Of a stretch of 64,000 nucleotides of DNA, positions 1-64,000 are shown in pieces (positions within the stretch are counted from its first letter, which is position 1; each line of letters opens with the position of its first letter). The position numbers and the translations under genes were made by a program. Origin of the DNA: Agelas oroides (Eukaryota; Porifera; Demospongiae; Agelasida; Agelasidae). The stretch lies in contig OX422198.1 in NCBI GenBank assembly GCA_949130485.1, positions 7,103,763 through 7,167,762 on the forward strand, in the 5' to 3' direction. A model generated the notes under the pieces. That model was given only the letters and a program-made list of their open reading frames with translations, did not search any database and was not told the origin of the DNA.

Positions 1-901
1 AAAAACCCTCCCACAGCCTCATGCTGCACATGGACGTCTCTGGCATCAGAAACCCCAGTTCCTTGGAGCTCGGGTCATCCTTAGACTGCAGCAACAAAGA
101 GTTTCTGTACAGCCCGTAGCTACCTCCCACGCTCAATTTTGGAGGCGTGTCTTTCAAAACATTGTTGAAATGTTCCGAATCGAGTGGGAGTGCACCTGTT
201 GTGCAGTAATCATCACCACTGCCAAAAATGTAATAAAGAGGATTTAGACACTCTTCGTTTTCTTCCTTGCTGAACGACTCCCTCCACCTGCCCCAAGCAG
301 AGAGCAGCGGCCCTTCGTGGTTGTCAGAGAACACCATTGATTCATCCCCAATGCCAAAGAAGCTAACTCGCTTGCTGTGCAATGAAGCCTGCATCCGTCG
401 CTTGGCAGAGTCAAAGACAAATGTGCCATAGAGGCAGCTGTGTATTACCTCGTAGAGATGAAGGAGATAGAACTCGGAAAACTCAAAGGCAGAGGGAAAC
501 TGACGTGACAGCTGCCAAACACAATCAAGGAAAATGAGAAATACCGGAGCCTGTAGGAGGGAGGTGGAGAGGGTGGGAGGGAGGGAGGGAGGGAGGGAGG
601 GAGGGAGGAGAGGGAGGGAGGGAGGGAGGGAGGGAGGGAGGAGAGGGAGGGAGGGAGGGAGGGAGGGAAGATGGGAAGATGGGAAGGAGGGAGGGAGGAA
701 GGGAGGAAAGTGAGAGAGGCAGTTCCATAAAATTTGCTGCTTCTTGTTGAAAGAGGCATGTGTGTGTGTCTGAGTAAATTCATGACACAGTGGAAATGCC
801 AAAGAGAAGAATTACAAGTTGTAAGGACCAATCCTACATTCCAGCAGGTTGGGTGTGGTGCAGTAATTGAAATACTTATCAGCAAAAGTTGCAAAGAAGC
901 A

Positions 902-944
<43 letters not shown>

Positions 945-3900
945 CACACCACACACACACACACACGCACACCACACACACGCACACCACACACACGCGC
1001 ACGCACACCACACACACACACGCGCACACACACCACACACACACACGCACACACACACCACACACACACACACACACACATGCACACTACACACCTCCTG
1101 TAGTTGCTCCTCACTCCCGTAGGTGAGAGAGTCTATGATGAAGCCGTGCCGTGTCATGAAGGGGTGTCCCATGGCCACCCACTCCTTCTGTATCAGCGCC
1201 TCAAAGCCAGGAATGGAACGAAAGTGTGCATCAGCCATCAGCTGTACCAGGGAGGAGATTACACAGCTCAAGTCTCGACCATCGTTCTCTGGGTGAGCGT
1301 GTGTGCATGTGTGTGGGTGAGTGTGGTGTGTGTGGGTAGCGTGGTGTGTGTGCATGTGTGTGGGTGAGTGTGGTGTGTGTGCATGTGTGTGGGTGAGTGT
1401 GGTGTGTGTGTATGTGTGTATGATGTGGTATGTGTGCATATGTGTGTGTGAGTGTGGTGTGTATGCATGTGTGTGGTGTGTGGTGTGTGGGTGAGTGTGG
1501 TGTGTTTGTGTATGATGTGGTACGTGTGCATATGTGTGGGTGAGTGTGGTGTGTATGCATGTGATTTGTGTGGGTAAGTGTGGTACAGGATGTATGCGTG
1601 CACATCTGCATGTATTTCCAAATACCAAGCACTGGTGCCTATTATCCCAATTTTACGGTACCCCATTGAAGAAAAGTACATTCACTACCTTTCAATTTCA
1701 CAAATCAGTATTCATCTTCTTATCTGGTCCTCATCCCTCTCCCCACACTCCCTCCCACCACACACATCTTCACTCACCAAGTAGCATGGCACATCTCCTC
1801 TTCACAAAGATGGTAGATGTGACTTCCTTGGCAAGCAGGAGGCATGAACGAACAAGCGCCAGCCACCCCGAGGATTCCAGAGCAGGCAGCCAGTGACGGT
1901 CCAGAGATAAAAGTTCTGACAGTGTCACTGGAGGAAGGAAAAACAAACTGCATCACTGAATCACCTCTCCCTTTCTCCAACTTCTCTTTACTCTCCCTTT
2001 CCCTCCTCCCTCCCTTCTTCTCCCCTCCCTCTTCCCTCTCCCTCTTTCTCCCCCTCCCTTCCTCCTCCCTCCCTTCCCCCTCCTCCCTCTCACTGGGCAT
2101 GGACAGGTCCTGCATTCTGGAGAAGCCATGCTGTATCTCCTTCACTGTCCCACATAGCTTTGTGACGTTGTACTGCTGAATTGGTTTGCTCTCCACCTCG
2201 GTGTCAACATGTCTGGCCATCACTATAGCATAGAGGTAGCTGAGGGTAAGAGAATTAGGAGGAGGAGGGAGATAAAAGAGAAAAGGGACAAGAACGCAGG
2301 AGGGAAGGGGGGAGGGAGGGAGGGAGGGAGGGAGGAGGGAGAGAGATGAGGAGAAAGGTCAATCACAACTGCCTATACCTGCAACAGTTTGAATGTCCTT
2401 AAATGATAGTATGTAACCACAAAAAATAACATGAAATTAGTGGTTGTATATTTGATGGAGGGAGGGAGCTGTTCTAATTGATCAGTTAGCTACAAAGCAT
2501 GTGCAGTCACTATGTCACACAAGATGAACACAGCTCCATTTCAAGGACCTGTCCAGCTTCTCGTTGCATTTCTATACTGCAAGTAACAAAAAGGCTGGTG
2601 GGGACCTGGGAACAAGGCTAAAGTGAACATACTTGGGGTCCGGGGCTTCTGACTGATCCTCTACTACTGGGAGTGCCCCTCTCGTTAATGACACACCGGT
2701 ATGGGGATGGGACCAACACCACACCTGGATTACATGGGAACCAGACAGATAGATTACACACAGAACAGTCACACAAATGCAACATCACAAACAGCATTGG
2801 TGGCATATTACCACATGTGTAAAACTTACCGGCAGTCTGTTGTGCACGTGGAGGCTGGCTGCATAAACCAGCATGCTTTCACTGATGTTGGTGGGACACA
2901 CAAAGTAAGGACAGAGGCTGGAGTGAAAGAGAGAGCAAGAAAGGACAGAGGCTGGAGTGAAAAGGAGAGCAAGAAAGGACAGAGGCTGGAGTGAAAGAGA
3001 GAGCAAGAAAGGACAGAGGCTGGAGTGAAAGGGAGAGCAAGAAAGGACAGAGGCTGGAGTGAAAGGGAGAGCAAGAAAGGACAGAGGCTGGAGTGAAAGG
3101 GAGAGCAAGGAAAGGACAGAGGCTGGAGTGAAAGGGAGAGCAAGAAAGGACAGAGGCTGGAGTGAAAGGGAGAGCAAGAAAGGACAGAGGCTGGAGTGAA
3201 AGGGAGAGCAAGGAAAGGACAGAGGCTGGAGTGAAAGGGAGAGCAAGAAAGGACAGAGGCTGGAGTGAAAGAGAGAGCAAGAAAGGACTGGAGTGAAACA
3301 GAGAGCAAGAAAGGACAGGCTGGAGTGAAAGAGAGAGCAAGAAAGGACAGAGGCTGGAGTGAAAGGGTGAGCAAGAAAGGACAGGCTGGAGTGAAAGGGT
3401 GAGCAAGAAAGGACACAGGCTGGAGTGAAAGGGTGAGCAAGAAAGGACAGGCTGGAGTGAAAGGGAGAGCAAGAAAGGACAGAGGCTGGAGTGAAAGAGA
3501 GAGCAAGAAAGGACAGGCTGGAGTGAAAGGGAGAGCAAGGAAAGGACAGAGGCTGGAGTGAAAGGGAGAGCAGGCTGGAGTGAAAGGGAGAGCAAGAAAG
3601 GACAGAGGCTGGAGTGAAAGGGAGAGCAAGGAAAGGACAGGCTGGAGTGAAAGAAAGAGCAAGAAAGGACAGAGGCTGGAGTGAAAGAGAGAGCAAGTAA
3701 GGACAGAGACTGGAGTGAAAGGGAGAGCAAGAAAGGACAGGCTGGAGTGAAAGGGTGAGCAAGAAAGGACACAGGCTGGAGTGAAAGGGTGAGCAAGAAA
3801 GGACAGGCTGGAGTGAAAGGGTGAGCAAGAAAGGACAGGCTGGAGTGAAAGGGAGAGCAAGAAGGAACCAAGAAGTGGGGATCAAAAGTAGTTCCAATCG

Positions 3901-5910
3901 CTTTACAGTGGAACCTGTCTGTTGTGGCCATTGCTAAAACTGGTCACCTATTTATTAGGGCCACTTGTCCTGGTCCCAGTTGCACTAACCCTGTGTACAA
4001 AATGACCTGTATAAAGCTATAAAGACCAAAAAATTGCTGGTCCCATTGCGACCATTATAGAGAGGTTCAGTTACTCCACGCAGTATTAACCCTAATTGGC
4101 ATGCAATGTAGACATGGCCAGGGCCTAAAGTTTCCATGGTTACCACAAGCCCTCCTGCGCGAGCTGTGCCGCAAGATTGCTTTGAAGCAATTTGGCACAT
4201 AACTGAGAAATGAAAAATGTTCCTTTGTCTAAATTATGCACCTTCTGAGTCTAAAAGCTTGTCACTACTGGCACAATCTTAGGCCCTAAACCACAGAAGT
4301 GGAATCGAAAAGTAGCCATAAACAAGAAATCGCAGAAATGTTACAATCCTGGACCTGGAGAGGACACCACAAGACTGTAATTCAAGTTGTTCTGTACCTA
4401 TCGCACAGTTGGAAGCGTTTGTTGGCCTCCGTGACTCTCCACTGGTCGTTAGTGACACCCAGCCTATGAAGTTCTTTCTCCCAGTCACGAGGGTTCAGGA
4501 AGCTGGGAGCAAGGGCATCTACTACAGTGTGTGTGAGTGTGTGTGAGTGTGTGTGTGTGGGGGGGGTCATGTACTATGCACAAAGCGTTACTCCTTCTCC
4601 TCACCTTGTCCGTTGCTATGGCCACCTTGGACTGCCTTGAGGGTTCTGGTGTAGTCAAAGGTGAAGAGATTGTGCACGGAGGAAGGATGTGTGTGTCTGC
4701 CAATAGCACTCACCACCTGCAACATGAAATGACATTCAAAGCCATGCAACCAGTTGTTTTACTGTGTGTTTACCAAAGCTACTCCTCTCCTCCTTCCTCC
4801 CTTTTATCATTTTCTCAACTCTCCCTCCCTCCCCCCCCCCCCCCCCCCCCCACGTCCTCACTCTTATCTCCACACCCGGACCTTTCTCCCTATGCATACA
4901 CCAAAATTCATAGGCTTTCTCCCTATTCCCCCCCCCCCCCCCCACGTCCTCACTCTCATCTCCACACCAGACCTTTCTCCCCATTTCCCCCCTCCCCCAC
5001 CCCTCACTCTTATTTCTACACCCGACCTTTCTCCCTATTTCCCCCTCCCCCACCCCTCACTCTTATTTCTACACCAGACCCTTCTCCCCATTTCCCCCCT
5101 CCCCTTGGACTGATGGTCAGACTTACAGCCCCTAGATCACTCTTTGAACAGTTCTTCAAGTTAAATATCAATCTTCTCATATCCTACAAGATGTAAGAGA
5201 GAGAAACTCATCAACAACAAAATCAACAACAAAATAAAGGCAAATGTCAAGAGATCAAGAAATTTGACTGTTGACACAAGGATCATAGACACAACATTTT
5301 GTTTACTGTTGACACGAGGATCATAGACACAACATTTTGTTTACTGTTGACACAAGGACCATAGAAACAATATTTTGTTTACTGTTGACACAAGGATCAT
5401 AGACACAACATTTTGTTTACCTTGCACACTATTTCAAACTCCACAATTTTCTTGGGGAGAGATGTTCGTCCATCCAGGATCTTCCTACGTCCACCAGATA
5501 CTACAGAAACGATAGACACAAGTTTCTACCAGTGGTGTCGGGACGGGGGGGGGGGGGGGGGGGACATCCTTGCCTGCTATCTCCACTTGGAGCAAAACTA
5601 GTCTTTGGGCACAAGAAAACCCACCCAACCCTCTTAGACAAGATATGAGAACAGAGTATCACTACAGAGTAACATACAGTTCATTTTCCATTAGCCTCGT
5701 ACCCAGGCCATGTGGGAGGAGGGAAAACTGGCCTGGGTATGAGACTAGCTCACCATACTTACACACATTGACTCTGCTGATGCAGCCTAATGGGACACTC
5801 TCACTGGCTGCAAGACCCCAACTGTCCACATTGGATACCTGGAAAAAAATAACTTCCTTCCTTGCTTTGTTTGCACTTTCAATACAGAACCCATAGTGTG
5901 GGGGTTGAAG

Positions 5911-5947
<37 letters not shown>

Positions 5948-6963
5948 CAAACAACCTTCCTGAGTGAAAAGGGCCTAGTGTTACGCAAAGTCACCTACTG
6001 CACAGGGTGTGTAACATGTCTACAGCCATGTAATACACATGTATTATTTGCCTCTACAAAGTACATGTAACATATGTTTTACATGTAAAACATATGTTAC
6101 ATGTAAAACATATGTTACATGTAAAACCCATGTAATACACATGTAAAACCCATGTAATACACATGTAAAACCCATGTAATACACATGTAAAACCCATGTA
6201 ATACACATGTAAAACCCATGTAATACACATGTAAAACCCATGTAATACACATGTAAAACCCATGTAATACACATGTAAAACCCATGTTACATGTACATAA
6301 TATTAGTAAATGCACTGCATTTGCCTAGGAATTGTAATAGTAACCGCTGAAAATAGGCCCATGACAAGAAAGACGTTGGTAGTGTAACTGCATGCTTATA
6401 CCAGGGCTAGAATATTTGCATGCTAGATGGTGTATTTTCAAGTGAAATATCATAACTCTCAATAATGCACCCACCACCCCTCTTTACGAGTCTCTTAAGT
6501 TCATAGCCTATGTTGTACAATTGTATACACGTGGACACCAGAAGCACATGTACACCAGAGAGTGATGCCCTCCGCCTAGGGCCTCCCAGGTGGTAACTTA
6601 CCCTCTCTGCTGATACAGGATCAGGGACGAAGCAGCAACGATAGTTGGTACAGAGGAGTTTGCCAGTTACAGTTCGGCAGGGGAAGTCGGCAGTCACAGT
6701 GTAGTTGAGCACCTGCTGGGCCTTGTTGGCACAAGCAACTGTGATTTCCCCTGGGGGACAGATGGAGGAGAGAGGAATTAGGGGGGAAAGAGAGAAGAGG
6801 AAGAAAGTAATTATATAGCCAGCAACACATACTTTGGAAAGTAGGAAATTAGTCCTTTGTAACTGGCTAAATTCATTCAAAGGAATATTATATCAACATT
6901 GCATACTTACCCGGCAGAAAGTCCGAGTTCATCCTGTACCTTTCAAACTCAATCAACAATTGC
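1..6963 (-). CDS. MTMR10/12-like: Myotubularin-related pseudophosphatase, MTMR10/12-like (partial)
   Basis: Spliced gene on the minus strand, running off the left edge near its C-terminus. I see exons at about 6963-6908, 6771-6605, 5840-5775, 5500-5425, 5180-5125, 4690-4605, 4485-4385, 2930-2827, 2735-2635, 2243-2097, 1925-1796, 1285-1104 and 533-1. The first encodes [18 protein letters not shown], which joins the GRAM/PH-like domain ([12 protein letters not shown], then [15 protein letters not shown]). The phosphatase-like domain follows ([30 protein letters not shown]-like [46 protein letters not shown]). Where active myotubularins carry the C-x5-R loop, this protein reads [17 protein letters not shown], so the catalytic cysteine and arginine are absent. 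MTMR10 and MTMR12 share this state and are known or thought to act as adaptors of active myotubularins in phosphoinositide turnover. The initiating exon, somewhere between 6964 and 7780, was not found with confidence. MTMR10, 11 and 12 cannot be separated here. Confidence 0.88.
541..700. repeat. GGGA-type purine microsatellite
   Basis: Long run of GGGA units with a few GGAGA interruptions, in the last MTMR intron just upstream (on the minus strand) of the exon ending near 533. On the coding strand it is a very long polypyrimidine tract directly before the 3' splice site. Confidence 0.9.
898..1590. repeat. CA/TG dinucleotide-rich tracts flanking an MTMR exon
   Basis: A CA-rich block (898-1082) and a TG-rich block (1290-1590) surround the exon at 1104-1285. 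Both are degenerate microsatellites with CACACC and GCATGTGTG interruptions. Many open frames cross them, but these are low complexity only. Confidence 0.9.
2918..3862. repeat. 34-bp minisatellite carrying a 3' splice-site motif
   Basis: About 28 tandem copies of a unit of roughly 34 bp (GGCTGGAGTGAAAGGGAGAG followed by CAAGAAAGGACAGA; shorter 29-bp variants lack CAGAG). Read on the minus strand each unit is pyrimidine-rich, contains CTTTCACTCCAG and continues with CCTCTGTCC. The copy at the exon edge forms the real acceptor of the MTMR exon that begins with CCTCTGTCCTTACTTTGTG, so the array has multiplied the splice acceptor and the first bases of the exon. The region also stays open in several frames, an artefact of composition. 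Confidence 0.9.
3865..4380. other. MTMR intron, no recognisable element
   Basis: Unique-looking intron sequence between the minisatellite and the exon at 4385-4485. I see no gene, clear inverted repeat or RNA in it. Confidence 0.5.
4785..5105. repeat. C-rich imperfect repeats with poly-C runs
   Basis: Three or four imperfect copies of a CACGTCCTCACTCTTATCTC-type unit of about 70 bp alternate with long C homopolymers (near 4830 and 4930) in an MTMR intron. On the minus strand this is a G-rich tract that could form quadruplexes. A separate G run of about 20 lies at 5546-5565. Confidence 0.75.
5262..5420. repeat. Four-copy 38-bp tandem repeat
   Basis: Unit ACTGTTGACACAAGGATCAT followed by AGACACAACATTTTGTTT, about four copies with single-base differences, in an MTMR intron. 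The array ends right at the donor side of the exon at 5425. Confidence 0.9.
5692..5747. repeat. Short hairpin, TAGCCTCGTTCCCAGGC family
   Basis: Left end TAGCCTCGTACCCAGGCCA, right end TGGCCTGGGTATGAGACTA; the ends are inverted copies around a loop of about 18 bp. One member of the dispersed hairpin family found throughout the window. Confidence 0.8.
6060..6297. repeat. Tandem repeat of ACATGTAAAACCCATGTAAT
   Basis: About eight near-perfect 20-bp units, each with two ACATGT-type palindromic halves, preceded by three copies of an ACATATGTTACATGTAAA variant. It lies in the large MTMR intron between exons at 5840 and 6605. Open frames across it are repeat artefacts. Confidence 0.92.
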
Positions 6964-7822
6964 CTAAAAAAGAGTTACAGTAGGACTGATAAAGAACTTG
7001 AAAATAAAGCATGGTCACATGTCTAGATTGTTTATAAATGAGGCCAGTATGTACACTAAACTGTTTACACGTTAAAGTGTCTACTATCAGCTACACATGC
7101 ACACCACTCAACATCAGAACAATGGACTAATATTAGTGTAGCCTCGTTCCTAGGCCTTCCCAACCCTTTGAGCACTATACTATAAGCAATCAAAATCTGG
7201 AGGCGGGGACAGCCTGGAAATGGGGCTACTGCTTATTAGCACCCAACTCAGTGGATGCCTTGGTAACTAAGCTTGCCTCGATTATCATACTAGGAAAGTT
7301 CCACTGATAACCATGGTATACACAGAAATAGTATCTAACTGGCTCCTTTAATCCTACTCTGCTAACCAATATATCCATGTGGTGTACAACCTTGATCCGT
7401 CTAATTAGATTTCTGATAGTGAACATCAACTTTGGCATCTAGGCAACACCTCCTCGAGTAGCAGTAATTCAACACAACTCCTGCCCTAGCGCTAGTTGCT
7501 TAGGAAACCAGCTCACTTAGTCTCTCAAACTGATATGCTACTTTGATTAACACCTTCCATGCGAAAGCAAAAAGGTTAATTAAAACAACGTTCCTTTCCC
7601 CACTTATGGCTTGAGAATAAGCTTATGTAGAGCCTGACTCGTGTATCTGCGATATCTACTTTGTCTTCAGAAAGTATTATTAGTACACTTACTGTCGTCA
7701 ATCATGCTAGATCTACCTTCACAAGTTCACGATCTTCGGCTTCGCTTGTGTGTTCCTGAACTCCACCCGTTTCTGATCACATACATTTGTGCGCATGCGT
7801 GTGTCTGCAAAAGCCCGCGGCA
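6964..7822. other. Region between MTMR and the membrane-protein gene
   Basis: Should contain the first exon(s) and promoter of the MTMR gene and the 5' region of the divergent plus-strand gene. A short candidate ATG followed by a GTAAGTGT donor occurs on the minus strand near 7693-7705, but its phase does not fit the exon at 6963. A degenerate TAGCCTCGTTCCTAGGCC hairpin spans about 7138-7230. Nothing else is recognised. Confidence 0.45.
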
Positions 7823-10046
7823 ATGTCTCGAGCATACGGTGCAATGGCAAGAACGAAGCTGTTCTCTCCCAGGGAGAAGCTTCCAAGGGAAGCACTGACA
7901 GCTACAAGCAACCACAGAAGCAAAATTGCTACTATAAGGGACCATTGGGAACAATGCCCATTTGAAAACAGCGAAGGAGACATAAACAGGGCGGACCAAT
8001 TCAAGACGAATGCTACACGGCCACTTCGACGTACTGTGGACAAAGATAAACTACCCGGAGGTACGGTGTATGCAGCTCAGAGGGAGCTGGTTAAACGGCA
8101 CTACGAGGCAAAGTCCAAGATTGACGGTATCAGCGGTATTGGAGGCGGGATCAGCTTGTGGCCTGCTATGGATGACATGCGGCTGTCTGGTTCTGACACC
8201 GTGAGACTGGCTGTACTTTGTGTTGTGCTGGTGGTTGCTACTCTGACAGTATTCTACTCATTTCATGGTAGCCTATACCAGTATGCATTTGTTAATTTTG
8301 ACCATCATATCATGGTGAACCAAGTCCAGTGTTGGTCTTGCAAGCCGGACGCACTTCTGCAGAAGTGCATCCGGCTTGCAAGATAGTCTCGTGGGGTGAG
8401 AGTCTGGCCTGCGAGACTAGTTTGATGTGCACATGTACTGTTGACTTCACTTTTCTTCAATTAGCATAATATGAGCATATCAGCTTGCTAACACACATGC
8501 ACTTGTACACATGCATGCAAGTGTGTACTTCTAGTATCTTCCACACTGGTGCTGGCGATGTAAGCCCACATATGTTTCATCGTGATTAGAACTCAACTTA
8601 TGTCAGTTCCTCCACAATTAGGTACACATGTCACCAAACTAAAGCATTATTCCTCCAAGTTGGAAGACTTTCATTCCCTTCACCCACTGAGCATAAACTC
8701 AGATCAGGAATATTTCACCGAGCAACTAATGAGCTGGCACAATGGCTTCTTACAACTGCAGGTTAATAATTAAGGTAGAATTTTTTTGTATGATTGTTTG
8801 TTTTTATGCTTGTTTTTTTCCAAATCAAGTTTCCGTTTTCTTTCAATCAAGGACTCAATTCACAGAGATTTTGATGTTATCTGGTCTGAATGTTCTCCTA
8901 TTGACGTAGCATTCCTGGTTCTCTATTCAGTAAGTCTAGGGTAGACTGTGAGACACAGCTAGCCTCGTTCCCAGGCCCTCGCCCAGCTTCCCGTCGCTTG
9001 CAGTACTCTCCTGCTTTGCCGTACTGCAAGCGACGGGAAGCTGGGCAAGGGCCAGGGAACGAGGCTAAGACACAGCTATGGCTCATAACTTCTGCAAGCC
9101 ACCTTGTAGAACCCAAGCTATGAAGTATCCTCATACCCAGGTCATGTAGCTTGGGTAGTTATCTCAGAGTGAATTATATATACATGCAACCTGGTTTATC
9201 TGTGTTTCACTCATGGCTTGCAAATGATATTTCATCCACTTGCTCATCCTCAGTTTGGTATCGTCATCTTGCTCTACTTTCTTGTGGACAACATGTTCTC
9301 AAAGAACAGACTCACTCCTAGAAGAATCAAAATCTGGTGAGTGGCGACTTTTGGTGTCACCACATCCACTCTGACTTTCTGGTCCTGTATGGCTGCAGGA
9401 TATCGTTGCTATGTGTGGTCATGACTTGGACGCTGCTCTTTTTCTATCTTCTGATGTGTGCTCAAGCAATTGAGACAGCTACTCAAAACACCGTCCATGC
9501 ACTTAGCAATGAGTTGGTAAGTGAGTAGTAACCACTGGAGACGATCTGTCTGCATGTGTGCTATAGCTTTCACTGTCAGGGTATGCAAAATCAATCGTTA
9601 GTTTCTTAATCCTGTTCATGCCCATTTTACCCTTTTCTTCTCTTGGTGGGTAGAGTTTGGGCAACGAGACTACACTGGTTGGGTGAAAATTTCTTTGCAA
9701 AATATGACCAGAAGTTATTAAAAGACCATTCTGACTACCATCTCTAGTATGGATAGTTAATAGGATGAGAAACTAATAATGAAGTTTGCTAACAGTGCAT
9801 TTCTCACTATGGCAGGCTGATCTTGTCAAGACCCCGCTGATCTTGTCACAGTACCATGATGTGCTGCTCTACTGGAGAACTAGGTGTCTTCCTCCCTCCA
9901 CAAGAGGCACCCTCTCCATCATGGGGATATTGCAGGTCCAAGATGTAGCCTATTTTCTTCAGTACTATAGTCTCCCAATATTCACAGCCCTCTGCACACC
10001 AATTGTGAAAATCATCATCTCATTAAAAGCAGTGTATAAACGCTGA
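7823..10046 (+). CDS. Multi-pass membrane protein of unknown family
   Basis: Six exons join in phase: 7823-8267, 8622-8761, 8852-8929, 9254-9336, 9399-9516 and 9816-10046, giving about 364 residues. I do not recognise the family. The N-terminal 125 residues are hydrophilic and basic (TRPLRRTVDKDKLPGG, QRELVKRHYEAKSKID). Hydrophobic segments follow at about 129-148 (LAVLCVVLVVATLTVFYSF), 213-238 (VAFLVLYSFGIVILLYFLVD), 250-273 (SLLCVVMTWTLLFFYLLMCA) and a weaker one at 335-358. The loop between the first two is soluble (KHYSSKLEDFHSLHPLS). A start 7 codons later (MARTKLFS) is equally possible, and a start 12 codons upstream cannot be excluded. All junctions have GT-AG borders and preserved phase, so the gene is likely real. 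It converges on PMS1, with 103 bp between the stop codons. Confidence 0.75.
8336..8383. repeat. 48-bp near-perfect palindrome
   Basis: TCTTGCAAGCCGGACGCACT and its inverted copy meet at CTGCAG with no spacer; 24-bp arms with one mismatch. It sits in intron 1 of the membrane-protein gene, about 70 bp after the donor. Confidence 0.9.
8960..9067. repeat. Long hairpin, TAGCCTCGTTCCCAGGC family
   Basis: 108-bp inverted repeat. Arms begin TAGCCTCGTTCCCAGGCC and continue through CCCAGCTTCCCGTCGCTTGC before a loop of about 25 bp. One of the longest and best-paired members of the family. Confidence 0.9.
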
Positions 10047-10149
10047 TGCACACGTTGAATAGGTATCCATTAAATGTGTTCTGTGTTGTAAAATATATAT
10101 ATATACTGCTTTATATGCTGTGATTATGATTTATGTACTTGTGTGAAAA

Positions 10150-13100
10150 CTAATCTTCTGAAATACTGCAAATGTTGTTGAAGTAAGAACTGATTCTTGG
10201 TTCACTGAGGATGTCTGCAAAGAGGTCCTCAACGTTTGACTTTTGAAGGAAGGATAACCGAGCTTTTGCCATTCTGGCTGATTCTCTCTACAGAAAATCA
10301 AGGAGTACAATCCAGTATTAGCTAGAGCCAACATCGGTCATAGCATGCCACTTGCCTTCAAGAACTGCTCAACTTTAGTTGGTCTACACATATTTGAGCT
10401 TGTGCCATGCTGCATGGGGTGTCGAGTTGTTCTCATTTTCCCTGCAGATTAAAAAAAGGATGTTAGTTTTTTTGCTGCTCACAGAACAGAAACGTCAGTA
10501 GCTCGCTACATACCTAAGAGCTCCCTTAAATCCTGCAATCCGTATGATGGGAGCACTGTACACATACGAGTGAGCCTTAGACAAGGGTGCCCATCAACTG
10601 TAGCAGATTATAAGACGTGATTCGTATAGAGAGAGACAAATTACATATGACAGTTTACCTAGAGTCTGCTGAACTTCAAACCCATTCTTTGTGAGAGTGT
10701 GGTCACAGCAATAACTACAAGAAAAAAAGTTTTTTGAAAGAATGAAAGCTGTCATGTGATATAGGCAGACTTGGAGGTCACCAAGACTTACTAGCATCCA
10801 TCCAAGGAATTTTGCTCGCTTTTCAATGACCGCAGTACGGCTAGATTGTCTGAACCACCTAGCACACTATCATAGTGTGAAATATTGTTCTAAATTAAGG
10901 TATTTTTAACAGAAAAATAGAAATCAGGTTAGTGAGGTTACCTTTCATTGAGAGTGATTGGGCAGTCCAGATGTTCCTGTGGTAGCACATGGTTTACAAA
11001 CAGTCGGCGGTAGAGAACATTTTCAGATGCCCTACAAGCATACGGTAGCAAGGTTTCCCATACTTCACTAGAGTTCCATAAGGAATGTGGAGTTAGATAC
11101 CTGAGGACATTGAAGCATGCAATGTTCTTGTTCACCAGGACTAGCCACACTCCAGGAGGATTACAGTAGCCAATGACAGCATTGGGAAGCTCTGGGGTCT
11201 CACTGTGTATAATGCAAAAATAGTGTGATACACATAAGGAGTATATCGGCATGCATGCACTTCACCTGGATGACAGAGCAGTTCTTCGTTCCGCAATTTT
11301 TGAAACATTACAAGTTATAGTTTCACTCTCTACATCTGCAACATCAGATCGTTTCGTCAGCTTCAGTTTAGACCTGTCCAGCAGTGATGGAAGTGTCCCA
11401 GAATCCTGGGAGAGAAGACAACAACATGGCAGAAACAAAAGGAGAAATGATCAAGAAACAAAAGAAAGCACTTACAAACCTACAGTGACACTATCTATTA
11501 ATGCCATTACAACTGACAAAAACATACTGAATAAGAGGCACTCTTTCTCTTCTTGCAGCTGTTTGAAACTATGAGGAAATTAGAAAAATTGACAACACGG
11601 AGCACTTGCACCTTTAAGCAAAAGATTTACCTGGTGAAGGTTCTTTTCTCTTGACTGGTTTGGAGTTTATCAGATCATAGATTGGAAGTGGTCCCTTCTA
11701 GCACAATGAGATAGCAACCATCCATAGTAGCAGACTTGGAGTTCTGTCTAATACTTACGTATGCCAGTTTAGACTGTGCTGGTTTGGGTGTGGGGACAGA
11801 GGAAGGTGCAGGCGGGGGTCTTAGCACCACCACGGGCTGTCAACAGATGTAATGATGCACATAAAAAATTATGCTGCAAACATCTTGCCTCACTGACTGG
11901 AAATGTTTGTTGTTATGAAGCAAAATAGAAAGATTGAAAAGTGGTCAGAGCACTGGTGACTAAATCCAGAGAGGCCTTGCCTTGGGTTCGATTCCCAGTG
12001 AGTGTCGGCTTTTGTTTTATGACTTTACCAAAAAATGTCAGAGAGGAATAGGATACTTGTGCTGACCTCAACTGTCTCTTCTGCTGAGCCTCTTACCGCT
12101 TCTCCACGACTCCACTCTAGCAAGTTCACTGGATAATCATGAAATCAGCTAATGTAAGTACCACACAAATACCGTATAGCGCTAAATTTTCGCAGGTCTT
12201 TAATTTTGCGAATTTCACGAATTTTCAACCGTTCGCGAAAATATTTCAACGAAAATTTTTGACACGCGGCGTGCAGTGTGCGCGTGCAGCAAATTCACGA
12301 AATTATTTCAACGAAATCTTCAAAAATTGCTATTCGCAAAAAATTTAGACCCTCGAAAATTTAGCGCTATACGGTAGTGCCAGGGGTATGTTTACCTTGC
12401 TTCTGAGATGTCTGACTCAGCCAATTTTTAGCATGATTACTGGACTGGGATGTCTGACTGCTGCTAAGAGAAGAAGTTCTACTGGTATCAGCGTGATCAC
12501 TGGACTCTTCTCTGCAGGCTGGACCCGGTGTGAGGCTAGCTACATGGAGACTGCTTGTATCAGTGTGACCACTGGACTCTTCTCTGCAGGGTGTGAGGCT
12601 AGCTACATGGAGACTGCTTGTATCAGTGTGATCACTGGACTCTTCTCTGCAGGCTGGACCCGGTGTGAGGCTAGCTACATGGAGACTGCTTGTATCAGTG
12701 TGACCACTGGACTCTTCTCTGCAGGGTGTGAGGCTAGCTACATGGAGACTGCTTGTATCAGAGTGGTAGTCGTCTACATCATCCTCAAAGTCACTGATGT
12801 CCAGCAACTCAAAAGATTCAGGTTGCAACAGCCTCCCATTTTCACGATTTTCCATACTACAGGAAATTTCCTCTGAAGTTGAGAAATGCTGAGTATCAGG
12901 GGAGGCGACTTGATCCTTCCTGTACTCTGCCGCTACACTACCCTCATCATACACTGAGTGTCCATCACCTCCATAGCAGTCTCCAGTTTGCACATTGGTG
13001 TGAGACAAATCACTTGAGCTGGAGGATGAAGAAACCATCACCAATTCACCAGCTCTCTTCTCCTGAGAATCTGCACCAACATCCCTTCTGTCCAATTCAT

Positions 13101-14651
13101 GGCTTGGAGGGCCAGAACTGCTATTAAGACAGAGTCTATTGTGTGATTTAGGGTCTGAACCAGCCGAGCTCAGAGTAGGAGCTCTTTGCTCTTGTTCAAA
13201 AAGGTCTTCCTCATCTGTGGCCTCGTTTTGAATCTCATCGAGTGAAGAGGAGGAGTACACTTGGCTCAACAGTGATGAGAGTGAACTAGCAATGAACTCC
13301 TAATGGTGGAGAGAAATGAAAGTATTTTAGCCTCATTCCCAGGCCCCTCTCCTTCAACCTAGCCTCACTCCCAGGCCCCTCTCCTTCAACCTAGGAGGAC
13401 TCTTGCAAGCCAACTGTTACAGTGATTTGTAACAAGGTTAAAAAACCATCTTGCTCACTCACTGTATAACTTGCTCACTCACTGTATAGCTTGCTCACCA
13501 TGTTGTGGAAGAGCACTGTTGTCTTGTTAGGTTCAAGGTTCACGTCAAGGTCAGCTGGAAGAACATCAATACAGACCATAGCAACAGGGTAGCGACCAGA
13601 CTGGGAGGGAAATGCATCCACAAATGCCTGCCTGATCAACTGAAGAAAAAAAAAAACAGTATGTCATTAAGAAATAGAGAAACTAGAGAAAACCACTGTC
13701 ATAAAACCTGTTACACTTGTTTTCATTCACTTGTGCTAAATGGGCATACCTGAATGACCGGTTTGACTGCTACAGGTCTGTTGTTCACAATGAGAAAGAG
13801 CTTATCAGCTGTTGTCCTCGACACCAGAGCCAAATCAGCATCCGGTTTTGGTACATACCCATGCACCTTGAGCATTGGGTCAAAGCTCTGGCAGGCAATT
13901 GACACTAACTGCTGCATAATGGCAGAACCTAGAACCAGCTGAAGATTGGTCTTGAAGTCAGATGTCTGCATCTTTTGCCAAACTATAGCTTTATTATGCT
14001 TAAACACAAATCTGACTCGTGGATGTGTGATTCCAAATGCTAGTACGACCTCCTCAACTTTCTTTAAGTCTTCTTTGCAGCGTTTTGGGCTCCTGTAGTA
14101 CTGCTTTCTGACTGGAACATTCTTGAACAGATTGGTGACAGAAACAGTTGTCCCACGGCCAAGGTGGGAGGGTTTTGTGGCTATAACTTGTCCAGAGTGA
14201 TCAATAGTGTACATCAGAGCAATGTCGTCTGCCTCTGTGCATGTGGTTATGCTGAGGGCTGAGATGGTAGCTACTGACGTAAGAGCCTCTCCTCTGAAAC
14301 CATAGCTCTCCAGTGAAGTCAAATCGTCCATGTTGGTCAGTTTTGAGGTGTAGTGTGGCAACGCCATGTATGGAGCATCTTCTTTCTTGATTCCAGTGCC
14401 GTTGTCTCTCACTTCAATCAGATCAAGGCCATAGTTCTCCTGCAAAACAGATCGCATGCAGCTGTAAACTACCTTCTTTTGTTCTTTTGCTCTGCTGTTT
14501 CCCGCTCACTCACCAGTTTGATCTCAATGTTGGTAGCCTTGGCGTCCAGAGAGTTCTCCAAGAGTTCCTTAACGACTGCATGCACCGATGTGATCACCTG
14601 AGAGCTGGAGAGAAGGCGAACCGTCTCGTTGGGTAACAGTCGCATCGCCAT
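10150..14651 (-). CDS. PMS1: PMS1 mismatch-repair protein (MutL homologue)
   Basis: Subunit of a MutL heterodimer acting in DNA mismatch repair in the nucleus. Exon 1 (14651 to about 14515) starts [20 protein letters not shown] and carries the GHKL ATPase motif I (ELLENSLDA). Exon 2 has [14 protein letters not shown] and the GTTV motif. The exon at 13640-13500 encodes the transducer end, [14 protein letters not shown] large exon (about 13300-12397) is an acidic, Ser/Thr-rich linker with an internal repeat. Small exons at about 11835-10465 follow (including [20 protein letters not shown] and [19 protein letters not shown]), then [12 protein letters not shown] and a last exon ending ISED. The signatures [16 protein letters not shown] and [18 protein letters not shown] match PMS1 rather than PMS2, and no PMS2-type metal-binding endonuclease motif was seen. 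The intron at about 10368 begins with GC instead of GT. Some small exons near 11570-11640 are less certain. Confidence 0.9.
11940..12020 (+). mobile_element. tRNA-derived SINE-like fragment
   Basis: GTGGTCAGAGCACTGG resembles a polymerase III A box, and CTTGGGTTCGATTCCCAGTG contains a perfect B-box core (GGTTCGATTCC). There is no tRNA cloverleaf or closed acceptor stem, so this looks like a tRNA-derived short element in a PMS1 intron. A relative in the opposite orientation lies at 40578-40668. Confidence 0.6.
12170..12376. mobile_element. TA-flanked inverted-repeat element (MITE)
   Basis: 207-bp element whose ends are inverted copies: TACCGTATAGCGCTAAATTT and its complement AAATTTAGCGCTATACGGTA. 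The interior is also partly self-complementary (TTTTCG and CGAAAA blocks). Ending in TA on both sides is consistent with a Tc1/mariner-type target, but no transposase is present. Confidence 0.8.
12470..12772 (-). repeat. In-frame coding repeat in the PMS1 linker
   Basis: Two alternating protein units, [20 protein letters not shown] (plus G) and a form with GPA inserted ([20 protein letters not shown]), of 63 and 72 bp. They are arranged as a duplicated 135-bp dimer and keep the reading frame. It lies in the disordered linker between the ATPase and dimerisation domains. Confidence 0.92.
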
Positions 14652-14752
14652 GCTGGTTTCCCACAGATTTTAACCAATCAGGTTATACCGATTGGGTGTA
14701 TGGCGGGAAAATCGAACAGTAATTTCTAAATACAGCACACTAACCTACCAAA
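14652..14752. promoter_or_regulatory. Bidirectional PMS1/ORC3 promoter with E2F and CCAAT motifs
   Basis: Only 101 bp separate the two start codons. The interval holds AACCAATCA at 14672-14680, an inverted CCAAT (GATTGG) at about 14690-14695, and TGGCGGGAAAA at 14701-14711, which is the complement of the textbook E2F site TTTTCCCGCCA. E2F with NF-Y (CCAAT) is a known arrangement in S-phase gene promoters. Function is inferred. Confidence 0.7.
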
Positions 14753-17700
14753 ATGGAAGAGGATCGAGAGGAAGAAGTTTCGACTACATCTGTATCAAAG
14801 GTTTGCAAGAAAAAAAAATCTCCATAATTTTTTTAGATGTTGATGGGAACATTTTTTTCTTTTAGGGGTGCTTCTTGTTCAATGCAAAGCCCAAACGAGA
14901 ACGTCCCATACTCACTGGTAGGTATTACACTTGTCAAGCTAGGATATCTGCAAATTAATGGCTTCTCATGCTTCTAGGTACATTTGAGAAGCTACCAGGG
15001 GAAACTGAACTAGATGCCAAGAAGCGACACAGAGCCTACGTCAGATGTTGGTCTGCAATGAAAGAGAAAATTGATGTATGGCTTAGCTGTGTACTTGTCT
15101 ACTAAGAGTATGTCCAGATCCCCTTTCCCTCCTCAGTTTGAATGCAACATTTTCTTGTGAATGCTCTCTAAGTATATTTTGTGCTTCTAGAATACGCATT
15201 GGAATCAGACATGGGAATGAGACTGGGAAGCTGGAATCAGACTGGGGAGGGGCTGGAGTCAGAACGGGGAAAGGTCTGGTTCACACCCAATCTCTTTCTG
15301 CAGGGTATCCTGTCCGAAGAGCATGACAAGATGTTTTCGGATCTGCTGAGATTCATCCAAAGTGCCCAAGTGCAGCTAGAAGCTCTCCACGAGAATGATG
15401 TTGCAAGCAGTAGTGATTGCTCCTCTATCTCATTTCTGCCAGCACGACTGGAAATATCCACTGTAGCACTGATGGCTGGTGAGTAGGCCTTGGCAAATTA
15501 TTCCGGAATAATAAGAATAATACGAGAATAATGGACATTGATTGTTTGATATTTGAGAATAATAGGTAAAAAATAGTCTACTATTGGTCTCTATAGAAGT
15601 TGAAGAACTTAGTGCACTGCCCAGTGTACAAAGAGTTAACATTAAAAAAAAAAAACAGTAGTTTTAGGGTTAAATTTAGACAACAACAATAGACCTTATG
15701 CAATTGACATCATCACCTACGTAACTAAACGTAAAACGGATAGTGGACGGAAATCCGGATATCAAATAGACTATTAATACATGTACCGTTTTTGGTTATA
15801 GTTAAATGTATGATGTCTTCACCTTCTTTTAGTTACGCTTTGGGAATAATTGAGAATAATGGGCTGGTTTGAGAGAATAATAGGCTGAAATTTTGGGAAT
15901 AAAAGAATAGAATAATGGGTGAATCATTAGGAATAATTTGCCAGGGCCTACTGGTGAGGAAGGATGGGTGGGTCGGGAGGAAGGGGAGTAGGATTGAGGA
16001 GAGGACAAGATGAGGATTGCTCCTAACGGTGTGCACGATCTCTTTCCTTTGCTTACACATCAGGAGTGAACATGCCTGACCACGATGTTCTCTTTGCTCA
16101 GCTGAGGCAGAGGGTGCGCGAACAAATCAGCCCCCACGTGGTGGTGTTGAGATCCAGGGACTGTAATACAGGTGCACACTCTACCCCCAAAAACCAAATT
16201 CACAAGACCATTTACTGCTAAGTGGTATGGAACGGGGACTCTCCGTATGCAGGTATGAAGGCTACAATGAGAACAATGCTGACACAGTTGGTGAAAGCAG
16301 AAAAAATCGTAAGTATTTTTAGCTCTTCCCCCTAGCCTCGTTCCCAGGTCCTGCCCCACTTTTCGCCACTTTTGGTCGGTGGGGCCTCAGTTCAAGGCTC
16401 CCTCCTTCTCATGTGTATACCAGCAATGCTTTCATCTTCTTCTTCCCCCAGCATCCCCTCAGTGGTGGTGAGAGTGATGAAGAGAACGGTGGATCATCAT
16501 CCCAGCGTCGTCCAACCCACAAACTCCCCCTGCCCTCCATGACTGTTCTGTGCAGCTGGTACCAAGAGGTCAGTGACAGAGACGTGCATGGAACACTCAG
16601 CTAAGCCTACTACACCTTCCGCCTAGCATGGGACACTCTGTCTGCCTAGCATGGGACATTTGCTAAGCTTTCTACTCTGTCTGCCTAGCGTGGGACATTT
16701 GCTAAGCTTTCTACTCTGTCTGCCTAGTGTGGGACATTTGCTAAGCCTTCTACTCTGTCTGCCTAGCGTGGGACATTCAGCTAAGCTTTCTACTCTGTCT
16801 GCCTAGCGTGGGACATTCAGCTAAGCTTTCTATCCCTCTTGCCTAGTGCTCTGACTGGATAGACCTTACAGTAGTCACTTGTCATCTCTAATGTATTGCC
16901 TCGTAACCAGACACAGTCAGGCATACGAGGTTACTCTTACTTGGTTATAGTGTACTGTAGTATGCAAGAGTGTCACATGTTTATTCTTCTCCCAGTGTGA
17001 GGAAGAGAGAGACAAACAGACTATAACGTGAGTATGCTATTAGTCTCATTCCCACACCATCCATAGTGGACTGGGAATGAGACTTGCATTATAACTTTGA
17101 GCTATACACTCTGTGGATGAACGCCTGTCAATTCAACTTCTACTACCTAGATACTCACTCAAGCTCGTCCTACAATGTCTCTATGTCTGAGATCAACCCA
17201 TCCATCTTTCTGTCTGTCTGTCCAGACCTTCTGGTCATCCAACACTTCTGTGATTTACTCACACATGCATCATATGCAGAAAGAAGCAGCAATTGGCCCC
17301 CCAGACTGGTGTTGTTTCCTGGCCCCCAGTAGTGGTGATAATTGAAGACTTTGAGGGGTTCGTACCACAGATTCTCCAAGACCTCATAGCATCTCTGAGG
17401 TAAGAAACTGAACCAATGATGCCTCCACTTGTGGAACGTACCCCAAGTCTAGTCTCACAAAGCCAGAGAACCCAACTTCACGAGACTAACCCAGGTTTCA
17501 CAAGTCCCCAACTTTAGTACTAGTCTCATTGCCAGGTTCCTATGCATGAGTGAAGCCTGGGAATGAGACTAGTGCAGTACTGTATGCCAGTAAGGTGGGA
17601 GGCCTAGGTACACAGCTGTATTTCTTGGTAATAGCAAATAAAAATTTTGTACAATATTTGCATGGGTTATATAATTCACTAGTACTGAAATCTACATGTA

Positions 17701-20700
17701 GAGGTCTGTTTTCATTGGTGCCACTGGAGCAGGGTCACATGACCTAGAGAGTCCCCCACCACAAACAGCGGCAGCTGGTTTTTCTCTGTGCTGCGCACAC
17801 CGGAAGTAGCTGTGACACAAGACTGGCAATAGAAGTGTCCAATTTGCTTCAGAGTGATGGATGACTCAGGTTGCTTAGAGACCAACTTCCAAACTTTGAT
17901 GGTACAATCGTCTGATCCTGTGATCAAGTTCCCACCCACCATCGCCAGCGTGTTGATTGCTTTCTGGTGTACCTTCTTGGTGAGTTCGACCGTCTTTGTG
18001 TCCTTGTTCCAGAGTAAGATCCTCCCTCTGCTGTCAGCTATGGCCAAGCGGGAGCTGTCTATCTCACACAGGGCTAGCAACCATGCGTGTTCCCTCTCAC
18101 CCTCATCCATTGGTAGTGTGTACCTTGAAGCATTCGAGACAGTAATTGGCTTTCTGGTTGGACCTTGCTTGGCTGGTAGTGGCCATCGGTACAGAACCTT
18201 GTCAAGCCCGATAGAATACACAACTGAGCTGCCTTTTTCCTTGACAGCTGTCAGATCCATTACCCACCCTTTGTGGGCATCCAGTTGTGTTGTGATTCTC
18301 TTGTTGCTAACGGAGACAGCAGCAATTCTGTTAGACCACGACCCAGCAATGATGGTGTTGCCGTCTGACGTGAGAGCTAGTTTTGGAATGGGATGATCTC
18401 CCATGAGGAGACCAGCAGCTATGGTGGAATCTTTCGTGGGGTAATCAACTGGAGAGAAACGATAAATACTAATTACACCATCATCCTTGCCAACAGCAAT
18501 GGAGGCAGCTTTTGAACGCTGGTCGACTGTTAGGAAGCAAATGGAACTGACGGCCTTCTCTGAAACTCTCACTCCGTACAGCCTCTCCAGCTTCGTCTCC
18601 TCTCTCTCCTTCTCTCCATCTCTCTTGATCAACCACACAATGAAACACCCATCTCTCCCGCCAGAGATAGCATAGCTGCCGTCTGCAGACATCACACAGG
18701 AAGTCACTGGACCCGTGTGTCCCTTGAGAGAGCTACTGCCAAGGGAAGCTTTTCCTGGCTCAACCGTGAGATTGGGACTCCACAATCGAATACTGCCATC
18801 AAGAGAGGAGGAGACGAACTGATTGTTGAACGTTGTGACAACAGAGAGAACTCTGTCCGAGTGTCCAACAAGTGCTGTGATTTCATTGGGTACGAATGGT
18901 TTCCACACCCCGACTGTTCCATCATCGCTGGCAGTAATAACAGAAATCTCCTCTAACTGCATATTTTTCACCTCCTCTGCATAATCTTCTTCAGTAGCTA
19001 TGTCCGCCCACTTAGAGCTTGAGGTGTTCAGTTTGCTAGGGATGTTCACTGCACAAGCATTCACTCGCTGCTTGTGGCAATGGAGCGTGGTAATCTCGAT
19101 ACCCTTATGAGTCCACACTTTCACCGATCCATCAAAGGCTGCGGAGACAATACATCCTTGGGAGAAAGCAACCGAGTTGATGGAAGAAGTATGCCCCTTA
19201 AACGTCGTTTTTTCAGTACCTGTCTTCAGGTCCCACACCTTGAGGGTGAAGTCGTTGGAACCTGTCACCAAGATATCCGTGGATGTGTCCGAGAATGTGC
19301 ACGTGTTGATCCAATCCTTGTGGCAAGCAGGGATCACTTGCATCTGTTTGTACCCCAGTGTGTCCCAGACAATGAGGCTCCGATCGTGGCTTGCTGTCAC
19401 CATCTTGAGCCCACCAGAAGCGAACGCAATGGAGGATATCTTTGCGGTGTGGCCATGGAGGGTTGCTATCGGGTTCACTCCTACCTTCCCACTCTTCATA
19501 AGATCTCTTGACGCTTTAGCATAGTCCAGGGCTTGGTGTGGCCAAATGAGTATCGTAAGGTCTTCTGAAGCGGAAGCAAAACCATTCTTGTCCCACACTG
19601 CACACGTGATGGGAGCCTTGTGACCAATTAAGTCAATGTACTTGGGCAAAACTGATGGATTCCAGATCTTGACAGTGGCGTCTGCAGAGGCCGACATGTG
19701 GACTTTGTCATGGTATGCCACTCCCACCACTTCAGCCTCGTGGACTTTCACTGCAAACAACTCAACTCCCGTTTGTACGTTGAAATTTCTAACGTGGCCA
19801 TCATGGTACCCAACTCGTACAGATTGAGTTACGGGATCAAACGCGAGACAGTGAGCAAATCCAAGTTTAGCACACCCCATGGAGAGGATTGGCTGGCCCA
19901 GGCTCCCCGACCACACCTTCAACACCTTGTCGCCTGAAGCCGTTACCAAGTACTGTCCATTGGGTGTGAATGCAATGGAATTGACAGGGGAATGGTGGCC
20001 GACAAGGCTACCCATGGCAGACCCCGATCTTGTTGACCAAATTTTTACCTCGCCGTCGAGTGCAGCGGAAACAATGTGCCGGCCTGACGGCGCATAGGTG
20101 CAAGCTTGTATAGCAGTTTTGTGGCCTTTGAGTATCTTCAGCTTCTTTTTGTTGAACGTGTCCCAGATTTTCAGTTTTGCATCCCAGCTCCCGACAACGA
20201 TGAGTTGGCCCTCAGGGTGGAATGAGACACAGTTGATTGGTGTGTTATTCGTATCGGCCGTCTTTAGCGTTGCAACCCTCTCACCCTCTCTGCCACCCCA
20301 GACTTTAATGGTAGCGTCCCAGGAGACAGAAACTACAAGGTTTCCAGATGGGTTTGAAGCGCAGTCGTGTACGCTTCGGTTATGTCCCTTCATTGTAGCT
20401 ATACGGTAGCCTCCTTTGATATCCCATAGACTCAGAGAGCAGTCATGTGATGCGGAACAGAGGCCATGTGAGCCGACAAAACAGACACCTGTTATTCCAG
20501 CTGCATGCCCAATGAAGGAGTGCCTCTCTTTTCCCGTAGCTACCTCGTAGAGTTTTACAACACAGTTGTTGAAACCAGCGGCAAAGAGGCTACCATCTTG
20601 GGAAACAGTGACACACGTCACAGCCCCACTGTGACTGGAGATGTTCATGTAACATGGGTCAGCCTCCTCTGGTTTGTTTACCCACCGTATCACTGGCTGT

Positions 20701-23700
20701 GGGCTGTCCTGCAGGACGTCCTGAGCAGCTCTGGTCACCACCGAGGTTGAGGGTTCATTCAAAGCTTGTTGAAGGGCCAGTGTGGGATGGTTAGTGAGCA
20801 CGTGTAAGTTACGGGAGACAAAGGACTTGAAGGCTTGCACTTTAGGCTGTTGCATGAATTTGGCTACCTCTCTGGCTTTGCCTGAAGACAGACCGGTCAA
20901 GGTGGGTGTAAAGTCTTCGAGGAGCTGGCTTGCTAGACCCATCTGGCATTTGGCAACAACAAAATAAATGTTGCAGAGGATTTCTTCCAGTTCTTTCCAG
21001 GCACCAGCTGCCACCAGGTGGAAGGGTAGCTCACTGTACGCCCTTGCATTGTTCCCCTTGTAGAGTCCATCTCCTGAGGGGTCAGCCTCTGACTTGAAAT
21101 ACTTGGCAAGCAGTTCATGGAACTTTCTCTCCTGGCTGCTCGCTGCTCCCTTCATATACCTGGAGTAAACAGCCTTCTCGATCTCCTTGTGCGCGAGTGT
21201 TAGAAAGCTTGCATTTCCCTCTCCGGTTGGCTGCAGAAATGTTCGCAGACTCCTCAGAAGTCGGGAGATCACCATGGGCGGAAGGATACTCTCTACCTCT
21301 GGATCCTTCTCCGTAAAGAAGAGTGAGAGGACGCTGGAAAGTTCGTGCTCTTGTAGTCCGCTTCGAACAAGGGAGAGGAGGGAGAGAGAAGTAGCTAGGA
21401 CTTCTATGCCGTGTTCTGTTTCCATTCTAGTGAGAATTTCTTGAAGCAGGATTGGGATTGTCGTTGGCATCTTTTTCAGAAATGTTGTCACTTCTTCAAA
21501 CACCCCAAACACTCGGAGTTCCTCACAAGCGAGGTGGAGGTACAGAGGATTGTTAGCCTCCTTCTTTGTCAGGAGTAACTTCAGTTGGTTATTGAAAGGA
21601 GACTCGTCTAGCGTCTTCCGGTGTTTCGCTAGAGTTCTCCTCACCATTTCTGCTTTGTCCCACATGTCCATCGCCCCAACCGTCACCTCCACTGGGGCTG
21701 GTTTGCATTTCCTCAGGATACCAACACAGGATCCTGATTCCACCCCACTTAGTACGATCACCACACCCTCAGGGATTTCCGCTGGAAGCCAATCCATTGC
21801 ACGCCCATTATATTTGTCTTCTAGGAGGTCAACTCCATCAATTAGGACTACCAGCTTTGAGTCAACGCCTCCTGTGTTCGAGACACTCTCCTCAAGAAAG
21901 TCTGCCCAATCTTTTACCAGGTCTGCATAGTCTTCAGGAACGTCCAAACTGACCCCAAACCGACGTTTCATCTCATGGCAGAAGCGGGTAAGAATGGAAG
22001 CAATGTTGGTCGAATCTGGTGCTGCTCCTATGAAGTGTGACAGCACACAGCCTGGTGAAGTGTTACCATGATGCTCCAAGTAGTTCTGAGCAAAGGCAGC
22101 CATGAATGCTGATTTTCCAGACCCTGGTTTGCCTGCAACTACCACTAGCTTCTCTTTAGCTTCCACATAGCTTTGCATCTGTTTCAAAAGAGCCCTGCGT
22201 CCAGTGAAGCTGTTTGCTCTGCTCTCAATGAAAGCTTCGTGGAGGGAGGTAGCTAGAGAGATCAGATCACCACCAACTTCCTCCTCAGGGAAATCCTTCT
22301 GAATGGCATTCCAGAGATTGTGGAGGACTCGCTGTCCGAAATCTTCAAGTCCACCTAGCATCGCTTTCTCTTCAACCATCCCCAGCCACCTCGCTGGGTA
22401 GCCATCGTACACCTCCAAACCACTTGTGCGAATCCGACTCTTCAGGTGTTCAATACTCTCCTCGGTCTCTTGCAATCCACTCTCAAAGTCTTTTCTGAAT
22501 TTCTCGGGGATGGTGGTAAGACAGAAGGGATCTCTAAAATAAAAGAAAGCTTTTCCGACGACCTTTTCAGGGTCACATAGAGCCGCATGTTGCATTTCAA
22601 TCTCTGTGATTGACCTTCCTGCCGGGAACTCTTGTAACCAATCAAATTCAGGCCCATCGGGAACGAAGTACTCATCCTGGACCCACCCATACCTCTGTCC
22701 GAGCAAACCGAGGAAATACTGACACCGGGAGATCTCGCCAAGGCAAATCTCAAGTGCCTTGTGACTCCTGGCAGCTTCTTCAGTGACTCCCCATCGCAGG
22801 TCAACCTCGTACACCTGGATTTGTCTAGCATGGGCACGAGCTCGGAGTTCGGGGAAGACGAAACGAGTCAGCAAGTCCCTCTCTCCATGCATGTCTCGGA
22901 AAGTTGAGGAGATGAATACTCGAACCGTCCTCCACCTCTGCTGCTGGGTGGAAGCCATTAGCGCTTTTTCTGGACCCAGGGTGACAGGCTGTGTAGAAGA
23001 ATCACCCAACAGAGCCGGTAACTTCAGCGGCTTCAAGTTGTATGCTTTGTCAATGTTGTTGACATACGTAAGCTGGCCACTGTCACCCCTCTCGGCTATG
23101 AATTGCAAAATTTGCTCAGAGTAGCCAGCGAGGTAGATATCGTTCTCGTGTTCTGGTTTGATTGTGCTGTTGAGCCCGCTAGACTTGCCACTCAGGTCCA
23201 CGCTGACAAACAGCAGGTTACGGTTTACAAGATGGCGGTACTTCTTGAGGAAATCCATCATCCCTCTGCCCTGTTCATCGTCCAGCTTCATTGCATCAGT
23301 CAGGAGAACTAGGTTGTCAATAGCAACCCTGTCCACTAGCATACTATAGAGAAAATTGGCGGGAATACAACCCTCATTGCTTGTGAGGCCTTGGGAAGTA
23401 GCAGCTGTCATTACGCTCTCCATGTTGTGTAAGATGGTTCCCTCTTGCAGCTCAACTTTAGTGTAGCTGTTGTTTTCACCGTAGAGAAGCATTGTGCACT
23501 CCTCACAAGAGTACTTACACATAAGTCCCAGCAGGATACCGATCTCCTGTACCGTACGTGGCTTGCCCAGCCCCCTGGCAGCTGTGCAGGGGCGGTCCAT
23601 ATTGCTGCCCACGTTACAAAGAATCAACGTGGAGCCACTGATGGGCTTTACATTGTAACAGGTGGCAATCTTAAGAGCGTTGTCAAGGGCAGATCGATAG

Positions 23701-26700
23701 CGGTGAAGAATCTGCGGATCAACCTTTGGCAGTTCCTTTGTCTTCTTTTGTCGCGACCTTCCTTTTGGTCTACCTTTGGTAAAGGTAGGCGGAGGGACAC
23801 CTTTCTCCAGATCATCGAGTACTTTGTAGGCGGAGAAGAATCTGAATGGAAACTGTCTACTGTTGATGACGGCTCTCTCGTCGTTCAGCTTGCGGATCAC
23901 CCACTGGTGGTGTTTGGGAGAGACACCAGCAATAATCAGATTCCGAAGATTGCGCAGCATTGCCATGAAGGGAAGCTTTTGGTGGTCAATCAGCTCCTCC
24001 CATGTGGACGCCTTGTTCCCCTTTGTCGAGACCTGCGTCTCCCACGTCTCAGGGACTGGCAACTTCATCCTCTTGCCAGCACGCTCCTGATCCCAAGTCC
24101 CAGGCAGCCTGCTCCTACGGAAGCTCTCAGCGTCTTCGGGGTACTTCTTTCCCACAAGACACATGACGTGCTCGACTGGCTCAGAAATGTGAATCTTACG
24201 GATGAGTTGTTTCAAAGTGAAACTGAGTCTCTCGATTTCTTCCTCACTTTCAGCCTCACTCACCACGACAGAATCACTCTCTGAATCTGAGTCGTCTTCG
24301 GAATTTGAGCTGTCTCCTTCCTGCTCCTTGTCGGAGGATTTAGCAGTTGATTCTGAGGATGGCTTCTTCTTCTTCTTCTTCTCGTCTCCCTCCTTCCCTT
24401 TCTGTTTCTTTTTCTTCTTAGAAGTGTCTTTGTTGTACTTTGCAAGCTGGTACGCATCAAACTCAGTGAACCTAACTGCCATGACTTTTCTAAGGGCAGT
24501 CGGGAGGGAGCCAAAGTTGATTGACTTGTCATGAAAGGCTTGGTAGATTTCAGCCACTTCAATCCAGTCTGAAGGCAGCCTCACAGAGGAAGAGTAGTAC
24601 TTCTTGAGGTAGGGCCTGCAGCTTTGGATGTTAGAAGCCAAGGCAAGGAGGAAATTAGCCGTGGTTCTGATGTTGAGGTTGGACCTCGTGTAGAGAGCCA
24701 CTTTCAGGATAAATTCTGGATCACATCGAGATAGTTTCTCACCTAGCCTGCACAGGCTACGTCGAGTGACGTCATGCGAATCACGGAAATCTGGTGAACA
24801 GAGGAGGGAGGTAGCTACTGAATTGATCAAAGTGGTTTTCAGACCGACTACGTCCACAGCTGGCGCTGGTGGGGGTTGAACTGAGGGATCTAACTCCGGG
24901 GGTAGAAACTTTGGCCCTTCTGGTCCCTCTGGCGGTCTCTTGGCAGAGAAGTCGTACTGTGGGGCACCTTCTGTGTTTGTTGTGATTGGTTTCACAGTCA
25001 TGGGGATGGTAGACGTCACCCTTTCAGCAGCCTTTGGGGATTTTGTCACTGTTTGGGAGGAATATCCTTTGCCAGAGGCTGCAGGTTTGGAGGTGAGTAG
25101 TGTCCTGCTCGTGAGGGTACTGCTGGAGAACACCCCTGGCTCACCTATCTTTGGCTTTGCGGAGGTAGAGAGGAGAAAGCTAGTAGGCTTTGAAACAGAA
25201 GGCTTGAATATAGGTTGCACATGCGAGATTGATTTCAAGGTGCTGGTGAGGCTGGATGAACCAGTCAAACTGGTTGAGGTAAGTAGAGAGGGCCTGTAGG
25301 CACCAGATTGTGGAGGTTCTGACGTGAGAGTCGGCTTGGACTGATGGGTGGACACAGGTGCCAGTATTCTTGAGGTCAGAGAGGTGAGGGCGCCAGTCGG
25401 TTTGAGGAGGCTGGAGGTTGTGGGTCCCCCTGTTGAAGTAGTTGTCCCATGTGAGCCAAACATTAACAAACTTGCTTTTGTTTCCACCCCAGAGGTGAGT
25501 TTTGAGTCCTGAGCTTTTGAAGAAAGCAGCGGAGGGGAGCTCACAAGGCTGGAATTTGTCTGCACAAGGTTTGACTTGTGGGGGGGAGCTCTGCCCCTAG
25601 CCATGGCGCTCAGAGTGCTGGTAGACTTCATACAGGTGGTGGAACCCTCTCCTGTTCCGTTCATTTTAGCAGTACTGGATTTGCTAGTGCTACCTGTTGT
25701 GAGGCCTCCAGTATGACTGGTCAATCGAGTGGAAGAGCCAGTATGACTGGTCAATTGGGTGGAAGGGCCAGTGTGATTGGTCAATCGGGTGGAAGAGCCG
25801 GTGTGACTAGTTAATCGGGTGGAAGAGCCAGTGTGACTAGTTAATCGGGTGGAAGAGCTGGTGTGACTGGTCAATCGAGTGGAAGAGCTGGTGTGACTGG
25901 TCAATCGAGTGGAAGGGCCAGTGTGACTGGTCAATTGGGTGGAAGAGCCGGTGTGACTGGTCAATTGGGTGGAAGAGCCGGTGTGACTGGTCAATCGGGT
26001 GGAAGAGCCGGTGTGACTGGTCAATCGGGTGGAAGAGCCAGTGTGACTGGTCAATTGGGTGGAAGAGCCAGTGTGACTGGTCAATCGGGTGGAAGAGCCG
26101 GTGTGACTGGTCAGGGTGGTGGAAGTCAGGTTGCTTCTAGTTTTGCTGCTTACCAAGAGGAGTGGGTTGGTGAGGGAAGGGGAGGGCCTTGGATACTCAG
26201 CTGTGGCTGCCATACTGTCTGTTAGCTGTGGAAGAAAGACAGGGAGATAAAAGTTGACAATTGCCCAATCAAGTCATCTTGTTTGAAACTATTTTCACAC
26301 TATAAAAGAGCTTGATGAGCTGAGTTAGCTACAGAAGCTACTGTTTGCAACTTACCTAGGCTGTTCACAGATCTCCTGTCAGAGAGGATACAGCTGCTTG
26401 CCTTGGCAGGACTGGGGGCTTATGTAGAACTAGCCCTTTGCACAACAGTACAGGGCCCTTACATCAGAGGCCCAGCTTATTCCAATTATGGGGAGGAAAT
26501 TTTTACTTAACTATATTCATCCTTATGTAATTGTATTAATTTACATACTTCAGCTTATTACTAGTGTTTCTATTCATAGTGTGTGCAGTATTGGATCACA
26601 AAAAGGGCTGTACAATGTGTACAATGTATATTATACTCCATCCTCAATCCCCCCCTCCCCCATGTCTCCCAAGTCCTCACCTCCCCACGTTCCCTGTGGT

Positions 26701-29700
26701 GTTGGTGCTGGGTGTAGCGACATCAATGACAGCCATTCACCGCACCCTCCCTCGCTCCACCTCCTCTCTTCTCTCCATTGAGCAGCTCCACACACAGCAC
26801 TCTACACTGACCCTTTCACACATCATTGAAGAGGTAAACACGCAACGGTCAATCTCAGGTGAAGACGAACAATACCAGTCAAAAAGACACTTAACAAGTT
26901 GTAAAGTCCATATTAGGAAAAATTGTTTATTTAAAGCTGTTTCTATAGAAACATGATTTACTGCTATAGTCACTTCTGGACCAATGAAAATACTGATTGA
27001 TGATGTAATGGGACACTAGCCCACACAGTTCTCCTATGAATTGTGGCTGTTGTTGGTCCTTATGTTCTACAGGTGCTTCTGACGTCCTCCCTCCCATTCA
27101 AACTAGGACCTCGTGCGCTCTCCTTCCTCCTCCACCACTTCTACCACTCCACCTTCTCTGTCACCAGCTTCACAAAAGCTCTGCACGTGCGTTCACACAC
27201 ACTCTCAACCCACAGCAATATCGATACCCACAATTTGAAAGTATTTTGATCAAACCCAAACTCTCTCCTTGAGCCTCTTCCTGTGTGGTCTGTAGCCTGG
27301 GTACGAGGCTACCTCATGCTCAGGATTATTGTCTCCTGCCTTGTCACAAGACTATGTGTACAGCTGGTGTGTGTGTTTCTTTCTCCACATGTAGTGCGCC
27401 ATAATGGAGCACTTTTGCTGGCAGCCTCTGAGTGTGTTGTGTGGCCCCTGGAGTCGAGAGAGGGGAGAGGAGAAAGAGGGGGTGGGGCACATGGACCACA
27501 CCCACTGTGAGATGGCTAGAGCCACACCCTCCCTACAGAAGTCAGTAGAGCCAGGTTGCCATAGATACAAGTTCATGGGACTATAGTCTGGTCTCTAGGC
27601 TAAAAAAATGTATGCAGACAGATCTTTGTATTTTGTTACTCTCATTTGGACAATACAGGTACGTGGAGTCTCTCGACCCTGACCAGCAGCTGTCTGTTCT
27701 TGAGAATGACAGAAACCTCAAGGTCAGTTCATAGAAGTGGAGCCCCAGCCCCATCCTTCCTCTCGTCTCATTCCCAGACTCTCACATCCCCAGCTCTCGT
27801 CTCGTTCCCAGACTCTCCCATCCCCAGCTCTTGTCTCATTCCCAGACTCTCGCATCCCCAGCTCTATTCTCGTTCCCAGACTATCACATCCCCAGACTCT
27901 CGCATCCCCAGCTCTCGTCTCGTTCTCAGACTCTCACATTTATTTATACTATTAATAATGAAAGCTGAGTCTGGGAATGAGGCTACCCCACATCAACAAC
28001 TACAACAATGGTGTACAACAATATAACGTTTGAGAATGCATGTTTTGACAAAACGACTCAAAGCCAGACATTTCTAGCATTAGACGGTACTTGGCAACTG
28101 TCTTGTTGGAACCCCTGTCTAATGTTGTACGTTTGTACTGCTAATCTCCTAGGCAACCATGAGGCAGCTGCTGCTCTGTCTGGAGTGCTACCACCAGCAG
28201 TTCTTTCCCCTCCTGAGGTGTCTGTTTCACCTAACCAGGACACTGCCCAACGCACCCCTGGGAAGGAAGGTGGGTGGGAGGGATAGGTAGGGGTTACCAC
28301 TCTCCATCTTTCCTCACGGACTGTTCACACAGGTGCATGAACTTTACTCTCGGAGTCTTGAGCGCACTGTCACTGAAGATGAGAAATTCCAGACAGCATG
28401 GAGCCTCCTCAGGTCAGCTTACAATGGTAGGAAGCCTGGGGGCATACCCTTGTCCCCAGGTCTTCCTCCCATGTGCCCTGGGTACGAGTCTAGGGGGACA
28501 ATGATATTGATGAGGTCTCTGCTGATTATCTTGGTGATGAAGGATCTTGGGGAGGAGTGAGCTCTCCTCTGGAGTTTTCAGGTGCATCAGCGAGCTGGAA
28601 GGGGCTTTGTGTGTGCACAGGTATGTCTGATGTCGTGAGGGTCACTGTTACATGACTGAACTACCTCTCTCCTTGTCCCTTCCTCCCTCTGCTCCTTGTT
28701 CTTTCTCCCTTCCCCTCCTATCCCTTTCTCCCCCTCTTGCCTTCCTCTCTTTCCTTCCTGCGCCTCTCCCTCTTCCCTCCCCTTAGGGTGGACACTCTCC
28801 AACAAACCTTATCAGTTCTGAAGCAATTTGTGCAGGATCTCAAAGAGTTAGACCAAAAACCAACAGATACTTCAGGTCAGTAGAGAACGCATGCACACAC
28901 ACTCTCAGATCTTTCATACCCAGACCAACGAACACTCTAGCTAGGACACAGACAAACACTCTGTGGACTCTTGAGTTATCAGTTTTGTAACTACTTCTTT
29001 TGAAAAGTTTGTAGCCCCAACTACTACCACTCCCTTCACACACTGTGTATTGTTGGTGCACATTATCCATTTTCTGGTGAGGTAGGTGAAGGTGAAGGTA
29101 CCACTTTGCCTGCAACCAGGGAGGAGACCACAAGTGAGAGAAAGATGAGGTTTCAGGAGGTACGTGTGAGTGTACCTTGACTCCAGAACATGGGAGCTTT
29201 GCTAGTCCAGCATTCTTTGGTGAGCCCTCTACCTGTTTTATCTTTCTTCTAGCGGTTGAGGCAGGTTGCCTCACGGAAGAAAGAACCAGGTGCATATGAG
29301 AAAGTCTCCTCAAAGATGCTGGACACACTGCTTGAAACATTCAGGTATGTTCATTATCATAATGCAACCACGAGCTCACATGATCCCACCATGAGCTCAC
29401 ATGATCCCACAATGAGTTCACATGATCCATCAAGAGCTCACATGATCCACCATGAGCTCGCATGATCCCACCATGAGCTCACATGATCCCACCATGAGCT
29501 CACATGATCCCACCATGAGCTCACATGATCCCACCATGAGCTCACATGATCCACCATGAGTTCACATGATCCACCATGAGCTCACATGATCCCACCATGA
29601 GCTCGCATGATCCCACCATGAGCTCACATGATCAACCATGAGCTCACATGATCCCACCATGAGCTCACATGATCCCACCATGAGCTCGCATGATCCCACC

Positions 29701-31967
29701 ATGAGCTCACATGATCAACCATGAGCTCACATGATCCCACCATGAGCTCACATGATCCACCATGAGCTCACATGATCAACCATGAGCTCACATGATCCCA
29801 CCATGAGCTCACATGATCCACCATGAGCTCACATGATCCACCATGAGCTCACATGATCCACCATGAGCTCACATGATCTCACATTGTATCATGCAGGGTG
29901 CACCTTAGGTGTCCTCGCACTCTACCACTCCATGAGATCTTCTACTTTGATAATGCCTCATCCCTCAGAAAGGTAACAGCTCTACCTAATGTCGTATTAG
30001 TTACATGACGAGAGCTGGGTGGTACATTTCATCTGTCAGTTATTTCTTCCATTACCAGCATCTAGCTGCAGCACCCCGGGCAGCCATTCAGATGGCACTC
30101 AACTGCCCAAAATACTACCTTCCTGTAAGTCTGTGCTGATCCCACCATAATAATGAGTAAATCAAGGTTGTCAAGGATGTGGTTGTCCAGGATATTGATT
30201 GTGGGTGGTAGGATGAAATGTTGAACCCTGCTAGGAAGTACGTAGCAGTTCAACCACCTCTTTCACATCAGCAATGGTTGGACCCCAGGAAATAACCTTT
30301 GCTCTCAGAGGAGGTGGGACATGGTTGAACTTTACTAATTAAAATGGCTGAGGTCACACTAATTGATCTTGGATATTGCAAGATAGAAAGCCTTTTAGCT
30401 TCTTCTATGACTGGCCCCAGCCTTGAATCTGATTTGAAAACTGGGCCCCCACCTCAGTAAAACTCGAGAGAGAGAGCTAGTCTGTTGAGATACGAAAAAT
30501 CAATTAGTGTGACCTCAGCCATTTTAATTAGTAAAGTTCAACCGTGTCCGACCTCCTCTGCTTTGCTCCCACCCTGAGCATTTCCAAGGCAGCCATCTTG
30601 GGTTAGGCACTTCTGTTTACAGATTATCACATTTTGCAGCATGTGAGGGCATGGTGGACAATGTTCTTCAAGATCAAGAATTACTAAAACAAGAGGAGCT
30701 AAGAGGGAGAGAGAGAGAGGGAGGAGGAGAGAGAGAGAGGGAGGAGGAGAGAGAGAGAGGGAGGAGGAGAGAGAGAGAGGGAGGAGGAGAGAGGGAGAGG
30801 GAGAGGATGAGAGAGGGAGAGGGAGGGAGCCCGATGTAATATTGCATTCTTTTACAGTGGTCTTCACTTCTCCCTCAGTCGGCTGGCAGTGTGGGGGAGA
30901 GGACCGGCCTGGATGCTAACATGCCTGACGTTTGCATCATCTACCAACTGCACTTGGAGTGTGGGAGACTGATCAACCTGTATGACTGGTTGCAGGTTAG
31001 GACTTGTCTAGACGACCTGCTGACTGTACGCAGGAGACAGTAGTACCTCATGGCCATGAAAGGCAAAGGAAGGACATTTAGAAGCTGAACCGAGTTAGCC
31101 TCGTTATCAGGCCTTCCCCACCGACCAGTTTTTGATCGCTTGCAGTTTTGCATACTACAAGCTTTTGCATACTGCAAGCGATCAAAAACTGGACGGTGGG
31201 AAGGCCTGGGAATGAGGCTGAACAGAGAATTATACTGCTTAGTTTTCAGGAAATGTTATTAGTGTATAGTGTACTAGCCTCGTTCCCAGGCCTCCACGCA
31301 CGAGAGCCTGGGAATGAGGCTAATAGTATATGTAACATCCATACCACCATGAGTGGTAATCAGCAGTAAAATGTATCTAGGATAGCTAACATGACTAATG
31401 TCCGGCCTTCTGTTGCCAAAACAGGTAGTGTATTGGTTTATCTACATGTGACCTTTTTAGAAGCACCAGACTTTAACTCCCAGATGTCTTATTTTGCAGG
31501 CATTTGTTGCTGTGGTACAGCCAGGTGGTGTCATAGAGAAAGACAGTAAGAAGTCGAAGCAAGAAATTGACCCAGTGCTACAGTATCCTCCTTACATTCA
31601 TCTGTAGTCAAACTAGCCTCGTTCCCATGCTCTCCCCTTGCCCTGAGGCGAGGGGAGAACATGGGAACGAGGCTAATCCCAAACCAAGTCAGAAGTTCAG
31701 TGTACATAGCTAGTCTTGTTTCCAGCCTCTCACACCCCAGCTTCCATTGCTTGCAGTATTCTGAGGGCGTGAGAGGCTGTGAATGAGGGCCTGGGAATGA
31801 GGCTGTCTCTATCAGTCCTGTACGTCCATTTGAGAATGCGCTGTTCCTTGACTTGTCACAGTGCACGTTTCATCCAGGCTGTTTCTGAACTGCAATTCCT
31901 TGGCTTCATCAAACCCACTCAGAGAAAGACTGACCATGTTCAGAGACTGACATGGGGTGCATGCTAA
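14753..31967 (+). CDS. ORC3: Origin recognition complex subunit 3
   Basis: Subunit of the nuclear origin recognition complex that marks replication origins. The first exons encode [16 protein letters not shown] and [13 protein letters not shown] (compare the conserved SKGCFVFKP start). Later ones read [16 protein letters not shown]-like, [20 protein letters not shown] (exon ending 17399), [20 protein letters not shown] (26674-26833), [123 protein letters not shown], and the winged-helix end [20 protein letters not shown]. About 24 exons follow the vertebrate order throughout. The intron 17400-26673 is 9.3 kb and contains a complete antisense TEP1-like gene. Other introns hold minisatellites and two hAT-like insertions. 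The exon at about 27400-27557 has an uncertain donor. The stop is 207 bp before HMGCR. Confidence 0.93.
15484..15950. mobile_element. hAT-like MITE inserted at an ORC3 5' splice site
   Basis: AT-rich 467-bp element. Left end TAGGCCTTGGCAAATTATTC, right end complement TAGGCCCTGGCAAATTATTC (one mismatch). It is flanked on both sides by the 8-bp direct repeat CTGGTGAG (15476-15483 and 15951-15958). Eight-base duplications are typical of hAT transposons. The duplicated bases include the ORC3 exon end and donor (CTG then GTGAG). The interior has many GAATAAT blocks and no coding potential. Confidence 0.85.
16612..16852. repeat. 39-bp tandem repeat in an ORC3 intron
   Basis: About six copies of a unit containing CTGCCTAGCGTGGGACATTT and GCTAAGCTTTCTACTCTGT, 36-40 bp long, with small length variants. 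Confidence 0.9.
17712..26213 (-). CDS. TEP1: TEP1-like vault/telomerase-associated protein, uninterrupted, nested in ORC3 intron
   Basis: One open frame of 2,833 codons. TEP1 is the RNA-binding component shared by vault particles and telomerase RNP. Domains in order: repeat of [10 protein letters not shown] units (residues about 33-170); Ser/Thr-rich linker; TROVE RNA-binding module (about 480-1045) interrupted by a Lys-rich then acidic insertion (about 590-665); DUF4062 ([20 protein letters not shown] from about 1091, then [19 protein letters not shown]); NACHT NTPase with Walker A GKPGSGKS (about 1360) and Walker [12 protein letters not shown] (about 1451); and a long WD40 array from about 1858 to the end (for example [29 protein letters not shown]). 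The order and length match vertebrate TEP1 (about 2,600 residues), which is encoded by dozens of exons. In the vWA-like part of TROVE the expected DxSxS metal site reads CNVGSNMD. A 5'UTR intron is likely at 26226-26355. It is antisense to ORC3 and lies wholly inside one of its introns. Confidence 0.93.
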   Translation of the reverse strand: MAATAEYPRPSPSLTNPLLLVSSKTRSNLTSTTLTSHTGSSTRLTSHTGSSTQLTSHTGSSTRLTSHTGSSTRLTSHTGSSTQLTSHTGSSTQLTSHTGPSTRLTSHTSSSTRLTSHTSSSTRLTSHTGSSTRLTSHTGSSTRLTNHTGPSTQLTSHTGSSTRLTSHTGGLTTGSTSKSSTAKMNGTGEGSTTCMKSTSTLSAMARGRAPPHKSNLVQTNSSLVSSPPLLSSKAQDSKLTSGVETKASLLMFGSHGTTTSTGGPTTSSLLKPTGALTSLTSRILAPVSTHQSKPTLTSEPPQSGAYRPSLLTSTSLTGSSSLTSTLKSISHVQPIFKPSVSKPTSFLLSTSAKPKIGEPGVFSSSTLTSRTLLTSKPAASGKGYSSQTVTKSPKAAERVTSTIPMTVKPITTNTEGAPQYDFSAKRPPEGPEGPKFLPPELDPSVQPPPAPAVDVVGLKTTLINSVATSLLCSPDFRDSHDVTRRSLCRLGEKLSRCDPEFILKVALYTRSNLNIRTTANFLLALASNIQSCRPYLKKYYSSSVRLPSDWIEVAEIYQAFHDKSINFGSLPTALRKVMAVRFTEFDAYQLAKYNKDTSKKKKKQKGKEGDEKKKKKKPSSESTAKSSDKEQEGDSSNSEDDSDSESDSVVVSEAESEEEIERLSFTLKQLIRKIHISEPVEHVMCLVGKKYPEDAESFRRSRLPGTWDQERAGKRMKLPVPETWETQVSTKGNKASTWEELIDHQKLPFMAMLRNLRNLIIAGVSPKHHQWVIRKLNDERAVINSRQFPFRFFSAYKVLDDLEKGVPPPTFTKGRPKGRSRQKKTKELPKVDPQILHRYRSALDNALKIATCYNVKPISGSTLILCNVGSNMDRPCTAARGLGKPRTVQEIGILLGLMCKYSCEECTMLLYGENNSYTKVELQEGTILHNMESVMTAATSQGLTSNEGCIPANFLYSMLVDRVAIDNLVLLTDAMKLDDEQGRGMMDFLKKYRHLVNRNLLFVSVDLSGKSSGLNSTIKPEHENDIYLAGYSEQILQFIAERGDSGQLTYVNNIDKAYNLKPLKLPALLGDSSTQPVTLGPEKALMASTQQQRWRTVRVFISSTFRDMHGERDLLTRFVFPELRARAHARQIQVYEVDLRWGVTEEAARSHKALEICLGEISRCQYFLGLLGQRYGWVQDEYFVPDGPEFDWLQEFPAGRSITEIEMQHAALCDPEKVVGKAFFYFRDPFCLTTIPEKFRKDFESGLQETEESIEHLKSRIRTSGLEVYDGYPARWLGMVEEKAMLGGLEDFGQRVLHNLWNAIQKDFPEEEVGGDLISLATSLHEAFIESRANSFTGRRALLKQMQSYVEAKEKLVVVAGKPGSGKSAFMAAFAQNYLEHHGNTSPGCVLSHFIGAAPDSTNIASILTRFCHEMKRRFGVSLDVPEDYADLVKDWADFLEESVSNTGGVDSKLVVLIDGVDLLEDKYNGRAMDWLPAEIPEGVVIVLSGVESGSCVGILRKCKPAPVEVTVGAMDMWDKAEMVRRTLAKHRKTLDESPFNNQLKLLLTKKEANNPLYLHLACEELRVFGVFEEVTTFLKKMPTTIPILLQEILTRMETEHGIEVLATSLSLLSLVRSGLQEHELSSVLSLFFTEKDPEVESILPPMVISRLLRSLRTFLQPTGEGNASFLTLAHKEIEKAVYSRYMKGAASSQERKFHELLAKYFKSEADPSGDGLYKGNNARAYSELPFHLVAAGAWKELEEILCNIYFVVAKCQMGLASQLLEDFTPTLTGLSSGKAREVAKFMQQPKVQAFKSFVSRNLHVLTNHPTLALQQALNEPSTSVVTRAAQDVLQDSPQPVIRWVNKPEEADPCYMNISSHSGAVTCVTVSQDGSLFAAGFNNCVVKLYEVATGKERHSFIGHAAGITGVCFVGSHGLCSASHDCSLSLWDIKGGYRIATMKGHNRSVHDCASNPSGNLVVSVSWDATIKVWGGREGERVATLKTADTNNTPINCVSFHPEGQLIVVGSWDAKLKIWDTFNKKKLKILKGHKTAIQACTYAPSGRHIVSAALDGEVKIWSTRSGSAMGSLVGHHSPVNSIAFTPNGQYLVTASGDKVLKVWSGSLGQPILSMGCAKLGFAHCLAFDPVTQSVRVGYHDGHVRNFNVQTGVELFAVKVHEAEVVGVAYHDKVHMSASADATVKIWNPSVLPKYIDLIGHKAPITCAVWDKNGFASASEDLTILIWPHQALDYAKASRDLMKSGKVGVNPIATLHGHTAKISSIAFASGGLKMVTASHDRSLIVWDTLGYKQMQVIPACHKDWINTCTFSDTSTDILVTGSNDFTLKVWDLKTGTEKTTFKGHTSSINSVAFSQGCIVSAAFDGSVKVWTHKGIEITTLHCHKQRVNACAVNIPSKLNTSSSKWADIATEEDYAEEVKNMQLEEISVITASDDGTVGVWKPFVPNEITALVGHSDRVLSVVTTFNNQFVSSSLDGSIRLWSPNLTVEPGKASLGSSSLKGHTGPVTSCVMSADGSYAISGGRDGCFIVWLIKRDGEKEREETKLERLYGVRVSEKAVSSICFLTVDQRSKAASIAVGKDDGVISIYRFSPVDYPTKDSTIAAGLLMGDHPIPKLALTSDGNTIIAGSWSNRIAAVSVSNKRITTQLDAHKGWVMDLTAVKEKGSSVVYSIGLDKVLYRWPLPAKQGPTRKPITVSNASRYTLPMDEGEREHAWLLALCEIDSSRLAIADSRGRILLWNKDTKTVELTKKVHQKAINTLAMVGGNLITGSDDCTIKVWKLVSKQPESSITLKQIGHFYCQSCVTATSGVRSTEKNQLPLFVVGDSLGHVTLLQWHQ
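25695..26115 (-). repeat. 30-bp in-frame coding minisatellite in TEP1
   Basis: Thirteen to fourteen copies of a 30-bp unit encoding [10 protein letters not shown], with variants Q for R, P or S for G, and N for S. It forms a low-complexity Ser/Thr-rich N-terminal tail. Because the unit is a multiple of three, the opposite strand is also open across it (Gly/Ser/Arg-rich); I treat that as a shadow. Confidence 0.95.
26226..26355 (-). other. Probable 5'UTR intron of the TEP1-like gene
   Basis: On the minus strand CCTAG is followed by GTAAGTTGC at 26355, and TCTTTCTTCCACAG ends at 26226, twelve bases before the ATG. This is a canonical donor and acceptor pair 130 bp apart. It would give a non-coding first exon ending at 26356. 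Confidence 0.6.
29365..29885. repeat. 21-bp minisatellite in an ORC3 intron
   Basis: About 25 copies of ATGAGCTCACATGATCCCACC and an 18-20-bp variant (ATGATCCACC or ATGATCAACC). Each copy contains GAGCTC (palindromic) and TCATG/CATGA. Confidence 0.93.
30306..30560. mobile_element. hAT-like MITE in an ORC3 intron
   Basis: 255-bp element with inverted arms of about 60 bp. The ends are CAGAGGAGGTGGGACATGG and the complement of CCGTGTCCGACCTCCTCTG. The direct repeat CTTTGCTC lies at 30297-30304 (one base before the element) and at 30561-30568. The CAGAGG end and 8-bp duplication are both typical of hAT elements. There is no coding sequence inside. Confidence 0.85.
30695..30830. repeat. GAGAGAGAGG purine repeat
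   Basis: Tandem GAGAGAGAGAGGGAGGAG units just upstream of an ORC3 exon (30858-30993). The purine bias on the coding strand is the reverse of a polypyrimidine tract; the actual acceptor uses TTCTTTTACAG after it. Confidence 0.88.
31096..31219. repeat. Long hairpin, TAGCCTCGTTCCCAGGC family
   Basis: Inverted repeat with ends TAGCCTCGTTATCAGGCC and GGCCTGGGAATGAGGCT. The arms extend through GACCAGTTTTTGATCGCTTGC, broken by a short loop of CTACAAGC type. It lies in an ORC3 intron. Confidence 0.85.
31275..31321. repeat. Short hairpin, TAGCCTCGTTCCCAGGC family
   Basis: TAGCCTCGTTCCCAGGC followed after about 12 bp by GCCTGGGAATGAGGCTA. A minimal member made almost only of the two ends. Confidence 0.85.
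31614..31675. repeat. Short hairpin, TAGCCTCGTTCCCAGGC family
   Basis: TAGCCTCGTTCCCATG and CATGGGAACGAGGCTA frame an inner stem of CTCTCCCCTTGCC and its partial complement. It lies in an ORC3 intron, 80 bp from the previous family member region. Confidence 0.85.
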
Positions 31968-32174
31968 ATATACTGCGCACGTGTATACCATATGTATAGC
32001 GCATGTATTTGTGTATCCAAAATAACGCAAATTGTAAAAAGAAATTTTGAAATGTTTATTTTTAGTAACAGCGCGGATGTTCTGATCGGCGATCCCAGCA
32101 TAAAATCGATTCCGCGGAGCCAGCGATCCGATCACCAGTTTTTGTGTATAGATGAAAACTTCTAGGGAAAGATA

Positions 32175-35100
32175 ATGGCTTCTACAGCGACCCTGAAGGA
32201 TCGTACGAAGCACTACTTCAGCGCCCACGGTCGATTTTGCGCTTCTCACCCATGGGAGGTCATCGTCACCATAGTAACACTGACCGTCTGTGTGCTCTCC
32301 ATGAGTGTGTTAAGCGGGGGAAAGGTGGGGACGGTGTGCGGCGTTAGCAAGCCCTGCAAAGCCAAGCCGGACGACGAACAGGTTTGGAAGACACTTACCA
32401 ATATGTCTAGTAAGCTTTGAAGCTAAATACTCTATTTCAAGTGCACCAACAAGGCTTCTCACGGGGACAGCAAAACGAAATGGGCTGCTGTGGATGAACA
32501 TGGGTACATTTTGGGAAGAAGAGTTGCGTGGACTAACATTAGTTGTGTCCTGGGGGTACAAATGTAAACAACGGAACTGCTTTGTGTAGGAGGAACCAAA
32601 GTCTGTTCACCTGTTCACTCATGGGGAACATCCACTTATTAAATGGAATGTCCCAATGCTCTGTCTGTCCTCCTTCAGGTAGCAGATACGGTCCTACTAT
32701 CGATCGTCAACAGTCTAGCTGTCATATACATCTACAACCAGTTTGCTAGTCTGAGAAAAGCAGGATCCAAGTACCTTCTCGGTAAGTTTAAATTTAGTTG
32801 GATAAAAACTCAAACTCCTGGTCAGGTTATCGACTGGTTTTTAATTGTTTCACCTCCTTATTTCTCCTCTCCCTCCCTCCCTTCTTCCCTCTCCCTCTTC
32901 CTTCATTCACACACGCACATGCAGGCATTGCTGGACTCTTCACGATATTTGCAAGTTTTGTTTTTGGCAGTGGAGTTGTAAACCTGATCGATGAGAAGGT
33001 CTCCGGACTCAAGTGAGTTGCAACGTGATTGGTCAGTTTGGTATTATTGGATGGCGAATGATCCTGGAGTGTGTGTAGCACGTGTCTACTATAGATAATG
33101 ACTAGGCACCGGTCAGGAGAGCAAAGTGGAGTGCCAAGCACATGTTTGCATGCACAAAATGCCTGAGGTATCACCTGATAGCTTGGTCAAATGTTAATCC
33201 CACCACGTGTGTGGGAGTTATGATCGATTAGTTAGGACGAACCAGTAAAACATACAAGTTAAAAATCAGGAGATTTATTGGTGAAAACCAGGCCACCATA
33301 GTTAGAAATGAGATTCAGACATAAAACATGAATTTAGAATCGTGCTATGGAATGTGGAATTGCGCCTTTAATGACAGTTACTTTCGTTTTTATTTCACAG
33401 TGAGGCTTTGCCCTTCTTCCTCCTTCTCATTGACTTGTCGAGAGCAAGCGCCCTCGCCAAGTTTGCCTTCGAGTCCCGAACTAAGGTGACCTTTCATCAC
33501 ACCACATTTAGCTACAGTCACACCATGCCCATGTCATGAATAAGTATGCAGCAATGAATCTGTTTACTATTGTTTCTGTTGCTGGGGTAAAAAATGTTCC
33601 GAAATGTCCGTGTTACCCAACAGTCTTTGGACTATGGTTGCTAGCTAGTCTAGAAGCTAATTCTGATCAGCAGGCCATGTTCTAGCCTGGCCCACTAAAG
33701 TGTCTGAGTGTGAATATATTTATCTGGCATCCAACAACCGGGTACACCTGATGCTTAGCCAATCCTGGGACAGTTGATGGCATTGAGAAGTATCCTGGGA
33801 CAGTTGATGGCATTGAGAACGTATCCTGGGACGGTTGATGGCATTGTGAATGTATCCTGGGACGGTTGATGGCATTGAGAATGTATCCTGGGACAGTTGA
33901 TGGCATTGAGAAGTATCCAGGGACAGTTGATGGCATTGAGAAGTATCCTGGGACAGTTGATGGCATTGAGAACGTATCCTGGGACGGTTGATGGCATTGA
34001 GAAGTATCCTGGGACAGTTGATGGCATTGAGAATGTATCCTGGGACAGTTGATGGCATTGAGAAGTATCCTGGGACAGTTGATGGCATTGAGAAGTATCC
34101 TGGGACAGTTGATGGCATTGAGAATGTATCCGAGGACAGTTGATGGCATTGTGAATGTATCCTGCCACACTTTAATTTATGGTGCACTCCCCACAGGAGG
34201 AGGTACGTGAGAACATTGGACGTGGGATGTCAGTCCTGGGGCCCAACATGACCCTCGACACTCTTGTGGAGATACTACTCATTGGAATTGGGACCATCTC
34301 AGGTACGTTTTCCCATTTTCCTCAGATGTGCAGAATGAAGCGTTGAACAAGAATTCTTAGTGGGTCTTCTTAATTCTTAGCCCATTGTGTGTGAGCATGA
34401 GTGATGTTTGATCAACTGCAGGTGTGCGCCAATTGGAGATGATCTGCTGCTTTGGTTGTATGTCCATCATGGCCAACTACCTCGTGTTCATGACCTTCTT
34501 CCCAGCATCCCTGGCCCTAGTGCTGGAGGTAAGAGAAACACACATAACACGGGGTCATCCTAGCCCCCGTGTTCCAGTCCTCCACCACAGCTATCATAAC
34601 TTGCCGTGTGAGTAGTATATACTCCAATAGTGACAATAGCTGTGGTGGAGTGCTGGAAACATGGCTAGCGTTGTTCATTGTATCAATGTTGGTAATCATT
34701 ATCTTCTTTCTGTCTCTCCTCCTGCCAGGTGTGTCCCTACAATCCTTCCAACTCTTTAGACTCTTTAGACAAGCTGGCACGGGACATGCAGGAGGAGGAG
34801 AGGAAACCGAACCCCGTGGTGCAGAGGGTCAAGGTCATCATGGCTCTGGGACTGCTCGTGGTTCACCTTCACAGCCGGTTCTTCTCCACTGTGACTGGGC
34901 TCTCATTTGGGCTGGGCCCTGCTGAGGACGAGGGTAGCTCCCCAGGCAGGGAAGGCGAGGAGGGGAGTAGTGACATAGGAGAGGGAGGAATCGAGAAAGT
35001 CCCCCTTCAGGAATACCTCTGGTGGAAGGTGTTCAACCTCTCAGTAGATCAGGTAGGAACTGCTGCTCTTTTATTTTCATTTAGCTCAACATAACATTAG

Positions 35101-38100
35101 TTTCGGTTCTTTTACTCTTCTCTCTCTCTCTTCTGCTCCACCTCTCTCTTCCTCCCCTCTCCTCTCTTCCCTCCCTCTCCCCCTCACAGCTTATTACCAT
35201 AACTCTAGCAGCGGTGCTGTTTGTCAAGTACATCTTCTTTGACAAGTCCAAGACATTTGACTCCAGTGTCCCACCCACCCCCACCCACTCCTGGCATATC
35301 TCACACAGCTTAGACAAGAGGATCCCTTCCTCCCACACCCCTCTATTCTGTACACCACCTCAACTCAGCAACAATTTTGCTTTTCCTGAAAGTAGATGTC
35401 CCCTAGTAAACGGTCCCCTAGTAAACGGACACTTTCAATCAGAAGAGTTTGCAAGGCTGCTCAGTCAAGGGGCGATGATTAACAATGAAACTGATGTCAC
35501 CCCTCTTGCTCTCCCATCTGTGGCAAAAGAAAAAGATTTGACCAAACCTCAAACAGAACTAAGAGAGCCGTCCTCCTTACCAGCGAAGTGTACCGTTGAT
35601 ATTATCGTAGCTCCTCAGTGCGTCTCTGCTAGCACCCAGACTGAGTTTGAAGATAGAGTACAAGTAGTTCCTAGGTTCACATGGAACGATGGGGAGGAAG
35701 ATGAGGAGGAGGAGGAGAGAAGCACATGTTCTGAAGAAGATCCCAAAGCACCAACCCTTCCACCCAGGCCACTGGAAAAATGTCTCGCCATATTTAAATC
35801 CAATGTAAGTTGGAATGATAATTTTCTGCCCACTGAAATAACAGTGTAATATTGTCCTGATTATGCAAACATTACAGCCTAAGCCCCTCGAATACTTTTT
35901 CTTTGTCACTGGTGCATAACTCCTTAGTCTCGTTCCCAGACTCTTTTTGAGGAGGCAGCATGGGAATGAGGCTAATACATCCTATATGTGACCAGCTAAT
36001 GTGTAGAGTAGTCAATTAGGTTTCACTCTTCCCTCCTATGTTTGCAGAGTGGTGCATCATCACTTACTGATGAGGAGATTCTACAACTAGTTGCAGGGAA
36101 GCACATCCCAGCTTACAAACTGGAGAGCGCTCTTGAAGATCCTGAGAGGGGTGTAGCTGTCCGACGGAAGCTAATCACCCGGCAGCTCAACTCGGGCTCC
36201 AACCTTGACAACCTTCCTTTCAGTGGCTATGACTACTCCCTGGTGATGGGCGCATGTTGTGAGAACGTGATTGGCTACTTGCCTGTCCCGGTTGGCGTCG
36301 CAGGTCCACTCTTGCTAGATGGAGTCCCCTACTGTGTTCCGATGGCTACAACTGAAGGGACACTTGTTGCCAGCACAAACAGGGGCTGTAGGGCAGTTGC
36401 TTCAACAGCTGGTGTAAAAAGCTATATCATTGGGGATGGTATGACCCGGGGACCGGTCGTGAGATTGCCGTCAGCCGCTGAGGCTAGTGCTCTGAAATTG
36501 TGGCTAGATGACCACCAGAACTTTGCCTCACTTGAGGGAGAATTCAATTCTACTAGTCGATTTGCGATGTTGAAGTCTCTACAGACAGCCATAGCTGGGA
36601 GACTAGTGTATATCCGATTCAAGGCGACCACTGGGGACGCCATGGGCATGAATATGTTGTCAAAGGTAGGTATAAATGAGTCTTGAGAGATAAAACTAAC
36701 CAAATGACAATTTCACTGATAAGGGCCGCACAATTGCTCTAGAAGTTGGAAAATGAATTTGCCATCACACTTATTTTTTTCCCATTCCTGTACTTGCAGG
36801 GTGTTGAGCGAGTTTTGCAGTTTGTGAAGTCTAAATTTCCTGAAATGGATGTCATTAGCTTGAGTGGCAACTTCTGTACCGATAAGAAACCAGCGGCAAT
36901 CAACTGGCTGGAGGGGAGAGGGAAGTCAGTCGTCTGTGAGGCTGTCATACCAGCACAGGTGGTAAAACAGGTGCGTAGCATTGAACAGGCCTGTTCGGAC
37001 AGTCACTAACTCTGGTGTACATCCTCTATTCCAGACACTATAGCCCCACACTACTCTACTATCTAATGTCCCCATTCCATCATCTATGCCATACTATTAC
37101 ATGTTACTTACTCTGTCTCCACTCCATTCCATCATCTACAATCAATATCTATACTCACCCACACTCCTGTCTATGTCTCCCTTCATTCAACACCAGGTAC
37201 TAAAGACCAGTGTGGATGCTCTGGTAGACCTCAACATCAGCAAGAACTTGGTTGGATCAGCAATGGCGGGATCCATAGGAGGGTTCAACGCTCATGCTGC
37301 AAACATTGTTAGCGCTATCTTCATTGCAACCGGACAGGTATGCTAGTTAGATTGTAGTCTCGGTCCCAGACCCAAAACCAACCCCAGCGCGGATCACGGA
37401 TATATGCGCCGGATGAGGTCTGGGGACGAGACTAGTTAGATTGTTGCTTTTTGTTTACCTAAACTTGTGAGAATGCCCCCTAGTTGGTTATACATTGATG
37501 TACGGATGCTTATGGTTCCTAATAACTAGCACAGTAGCATGTGCATACGAAGACGTACATACATGACTGAAGGCATTCTGTACTGTAATTTCGAAACTAG
37601 ACCCTCATACACATGGAAGAAGAAGAGAAGGGAGGGTTCCCGCATGTGAGGGTTTGGTTCAAAACCATACACACGTTTATAGCAGCTCCATTGTAGGACA
37701 TATTTTTGGTCTTAGCTACTTCTCTCAATCTTATCCCTGAATGATGAATGTACGACCCTCTCTCTACTCTAGGATCCTGCCCAGAATGTTGCCAGCTCAA
37801 ACTGTATCACCCTCATGGAGCACAGTGGCGTGAAGGGAGAGGACCTCTACATGTCCTGTACCATGCCCTCTGTAGAGATTGGAACCATCGGAGGGGGGAC
37901 TGTCCTACCACCGCAGGCTACCTGCCTCAAGGTAGGAGGAGCCCTATCTCTATTCCAGCCTAGCTGACAAGGCCTGGTGTTGATGAAAATGTGTCTTGCA
38001 CAGTGGGTGACCGTGTACAGATCTGCCTTTTTATAAAGGTTCCTTAAACGTTTTCCTCCACAGATGCTTGGTGTGCAGGGTGCCCACCACAATAAGCCAG

Positions 38101-38719
38101 GAGAGAATGCAACCCAGCTGGCTAGGATCGTGTGTGGAACAGTACTGGCTGGTGAGCTGTCTCTCCTCTCTGCCCTTGCTGCAGGACACCTCGTCAGAAG
38201 CCACCTCACACACAACAGGTGAGAGGAGAATGTGTGCATTTAGAAAAATCTTCCTGTGGCAAAAAGAAAATGTAGTTTTAATTGTGAACAATGGTGAAGG
38301 AATTGAGAGGATGGTCAAGAAAGCGGGAAAAAAAACAGCATTGCTGTCAGGAGTGGGATTCGAACCCACGCCTACAAGAGTAGACTGCGACCTGAACGCA
38401 GCGCCTTAGACCGCTCGGCCATCCTGACATGCTGTCGAGTTGGATGTTAATTAATCAGCATGTACTGGGTGAGAGAAGGTAGGAGGACATGGCTGACTTA
38501 AATACAAGTATTCGATGAAGAAGCAAGCCTGAAAAACCCTCTTGGTAAAAGCCCAATTTCAAAATCAATAGTGATGACCACCATGTAACCACGCCCTCTT
38601 TTCTCCACTTCATCACCCTGTGTGACTGTTTCCCTCTCTTCCTCTGTAGATCGAACCTGAACCTTGCATCCATACCAGAGATACCGCCCACTTCAGAACC
38701 CAAGAGAACTCCACCCTAG
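32175..38719 (+). CDS. HMGCR: 3-hydroxy-3-methylglutaryl-CoA reductase
   Basis: Endoplasmic-reticulum enzyme that makes mevalonate from HMG-CoA with NADPH. Fourteen exons join in phase (32175-32381, 32679-32781, 32925-33012, 33401-33485, 34197-34302, 34422-34528, 34729-35052, 35190-35804, 36048-36665, 36800-36970, 37197-37337, 37773-37931, 38064-38218, 38650-38719), giving about 982 residues. The N-terminal membrane domain includes [39 protein letters not shown] and [21 protein letters not shown] long acidic linker follows. The catalytic domain has [15 protein letters not shown] (Glu), DKKPAAINW (Lys), [15 protein letters not shown] (Asp) and [12 protein letters not shown] (His). The serine in HNRSNLNL corresponds to the AMPK-inhibited site of mammals. 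The Insig-contact motif YIYF reads YIYN here. Introns contain a 30-bp minisatellite and an antisense tRNA-Leu. Confidence 0.96.
33755..34165. repeat. 30-bp minisatellite in an HMGCR intron
   Basis: About 13 copies of ATCCTGGGACAGTTGATGGC plus ATTGAGAAGT, with a 31-bp form (GAATGT or GAACGT) and A/G variants. Long open frames across it on the minus strand are artefacts. The next HMGCR exon begins about 30 bp after the array. Confidence 0.93.
35925..35974. repeat. Short hairpin, TAGCCTCGTTCCCAGGC family
   Basis: TAGTCTCGTTCCCAGA and its inverted partner CATGGGAATGAGGCTA with a short loop, in the HMGCR intron just before the catalytic-domain exon. Confidence 0.75.
38328..38335 (-). terminator. 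RNA polymerase III terminator of tRNA-Leu
   Basis: On the minus strand a run of eight T begins about 10 bases after the tRNA 3' end, as expected for a polymerase III stop signal. Confidence 0.8.
38345..38428 (-). tRNA. tRNA-Leu(CAG): tRNA-Leu (anticodon CAG)
   Basis: Reads GTCAGGATGGCCGAGCGGTC at the 5' end (perfect A box), an anticodon loop with CAG in GCGTTCAGGTCGC, a long variable arm typical of class II tRNAs, and GGGTTCGAATCCC (perfect B box). The acceptor stem GTCAGGA pairs fully with TCCTGAC and the discriminator base is A. It has 84 nucleotides and no intron. It sits antisense in the last HMGCR intron. CCA is not encoded, as normal for eukaryotes. Confidence 0.97.
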
Positions 38720-39016
38720 TAGCTACATGAAGAAGAACACTCTAGTGTTTTTGTCTAGCTGTTTGTATATGTGCACAAATATCAGTATGCTGGCATATTC
38801 CTGTCTTCAAATTATAGCCTTTTTTTAAAATAATTTCAATGCATGTCTGAACAAGTTCATCGCCACCCTAGTAGCTACATGAAGAAGAACACTCTAGTGT
38901 TTTTGTCTAGCTGTTTGTATATGTGCACAAATATCAGTATGCTGGCATATTCCTGTCTTCAAATTATAGCCTTTTTTAAAAATAATTTCAATGCATGTCT
39001 GAACAAGTTCATCGCC
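38711..39016. repeat. 152-bp tandem duplication at the HMGCR 3' end
   Basis: CCACCCTAGTAGCTACATGA at 38711 recurs at 38863. The two copies are nearly identical over about 152 bp (only length differences in the T/A run). The first copy begins in the last two codons and the TAG stop of HMGCR, so the duplicate carries a spare end of the coding sequence into the 3'UTR. Confidence 0.95.
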
Positions 39017-39067
39017 ACAGCATCAGTCTGCAATTGGACTGTAGCTCCACTGCATGCCGTCCTTTGG

Positions 39068-41334
39068 CTAATATTCCCCTATCCTTTGCTGGAGTTGTGC
39101 TATTGCTGTCCTGAGTCTGTCAGCCTCTTCTCCCCACTGTCTTCTACGTGCCTGGGCCTCCTGGAGTTGACGGTGAAGCCTCGTCAACTGGGCCTGGTGA
39201 CGTTTCTAGGTAGGAGAGAACTATCTGAAAGTGAGCATATTCGCTTCTGTCTAGGATGGACAGTATAAAGGTCATCAACCTGATCGAGGAAACAAAACTG
39301 GTGTGGGTTGAAATTACTCAACAACAAGTTAGTACATTATACAAGCTTATCCTCGAACCCAGGCTTTCCATTCAGGATTTTGTCTCGCAGCTTTGGAGAA
39401 AAAAATCAGACCAAAGCTGCGAGACAAAATCCGGAACTGAAAGCTAATACAAGCGGTTTGAGGCTAATACAAGCCTGGTGTGGCGGTCAAATTACTGGAC
39501 ACAAACATACTATGGAAAGTAGGACATTTCCCAATGAGCAATCCGATTATTACTCCACCCCTTGATCTGCAGGGAAGGCAACTTACTCGAGCCATTTCTG
39601 CTTCTCTTCTTAGCTGCTGAATATGATCTCTGCTTGACTGTACCTACAAATGTAAAGACTGACCATATCACACACATTCTGACACACAACAACGGTCAGC
39701 ACGTAGCCTCAACCCCACGGCTTCACCTATAGACTGCAAGCAATCAAATATTGGAGCCAGAGAAGGCCTGGGAACGATACTTCATGGTCAGATGTATACC
39801 TAGCCTCATTCCCAGGCCCTCCCGCTCCGGAACACAAACAGGGGAGCCTGGGAACGATACTTCATACCCTCTTTTGCAGTTCCCTGTTCTCTTCCTCCAG
39901 GACAGTTTTGGTGGCCTCAGCTGTGGCAACCTGGTCCTGCAGAGCTGTCTGTTTCTCTCCACTGAGAACCTTAAGACCCTCTCCCTGCAAATAGCTGCTT
40001 CCTGAAGAAATAAATAAATAACCTTATGAGCAATAGTCTCGTCCCAAGAGGTGCTTGTTCTTATCAAATCTCACTTCTCTCCTTCAAGCTGCCGATCTTC
40101 TTCCTGAGTCCCTCCAGCTCCTGCTGCACGGGAGAAGCTTGCTCCACCTCCTCTGTCAAGGCCCGATGCCTTGCCATCTTCTCCTCATACTGCTGTTGTA
40201 CCTTCCTCTCCTTCTCTATTACCTCCCTCGTCCACTTCAACTCAAGCCTGAGTTCTTGCGTCTCTGACACGAGGGCATTGATTTCCTTTTCAAGGTTCTC
40301 CTTCTCCTGGGTGGTCTGGGCTGCCTTGTCCTCCGCCAGGCAGATGCCTTTCGCCGCACCACAGATGTGCTGCTCTATGGAACACAGACGCTCCTTCTCT
40401 GTGTCAGGGACAGAACCAATGGTGTGTGGGGTTAGTGACAAGAGAAAATTCTAGTGGGGGTACGTTATGCTATCAACATACCTTGGTGAAGCTGGTCCTG
40501 GGGAGATATTGAGATGCGTCATTCAAGATATAACACTCAAAAACACCCGCTACGGCTTGCCTCAGCTGAATATAAAGCCAGCAATCGCTGGGAATTGAAC
40601 CCAGGGCACTTGGTGACATGGCTCAAGCCAGGAGTTTCTGGTTTAATCCTCGGCAACTGCCAGCTTTTCACATTCTTACATCAGACATGTCTTTCTACTT
40701 GAGTCACACTACCTCTAGTTTTCGGAGTGTCTCTGCTCTGTGTTCAACCTCAAAGTGCTGAGAGTCCTGCGCCGCCACGAGTTCATTGGCCAGCTCAGGC
40801 AGTGACTGGCCCACGTCTTGCATGTGCTCCACTGGAAGGAAGACTTCAGTAGGCGCTACAAGAATATAGTGCATCAGGTAAGAACTTACTCCACTGTTAC
40901 TGTCTATGGGTAAGTCCATGCACAGCAATTTTTTTAAGTTTTGTATCTTTGGTTTATAAATACACTTGATTTATTCTCTAGTATCAAAACTTCCACAGTG
41001 GTTATAACAGAGAAGAGAATTCGTATCTGTTGGCTATGTCACGAGAAGGCTCTATTAAAGTGCATGCATGCCTGTTAACAGGGATGGTTGAAAATAACCA
41101 TCTTTTTCACTCATTACCAGGGTGCCCTTGCTCGCTGAAATATTCTCTGCCATATCTCTCAGTACTTGGAATAGCACTATCACTGATACCACTGTTGGTG
41201 AGCGTTCTGAATTCCTCCAGAAGAGAGGCAAGTCCTTCAGCCATTGCATGCAGCTGCAATGTTACCGCGCGCGCCCCCCCAGTTTCTAGCCGGCTCACTC
41301 TACAGCACGTGTGTGCACTGCTCGAAGATGCCAA
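39068..41334 (-). CDS. Coiled-coil protein of unknown family
   Basis: Exons seen on the minus strand: 41334 (or 41248) to about 41118, about 40867-40716, a tiny one near 40502-40487 (DQLHQ), about 40411-40070, about 39985-39870, about 39645-39593, and a last one about 39211-39068. The product begins MASSSSAHTC or, at an internal ATG I find more likely, MAEGLASLLEEFRTL. Most of the rest is predicted coiled coil: HFEVEHRAETLRKLE, QEKENLEKEINALVSETQEL, EVEQASPVQQELEGLRKKIG, TKTVLEEENRELQKR, SSRDHIQQLRREAEMAR, RLHRQLQEAQARRRQWGEEA, ending LQQRIGEY. The total is roughly 300 residues. I do not recognise the family; centrosomal, ciliary or cytoskeletal proteins look like this. The longer start would overlap the ceramidase start on the other strand; the shorter leaves about 80 bp between the two genes. 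Confidence 0.7.
39360..39447. repeat. Hairpin with CGCAGCTTTGG / CCAAAGCTGCG arms
   Basis: AGGATTTTGTCTCGCAGCTT and its inverted copy are separated by about 17 bp in a coiled-coil-gene intron. A related, less perfect hairpin (GGATTTTGTCTTGCAG) lies at about 52380-52508 in EFL1, so this is a second dispersed hairpin family. Confidence 0.8.
40578..40668 (-). mobile_element. tRNA-derived SINE-like fragment
   Basis: On the minus strand CCCTGGGTTCAATTCCCAGC contains a polymerase III B-box core (GGTTCAATTCC), preceded by GCTTGAGCCATGTCACCAAG. It resembles the fragment at 11940-12020. No cloverleaf is possible. It lies in an intron of the coiled-coil gene. Confidence 0.5.
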
Positions 41335-44300
41335 GTAGAATAGTGCGTGATTTCTTGCCGGGAAGTTCCGACATAGACTGGTGTGAAACCAACTATGTGA
41401 AATCCAAGTACATAGCCGAGTATTATAACACGGTAAGATACGCGAGCTGCATGCGTTGTGAATTTATGGGGTGGGGCTCGTATAATGATACTGTAATTAA
41501 TTTTATCCAGGTTAGTAATCTTATTTACTTGGTGATGCCACCTCTCCTAATGTGAGTTGAACACTCCAGTTGAATACCCCCCTTGTGTCTAGTCTCACCA
41601 AGGGCTCGATGCGCCCTTGGCCTCACATAGTCAAAGTCTTGTTGGAGGGAGAGCCGAGTACACTGCCCAACATGGCACATCTAGCAATGTAAACCCCATG
41701 GTGCACACCAAATATTTTCAAACAGGCCTGCACTACCACCCACCCCAGTTGTAGTCTCGCGCGGCCAGACCCTTCCTTCCGGGTAGGGTCTGGCCTAGCC
41801 TCGTTCCCAGGCCCGTTTGAAATTTTTTTTCAAACAGGCCTGGGGACGAGGCTAGGTCTGGCCACATGTGACTACCTCAGTTGGAGTGGGTGTTGGAACA
41901 AGTCTTATAAGGGTAGTGTACCAGACTCTTCCTTTTCCAGCAAGACCCTGAGATTACCTTGTGTCCACTAGACTCTTCTTTCCCTCAGCTTCCTGTTTCG
42001 TCACTATGCGAGGAATGTGGGTGGTGGGATCATTGCAGTGTGGATCCTTCTAGAGGTGGTGGGACTGGGGTCCATTTACTTCCACTCAACCCTCAGTTTT
42101 GCAGGACAGCTAATCGATGAGCTGGCTATCGCTTGGGTAATATTAGCAGGCTTTGCAATCTGGACGCCCAGTCATCTTCTTGCAAGATGGCCCTTTTATG
42201 GAAACAGGTGGGTTCGTTCCCCAAGACGAAATATCCCTAGAGACATACAGGTGGTGTGTGATGAGCCATCCGTCTAGTCTCATTCCCACACTCTTGTGTG
42301 TGGACAAGAGCCTGGGAATGAGGCTAACCATCACCTTACACGGTGCACACACTATAGCATTGTGAACCTATAGACCTACGAGTCAAGTAGGGAGGTTTAC
42401 AGTTGACATGAACACGTATTAACTTGACAACATCTTAGCAATCACTGAACAAATTTCAAATGTTCACAGTGGTTGCAACTTTGGACTGTACCATGGAAAC
42501 CAAATGCTTAGAAAGGTCAAAGGTCATTGTCAGAGTAGCAAGGCTATTAGACCAAACATTGTGTGTATCGAGATCCTTTCTAGCTCACTAACCGTCACTC
42601 AACTCATTAGTTCACTCACTAACCTTCACTCAACTCATTAGTTCACTCAACTCATTAGTTCACTCACTAACCTTCACTATGACAACAATGTGAACAGGCC
42701 ACATAAAACATGTCACAGGGGTTAAAGGCCAAATTCCAATAGAATTATGTAAATATATGGCTTTACTACTCTACTGGTGTGGTAGAGCAAATTGGGTTGT
42801 CAATGAAGAATTTCAAATGTATCTGCCTACCTGTAGCTGGTAGCAAGTTTGTGAGGTATAGTAGTCAGCTGGTCTCATCCCCGGTTGTGAGGTATAGTAG
42901 TCAGCTGGTCTCATCCCCAGGTTGTGAGGTATAGTAGTCAGCTGGTCTCATCCCCAGGTTGTGAGGTATAGTAGTCAGCTGGTCTCATCCCCAGGTTGTG
43001 AGGTATAGTAGTCAGCTGGTCTCATCCCCAGGTTGTGAGGTATAGTAGTCAGCTGGTCTCATCCCCAGGTTGTGAGGTATAGTAGTCAGCTGGTCTCATC
43101 CCCAGGTTGTGAGGTATAGTAGTCAGCTGGTCTCATCCCCAGGTTGTGAGGTATAGTAGTCAGCTGGTCTCATCCCCAGGTTCTCCTCCCACTTGGCAAC
43201 CAACTGCAAGCGATGGAAAGCTGGTTAAGGCCTGGGAACGAGACTATTGCATTATGTTGGAGCTGTGTTGTGTGTATGTTGGAGGATGTTTCCCATACAG
43301 GAGGAAGCTTGGGCAGTTTGCAGCCTTCCTGGGTGTCCTGGTGATATTCTTAGCTTTGGTGAAGCCGATCCTGAATGCCTTCATATTGATGAGTGTCTGC
43401 ATACTGGCCACTGTTCTGCTGCGTGTGGAAATGAAAGCGTAAGTGCACTTTTTCTGTTTGCCAGATTACACTCGTCTGTTGCCGACCCTTCGCTTGCAGA
43501 AAACGTAGATACCAAAGCTGTGCAACTGGAATGTACACATAAGTAGATTGAACAAGTTGTATACAAGTGTCTTGTTGGGAGTAGACATAAAGGTGCAATT
43601 TAGATGTCTGAGCTGATAAGTAGGTGTTGTGAGTACCAGGTCAGTTCTGCAATCTGATTGGTCTGCAAGATTTTTTTATATAATATTTTTTGGTTGCACA
43701 ACTTTTGGTGCGTAACTCACCAGACCACTTCTAGGAGGTGAATAGTTGGGGAGATTGTCACATGTACCATGGACTGCCATACTACACAAACTCATACGGC
43801 TATGGATTCCTATAAACTTGAGAGGATGTCTAGCCTAGCTCATTCCCAGGCCTTCACAGCTTGCAATACAAAATTCACACACAGAATGTCAGACTGCAAG
43901 CACACAGAATGATGTACTGCAAGTTACAAACGTACGAAGGCCTGGGAACAAGGCTAGGAGACGTCCCCATAGCCTAATTCCTACCAGACCTCTCTCTCTC
44001 TACCCCAGTTTTGTCACTTGCAGTATGAAAAGTGTCATTGGGGTGATGTGGATGTGTTTGATGTCTTCCCTCTTAGGTGCACAGACCGAAGGGCATGGAG
44101 ACTCTGCTACTTCACAATACTGTGGTTGGTGGTTGCCGTCACCGTCTGGCTGAGTGATAGAATCAACTGTAACCTCTGGTTGTCCATCGGTTTCCCCTAT
44201 CTTCACAGCCTGTGGCACATATTTGCCTTCCTGGCCTCCTACATAGGGTGTGTGCTGTGTGCATATCTGCATGCCTCAAGAGAAGCACCCTGGTTGAACC

Positions 44301-44386
44301 CACAGATTCACTACTGGCCTAGTAACCATTTTGAACATGGAGTTCCCTATGTATACATTAAGTCACCAATGACAGTTCTTGACTAA
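41328..44386 (+). CDS. ACER: Alkaline ceramidase (ACER1/2-like)
   Basis: Multi-pass ER/Golgi enzyme that hydrolyses ceramide to sphingosine and fatty acid. Exons 41328-41432, 41511-41551, 41989-42207, 43301-43438 and 44077-44386 join in phase, giving about 270 residues. Family landmarks: GSSDIDWCETNYVKSKYIAEYYNT, then SNLIYLVMPPLL; SIYFHSTLSFAGQLIDELA with the zinc-site His and the conserved Asp; and FPYLHSLWHIFAF with the two further zinc-site histidines. Several hydrophobic spans match the seven-helix fold. ACER1 and ACER2 are closer than ACER3 by the DWCE start. An intron holds a 38-bp minisatellite. The start lies within 80 bp of the divergent coiled-coil gene; the stop is 96 bp from that of the convergent F-box gene. 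Confidence 0.95.
41796..41854. repeat. Hairpin, TAGCCTCGTTCCCAGGC family
   Basis: TAGCCTCGTTCCCAGGCC, then GTTTGAAA, a T run, TTTCAAAC and GGCCTGGGGACGAGGCTA. Nearly perfect inverted repeat in ceramidase intron 2. Confidence 0.9.
42275..42326. repeat. Short hairpin, TAGCCTCGTTCCCAGGC family
   Basis: TAGTCTCATTCCCACACTCT and CCTGGGAATGAGGCTA around a short loop, about 70 bp after the ceramidase exon ending 42207. Confidence 0.75.
42845..43185. repeat. 38-bp minisatellite in a ceramidase intron
   Basis: About nine copies of TTGTGAGGTATAGTAGTCAG followed by CTGGTCTCATCCCCAGG. Each unit contains an acceptor-like CTCATCCCCAG and a donor-like AGGTATAG. The next true exon starts about 115 bp beyond the array. 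Confidence 0.93.
43831..43956. repeat. Long hairpin, TAGCCTCGTTCCCAGGC family
   Basis: Begins TAGCCTAGCTCATTCCCAGG and ends CCTGGGAACAAGGCTA. The inner parts (TTGCAATACAAAATTCACAC, GACTGCAAG, GTACTGCAAG) are only partly self-complementary. It lies in the last ceramidase intron. Confidence 0.75.
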
Positions 44387-44482
44387 AATTATCATTATCA
44401 GTGTTGTGTAATATTTTTATACGGAGAGAATTAATATCTACTGCAGTTGTTACATAAATGATAGGAGGAAGTGCTCATAAAC

Positions 44483-46105
44483 TCACAATACACCACCTAG
44501 AAATAATGGTTGTGGTAATCGATTACTGACACTCACAACAGCTTGGAGTTCGTGGTGGTGTACAGCTACTTTGTCAACCTTCGCAAAGTAGTCTAATACA
44601 AGAGCCAGTGGCCAAACACTGAAACATTGAAATCTGCTCAGCCAATCTTGGTGAAGTGGGGGGTGGAAACTAAAGCGGCTAGATCTGTATGCATCAGGGT
44701 TAAAGGTCTCAAGCAGAATACAGTGTTGGACGATTCTTCCGGTCAAGACTGACACAACTGCACAGAACCCATAGGAATTGCTTGCGAGGACAGCGTACAG
44801 GCTTCCAAGGGCTACACACTTGGTGTCCGGGGGCAGGTCAAATTCAATTAGATCAACACAGTTCTCCTCCTTGTGAGAATCCAAGTTCCACACATATAGG
44901 TAGCACTCGTGGATGACACCGATCATCTGCTTATCCTCAGAGATACAGAACCTGGGAGGGCCTTTAGCCTCAATGTTATCAAGAGGTTGGTCGCTGGTAG
45001 GAGGACAAAAGACCTTCAACGGTTTCGAGAGCCTTGCGTCAGGAAGAAGCTGGTGTATAACTAAAATGTGTTTGTCATCCGCAACTGACTCTAATTTGTG
45101 GACTGCTAAGCAACTGTCAACTTGAAGCAACACGCGATGTACCTTGCAAAACCCGGTACTATCCTTCTGATTGTGATCAGGTAGCAGTATGACCTCCCCT
45201 CCTAAAAAGTGGCGCTTCTTTTCTTTCATGCTCTGAACTGCTTCTAGAGGGATCGGGAAGACCATTTTGCGTGGTGATGACCTCCCCTTGACTAGCTTGA
45301 CAATCTGGAGGTCCCACACCTCACAGTCATCTTCAGCTTCAGATACGATCGCAACCAGGTGACAGCTTTTGCAGAATGTGATACTGTGAAACCCCTGCGA
45401 AACTGGTTCATCATCCCATTGGTCTAGCACAGCAGTGGACGTCTTTGTACTGTAGCCATTCCATTTCCCATCAACTTGTTTCCACAGGACAAAGTTACTA
45501 GAAGCCGAGACCCACTTAATACGACTGCTAAATGCAGTAACATTAAACGAGGCCACTTGTACCATAGAGTGGAGGGTACTCATTTGCTCAATGACCACCT
45601 TGGCAGGTGTGTTCAGCTCTTCGTATCGGAGTGCAAATCCATTGCCTGCATACATATAGCTGCAGCCAGTATGAGCTAGGCTCCTTGCTACGGTGATAGA
45701 GCGTGGGACGAGTGTTTTGACAAAATTCTGATGATTCAGGGCCGAAATGCACAAATTCTTCAGCGAATTGTTGTAATCTGGAAGCTTTTCGCACAAAAAT
45801 GATTCAGTTAGCCCAATTCTATTGGCACATGCCTCCCAATACGGCTTGCAATTGCTGATGACTTTGTTCCAACTCGTGGAAACTCGCAAACAGTTAGCGA
45901 TATCATCGATGCTCACATAGGAGATGATTATCTGCGACAGGTCGGGAGAAAGTTCCGTAAGAAAATCCCTGTGAAGAAATTTCTGTAATTCTTCCATAAA
46001 CTCCAGCTGTTGTGGGTATGTACACAGTTTCACCAAGCGCATCAGCGTCTGGAGTCGCCCGCTCCCGTCGAGGGCACAAAACTCACGCTCAGGGGTAGTA
46101 GCCAT
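44483..46105 (-). CDS. F-box-like protein, single coding exon
   Basis: 540 residues in one uninterrupted frame, starting MATTPEREFCALDGSG. An in-frame extension of 61 codons reaches an ATG inside the palindrome at 46284, but its GC-rich sequence looks like 5'UTR. Residues about 40-90 fit an F-box (FLTELSPDLSQIIISYVSID, DIANCLRVSTSWNKVISNC, YWEACANRIG), the module that links substrates to SCF ubiquitin ligases through SKP1. The rest has weak WD-like or propeller-like character (CEVWDLQIVKLVKG, ECYLYVWNLDSHKEEN, LGSLYAVLASNSYGFCAVVS). I cannot assign it to a named FBXO or FBXW gene. Its stop faces that of the ceramidase gene. Confidence 0.72.
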   Translation of the reverse strand: MATTPEREFCALDGSGRLQTLMRLVKLCTYPQQLEFMEELQKFLHRDFLTELSPDLSQIIISYVSIDDIANCLRVSTSWNKVISNCKPYWEACANRIGLTESFLCEKLPDYNNSLKNLCISALNHQNFVKTLVPRSITVARSLAHTGCSYMYAGNGFALRYEELNTPAKVVIEQMSTLHSMVQVASFNVTAFSSRIKWVSASSNFVLWKQVDGKWNGYSTKTSTAVLDQWDDEPVSQGFHSITFCKSCHLVAIVSEAEDDCEVWDLQIVKLVKGRSSPRKMVFPIPLEAVQSMKEKKRHFLGGEVILLPDHNQKDSTGFCKVHRVLLQVDSCLAVHKLESVADDKHILVIHQLLPDARLSKPLKVFCPPTSDQPLDNIEAKGPPRFCISEDKQMIGVIHECYLYVWNLDSHKEENCVDLIEFDLPPDTKCVALGSLYAVLASNSYGFCAVVSVLTGRIVQHCILLETFNPDAYRSSRFSFHPPLHQDWLSRFQCFSVWPLALVLDYFAKVDKVAVHHHELQAVVSVSNRLPQPLFLGGVL

Positions 46106-46223
46106 GGCCAATATGTAAGTGCAGAGTTCAGTGCAGAGATCGATTTGCACATGCGCAAGCTTCAAGCGGCGGACGGTGCGCCGCGCGCGCTCGCCGGACG
46201 GCCGCGGGCAATGGAAATCCATA

Positions 46224-46284
46224 ATGGTACCATCATAGATAGTATATACCTTCCGAAGGTATATACTATCTATGATGGTACCAT
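46224..46284. repeat. 61-bp perfect palindrome
   Basis: Two 30-bp arms without mismatch around a single C. The left arm begins ATGGTACCATCATAGATAGT and the right arm ends ACTATCTATGATGGTACCAT. Each arm itself starts with a smaller palindrome (ATGGTACCAT). It lies about 120 bp upstream of the F-box gene start, and could form a cruciform in DNA or a hairpin in a 5'UTR. Confidence 0.97.
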
Positions 46285-46447
46285 GCAACTGTGATGCAAG
46301 AAATCTCTGTACGAACCAGATCAGCGAATACTATCCTCTGACCTGGTGTGGAGATTCTTCTTTCTCGCATCTTCAGACTTGGGGGTGTAAATTATGGCAA
46401 CATGCACTGCATGAACTATGTAGTATGTGGAATTTACAAAATAAATA

Positions 46448-48815
46448 TTAGAACTTTGTTTCTGCATGTTCACTCTCATGGTCAAATAGTAAAACTGAGA
46501 GCTGTGTCTTTATGTACAGAGAGCTATAGATGTCACCAGGTGCTTCACAAGGGCGGTGTTCTTGCCCGTTAAAATCCAAGTCACACTCCCTTTGAGAGTA
46601 AACCCTTTTTAGGCCTTTGTCCATTGCTCTGAATATTTCATACCCTTTCTCCATCAAACTGCTATACACTTCACTTGTGTCCACTTCATTTGGAATACCC
46701 TTGAAGCCATTTTGTGAAGTAGAGCCTAAGAGATCTGCAGCATACATGCAGGCTACACTGTAGGAGTGAATTAGCCAGTAACCTGAGTGCTGTGAGATTG
46801 TGTTCTCCAGCATTGTGTGGTTCATGTAGGACAGAACTGATGGATCAATTTTTGCAAACATTATGGGAAAGTAGACCTGCTGGCCTTGTAGGGGATAGTT
46901 GCGGCATCTTTCGACAAATCCTGCATCAAATTCAAGATCCAAGTCGGCTAGGAAAAGAATGTCATTTGGCCTAGACTCTTTGATCACCAAAGAAATGCCA
47001 TGTGCTCTGGAAAGCAGACTGGGTGAGTCCAGCACCTTGAAGGATGCTTTAGGGTACTTTGTTTCATACAATGAGATGATTGATTTTGGATCCAATGTGT
47101 TTGTAGCTTGTCGAAACTTTTGTTTTTCTCCAGCACTCCTCATCTGCACAACCAAGAGGCTTATCCTCTGATCATGCTCCAAAACCTTTTCAAGCATCTT
47201 CATAAATCTTTGGAATTTTTCTAGCTGATCACTTGTGAGAAATATGGCCATATTCACATGCTGATCAGATGCACGAGCTTGTACTGGGTTGACTTCAGCT
47301 GGGTTTAAAGGTCGTGTAAAGGTCACTCGGTAGCGGGTTGGGACTTTAGTGTAGTCAGACTCAGTACCTACTTTCTTTGCTTCAAAGTCTATAATGTACT
47401 CTATTCCAACCAATGGGTCTACTTTCCAGTAAGCATTCACGACCTTCTTAAATGTATATTGTTCCTCTGCTCGTGAGTTGAGATGCTCCAGTGCTTTCTG
47501 TGTCAAATGATTGAACTCACTTTTCAATGGCACTGGTACCGTCAGAGCTGGGCTGTTTTCTTCATCGGACATCAGCAAATTGTGGTTAATTAACTTCCAA
47601 GCAACTATATCATCTTTTGAAGCGATTGTGTCTCGTTTTACACCTCTGGATGGTCGTATATCAGATTGAGGTAGGAGTTCAGACATTTGGTCAATGGCAT
47701 CTTTCAGGTGCTGTAACTCGTGCTGAGTTTCATTCAGGATTCTACTCACAACAAACTGATGCGTAAGATACATCAGTTTTGGATCAGCAATGGGATAGAC
47801 AGTCAGGGCAGTATCCAGAATTCTGTGGTTCTTGGGCTCTGTTATCAGACCTTGCTTCCCCCCATCAAACTTGAGAAACAGCTCATGAGGCTGGGAGGGA
47901 GAGGATGATAATTTTGCATGTAAAACACAACAAAGTTCAATTATGCATATTAAAACTTACATCTCCTTCTTTGTTGCACTGTAAATCTGGTAGCAGTCTC
48001 CGGACACACTCTCCCACAGGAATTTCGTTTTTCACTGCATCGTTATCACCGTCTAAACACATATCCAGTTTGGGACACAGCGCTACTAGCGCAGAGTAGC
48101 TGAGGATAGTCCCTGGACCTGGCATGCACACCCTGCCAATGGGATCCCGTTTTACGGGCTTTCCAAGGTAATCCATTCCTGGTACATTCTCAAACTGTTG
48201 AAGGTAACGCTCTAGTGAACGTGTTTTGACATAGACATTGTCGTTTGAGATGAAAAACCACTTGTTATGGTTTACTTTATGGTTGCAAACATACTTTAAG
48301 GCATGCAGTTCAAGGAACTGAGAATTAGGCAGTTCCACAACTGAACCAGACTGGTTTTCAGCAGCGTTAATTTCTCCATAGTGCAAATCCTTATCATTAT
48401 CACTTTCTGCTGAAATAAAGAAGCCGACCCTCCTTGAAGGGATGTCCCTTGTCCAAGTATTTCTAAGAACGTCCAGCTGCTCCGAGGAATGCCTGTCCTT
48501 CATTACCACTGCATAGTACACCGGGTCCTTCACAGAAACCTCCTGAGCAAGATGCCGAACTCCACCCACTTTTTGAAGGTGTAGATCTTCTATCATCCTT
48601 CTAAACTTCACCGATTGATCTTCGTCCTCCTCCAGCAACCGTATGTAGACTTGGGATTCGGTGTACGGCCGAAGGAGAATGACGGTGGAGAGAGCCAGGC
48701 CAATTATTACCCCCGTGACAAAGGGAAGTAGGGCCCAGTGCTGTTTGGTCACGGAAGACAGTCTGTTGTGCACCGTAGGGAGCACTGACTTTCGCTCCTT
48801 GTCACTCCTTGACAT
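46448..48815 (-). CDS. CHSY/CHPF-like: Chondroitin synthase / polymerizing factor family glycosyltransferase
   Basis: Two exons, 48815-47961 and 47890-46448, give 765 residues, the usual size for this family. A type II Golgi membrane protein: cytoplasmic basic start, then a membrane anchor (ALLPFVTGVIIGLALSTVIL, about residues 28-48). The first domain is GT31-like (YYAVVMKDRHSSEQLDVLRN, KWFFISNDNVYVKTRSLERY, GRVCMPGPGTILSYSALVAL). The C-terminal CHGN/GT7-like domain reads LLVVQMRSAGEKQKFRQA, PNDILFLADLDLEFDAGFVE and YFPIMFAKIDPSVLSYMNHT. The second domain keeps a DLD metal motif; the first has NDNVY instead of DDD/DxD, as in members with impaired first-domain activity. CHSY and CHPF cannot be separated by eye. 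Confidence 0.88.
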
Positions 48816-48963
48816 TTTTACACAAATTATTGATGCACTACTGCAAACCTATCTACGGCACATCAACATTGGAATGCGCCAAGTTCAGCAACTGCGCATG
48901 CGTGTAAGGCTTCGGCACGTTAACGTAAAAACGGCATAATTAGGAACGATGTGTGCATGTCTT

Positions 48964-51900
48964 TTATTTGTTTTTCTTTAAAGTTCTCTGTTTCTCAGCA
49001 TGTTCTACAATTTTCTCCTCAACAGGGAGGCCCTTCCTTTTGCGCACTGTATTCATATATCTCCTAGCGATATTCTCTGAGTCTGCTTTCTCTCCAAAGT
49101 GTAGCAATTCTTCTTCAGTGGAAGGTACCCAGAAAGGGTCGTTGGAGATTAACTAAAAAAAAAAAGATGAACAACAACTTCAATCCCAGCATCTTATGAG
49201 CTAAATAAAGATTTGCAGCCAGCCCATGGCAAAGCTAGCAGCTGCCTATACAGACAATTTATTACTCACCTCCCAATGGCTGAACACAAGTTGAGGGCTA
49301 GCTAAGCCACTTGTCTTCTTTCTGACCTCTTCAGCAAACCCAAAGCTCTCGGCCACCGGTACCAGAGCCTGTACGCTAAAGACAGCTGAGCCTTCCTTCA
49401 TCTCTTCTGCCAGCACATGGCCATTCCTTCTTCCCAGTACAGCATATAGCTTCCCCAGAACCTCGGCAGTAGCCAAGATATCACAGGTATACATGGCAGC
49501 CATGAGTCTGGCCGGTTGGGCAAGGAAGGCTTTCCGACAGCCTTCCTTCATAGCTGACATTAGCTGACCAGAGAAGGGACCATAGACATCTGTAGCTTTT
49601 AACTGTGGCTGGGGGGACATTGGACTGCTTGGAACATCTTCAGATACATTTCGGTTTTCTGCCACCCTACCACTACTCCTGTTGTCTGTTTCAGGTTCTC
49701 TTGCAGTTTCGTCTCTTCTTTCTGGTTTGTTGTGAGTCCATTCCTTCAAGATGAAACACAGTCCATGCATTGGCTCCTCACACAAAGGACCTGACAGGGT
49801 GGCCAGCTGAAAACCACTCACAATGCTACTGTCATAATCCCTGAGAGTGTGCAACTTGTCTCCATTTGCTTCTAAGGCGTTCCATACTGAAGGTCTCTTG
49901 TAGGAGGAGAGCCCATTGAGCAGTATATTTGGCCCTGTGTTCCTAGGTCCAAATGACCAAATGCTATCAACAGCCTTTTCCCACTCAAAACTGTCATCAT
50001 CTGTGTTTTTGACAAACGCCGAGTGAAGTTTCGCCTTCAGTTCCTGTAGTTGCTGCAGCATTTCCTGACTAAGCTTGACTTCTTCCCGGGAAGATGTACC
50101 TGCCCTGACCAAATTGAGAGCACGCAGAAGGTGGGAGCTTTCTTTGAGAAGCTGAGTGACTTCTGGGAGGAGGGGTTTAGCTAGGATCTGCAGGGTGCAG
50201 ACTCTGTTGGCTGTCTGGATACAGATCACTTCACTGCTCAAAGCGTCTTTGCTGGTTTCCTTTGGCTGCAGACCCAGACCCACTTTGACCTCATTCTCAC
50301 TTGAGATGGCTTCATTGACCATGTCTATCTTGGGAGGGGAGATAACAGTCTCCCGGAAGGGTATGATGGGGGCAGAAACGTTGAGCTCCACTCGAGAATA
50401 CTGATCCCGGAGATCGTCAAGGCATTTTTGCAGGTGTACCTCTCCCGCAGTTGAAAGAATGTGTTCCCCTGTTTCCTGTACCATCACCTCTACGCAGGGG
50501 TCAGCCTGGTTGAGTAACTTCATCCCCCTCACTAGTGCAGGCATGTCACTGGCGTGCACAGGCTCTATAGCTACATGCACAATGGGAGAAGCCATATAGC
50601 TCATGGGTCGAAATGCAGGACAGGCCAGAGAGCTTGTAACCGTGGCAGACTTCAGAACCAGTTCTTCTAGTCCTGCGATCCCCACAATGTTGCCGGCTGG
50701 TACCTCCTCAACAGCCTTCACCTCTCTCCCCATCAGAATGTATAAATCCCCAACAGTAAACTCTGATACATTAGGAGGGAGCTCACTGCCACTTAGGACA
50801 TTACCAAGGTCAACATCCCTGGGATCGTAACGTGGGTGCAGGACAAAAAGCTTCTGTCCTCTATGAATTGTACCACTGTACACCCGCGAAAAGGCCAAGA
50901 AAATATCTTTGTCTTCTGGCTCTGTGGTTTTGTCTTCCGTTTTCTCAACTGTTTCTGTGAAATTGAAAGCATAATCTAAGTAGTCCCTAACTCAGTCTTT
51001 CATTGCTTGCAGTACAAAACAAAAAATACTGCGAATTATGAAATGTTGAGTAGGCTTGTGTAAACAAGATACCAGAAACTGTTATTCTGCAGGACATACC
51101 AGTCTTTGCTGTCTGTGATTGTTCACTGTTCTTGGCCAGATGCCTCTGTATAGCTGCCTCTCGCCTCTGAGCCATTTCTTCCAGCGTGAGGGGTCTGGCA
51201 AAGACAAGAAGTCTCATTAGGAAAGCTATTAACTATTGTGTAATTCCATTAGGGTTTATCCAACTAGTAATGACTGCTAAAAATTCTTTCCTGAGCAACT
51301 GACAACAAAAGACCCAAACAAAGAAGAGGGGAGGTTACCTGGCTTGGTGTTGGGGTAGGGTACTGCTGTCTACCACAAAGAGCTTGGAAATAAACACAAC
51401 AGTAGGAGCATTGGGGTCAGGACTACAGGCTATGAAATCTGGAGCAAAAAAAAAACCATAAACAATAAACAGACAGACAGATAGGCAGACAGACAGACGG
51501 ACCCACCTTCCTTCAGTAGCTGTGTTTGTCTAGGGAAGGAGTCAAAGGTCTTGGCACTGCTACACATCAGCTTCTCAACTCTCTCTGGTGTCAGCTGCAG
51601 AGGGCTGGGAAGCTGGTCCACCACCATACCTGCCACAGAGTGGTATATTAAATCATAAGGAGCCTGCATGGTAGTCTCATACCCATACCCCATTATTTTC
51701 CTCTTTGATGGGTTCTGGGTATGAAACCATCAATTCAAACTAGCATACATGTAACCATACAGTACTGTTACCCAGGGTGGCTGTTGCTAGGGGCAACCAC
51801 TGACTGCAGATGGCAAAGAGGTGAATCCTTGGGTCGGTGTGTCTTGAGTCCCTCGCAGAAATGTTGAGATTCATGCTGCTCACTATCCTCTCAATGCGGG

Positions 51901-54900
51901 CCTTGTCCCTATGACAACATGTAATAACTTAGCTTGAGTAGTATACATGTACTATCCTGTGTATATACAGCTGTGGTTACATGTAAGCAAACCTGTTGAG
52001 GAGAACAGCGTCGTAAACTGCCCACATGTTCTCCAACACAAACTGTACAAACAATGGCTTCTTCCCCTTGGCCTGCAGTGTATACAAGTCAGTAGTCATG
52101 GGTAATTGGCATGTCACTGTGCTTATATTACTACATATGTGCAACCATATAAACTGAGGATTCCATATTTGACTGTGTATGAACATCTTCCTAGAAAAGG
52201 CAGGCCTGATATCATGTCAAGTCACCCACTTTACAGGATGCATTTCAACCAATGCCAGGCCTCATCAGCTATGATGGGAACTGCTATCTCATGCAAGAAG
52301 GTGGCTAGCCTGTCCATAAAGTAACATCCCAAAAGTAGCACCCTTCTGTGCAGCTGTGTATGTAAGTGTACCTGACAAGTAGCCTTGAACCCAGGCCTCA
52401 TGCTTCGGATTTTGTCTTGCAGTTCTGGATTTCCATTCAGGATTTTGTATTGCAGCCGAAGCTGAAATCCAAAGTTTCGAGACAAAAATCCGGAACAGAA
52501 AGCTCGGGTTTACGGCAACCTAACTACTGAACACTTGAGGTGACATGCCCACCTGCGCTCCCTTGTGTATCCTCTTGGTTTTTGCATTGAGGAAGAAATC
52601 TCCCCAGAGAGTTTTCCTGAGTGTGTCTGCTTTAATACCCAGCTTCTTGGCGTAGAGCTCAGCAAAATGGCTCACTCTGAGACAAGCAGCGGTCATAAGG
52701 ATCACAAGTACTCTTCTGAGAAAGAAGACACTCACAGATTTCCCTAATGCTTACCCAAATCCCCATCCATCGAGAGCCGATGCAAAAATGACATTGTTGT
52801 GCTCGGGAGAGAAGTAGAGCGAGGAGTCATCTCTCTCCTCCAGCCCTGAACTCCAGTCATACACCACTTCCTCCTGGTAAGAAAAGAACCATCACATCCT
52901 CTTCCTCAGTAGGGCTAACCCCTGTCACTACTCTCCAATTAACACTCTATTAATGGTGGTTATATGCTCACTGAAAGTACTTTACCACAGGAAGATGATG
53001 TTTCCTGTAAACTACTTTGTTCACAGCACTTACAGCAACTATTACGTAGACATTAATCCCTTCTAGTACGAGTTCATCCTATTAAAAACTAAGCAATAAT
53101 CCTTCAATTATTACCTCCATCCCCAAGTGGTTGGTCCAAGTAAGCAAGCAAACATACACACACACGTGCGCAATGCAGTCACGCTCGTGTGGGGCTCATT
53201 CAGGCTCACCCCAATAATCCTTCAATTATTACCTCCATCCCTTAGCTTTAGAACAGGGGCCACACACTAACCTATTTCCTTTTAGCTTTGTAAACAATCC
53301 CCCAAAAAATTGAGGCGGAGAAGGTTTGGAATGTAAGGATGCTTTGTTTCTCTTCCCACTTAGTGAGATGGCCTAGACCAAGCACCATAACTAAAGTGAC
53401 CCTTCCCCCCCCTTCAGCCAGATATATAGTCTGTTGCCATGGTTACCTCTTTGTTGCCAGTGGTACTTTCACTGGTGACACACTTTCCAGATAACTGCTG
53501 TGGAATGAGAAATGTAAAGCATATTCATAGCCTCATTCCCAGGCTCTCATAAAGTTGGTATGGGGACTGGGAATGGGATTAAAACACTTATGTTCCAGGT
53601 GAAAGGTCACGGTGTAAGTCCACCAACCTCATCAGCCGCTGCCTGCAGCACCTCTGAAGTAAATAGACCGCCTGTCACTGCATTCACCTGAGAAGGAAGC
53701 ACATATCAGTCTCCACCCGAACCTTCTAGCTCGAGCATCAGTCACTAAGTTCCCTCCTACATTAGATCCCATGTTAGTACCAAGAAGGCCCAGTATGAGG
53801 TAGTAATTTACTATGCACCTTGACCAACTTTTGTACTGTCTTGCCTTATGAATTCACTTATGGCTTTTCCCATTATGACTGGCCATTATGACTGGCTGTT
53901 CGTCTTCAAGTTTGTCTTATGGCTTGTCTTATGGCTTCTATTGCCCTCTGGTCTATGTCGCGGCTGATCTTGTGTCTCTGATCTTGTGTGCAGGAGTTTT
54001 TTTCAGACAAACCTGCTCCAGTACTTGTTGCAAGTGGTAGTGAGTCTCAGTCGGGGTGTACTTCAGCTCTGTGATAAGTCGGTCAATCTTGTTGAGAACA
54101 AGACAAGGTTTGATACCCTCCACCCACGCTTGCTGGAGGACGACCTGAGTCTGAAGATTAATGAGAGGAGGGAGGAGAAGGAGAAGGGAACGAGGAGAAG
54201 AGAGAGAGAGGAAAAGGAGAGAGAGGAAGAAAGGGAGGAGAAGAGGGAGGTAGGTACACAGGTTGGTACAGAAAAGAAGATGAGAACAGGGGGAACAGCA
54301 TACTTGAGGGCATACTCCCTCCACTGCGTCCACTACTACAATGGCCCCATCACACAAACGAACAGCAGTCGAAACCTGTTGGATGGGTGCATGTGCACAC
54401 ACATTCATGCATGTGTGTATGTATATATGAAATGTGAAGAAGAGTGTTTGTGCATTGTATACATAGTACATACTAGCCAGCATGCATTGTGTACACATGT
54501 GAATTGTTGGAATTAACTTTGTAAGTCTCACCTCACTGGAAAAGTCAACGTGGCCCGGAGAGTCAATAAGATTAATAAGGTAGTCTTCTCGGCCTGTGCA
54601 AAAGAATGTACAGTTCATCAAATGTCACAGAGCTAAACCAGATTCATTCATTCTCCCACCTCGGGTGAACTGTAATGCAATGGCGCTGGATTTCATTGTA
54701 ATCCCTCTTAGTTGTTCGTCTTTCCGACTATCTAAGTAACGAAGCTGAAAAGTGCAAGTGGAGGGAGTAGAGTAGAGGAATTTCAGTGCCTAAAAATGAC
54801 TTACTTTGCCAGCCTGTCGCTGAGAGATGATTCCATTGCTGGCTACAAGAGAGTCGGCCAGAGTTGTCTTTCCTGCGTTGGGATGATACCAAATATAGAA

Positions 54901-55216
54901 ATGGGTGGGTCAAAGGGATGTGAGATTCCAATAACTGTCACATAGTGGCCATTCCATAACTTTGCATGACCCAGCTGTATCCCCATAACCACTCTGCTAA
55001 GCTGCTGGTGACAATGTGGCTTTTTGTAAAAATTCACAGTGCTTTTATGACGTGTAAGTACAGCGAGGGATCACCCTAGCCTTACATTGCATCCCCGCAG
55101 GGGATTCAAATATTCCATTTACCGTGGTCTACGTGTGCTAATATACAGATATTTCTGATGTTGGCCCGATTCTTCTGAAGGCTTTGAAGCCTTTCTTTCA
55201 CTTCTGCTCGCAGCAT
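48964..55216 (-). CDS. EFL1: Elongation factor-like GTPase 1 (EFL1/Ria1)
   Basis: Cytoplasmic EF-2-like GTPase that, with SBDS, releases eIF6 from 60S ribosomal subunits. About 19 exons on the minus strand. The first (55216 to about 55124) reads [20 protein letters not shown] and ends in [10 protein letters not shown], with the rest of the P-loop (KTTLADSL) in the next exon. Then [16 protein letters not shown] (switch I), [16 protein letters not shown] (G3) and [10 protein letters not shown] (G4). Later come [57 protein letters not shown], and the large exon about 50955-49270 with [60 protein letters not shown] and [12 protein letters not shown]-like [20 protein letters not shown]. The last exon ends RTLKKNK. 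The stop codon overlaps an AATAAA polyadenylation signal. Head-to-head with the Sec14-like gene. Confidence 0.96.
53088..53242. repeat. Direct duplication of a 31-bp block
   Basis: AATAATCCTTCAATTATTAC followed by CTCCATCCC occurs at about 53093 and again at about 53214, in an EFL1 intron. Confidence 0.85.
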
Positions 55217-55411
55217 TAGTCCACCGTCTCGGCTACGCGACCGTCTCGATCTCCATATCAGATATTTCGTATTGACCCCACGTGGCCTTCGGCTATTTTG
55301 TGTTTACGGTATATATCAACCTCCGGCTCCCCCGCCGCCGAAGGTGTTCTTGCTAAATAAGGTCTCCCCTTACTGTATATAGTCGTGTGTCCCGTCTCAA
55401 AAGCTGCAGTG
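55217..55411. promoter_or_regulatory. Bidirectional EFL1 / Sec14-like promoter region
   Basis: 195 bp separate the divergent start codons. I see no TATA box, CCAAT box or E2F site; the region is moderately GC-rich. A promoter role is inferred from the geometry only. Confidence 0.5.
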
Positions 55412-58400
55412 ATGAATGAAGTGGACCAGTTGTGCTCTGGGCGCACGCAAGACAATCCTGATGTGAGTTTGTGGTTGTAACAAGAAACGACTTCTTGTTT
55501 GTCGATAGACTTTGTGTATTAAACTCTCCACATGTTGTGTTTGTATGCGCCATGTCCTACAGTAAAAGGTTGTGCATCGTACAAGCACATCGAGTCTAAT
55601 TTCAAAGTCGTAAAATGAACGCACGGCTTGTCTTTGCAAGCTGTAAGACTATGGGATATGCTACCCCAGATGTAGTTACTGGGAGGGTGGAGGAGGCATG
55701 TGGGTTTCTGTGCATGAGCAAGAATTTGTGAGGGATATACTTGGATGCTACTGTATTTTTTTAGACGTTTGTGGCCTTTTTGCGTGGTAGCAAACCGATG
55801 ACTACCAAATACCGTTTCCATTACACCTGCTACTCTGATATGACCAACCGTTAGCTGAAGCTACTTAGCGAACCTATGTGCTAATATTTGAGCTCACAAA
55901 CTGTAGAATTAGCAGCGAATTCAAGCATGTTAGTTAAATGAGGTAAGGGAGTTAGATGTTTTCATTGTGAAAATGGAGGTTTCAGTTTATGGGAGTGTTT
56001 ACAGTTGCTGGTTTATGTGATGGATCTTGAAAAGCAAAACTGCGTGCAAGGAATGCTACTGTTTTTAAGGCTACAGCAACTGTTAAATAAACATGAATTT
56101 GTGGAGCTTGTTAGTTCCAAATGTAACACAGATTGTAGAATTTTCCTGAGATGTGTTAGTGCCTACCATCTGTAACAGTAGTGTTGTTTCAGCCCTAGCC
56201 TGGGGCTAGCAGTAAAAATTTCAGTGTGACCAATCAGATTCCAGGACTTGGTGCCTGCAGAGTCATGTACTGTAGCATGATAGTGTACATGTCTGGAAAT
56301 GACAGAATATGTCTCCTCCCTCCTCCCTCCTCCCTCCTCCCTCCTCCCTCCTCCCTCCTCCCTCCTCCCCTCCTCCCTCCTCCCTCCTCCCTCCTCCCTC
56401 CTCCCTCCTCCCTCCTCCCTCCTCCCTCCTCCCTCCTCCCTCCTCCCTCCTCCTTCACCTCCTTCATCCATTCTAGTGTGTCGCGGACTTTATTACTGAG
56501 GTCAACGTGCTAAGAGCAAACAACGATCAGGAAGCCATGTCCATGGACAATGCCATGCTGTATCTCAGGGCAGCTAACTTCAATTCCTCTAAGGCTGTAG
56601 ACATCTACAAGAATTACCAGGTAACTAAGCACTCACACAGCTGCCAGTCAGTTAACTTTAACTCACCTTAACCCTATGAGCCACCCGCTCCCCCTGTTAC
56701 ACCCTTTCTGCTAGCACAGTGTGCCCAGTGACATCACAAGTCCAAAGTGGCATCAATAGCGGATTAAGGGCCAGGCTATGTGGGTGTGGCATGCTGCTGC
56801 CTATGACTATGTGGTTATAGACTCGGTAATGATGGTTTTATACGTAAGGGTGTTGTGTGTGTGTCTAGCTAAGAGGCTTATTTAACCACTGCATTTGCAA
56901 ATATGGTCGTAAGGATCAAGGTGGATCATGTGTTTGTTGTGCTCCCTTTCTCTGAAATGATGCCATGTTTGAGCCATCCAACAGATGTAGTGTGTGCCCA
57001 GCAAAGCTGCTTTAGGACATGTGTTTGTGGTGTGTGGAAGATTATGAGATCTGTGTATGTCTCTCCTTCCTCCTCTGACCATGGAGATTGTGTCTAAGTA
57101 CAGATCTACATGTGTGTATACTAGTACAGCTGTACTGAGACACTAGCCTCGTTCCCAGGACGTTGGGAAGGCCTGGGAACGAGGCTACTGAGACACTAGC
57201 CTCTGAGACTCTAGCCTCGTTGGGGGCTCTGAGACTCTACTTACAGGAGACAGGGAAGTGGGAGTGTCCCCTAAAATGAAAGAAGGAAACGAGGAAACAC
57301 AAGGGGGAAATCAGAGTTGAAGGAAATAAGGTGTTTTTTCATGCATAAGAGTAGTCTATCAAGCCAGCCCATCTCTCACCTAGCCTCATCCCCAGGCTCT
57401 CTCGCCTAGCCTCGTCCCCAGGCTCTCTCACCTAGCCTCGTCGCCAGGCTCTCTCACCTAGCCTCGTCCCCAGGCTCTCTCACCTGGGAAGGAGGCTATC
57501 TCTCACCTCCAGAGAGGGTCTAGCAGATGTTATTAGTATTCATAGTTCACAACTTGTTTAGTCTGCAGCCCTAAAACTATTAGTCTTGCATACTGAAGCC
57601 AAGGTGTTGCTCAAAATGGAACAGTAGAATCTGATTGGTCAGCATCTCATGCATACTAATAACATCTGCTAGACCCTCTCTCACTTTTCTGGAGGGTGAG
57701 CGATGGTCTGGCTTAATAGACTAGCATAAGAGAGGACAAAATTTACTATGCTACATGCTAATGCAACCAAGCTTGCATGGTTTATGAATTCAGGACAAGG
57801 ATTGTAAATTATTTTGGATTGTTTCATCATCAGTGGCTGATCTACAGGTAGCTTCTTGAAATTGCATGTTTACTTTCGATGCATGTACTATACACCCGCA
57901 GGGTCTAAATACTCCATTCTTGCTAGCAGAGCATTTGCCCACATTTGGTTACGAGTTATTGGCATACAATTTACTGCTTCTATTTGTGGAGACTCAACAA
58001 GGCAATGTTTTGCTAGCACAGGTGCCTCATGATTCATGTGTGAGAGCATGTCTTCCTCAATTACCTGGGGGCGTGGTGGTTGTGGTACAGTTGGAGAACA
58101 AACGTGATTGGTCAAACGCACTTGTTCTCAGACTCTTTCATTGTTTACAGTACATACTATTACTGCAAAGCCATAAAAACTGGGGTTGTGAGAGTCTGGG
58201 AATGAGGCTGCACTTGATTGGTCAAATGTCACATGCATGCTATAGGAATGTGATTGGTCAAAGGTCATATGACATGCTGTAGGAATCTGATTGGTTGAAG
58301 GTCGCATGACATGTTGAAGAAATCTGATTGGTTGATAGTCACATGGCATGCTAAAGGAATGTCATGATGCAGTATTTCGGTATGTGGTTTTAATAATTGC

Positions 58401-61400
58401 CAGTTGCCTTTTGAAGCGAGGGTGTGCCTCTGGTGTATACAGAATTACATTGTAGCCCTGTTACGCCTCTTCTACTGCAAGGCATTTGCCATTTTGTGTA
58501 TGTAGATGATAGTACTTTTGGTTTTGAATTTGTTTATCACAGTTTTCATCACTGTTGAGTCTGGGTGGTGCAGTTCCCACAACACCTCTGACAGAATAAG
58601 GCCATGCATCACTAGTAACTAAAAGTACATGACTTGTACACTAATTAATGCAGCTCTTTTACCTAATTAACCCTCGGCGCGCATGCGCAGCGAGGGTTAC
58701 AGTACTTCGTTTGTCTGTCTGTCTGTGTGTCTGTCTGTCTGTCTGTCTGTTACAACTAGCTTGGCTCACCTGGCGGCTAAATCTCTGAAGTTTGGACGCA
58801 GATAGGCTTCAAACCGAACGAGGATGTGTTTAAATTTCGCCGATTTCGCCAAGAACGTTTCGTTCAAGAGTTATGCTGCGATTCGTTTGCCACGGCGAGC
58901 GCTATTCGGCCATATTCTAGTCTGAGAACGAGTTCACGCGCCCTGGTCTGGGATCCCGGAAGTGCAGCGCCGCGCCGCAGTACTCCCGGGATCCCAGACT
59001 AGACCAGGGCGCGTGAACTCGTTCTCAGACTAGAATATGGCCGAATAGCGCTCGCCGTGGCAAACGAATCGCAGCATAACTCTTGAACGAAACGTTCTTG
59101 GCGAAATCGGTCCTCGTTCGGTTTGAAGCATATATGGGCAATACTGCTACAATATGTATGTACATGCATGGTCAATACTGCTGCAATATGTATGTACATG
59201 CATCGGGTCAATACTGCGGCTACAACTTTGATATGTATGTACAGGCATGGTACATATCCAGGATTACCGCGCGGGGAATGTCCCACACATTCCCTATACT
59301 CACTACACATGCTCACTACATTAGGAAGGGGGTTGTTGGGGCAAGATAAAGGGATACTAGGACAACTTGGCCTGGGACACTGTTATCTTGTACGACTTTG
59401 TGTAGTCTCAGCTAGCTATCTAGTGTACCATCATACCACATGAATTTCTTCGCCTACTTAGCTATGTCCTGTGACTCTGCGTTAATAGTGCCGAGGGTTA
59501 AGCACTTCAGTGCTCTTCATTGAATTTTTGTTTGTGCATGTGTACCAGACAAAAATACAGTTAGGGGGTGGCGGGAAAACCTTCTTTGGAAGTCCCCTAC
59601 CCCATATTTCAAACAAGAATTAGACAACACTAGGTGTTCTAATTAAAGTGCACTAATCACAGCCCACAATCACTCCTTCTTCTGAGAAAAGATTCCCTGT
59701 ATGGAACGCTGCTATTAATGTGATATGTTTGCAATATTGTTTCATTGCCATAGAAACACAGAGAGGCGTACAACTTGGACAACCTTAGGGCATACAGAGA
59801 ACCTCTAAGTTCAGAAATTGGTTCCAAAAAACTCGAAGTTGTGGTAAGTGAGAGCTACTTATGTATGAATTTGGTACAACAACTTGAAGTGCTTGTAAAG
59901 TATTATAATTGTCACATATTTGCTGGAGACAGCTGGCCATTTTGCTCTTGTCCAATATGGAAACTAGGCAATGAACCTTGTATTGCAAGAAATCACAAAT
60001 TGAGACAGGAATATGGATTAGTGTGATGGGGATGAGGATTAGTGTGATGGGAATGAGGATTAGTGATATGGGAATGAGGATTGGTGAGATGGGAATGAGG
60101 ATTAGTGAGATGGGGATAATAAGTACTGAGATGGAACTATCTCAGCTGGAAGCCTGGGTGAAGTACTGAGATGGAACTATCTCAGCTGGAAGCCTACTGA
60201 GATGGAACTATCTCAGCTGGAAGCCTGGGTGAAGTACTGAGATGGAACTAGCTGGGTCCAAGGCAACAACATTCGTTTGCTTCTCTCAGTGCTCCGTATT
60301 CTTCTAGCTTTGGAGAAAATTTCAAAGCAAGAAAGCTCCGTCCTAACTCTCCAATCATGTTGCTAGTGAATCTATTGTCTTGTGTGTCTTGCGTGAGAGA
60401 CGTGTGTTGATGTGCGGGTCTAAAAACATCAGAGTGTGATGACTACTTGTAGCATTTCTGTATTTGTCAACAGCTATAAATTACAGTAAACATTTCCCCT
60501 ACCTTCTAGCCCAGTATACTTATCAATACTCTGCTATCACCAGGAGGAAAATTACCTTGCTTATGATGTAATGCTTACGCATGTTTGCAAGACATAGCAA
60601 ATGCATTTTTGTGATGCCCTGTCCTTGACATTAATATTGGTATTATATAACACAACAGCAGCGAATGAAATTAATGCTTTTATGCGCCCTTGCATGGTCT
60701 TCCAAGATGACCTCCAAAATGTAAGTGCAGTGGACCTCCCTTGAATGCAGACACATTTGGACCAAAAGTATGTCTTTGGTAGTAAAGTGTGCATCAACAT
60801 GGTTACACGTTAAGCCTGATTATACGACTGGGTTAAACCTGATTAGCCGAGACATTCCTATCTCATAGATGTTCTTTATAAGTGGTTTCACTGTATACTT
60901 GTGGAGAGATGCTACTCAGCATTCTATAGTCTGAACAGCCTAGCTACACTGAGGAGGAAAGCTCGCTTGCTGACTTTGTACCTACTGTGGCTAGTCTGAA
61001 CAGCCTAGCTACACTGAGGAGGAAAGCTCGCTTGCTGACTTTGTACCTACTGTGGGTAGTCTGAACAGCCTAGCTACACTGAGGAGGAAAGCTCGCTTGC
61101 TGACTTTGTACCTACTGTGGGTAGTCTGAACAGCCTAGCTACACTGAGGAGGAAAGCTCGCTTGCTGACTTTGTACCTACTGTGGCTAGTCTGAACAGCC
61201 TAGCTACACTGAGGAGGAAAGCTCGCTTGCTGACTTTGTACCTACTGTGGGTAGTCTGAACAACCTAGCTACACTGAGGAGGAAAGCTCGCTTGCTGACT
61301 TTGTACCTACTGTGGCTAGTCTGAACAGCCTAGCTACACTGAGGAGGAAAGCTCGCTTGCTGACTTTGTACCTACTGTGGCTAGTCTGAACAGCCTAGCT

Positions 61401-63356
61401 ACACTGAGGAGGAAAGCTCGCTTGCTGACTTTGTACCTACTGTGGCTAGTCTGAACAGCCTAGCTACACTGAGGAGGAAAGCTCGCTTGCTGACTTTGTA
61501 CCTACTGTGGCTAGTCTGAACAGCCTAGCTACACTGAGGAGGAAAGCTCGCTTGTTGACTTTGTACCTACTGTGGGTAGTCTGAACAGCCTAGCTACACT
61601 GAGGAGGAAAGCTCGCTTGCTGACTTTGTACCTACTGTGGGTAGTCTGAACAGCCTTAGCTACACTGAGGAGGAAAGCTCGCTTGCTGACTTTGTACCTA
61701 CTGTGGGTAGTCTGAACAGCCTAGCTACACTGAGGAGGAAAGCTTGCTTGCTGACTTTGTACCTACTGTGGGTAGTCTGAACAGCCTAGCTACACTGAGG
61801 AGGAAAGCTTGCTTGCTGACTTTGTACCTACTGTGGCTGGTCTGAACAGCCATATCGGGATCATGTGTATGTGAATCATTTATAATCATATTCCAGTTTT
61901 GGTCGGTTGGTGTCAAACAAGGTGAATTATTTTATTAGACAGAAAACAAGCCACAGCAAGTGGATTTGATGGTGTGTGTGTGTGTGTGTGGCGAGGAGAA
62001 GGAATCGTGTGGAGAAACAGATGAAGCTTACTACATAACAGTGTAATGTGAAACACAATTACCGTAGATCGGGAAATTTTCACGTTAAAAATAATTCGTG
62101 TAAAAAATTTCATGGTGTTAAATTTTCACGGTTCGTTCCATCCGTGAAATTTTTTTAACGGTTGACGGTTACAATATTGATGAGTGCCTGGAGCATTCCT
62201 AGCGTTTAGTCTGCTACCAGGTATCAGGAGAACTGTAACACTATGGCTGTCAGGAGTAGTCGTCGATCGGACATTTACCTTGGGAGGTGTGGACATGCGC
62301 GAGCAAGCTTATTTGTTGATCGTTGATAAATGTTTTTATTCACGTGTTAAATTTTCGCGGTTGGTCTTAACTGCGAAATTATTTTAATAGTGAAATTTTC
62401 CCGAACATGGTATGTTCCTATTACATTGCTAGGCAGCTTGTACAAAGACACTCCACCTTGCTCCACCTTGTAGGTAGCTTGTCGATCCATTGATAGGAGG
62501 ATTACTAGGCAGCTTGTACAAAGACACTCCACCTTGTAGGTAGCTTGTCGATCCATTGATAGGAGGATTACTAGGCAGCTTGTACAAAGACACTCCACCT
62601 TGTAGGTAGCTTGTCGATCCATTGATAGGAGGATTATAAAGTGAGTCAGCATCTTAAGCCACGTTTGATTGGCCAGATGCATTAGTGTCTGTGGAAACGG
62701 CTGCAAAACCATTGTGCAATGGAGTAGCCGAGCTTCCAGGCTCCTCCCAGCTTTTTGTACAGTCTGGGAGGAGTCTGGGACAAGAGCTGAGGAGTCTAGG
62801 ACAAGTAGTGCACCATCTGTCATACTACCCCTGTGGCTTACGTAGGATCTCCCTTCTCCTCACACTCGACAAAAGCTCTACAACCTATGTAAGTTCTCCC
62901 TCCTCCTCACACTCGAGCAAGATGGTGAGGGAGGTAGGAGCCTCAGTTGGGGCTGTCATGGAACTTCTCAAATAACTGATGATATGGTTGTTTGATTATT
63001 ACTAAACAGTGTCCCCCCTCCCCCACCTCGTATGATTCTCCTTCTCCCACCTCCCATCCCCCTCCTCCATGATTTGCCCTCCCCCATCTTCCCCCATCCC
63101 CCTCGATCCTCCAGGGTAGCTTTGATGGAGAAGGTTCTCCTCTGATACTGTTTCGTGCTTGCAAGAATGACAGAAGTGATCATAAAGCAGTAATGCAGCT
63201 GCTGTTTTACACGCTTGACCAGGTGGCAGAATTGTGAGGACACACACGCACATGCACACGCACATGCACACACACACATACATGTACACGCACGCACGCA
63301 CACACGCACACACGTACGCACACGCACACACACACACACACGCATGCACGTGCACA

Positions 63357-63400
<44 letters not shown>

Positions 63401-63801
63401 ATGCAAACATATGCTTCAGCACTCATATGGGGTTTGACACTGTCGCAGTTCCATTTGAACGTCACATATTCCATTCCATGGGTTTTCACGGCAAACACAT
63501 TCTTCAAGGTAGGACTCAAAACTGCACAACATGGATTTACACTTAGATTTGGAAATTGAATGCAGAAGTGTGAGTCTCCCTTTGAAGAACAGTTTCTGTG
63601 AAAACCTGCGGAGCACGTGTGACGTTCAAACACTGAAATCTGCGGTATCTTGGAAGATGATGTAATAATGACATCACTTGTCGTATTTGTTGCAGAGAGG
63701 AGGCTCAGGAGAATGGGATAGTTATCCTGTTGGACGGACGGGACTGCTCCCGTACTTCACTTAACCTGAGATCGGTTCAAAGTCTAATTACTGTACCACG
63801 G
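55412..63801 (+). CDS. PTPN9-like: Sec14/CRAL-TRIO protein resembling PTPN9 N-terminus (partial)
   Basis: Five exons join in phase: 55412-55462, 56477-56620, 59754-59843, 63115-63233 and 63696-63801; the gene continues past the right edge. The product starts [20 protein letters not shown]. It contains a CRAL-TRIO N-terminal helix region ([52 protein letters not shown]) and the start of the lipid-binding lobe ([57 protein letters not shown]). Alignment by eye follows human PTPN9/MEG2, including EPLxSEI. If so, a tyrosine phosphatase domain should follow outside the window. Another Sec14-family protein remains possible. Introns of 1.0, 3.1 and 3.3 kb carry most of the repeats of this end of the window. 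Confidence 0.75.
56312..56456. repeat. CTCCCTC heptanucleotide array
   Basis: About 20 units of CTCCCTC, with one CTCCCCTC variant, just upstream of the exon at 56477. It supplies a very long polypyrimidine tract for that acceptor. Confidence 0.95.
57144..57187. repeat. Short hairpin, TAGCCTCGTTCCCAGGC family
   Basis: TAGCCTCGTTCCCAGG, loop ACGTTGGGAAGG, then CCTGGGAACGAGGCTA. Further tandem half-copies (CTAGCCTCGTCCCCAGGCTCTCTCAC) lie at 57380-57490. Confidence 0.88.
57506..57690. mobile_element. Inverted-repeat element (MITE-like)
   Basis: GAGAGGGTCTAGCAGATGTT (from about 57512) with ATTAGTAT recurs inverted as ATACTAATAACATCTGCTAG followed by ACCCTCTCTC (57653-57682). The core of about 110 bp is unrelated. 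No target duplication was identified. Confidence 0.75.
58205..58365. repeat. Tandem ATTGGTCAAAGGTCACATG repeat
   Basis: Four to five diverged copies, about 37 bp each, of a unit with GAATCTGATTGGTCAAAGGT and CACATGACATGCTGTAG. Each unit includes an inverted CCAAT-like ATTGG and an AGGTCA half-site. Confidence 0.85.
58671..59497. mobile_element. piggyBac-like non-autonomous element flanked by TTAA
   Basis: 827 bp. Left end TTAA then CCCTCGGC; right end GCCGAGGG then TTAA (58667-58670 and 59498-59501). TTAA target sites and ends beginning CCC are the hallmark of the piggyBac superfamily. Inside, a second inverted repeat covers about 58838-59113 with arms of about 120 bp (for example AACGTTTCGTTCAAGAGTTA and its inverse) around a GC-rich loop of about 35 bp. 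No transposase coding region is present. Confidence 0.85.
59990..60260. repeat. Short degenerate tandem repeats
   Basis: GATGGGAATGAGGATTAGTG repeats (about six copies) are followed by three copies of a CTGAGATGGAACTATCTCAG unit; that second unit is itself palindromic (CTGAGAT...ATCTCAG). Intronic. Confidence 0.88.
60928..61850. repeat. 65-bp tandem array, about 14 copies
   Basis: Unit AGTCTGAACAGCCTAGCTAC then ACTGAGGAGGAAAGCTCGCT then TGCTGACTTTGTACCTACTG then TGGGT or TGGCT. The copies are almost identical, differing mainly at the final G/C and at CTCG/CTTG, which implies recent expansion. It lies in the third intron of the PTPN9-like gene. Confidence 0.97.
62060..62412. mobile_element. 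TA-flanked inverted-repeat element
   Basis: Ends TACCGTAGATCGGGAAATTT and, inverted from the right, TACCATGTTCGGGAAAATTT. TTTTCACG and GTTAAATTTTC blocks recur inside. It is similar in plan to the element at 12170-12376 but differs in sequence. No coding region. Confidence 0.75.
62430..62645. repeat. 66-bp tandem repeat, three copies
   Basis: Unit CTAGGCAGCTTGTACAAAGA, CACTCCACCTTGTAGGTAGC, TTGTCGATCCATTGATAGGA, GGATTA. The first copy has an extra CTCCACCTTG. Intronic. Confidence 0.95.
63238..63405. repeat. CA-rich microsatellite
   Basis: CACACG/CACACA tract starting directly after the donor of the exon ending 63233, in the last visible intron of the PTPN9-like gene. Confidence 0.92.
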
Positions 63802-64000
63802 GTAAGCCCCTGCAATAAACACTCATCAGATGTACCCATAGAATTAATCTCGGGACCTTTCTTCAAGTCTTATTCCCAGACCTCTCCCAAACGGAGATGG
63901 TCTAGTGACATTCAGTAGATTCCATAATCTCTGATTGCTTGTTGGTCAGTAATTTCAAACTACCAATCACATTGCAGAAAATACGACATGTTGCATCACC

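Follow-up and report, generated by a model that had tools for sequence, protein, structure and literature searches.

A TEP1-like gene with one 8.5-kb coding exon lies antisense in an ORC3 intron of the sponge Agelas oroides and may be an old retroposed copy

Two kinds of described arrangement come closest to the locus reported here. One is SYCP1 of amphioxus (AmphiSYCP1), described as having one coding exon of ~3,200 bp beside the ParaHox cluster, with the parent lost and new 5'-UTR exons (PMC5803294). The other is the intron-nested gene pair, of which H13/Mcts2 is an example (PMC13309782); in a mammalian survey, the two genes of a simple nested pair are on opposite strands in 220 of 296 human cases and 193 of 248 mouse cases (PMC8467205). 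In 64,000 nucleotides of Agelas oroides DNA (the whole stretch analysed, hereafter the window), a TEP1-like gene resembles both. Like amphioxus SYCP1, it is a large animal gene, normally split into many exons, whose coding region forms a single uninterrupted exon; like animal intron-nested pairs, which often lie on opposite strands, its coding region sits in an intron of another gene, ORC3. It differs from SYCP1 as described (~3.2 kb, parent loss documented; PMC5803294) in its length of 8.5 kb, in lying inside an intron and in having a candidate 5'-UTR intron in place of new 5'-UTR exons. Compared with known nested pairs, the inner coding exon looks unusually long in our judgement. Vertebrate TEP1, which carries the same succession of domains, has dozens of exons, as against the one coding exon here. 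A literature search naming ORC3 found no ORC3/TEP1 nested pair, and the titles and abstract openings in wider literature listings held nothing on this arrangement among the matches listed. The ORC3–TEP1 pair belongs to a known kind but is an unusual case of it: opposite-strand nesting is ordinary, and the length and intactness of the inner frame are not.

The host gene is described by a spliced model that runs from start to stop codon (positions are those of the window):

14753..31967, + strand: ORC3 gene model, 24 coding exons (spliced model, human ORC3 alignment)
17280..17399, + strand: ORC3 exon 9 (spliced model, human ORC3 alignment)
17400..26673, + strand: ORC3 intron 9, 9,274 nt, phase 2, GT-AG, containing the TEP1 coding region
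26674..26833, + strand: ORC3 exon 10 (spliced model, human ORC3 alignment)

The predicted protein has 742 residues, of which 10-742 align with residues 2-711 of human ORC3 (7cte_C, E 5.8e-131), and the two are colinear over their full length, across the TEP1-bearing intron. The exon 9/10 junction (17399/26674) is in phase 2 and falls inside a gap-free part of this alignment, so 17400-26673 is a single intron, bounded by CTCTGAG/gtaaga at 17399/17400 and ctcccaag/TCCTCA at 26673/26674. The original prediction, which had placed the TEP1-like gene antisense within one in-phase ORC3 intron, is correct to the base. The remaining 22 introns measure 60-754 nt each. Without the TEP1 frame, intron 9 would come to 772 nt (312 + 460), a pattern suggestive of a gene inserted into an otherwise normal ORC3 intron.

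The inner gene reads as follows:

17712..26213, − strand: single-exon coding region of the TEP1-like gene (2,833 codons)
23634..24836, − strand: TROVE domain, residues 460-860 (PF05731, E 2.8e-101)
22293..22937, − strand: DUF4062 TIR-like domain, residues 1093-1307 (alignment to human TEP1, 11gz)
22596..22598, − strand: codon for Glu1206, the residue aligned to human TEP1 E1008, which is reported to be catalytic
22110..22133, − strand: P-loop GKPGSGKS of an AAA/NACHT-type domain, residues 1361-1368
17721..20642, − strand: WD40 and TEP1-type beta-propellers, about residues 1858-2831, the last being Beta-prop_TEP1_C (Pfam profiles)

The coding region is one ATG-to-stop frame of 8.5 kb, and the second-longest start-to-stop ORF among the ten listed encodes 601 aa; the length of the frame, together with its homology, excludes chance. 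It carries TROVE, DUF4062, AAA/NACHT-type, APAF1-like helical, WD40 and TEP1-specific propeller domains. DUF4062 (PF13271) scores 59.7 bits against a cut-off of 24.7, AAA_16 34.8 (cut-off 32.6) and APAF1_C 39 (cut-off 22.8), and the NACHT model itself stays below its cut-off (21.9 against 26.7 bits) although the P-loop is present. The TEP1-specific second and C-terminal propellers lie far above their cut-offs (PF25047, 296 bits against 89; PF25048, 129.9 against 32), and the TEP1_C model is matched along its full length (1-73 of 73). The identity of the gene, its complete ends and its unbroken frame, all proposed beforehand, are borne out by these results. An NCBIfam search returned a single match, whose 18.1 bits fall far short of the cut-off (300). 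A 279-aa ORF on the opposite strand (23445-24284, +) lacks a Pfam match and was taken as chance.

In the DUF4062 domain, 100 of 214 aligned residues are identical to human TEP1 (11gz; 47%). With a single offset of 893, all four human active-site residues coincide with the right amino acids in the 11gz chain, and three of the four NADase positions are kept here (E1008 as E1206, R908 as R1106, R976 as R1174), the fourth differing from human (R954 is Lys1152). The protein is predicted to be a STAND-type vault protein that would bind RNA through TROVE and hydrolyse NAD+ through DUF4062. Also in contrast to human TEP1, its N-terminus holds a Ser/Thr-rich decapeptide array:

25695..26114, − strand: 14 consecutive decapeptide units, residues 34-173, from a 30-nt minisatellite (tandem repeat 25714-26113)

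This array lies within an N-terminal stretch of 459 residues that has no Pfam match, and the coding evidence there is mixed. Of 19 windows along TEP1, 16 have the sense frame as the best by codon usage, and in the first three (residues 1-450) this frame is not outstanding, so translation of this part rests only on the open frame and on the repeat analysis. The 14 units, chosen by peptide pattern yet forming an unbroken series, differ mainly at synonymous sites (crude pairwise pN/pS 0.30).

An open frame of this length could in principle conceal a few introns whose lengths are multiples of three (3n), leaving TEP1 merely intron-poor. A scan of the coding frame for stop-free 3n introns of 55-800 nt detected no credible one. 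Six candidates did pass a low splice-score bar, and eight intron pairs of any length scored 15.1 or more. At a stricter quartile bar, however, four candidates remained, and four or more were also found in 14 of 20 codon-shuffled controls; all six, by position, would remove residues of the conserved DUF4062, AAA or helical domains. Introns of other lengths would throw the domains, which share a single reading frame, out of frame with one another, and none of the 23 ORC3 introns combines a length divisible by three with an absence of in-frame stops. We thus judge hidden introns highly unlikely. For scale, the 2,229 coding nt of ORC3 are interrupted by 23 introns; at that rate TEP1 would contain about 88.

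Nor does the locus look like an assembly artefact or foreign TEP1 DNA joined into ORC3. The many tandem repeats of the region would favour such an error. Against it, the ORC3 reading frame continues in phase across intron 9, and third-position GC agrees between TEP1 (0.548) and ORC3 (0.561). In addition, the window-wide element CTCATTCCCAGGC, with 23 matches in the window at up to one mismatch (0.13 expected), also occurs at 17555-17567, inside intron 9 and 144 nt past the TEP1 stop codon. Taken together, we give this explanation very little weight. Recent bacterial transfer or contamination is likewise unlikely, because DUF4062 is 47% identical to that of human TEP1 and the TEP1-specific propellers are present, whereas long prokaryotic matches reach 24.6-27.4% (among the matches listed, 8 of 15 records).

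How, then, did a gene with no detectable coding introns come to lie in an intron-rich host? We propose, at about even odds, that the nested TEP1 is an old retroposed copy; this is offered as a hypothesis of origin, and the gene is not filed as a retrogene. A mature TEP1 mRNA would have been reverse-transcribed and inserted long ago into an ORC3 intron of ordinary size, where the copy would have acquired a promoter and would work as TEP1. In support, the frame is intact over all 2,833 codons, the domain set is full, and both the P-loop and the catalytic Glu are kept. Insertion is favoured because the rest of intron 9 is of ordinary size. The usual marks of retroposition did not appear: a comparison of the two intron flanks for exact shared words of at least 9 nt, which could represent a target-site duplication, came out empty, neither flank has six or more A or T in a row, and among the largest 20 of 43 direct-repeat families in the window none joins both flanks of the frame. 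Target-site duplications and 3' poly-A remnants decay with age. A full-length retrocopy above 8.5 kb would also be of unusual length.

A second explanation, possible but rather doubtful, is that TEP1 was already intron-poor in this lineage, either because vertebrate introns were gained later or through earlier loss, and became nested by DNA-level duplication or transposition. The modules of TEP1 have intronless prokaryotic and viral relatives, including a match to the DUF4062-NACHT region in a bacterial MAG, plasmid-borne DUF4062 and TROVE proteins of bacteria and archaea, and a free-standing TROVE protein encoded on a viral contig (47% identity, over only 83 residues of the TROVE core). Searches of viral contigs with full TEP1, ORC3 and DUF4062 pieces gave no result. 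T. brucei TEP1 is given as 8,418 bp (PMC12547018). Trypanosome genes in general carry almost no introns, which makes TEP1 of that group a poor guide to the ancestral state. Long exons also occur close by: EFL1 has an unbroken 581-codon ORF carrying five Pfam families, which means that intron-poor stretches exist here without nesting. The original prediction that every multidomain neighbour is intron-rich was accordingly too strong, as it holds for ORC3, with its 24 exons, and apparently for HMGCR, which looks split by eye, but is less apt for EFL1 and for a chondroitin N-acetylgalactosaminyltransferase gene that sits mainly in two ORFs. Against an intron-poor ancestor, ORC3 in the same place retains its 23 introns.

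EFL1 also bears on a third, improbable explanation, that TEP1 lost all of its introns in place, within ORC3, through recombination with its own cDNA. The 581-codon ORF covers the C-terminal domains of EFL1 and the GTP-binding sequence lies in a separate upstream ORF, which is the 3' bias such a process is expected to leave. For TEP1, however, every intron over 8.5 kb would have to go, and a single insertion more simply explains the 772-nt remainder of the host intron.

The analysis also covered the untranslated ends of the gene. Upstream of the frame lies one possible intron:

26226..26355, − strand: putative TEP1 5'-UTR intron of 130 nt, with GTAAGT at the donor site and an acceptor that is rich in pyrimidines and ends 12 nt upstream of the start codon (score 15.4)

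It is well positioned yet unproven and no better than chance pairs, as 90 splice pairs at least as good occur on the minus strand of the window (about 0.65 expected per 460-nt flank); of the 23 ORC3 introns, on which the scoring matrices were themselves trained, 6 do no better. Two sigma-70-like matches were disregarded. Downstream, the 312 nt between the TEP1 stop and ORC3 exon 9 contain neither AATAAA nor ATTAAA, and the first AATAAA on the TEP1 strand lies 726 nt past the stop, beyond exon 9. The gene had been described as lying wholly in one intron; this stands for the coding region (17712-26213 in 17400-26673), and the transcript may run further.

ORC3 would be spliced across TEP1, an arrangement that may well be tolerated, as opposite-strand nesting commonly is, with some transcriptional interference possible. 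Were TEP1 retroposed and the sole copy, this would be a retrogene replacement like that of amphioxus SYCP1. A more far-reaching version, which we consider a long shot, is that the animal has no TEP1 besides this retroposed 8.5-kb gene, the multi-exon parent having been replaced, and that the mRNA of the retroposed gene runs out of the intron and antisense through ORC3 exons 9 and 8; a vault NADase and a replication-licensing subunit would then be mechanically coupled and tend to mutual exclusion.

If confirmed, the locus would show a gene known in pieces from vertebrates as one intact coding exon of great length, and it would serve as a natural test case for the replacement of a vault component by a retrogene. 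The presence or absence of TEP1 in ORC3 intron 9 would offer a datable marker for following TEP1 through early animals. Finally, that the NADase glutamate is kept in a TEP1 so distant from the human protein (47% identity in the best-aligned domain) is consistent with NAD+ hydrolysis being an old function of the vault.

We assembled ORC3 exon by exon (14753–31967; 24 coding exons, 742 residues), and all 23 of its introns are GT-AG. Residues 10–742 match residues 2–711 of human ORC3 (phmmer, E 5.8e-131), with a higher score for the human protein (441 bits) than for that of Drosophila (301 bits), one of the gene-based reasons for reading the source as an animal. The junction 17399|26674 sits in a gap-free part of the human alignment, so the coordinates originally predicted for a single ORC3 intron, 17400–26673, are exact to the base. 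This is intron 9, in phase 2 and 9,274 nt long; the other 22 introns span 60–754 nt. A mismatch-repair gene (Pfam DNA_mis_repair), presumably PMS1, lies head-to-head with ORC3. By eye, the start codons of the two genes (mismatch-repair gene minus, ORC3 plus; 14649–14755) are about 101 nt apart. Such spacing suggests that these genome-maintenance genes are both driven from one bidirectional promoter.

Within intron 9, on the opposite strand, is a TEP1-like gene with the following features:

17712–26213, minus strand: single open frame of 2,833 codons, ATG to TGA
within this frame, minus strand: TROVE domain (Pfam, E 2.8e-101, above cut-off)
middle of the frame, minus strand: DUF4062, DUF5920, AAA_16, NPHP3_N and APAF1 helical domain (each above its Pfam cut-off)
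within this frame, minus strand: WD40 repeats and two TEP1-named propeller families (all above Pfam cut-offs)

A NACHT model in the middle of the frame scored under its own Pfam cut-off, and the DUF5920 match occupies what we take to be the site of the vWA domain in human TEP1. The 3′ end is complete, as the C-terminal TEP1 model is covered from 1 to 73 of 73, and an in-frame stop precedes the ATG, since the stop-to-stop frame starts at 26273. The unbroken coding region that was predicted is real.

Third-position GC in this frame (0.548) agrees with that of ORC3 (0.561), and it is very improbable that the arrangement is an artefact. All six frames were also scored in 19 windows of 150 codons, with codon usage trained on the ORC3, EFL1 and chondroitin-transferase ORFs. 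The sense frame ranked first in 16 of these windows, but not in the initial three, residues 1–450. Pfam, searched up to E 1, has no match in the N-terminal 459 residues. Part of this stretch is an array of 14 consecutive decapeptide units encoded by a 30-nt minisatellite; the units differ from one another mainly by synonymous changes (crude pairwise pN/pS 0.30). The N-terminus is probably translated too, but the case for it is weaker than for the rest of the frame.

Introns hidden within the frame would have to preserve it. Scanning with splice-site matrices derived from the 23 ORC3 introns gave six candidates of 55–800 nt with lengths divisible by three, and eight splice pairs of any length scoring at least 15.1. 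Four of the six attain the lower quartile of real introns, as many as or fewer than in 14 of 20 codon-shuffled controls. All six would delete conserved-domain residues. Among the 23 ORC3 introns themselves, not one combines a length divisible by three with an absence of in-frame stops. We consider hidden introns highly unlikely.

How did the coding region come to be intronless? Without the TEP1 frame, intron 9 would measure 772 nt, slightly more than the longest other ORC3 intron. At the ORC3 density of one intron per 97 coding nt, a density from one gene, the 8,502-nt frame would be expected to carry about 88. This size argument speaks for a sequence that had no introns when it was inserted, and for an ORC3 intron of ordinary size as its target. 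We give retroposition about an even chance. The intron-9 flanks of the frame share no exact word of at least 9 nt and contain no A or T run of at least 6; an old insertion would have erased both traces, but as it stands the test is negative, and we therefore do not class TEP1 as a retrogene. A candidate 5′-UTR intron (130 nt, GTAAGT donor, pyrimidine-rich acceptor) ends 12 nt before the ATG and scores at least as high as 6 of the 23 ORC3 introns; 90 equally good pairs occur on that strand, with about 0.65 expected per 460-nt flank. Present or absent, it is not decisive, because the SYCP1 retrogene of amphioxus is reported to have new 5′-UTR exons (PMC5803294). An ancestrally intron-poor TEP1 is a less likely but realistic alternative.

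Loss of introns in place is improbable; one neighbouring gene bears on it. EFL1 was found as:

49246–50991, minus strand: EFL1 ORF of 581 codons with five Pfam families
53953–54624: GTP-binding sequence of EFL1, a separate ORF upstream of the 581-codon ORF

The unbroken EFL1 stretch is 3′ placed, which resembles cDNA-mediated intron loss and may reflect a 3′-biased loss. The chondroitin N-acetylgalactosaminyltransferase gene consists mainly of two ORFs. Given EFL1 and this gene, the description of every multidomain neighbour as intron-rich was overstated. HMG-CoA reductase, next on the plus strand, has N-terminal exons that are split by eye. The original prediction stands as an observation, and in part as an interpretation.

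Two repeats also occur in the window. The short element CTCATTCCCAGGC is found at 23 places with at most one mismatch (0.13 expected), for example at 13332, 17555, 31204, 31306 and 57385, sometimes as a close inverted pair (17519–17536 and 17556–17573), and looks like a small hairpin mobile repeat. A tandem array at 2903–3863 (period 34, about 29 copies) lies within 2785–3943 (minus strand), where all three minus-strand frames are open (351–382 codons); one frame, searched against Pfam, gave no match.

Opposite-strand nesting is the common form, reported for 220 of 296 simple nested pairs in human and 193 of 248 in mouse (PMC8467205). A nested, antisense, intronless coding region is of a known kind; this example is unusual in its size and its contrast with a 24-exon host. 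At H13/Mcts2, an active inner gene is reported to be able to trigger premature polyadenylation of its host (PMC13309782). Intron 9 holds three sense AATAAA hexamers (17637, 20963 and 22538), and on the TEP1 strand one first appears, downstream of the stop codon, at 16985, on the far side of ORC3 exon 9. The two mRNAs may overlap, but no more than that can be said from hexamers that are expected by chance.

On a viral contig from IMG/VR (L002), a TROVE domain occurs as a protein of its own (9260–10891). This Ro60-like protein has a DNSGS motif and is 47% identical to the TEP1 TROVE core across 83 residues; by eye, adjoining ORFs resemble phage replication genes.

Human TEP1 is reported to lie at the vault shoulder, along the axis, and to hydrolyse NAD+ through DUF4062 in an E1008-dependent manner, with activity lowered by alanine at R908 or R976 (PMC13174449, a May 2026 preprint). 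When aligned with 11gz, a structure of human TEP1 DUF4062, a single offset of 893 fits all four human active-site residues. The sponge protein keeps E1206, R1106 and R1174, whereas human R954 corresponds to Lys1152; its P-loop, GKPGSGKS, is intact. Judged from these residues and domains, it would most likely function as TEP1 does, binding RNA and acting as an NADase of the vault.
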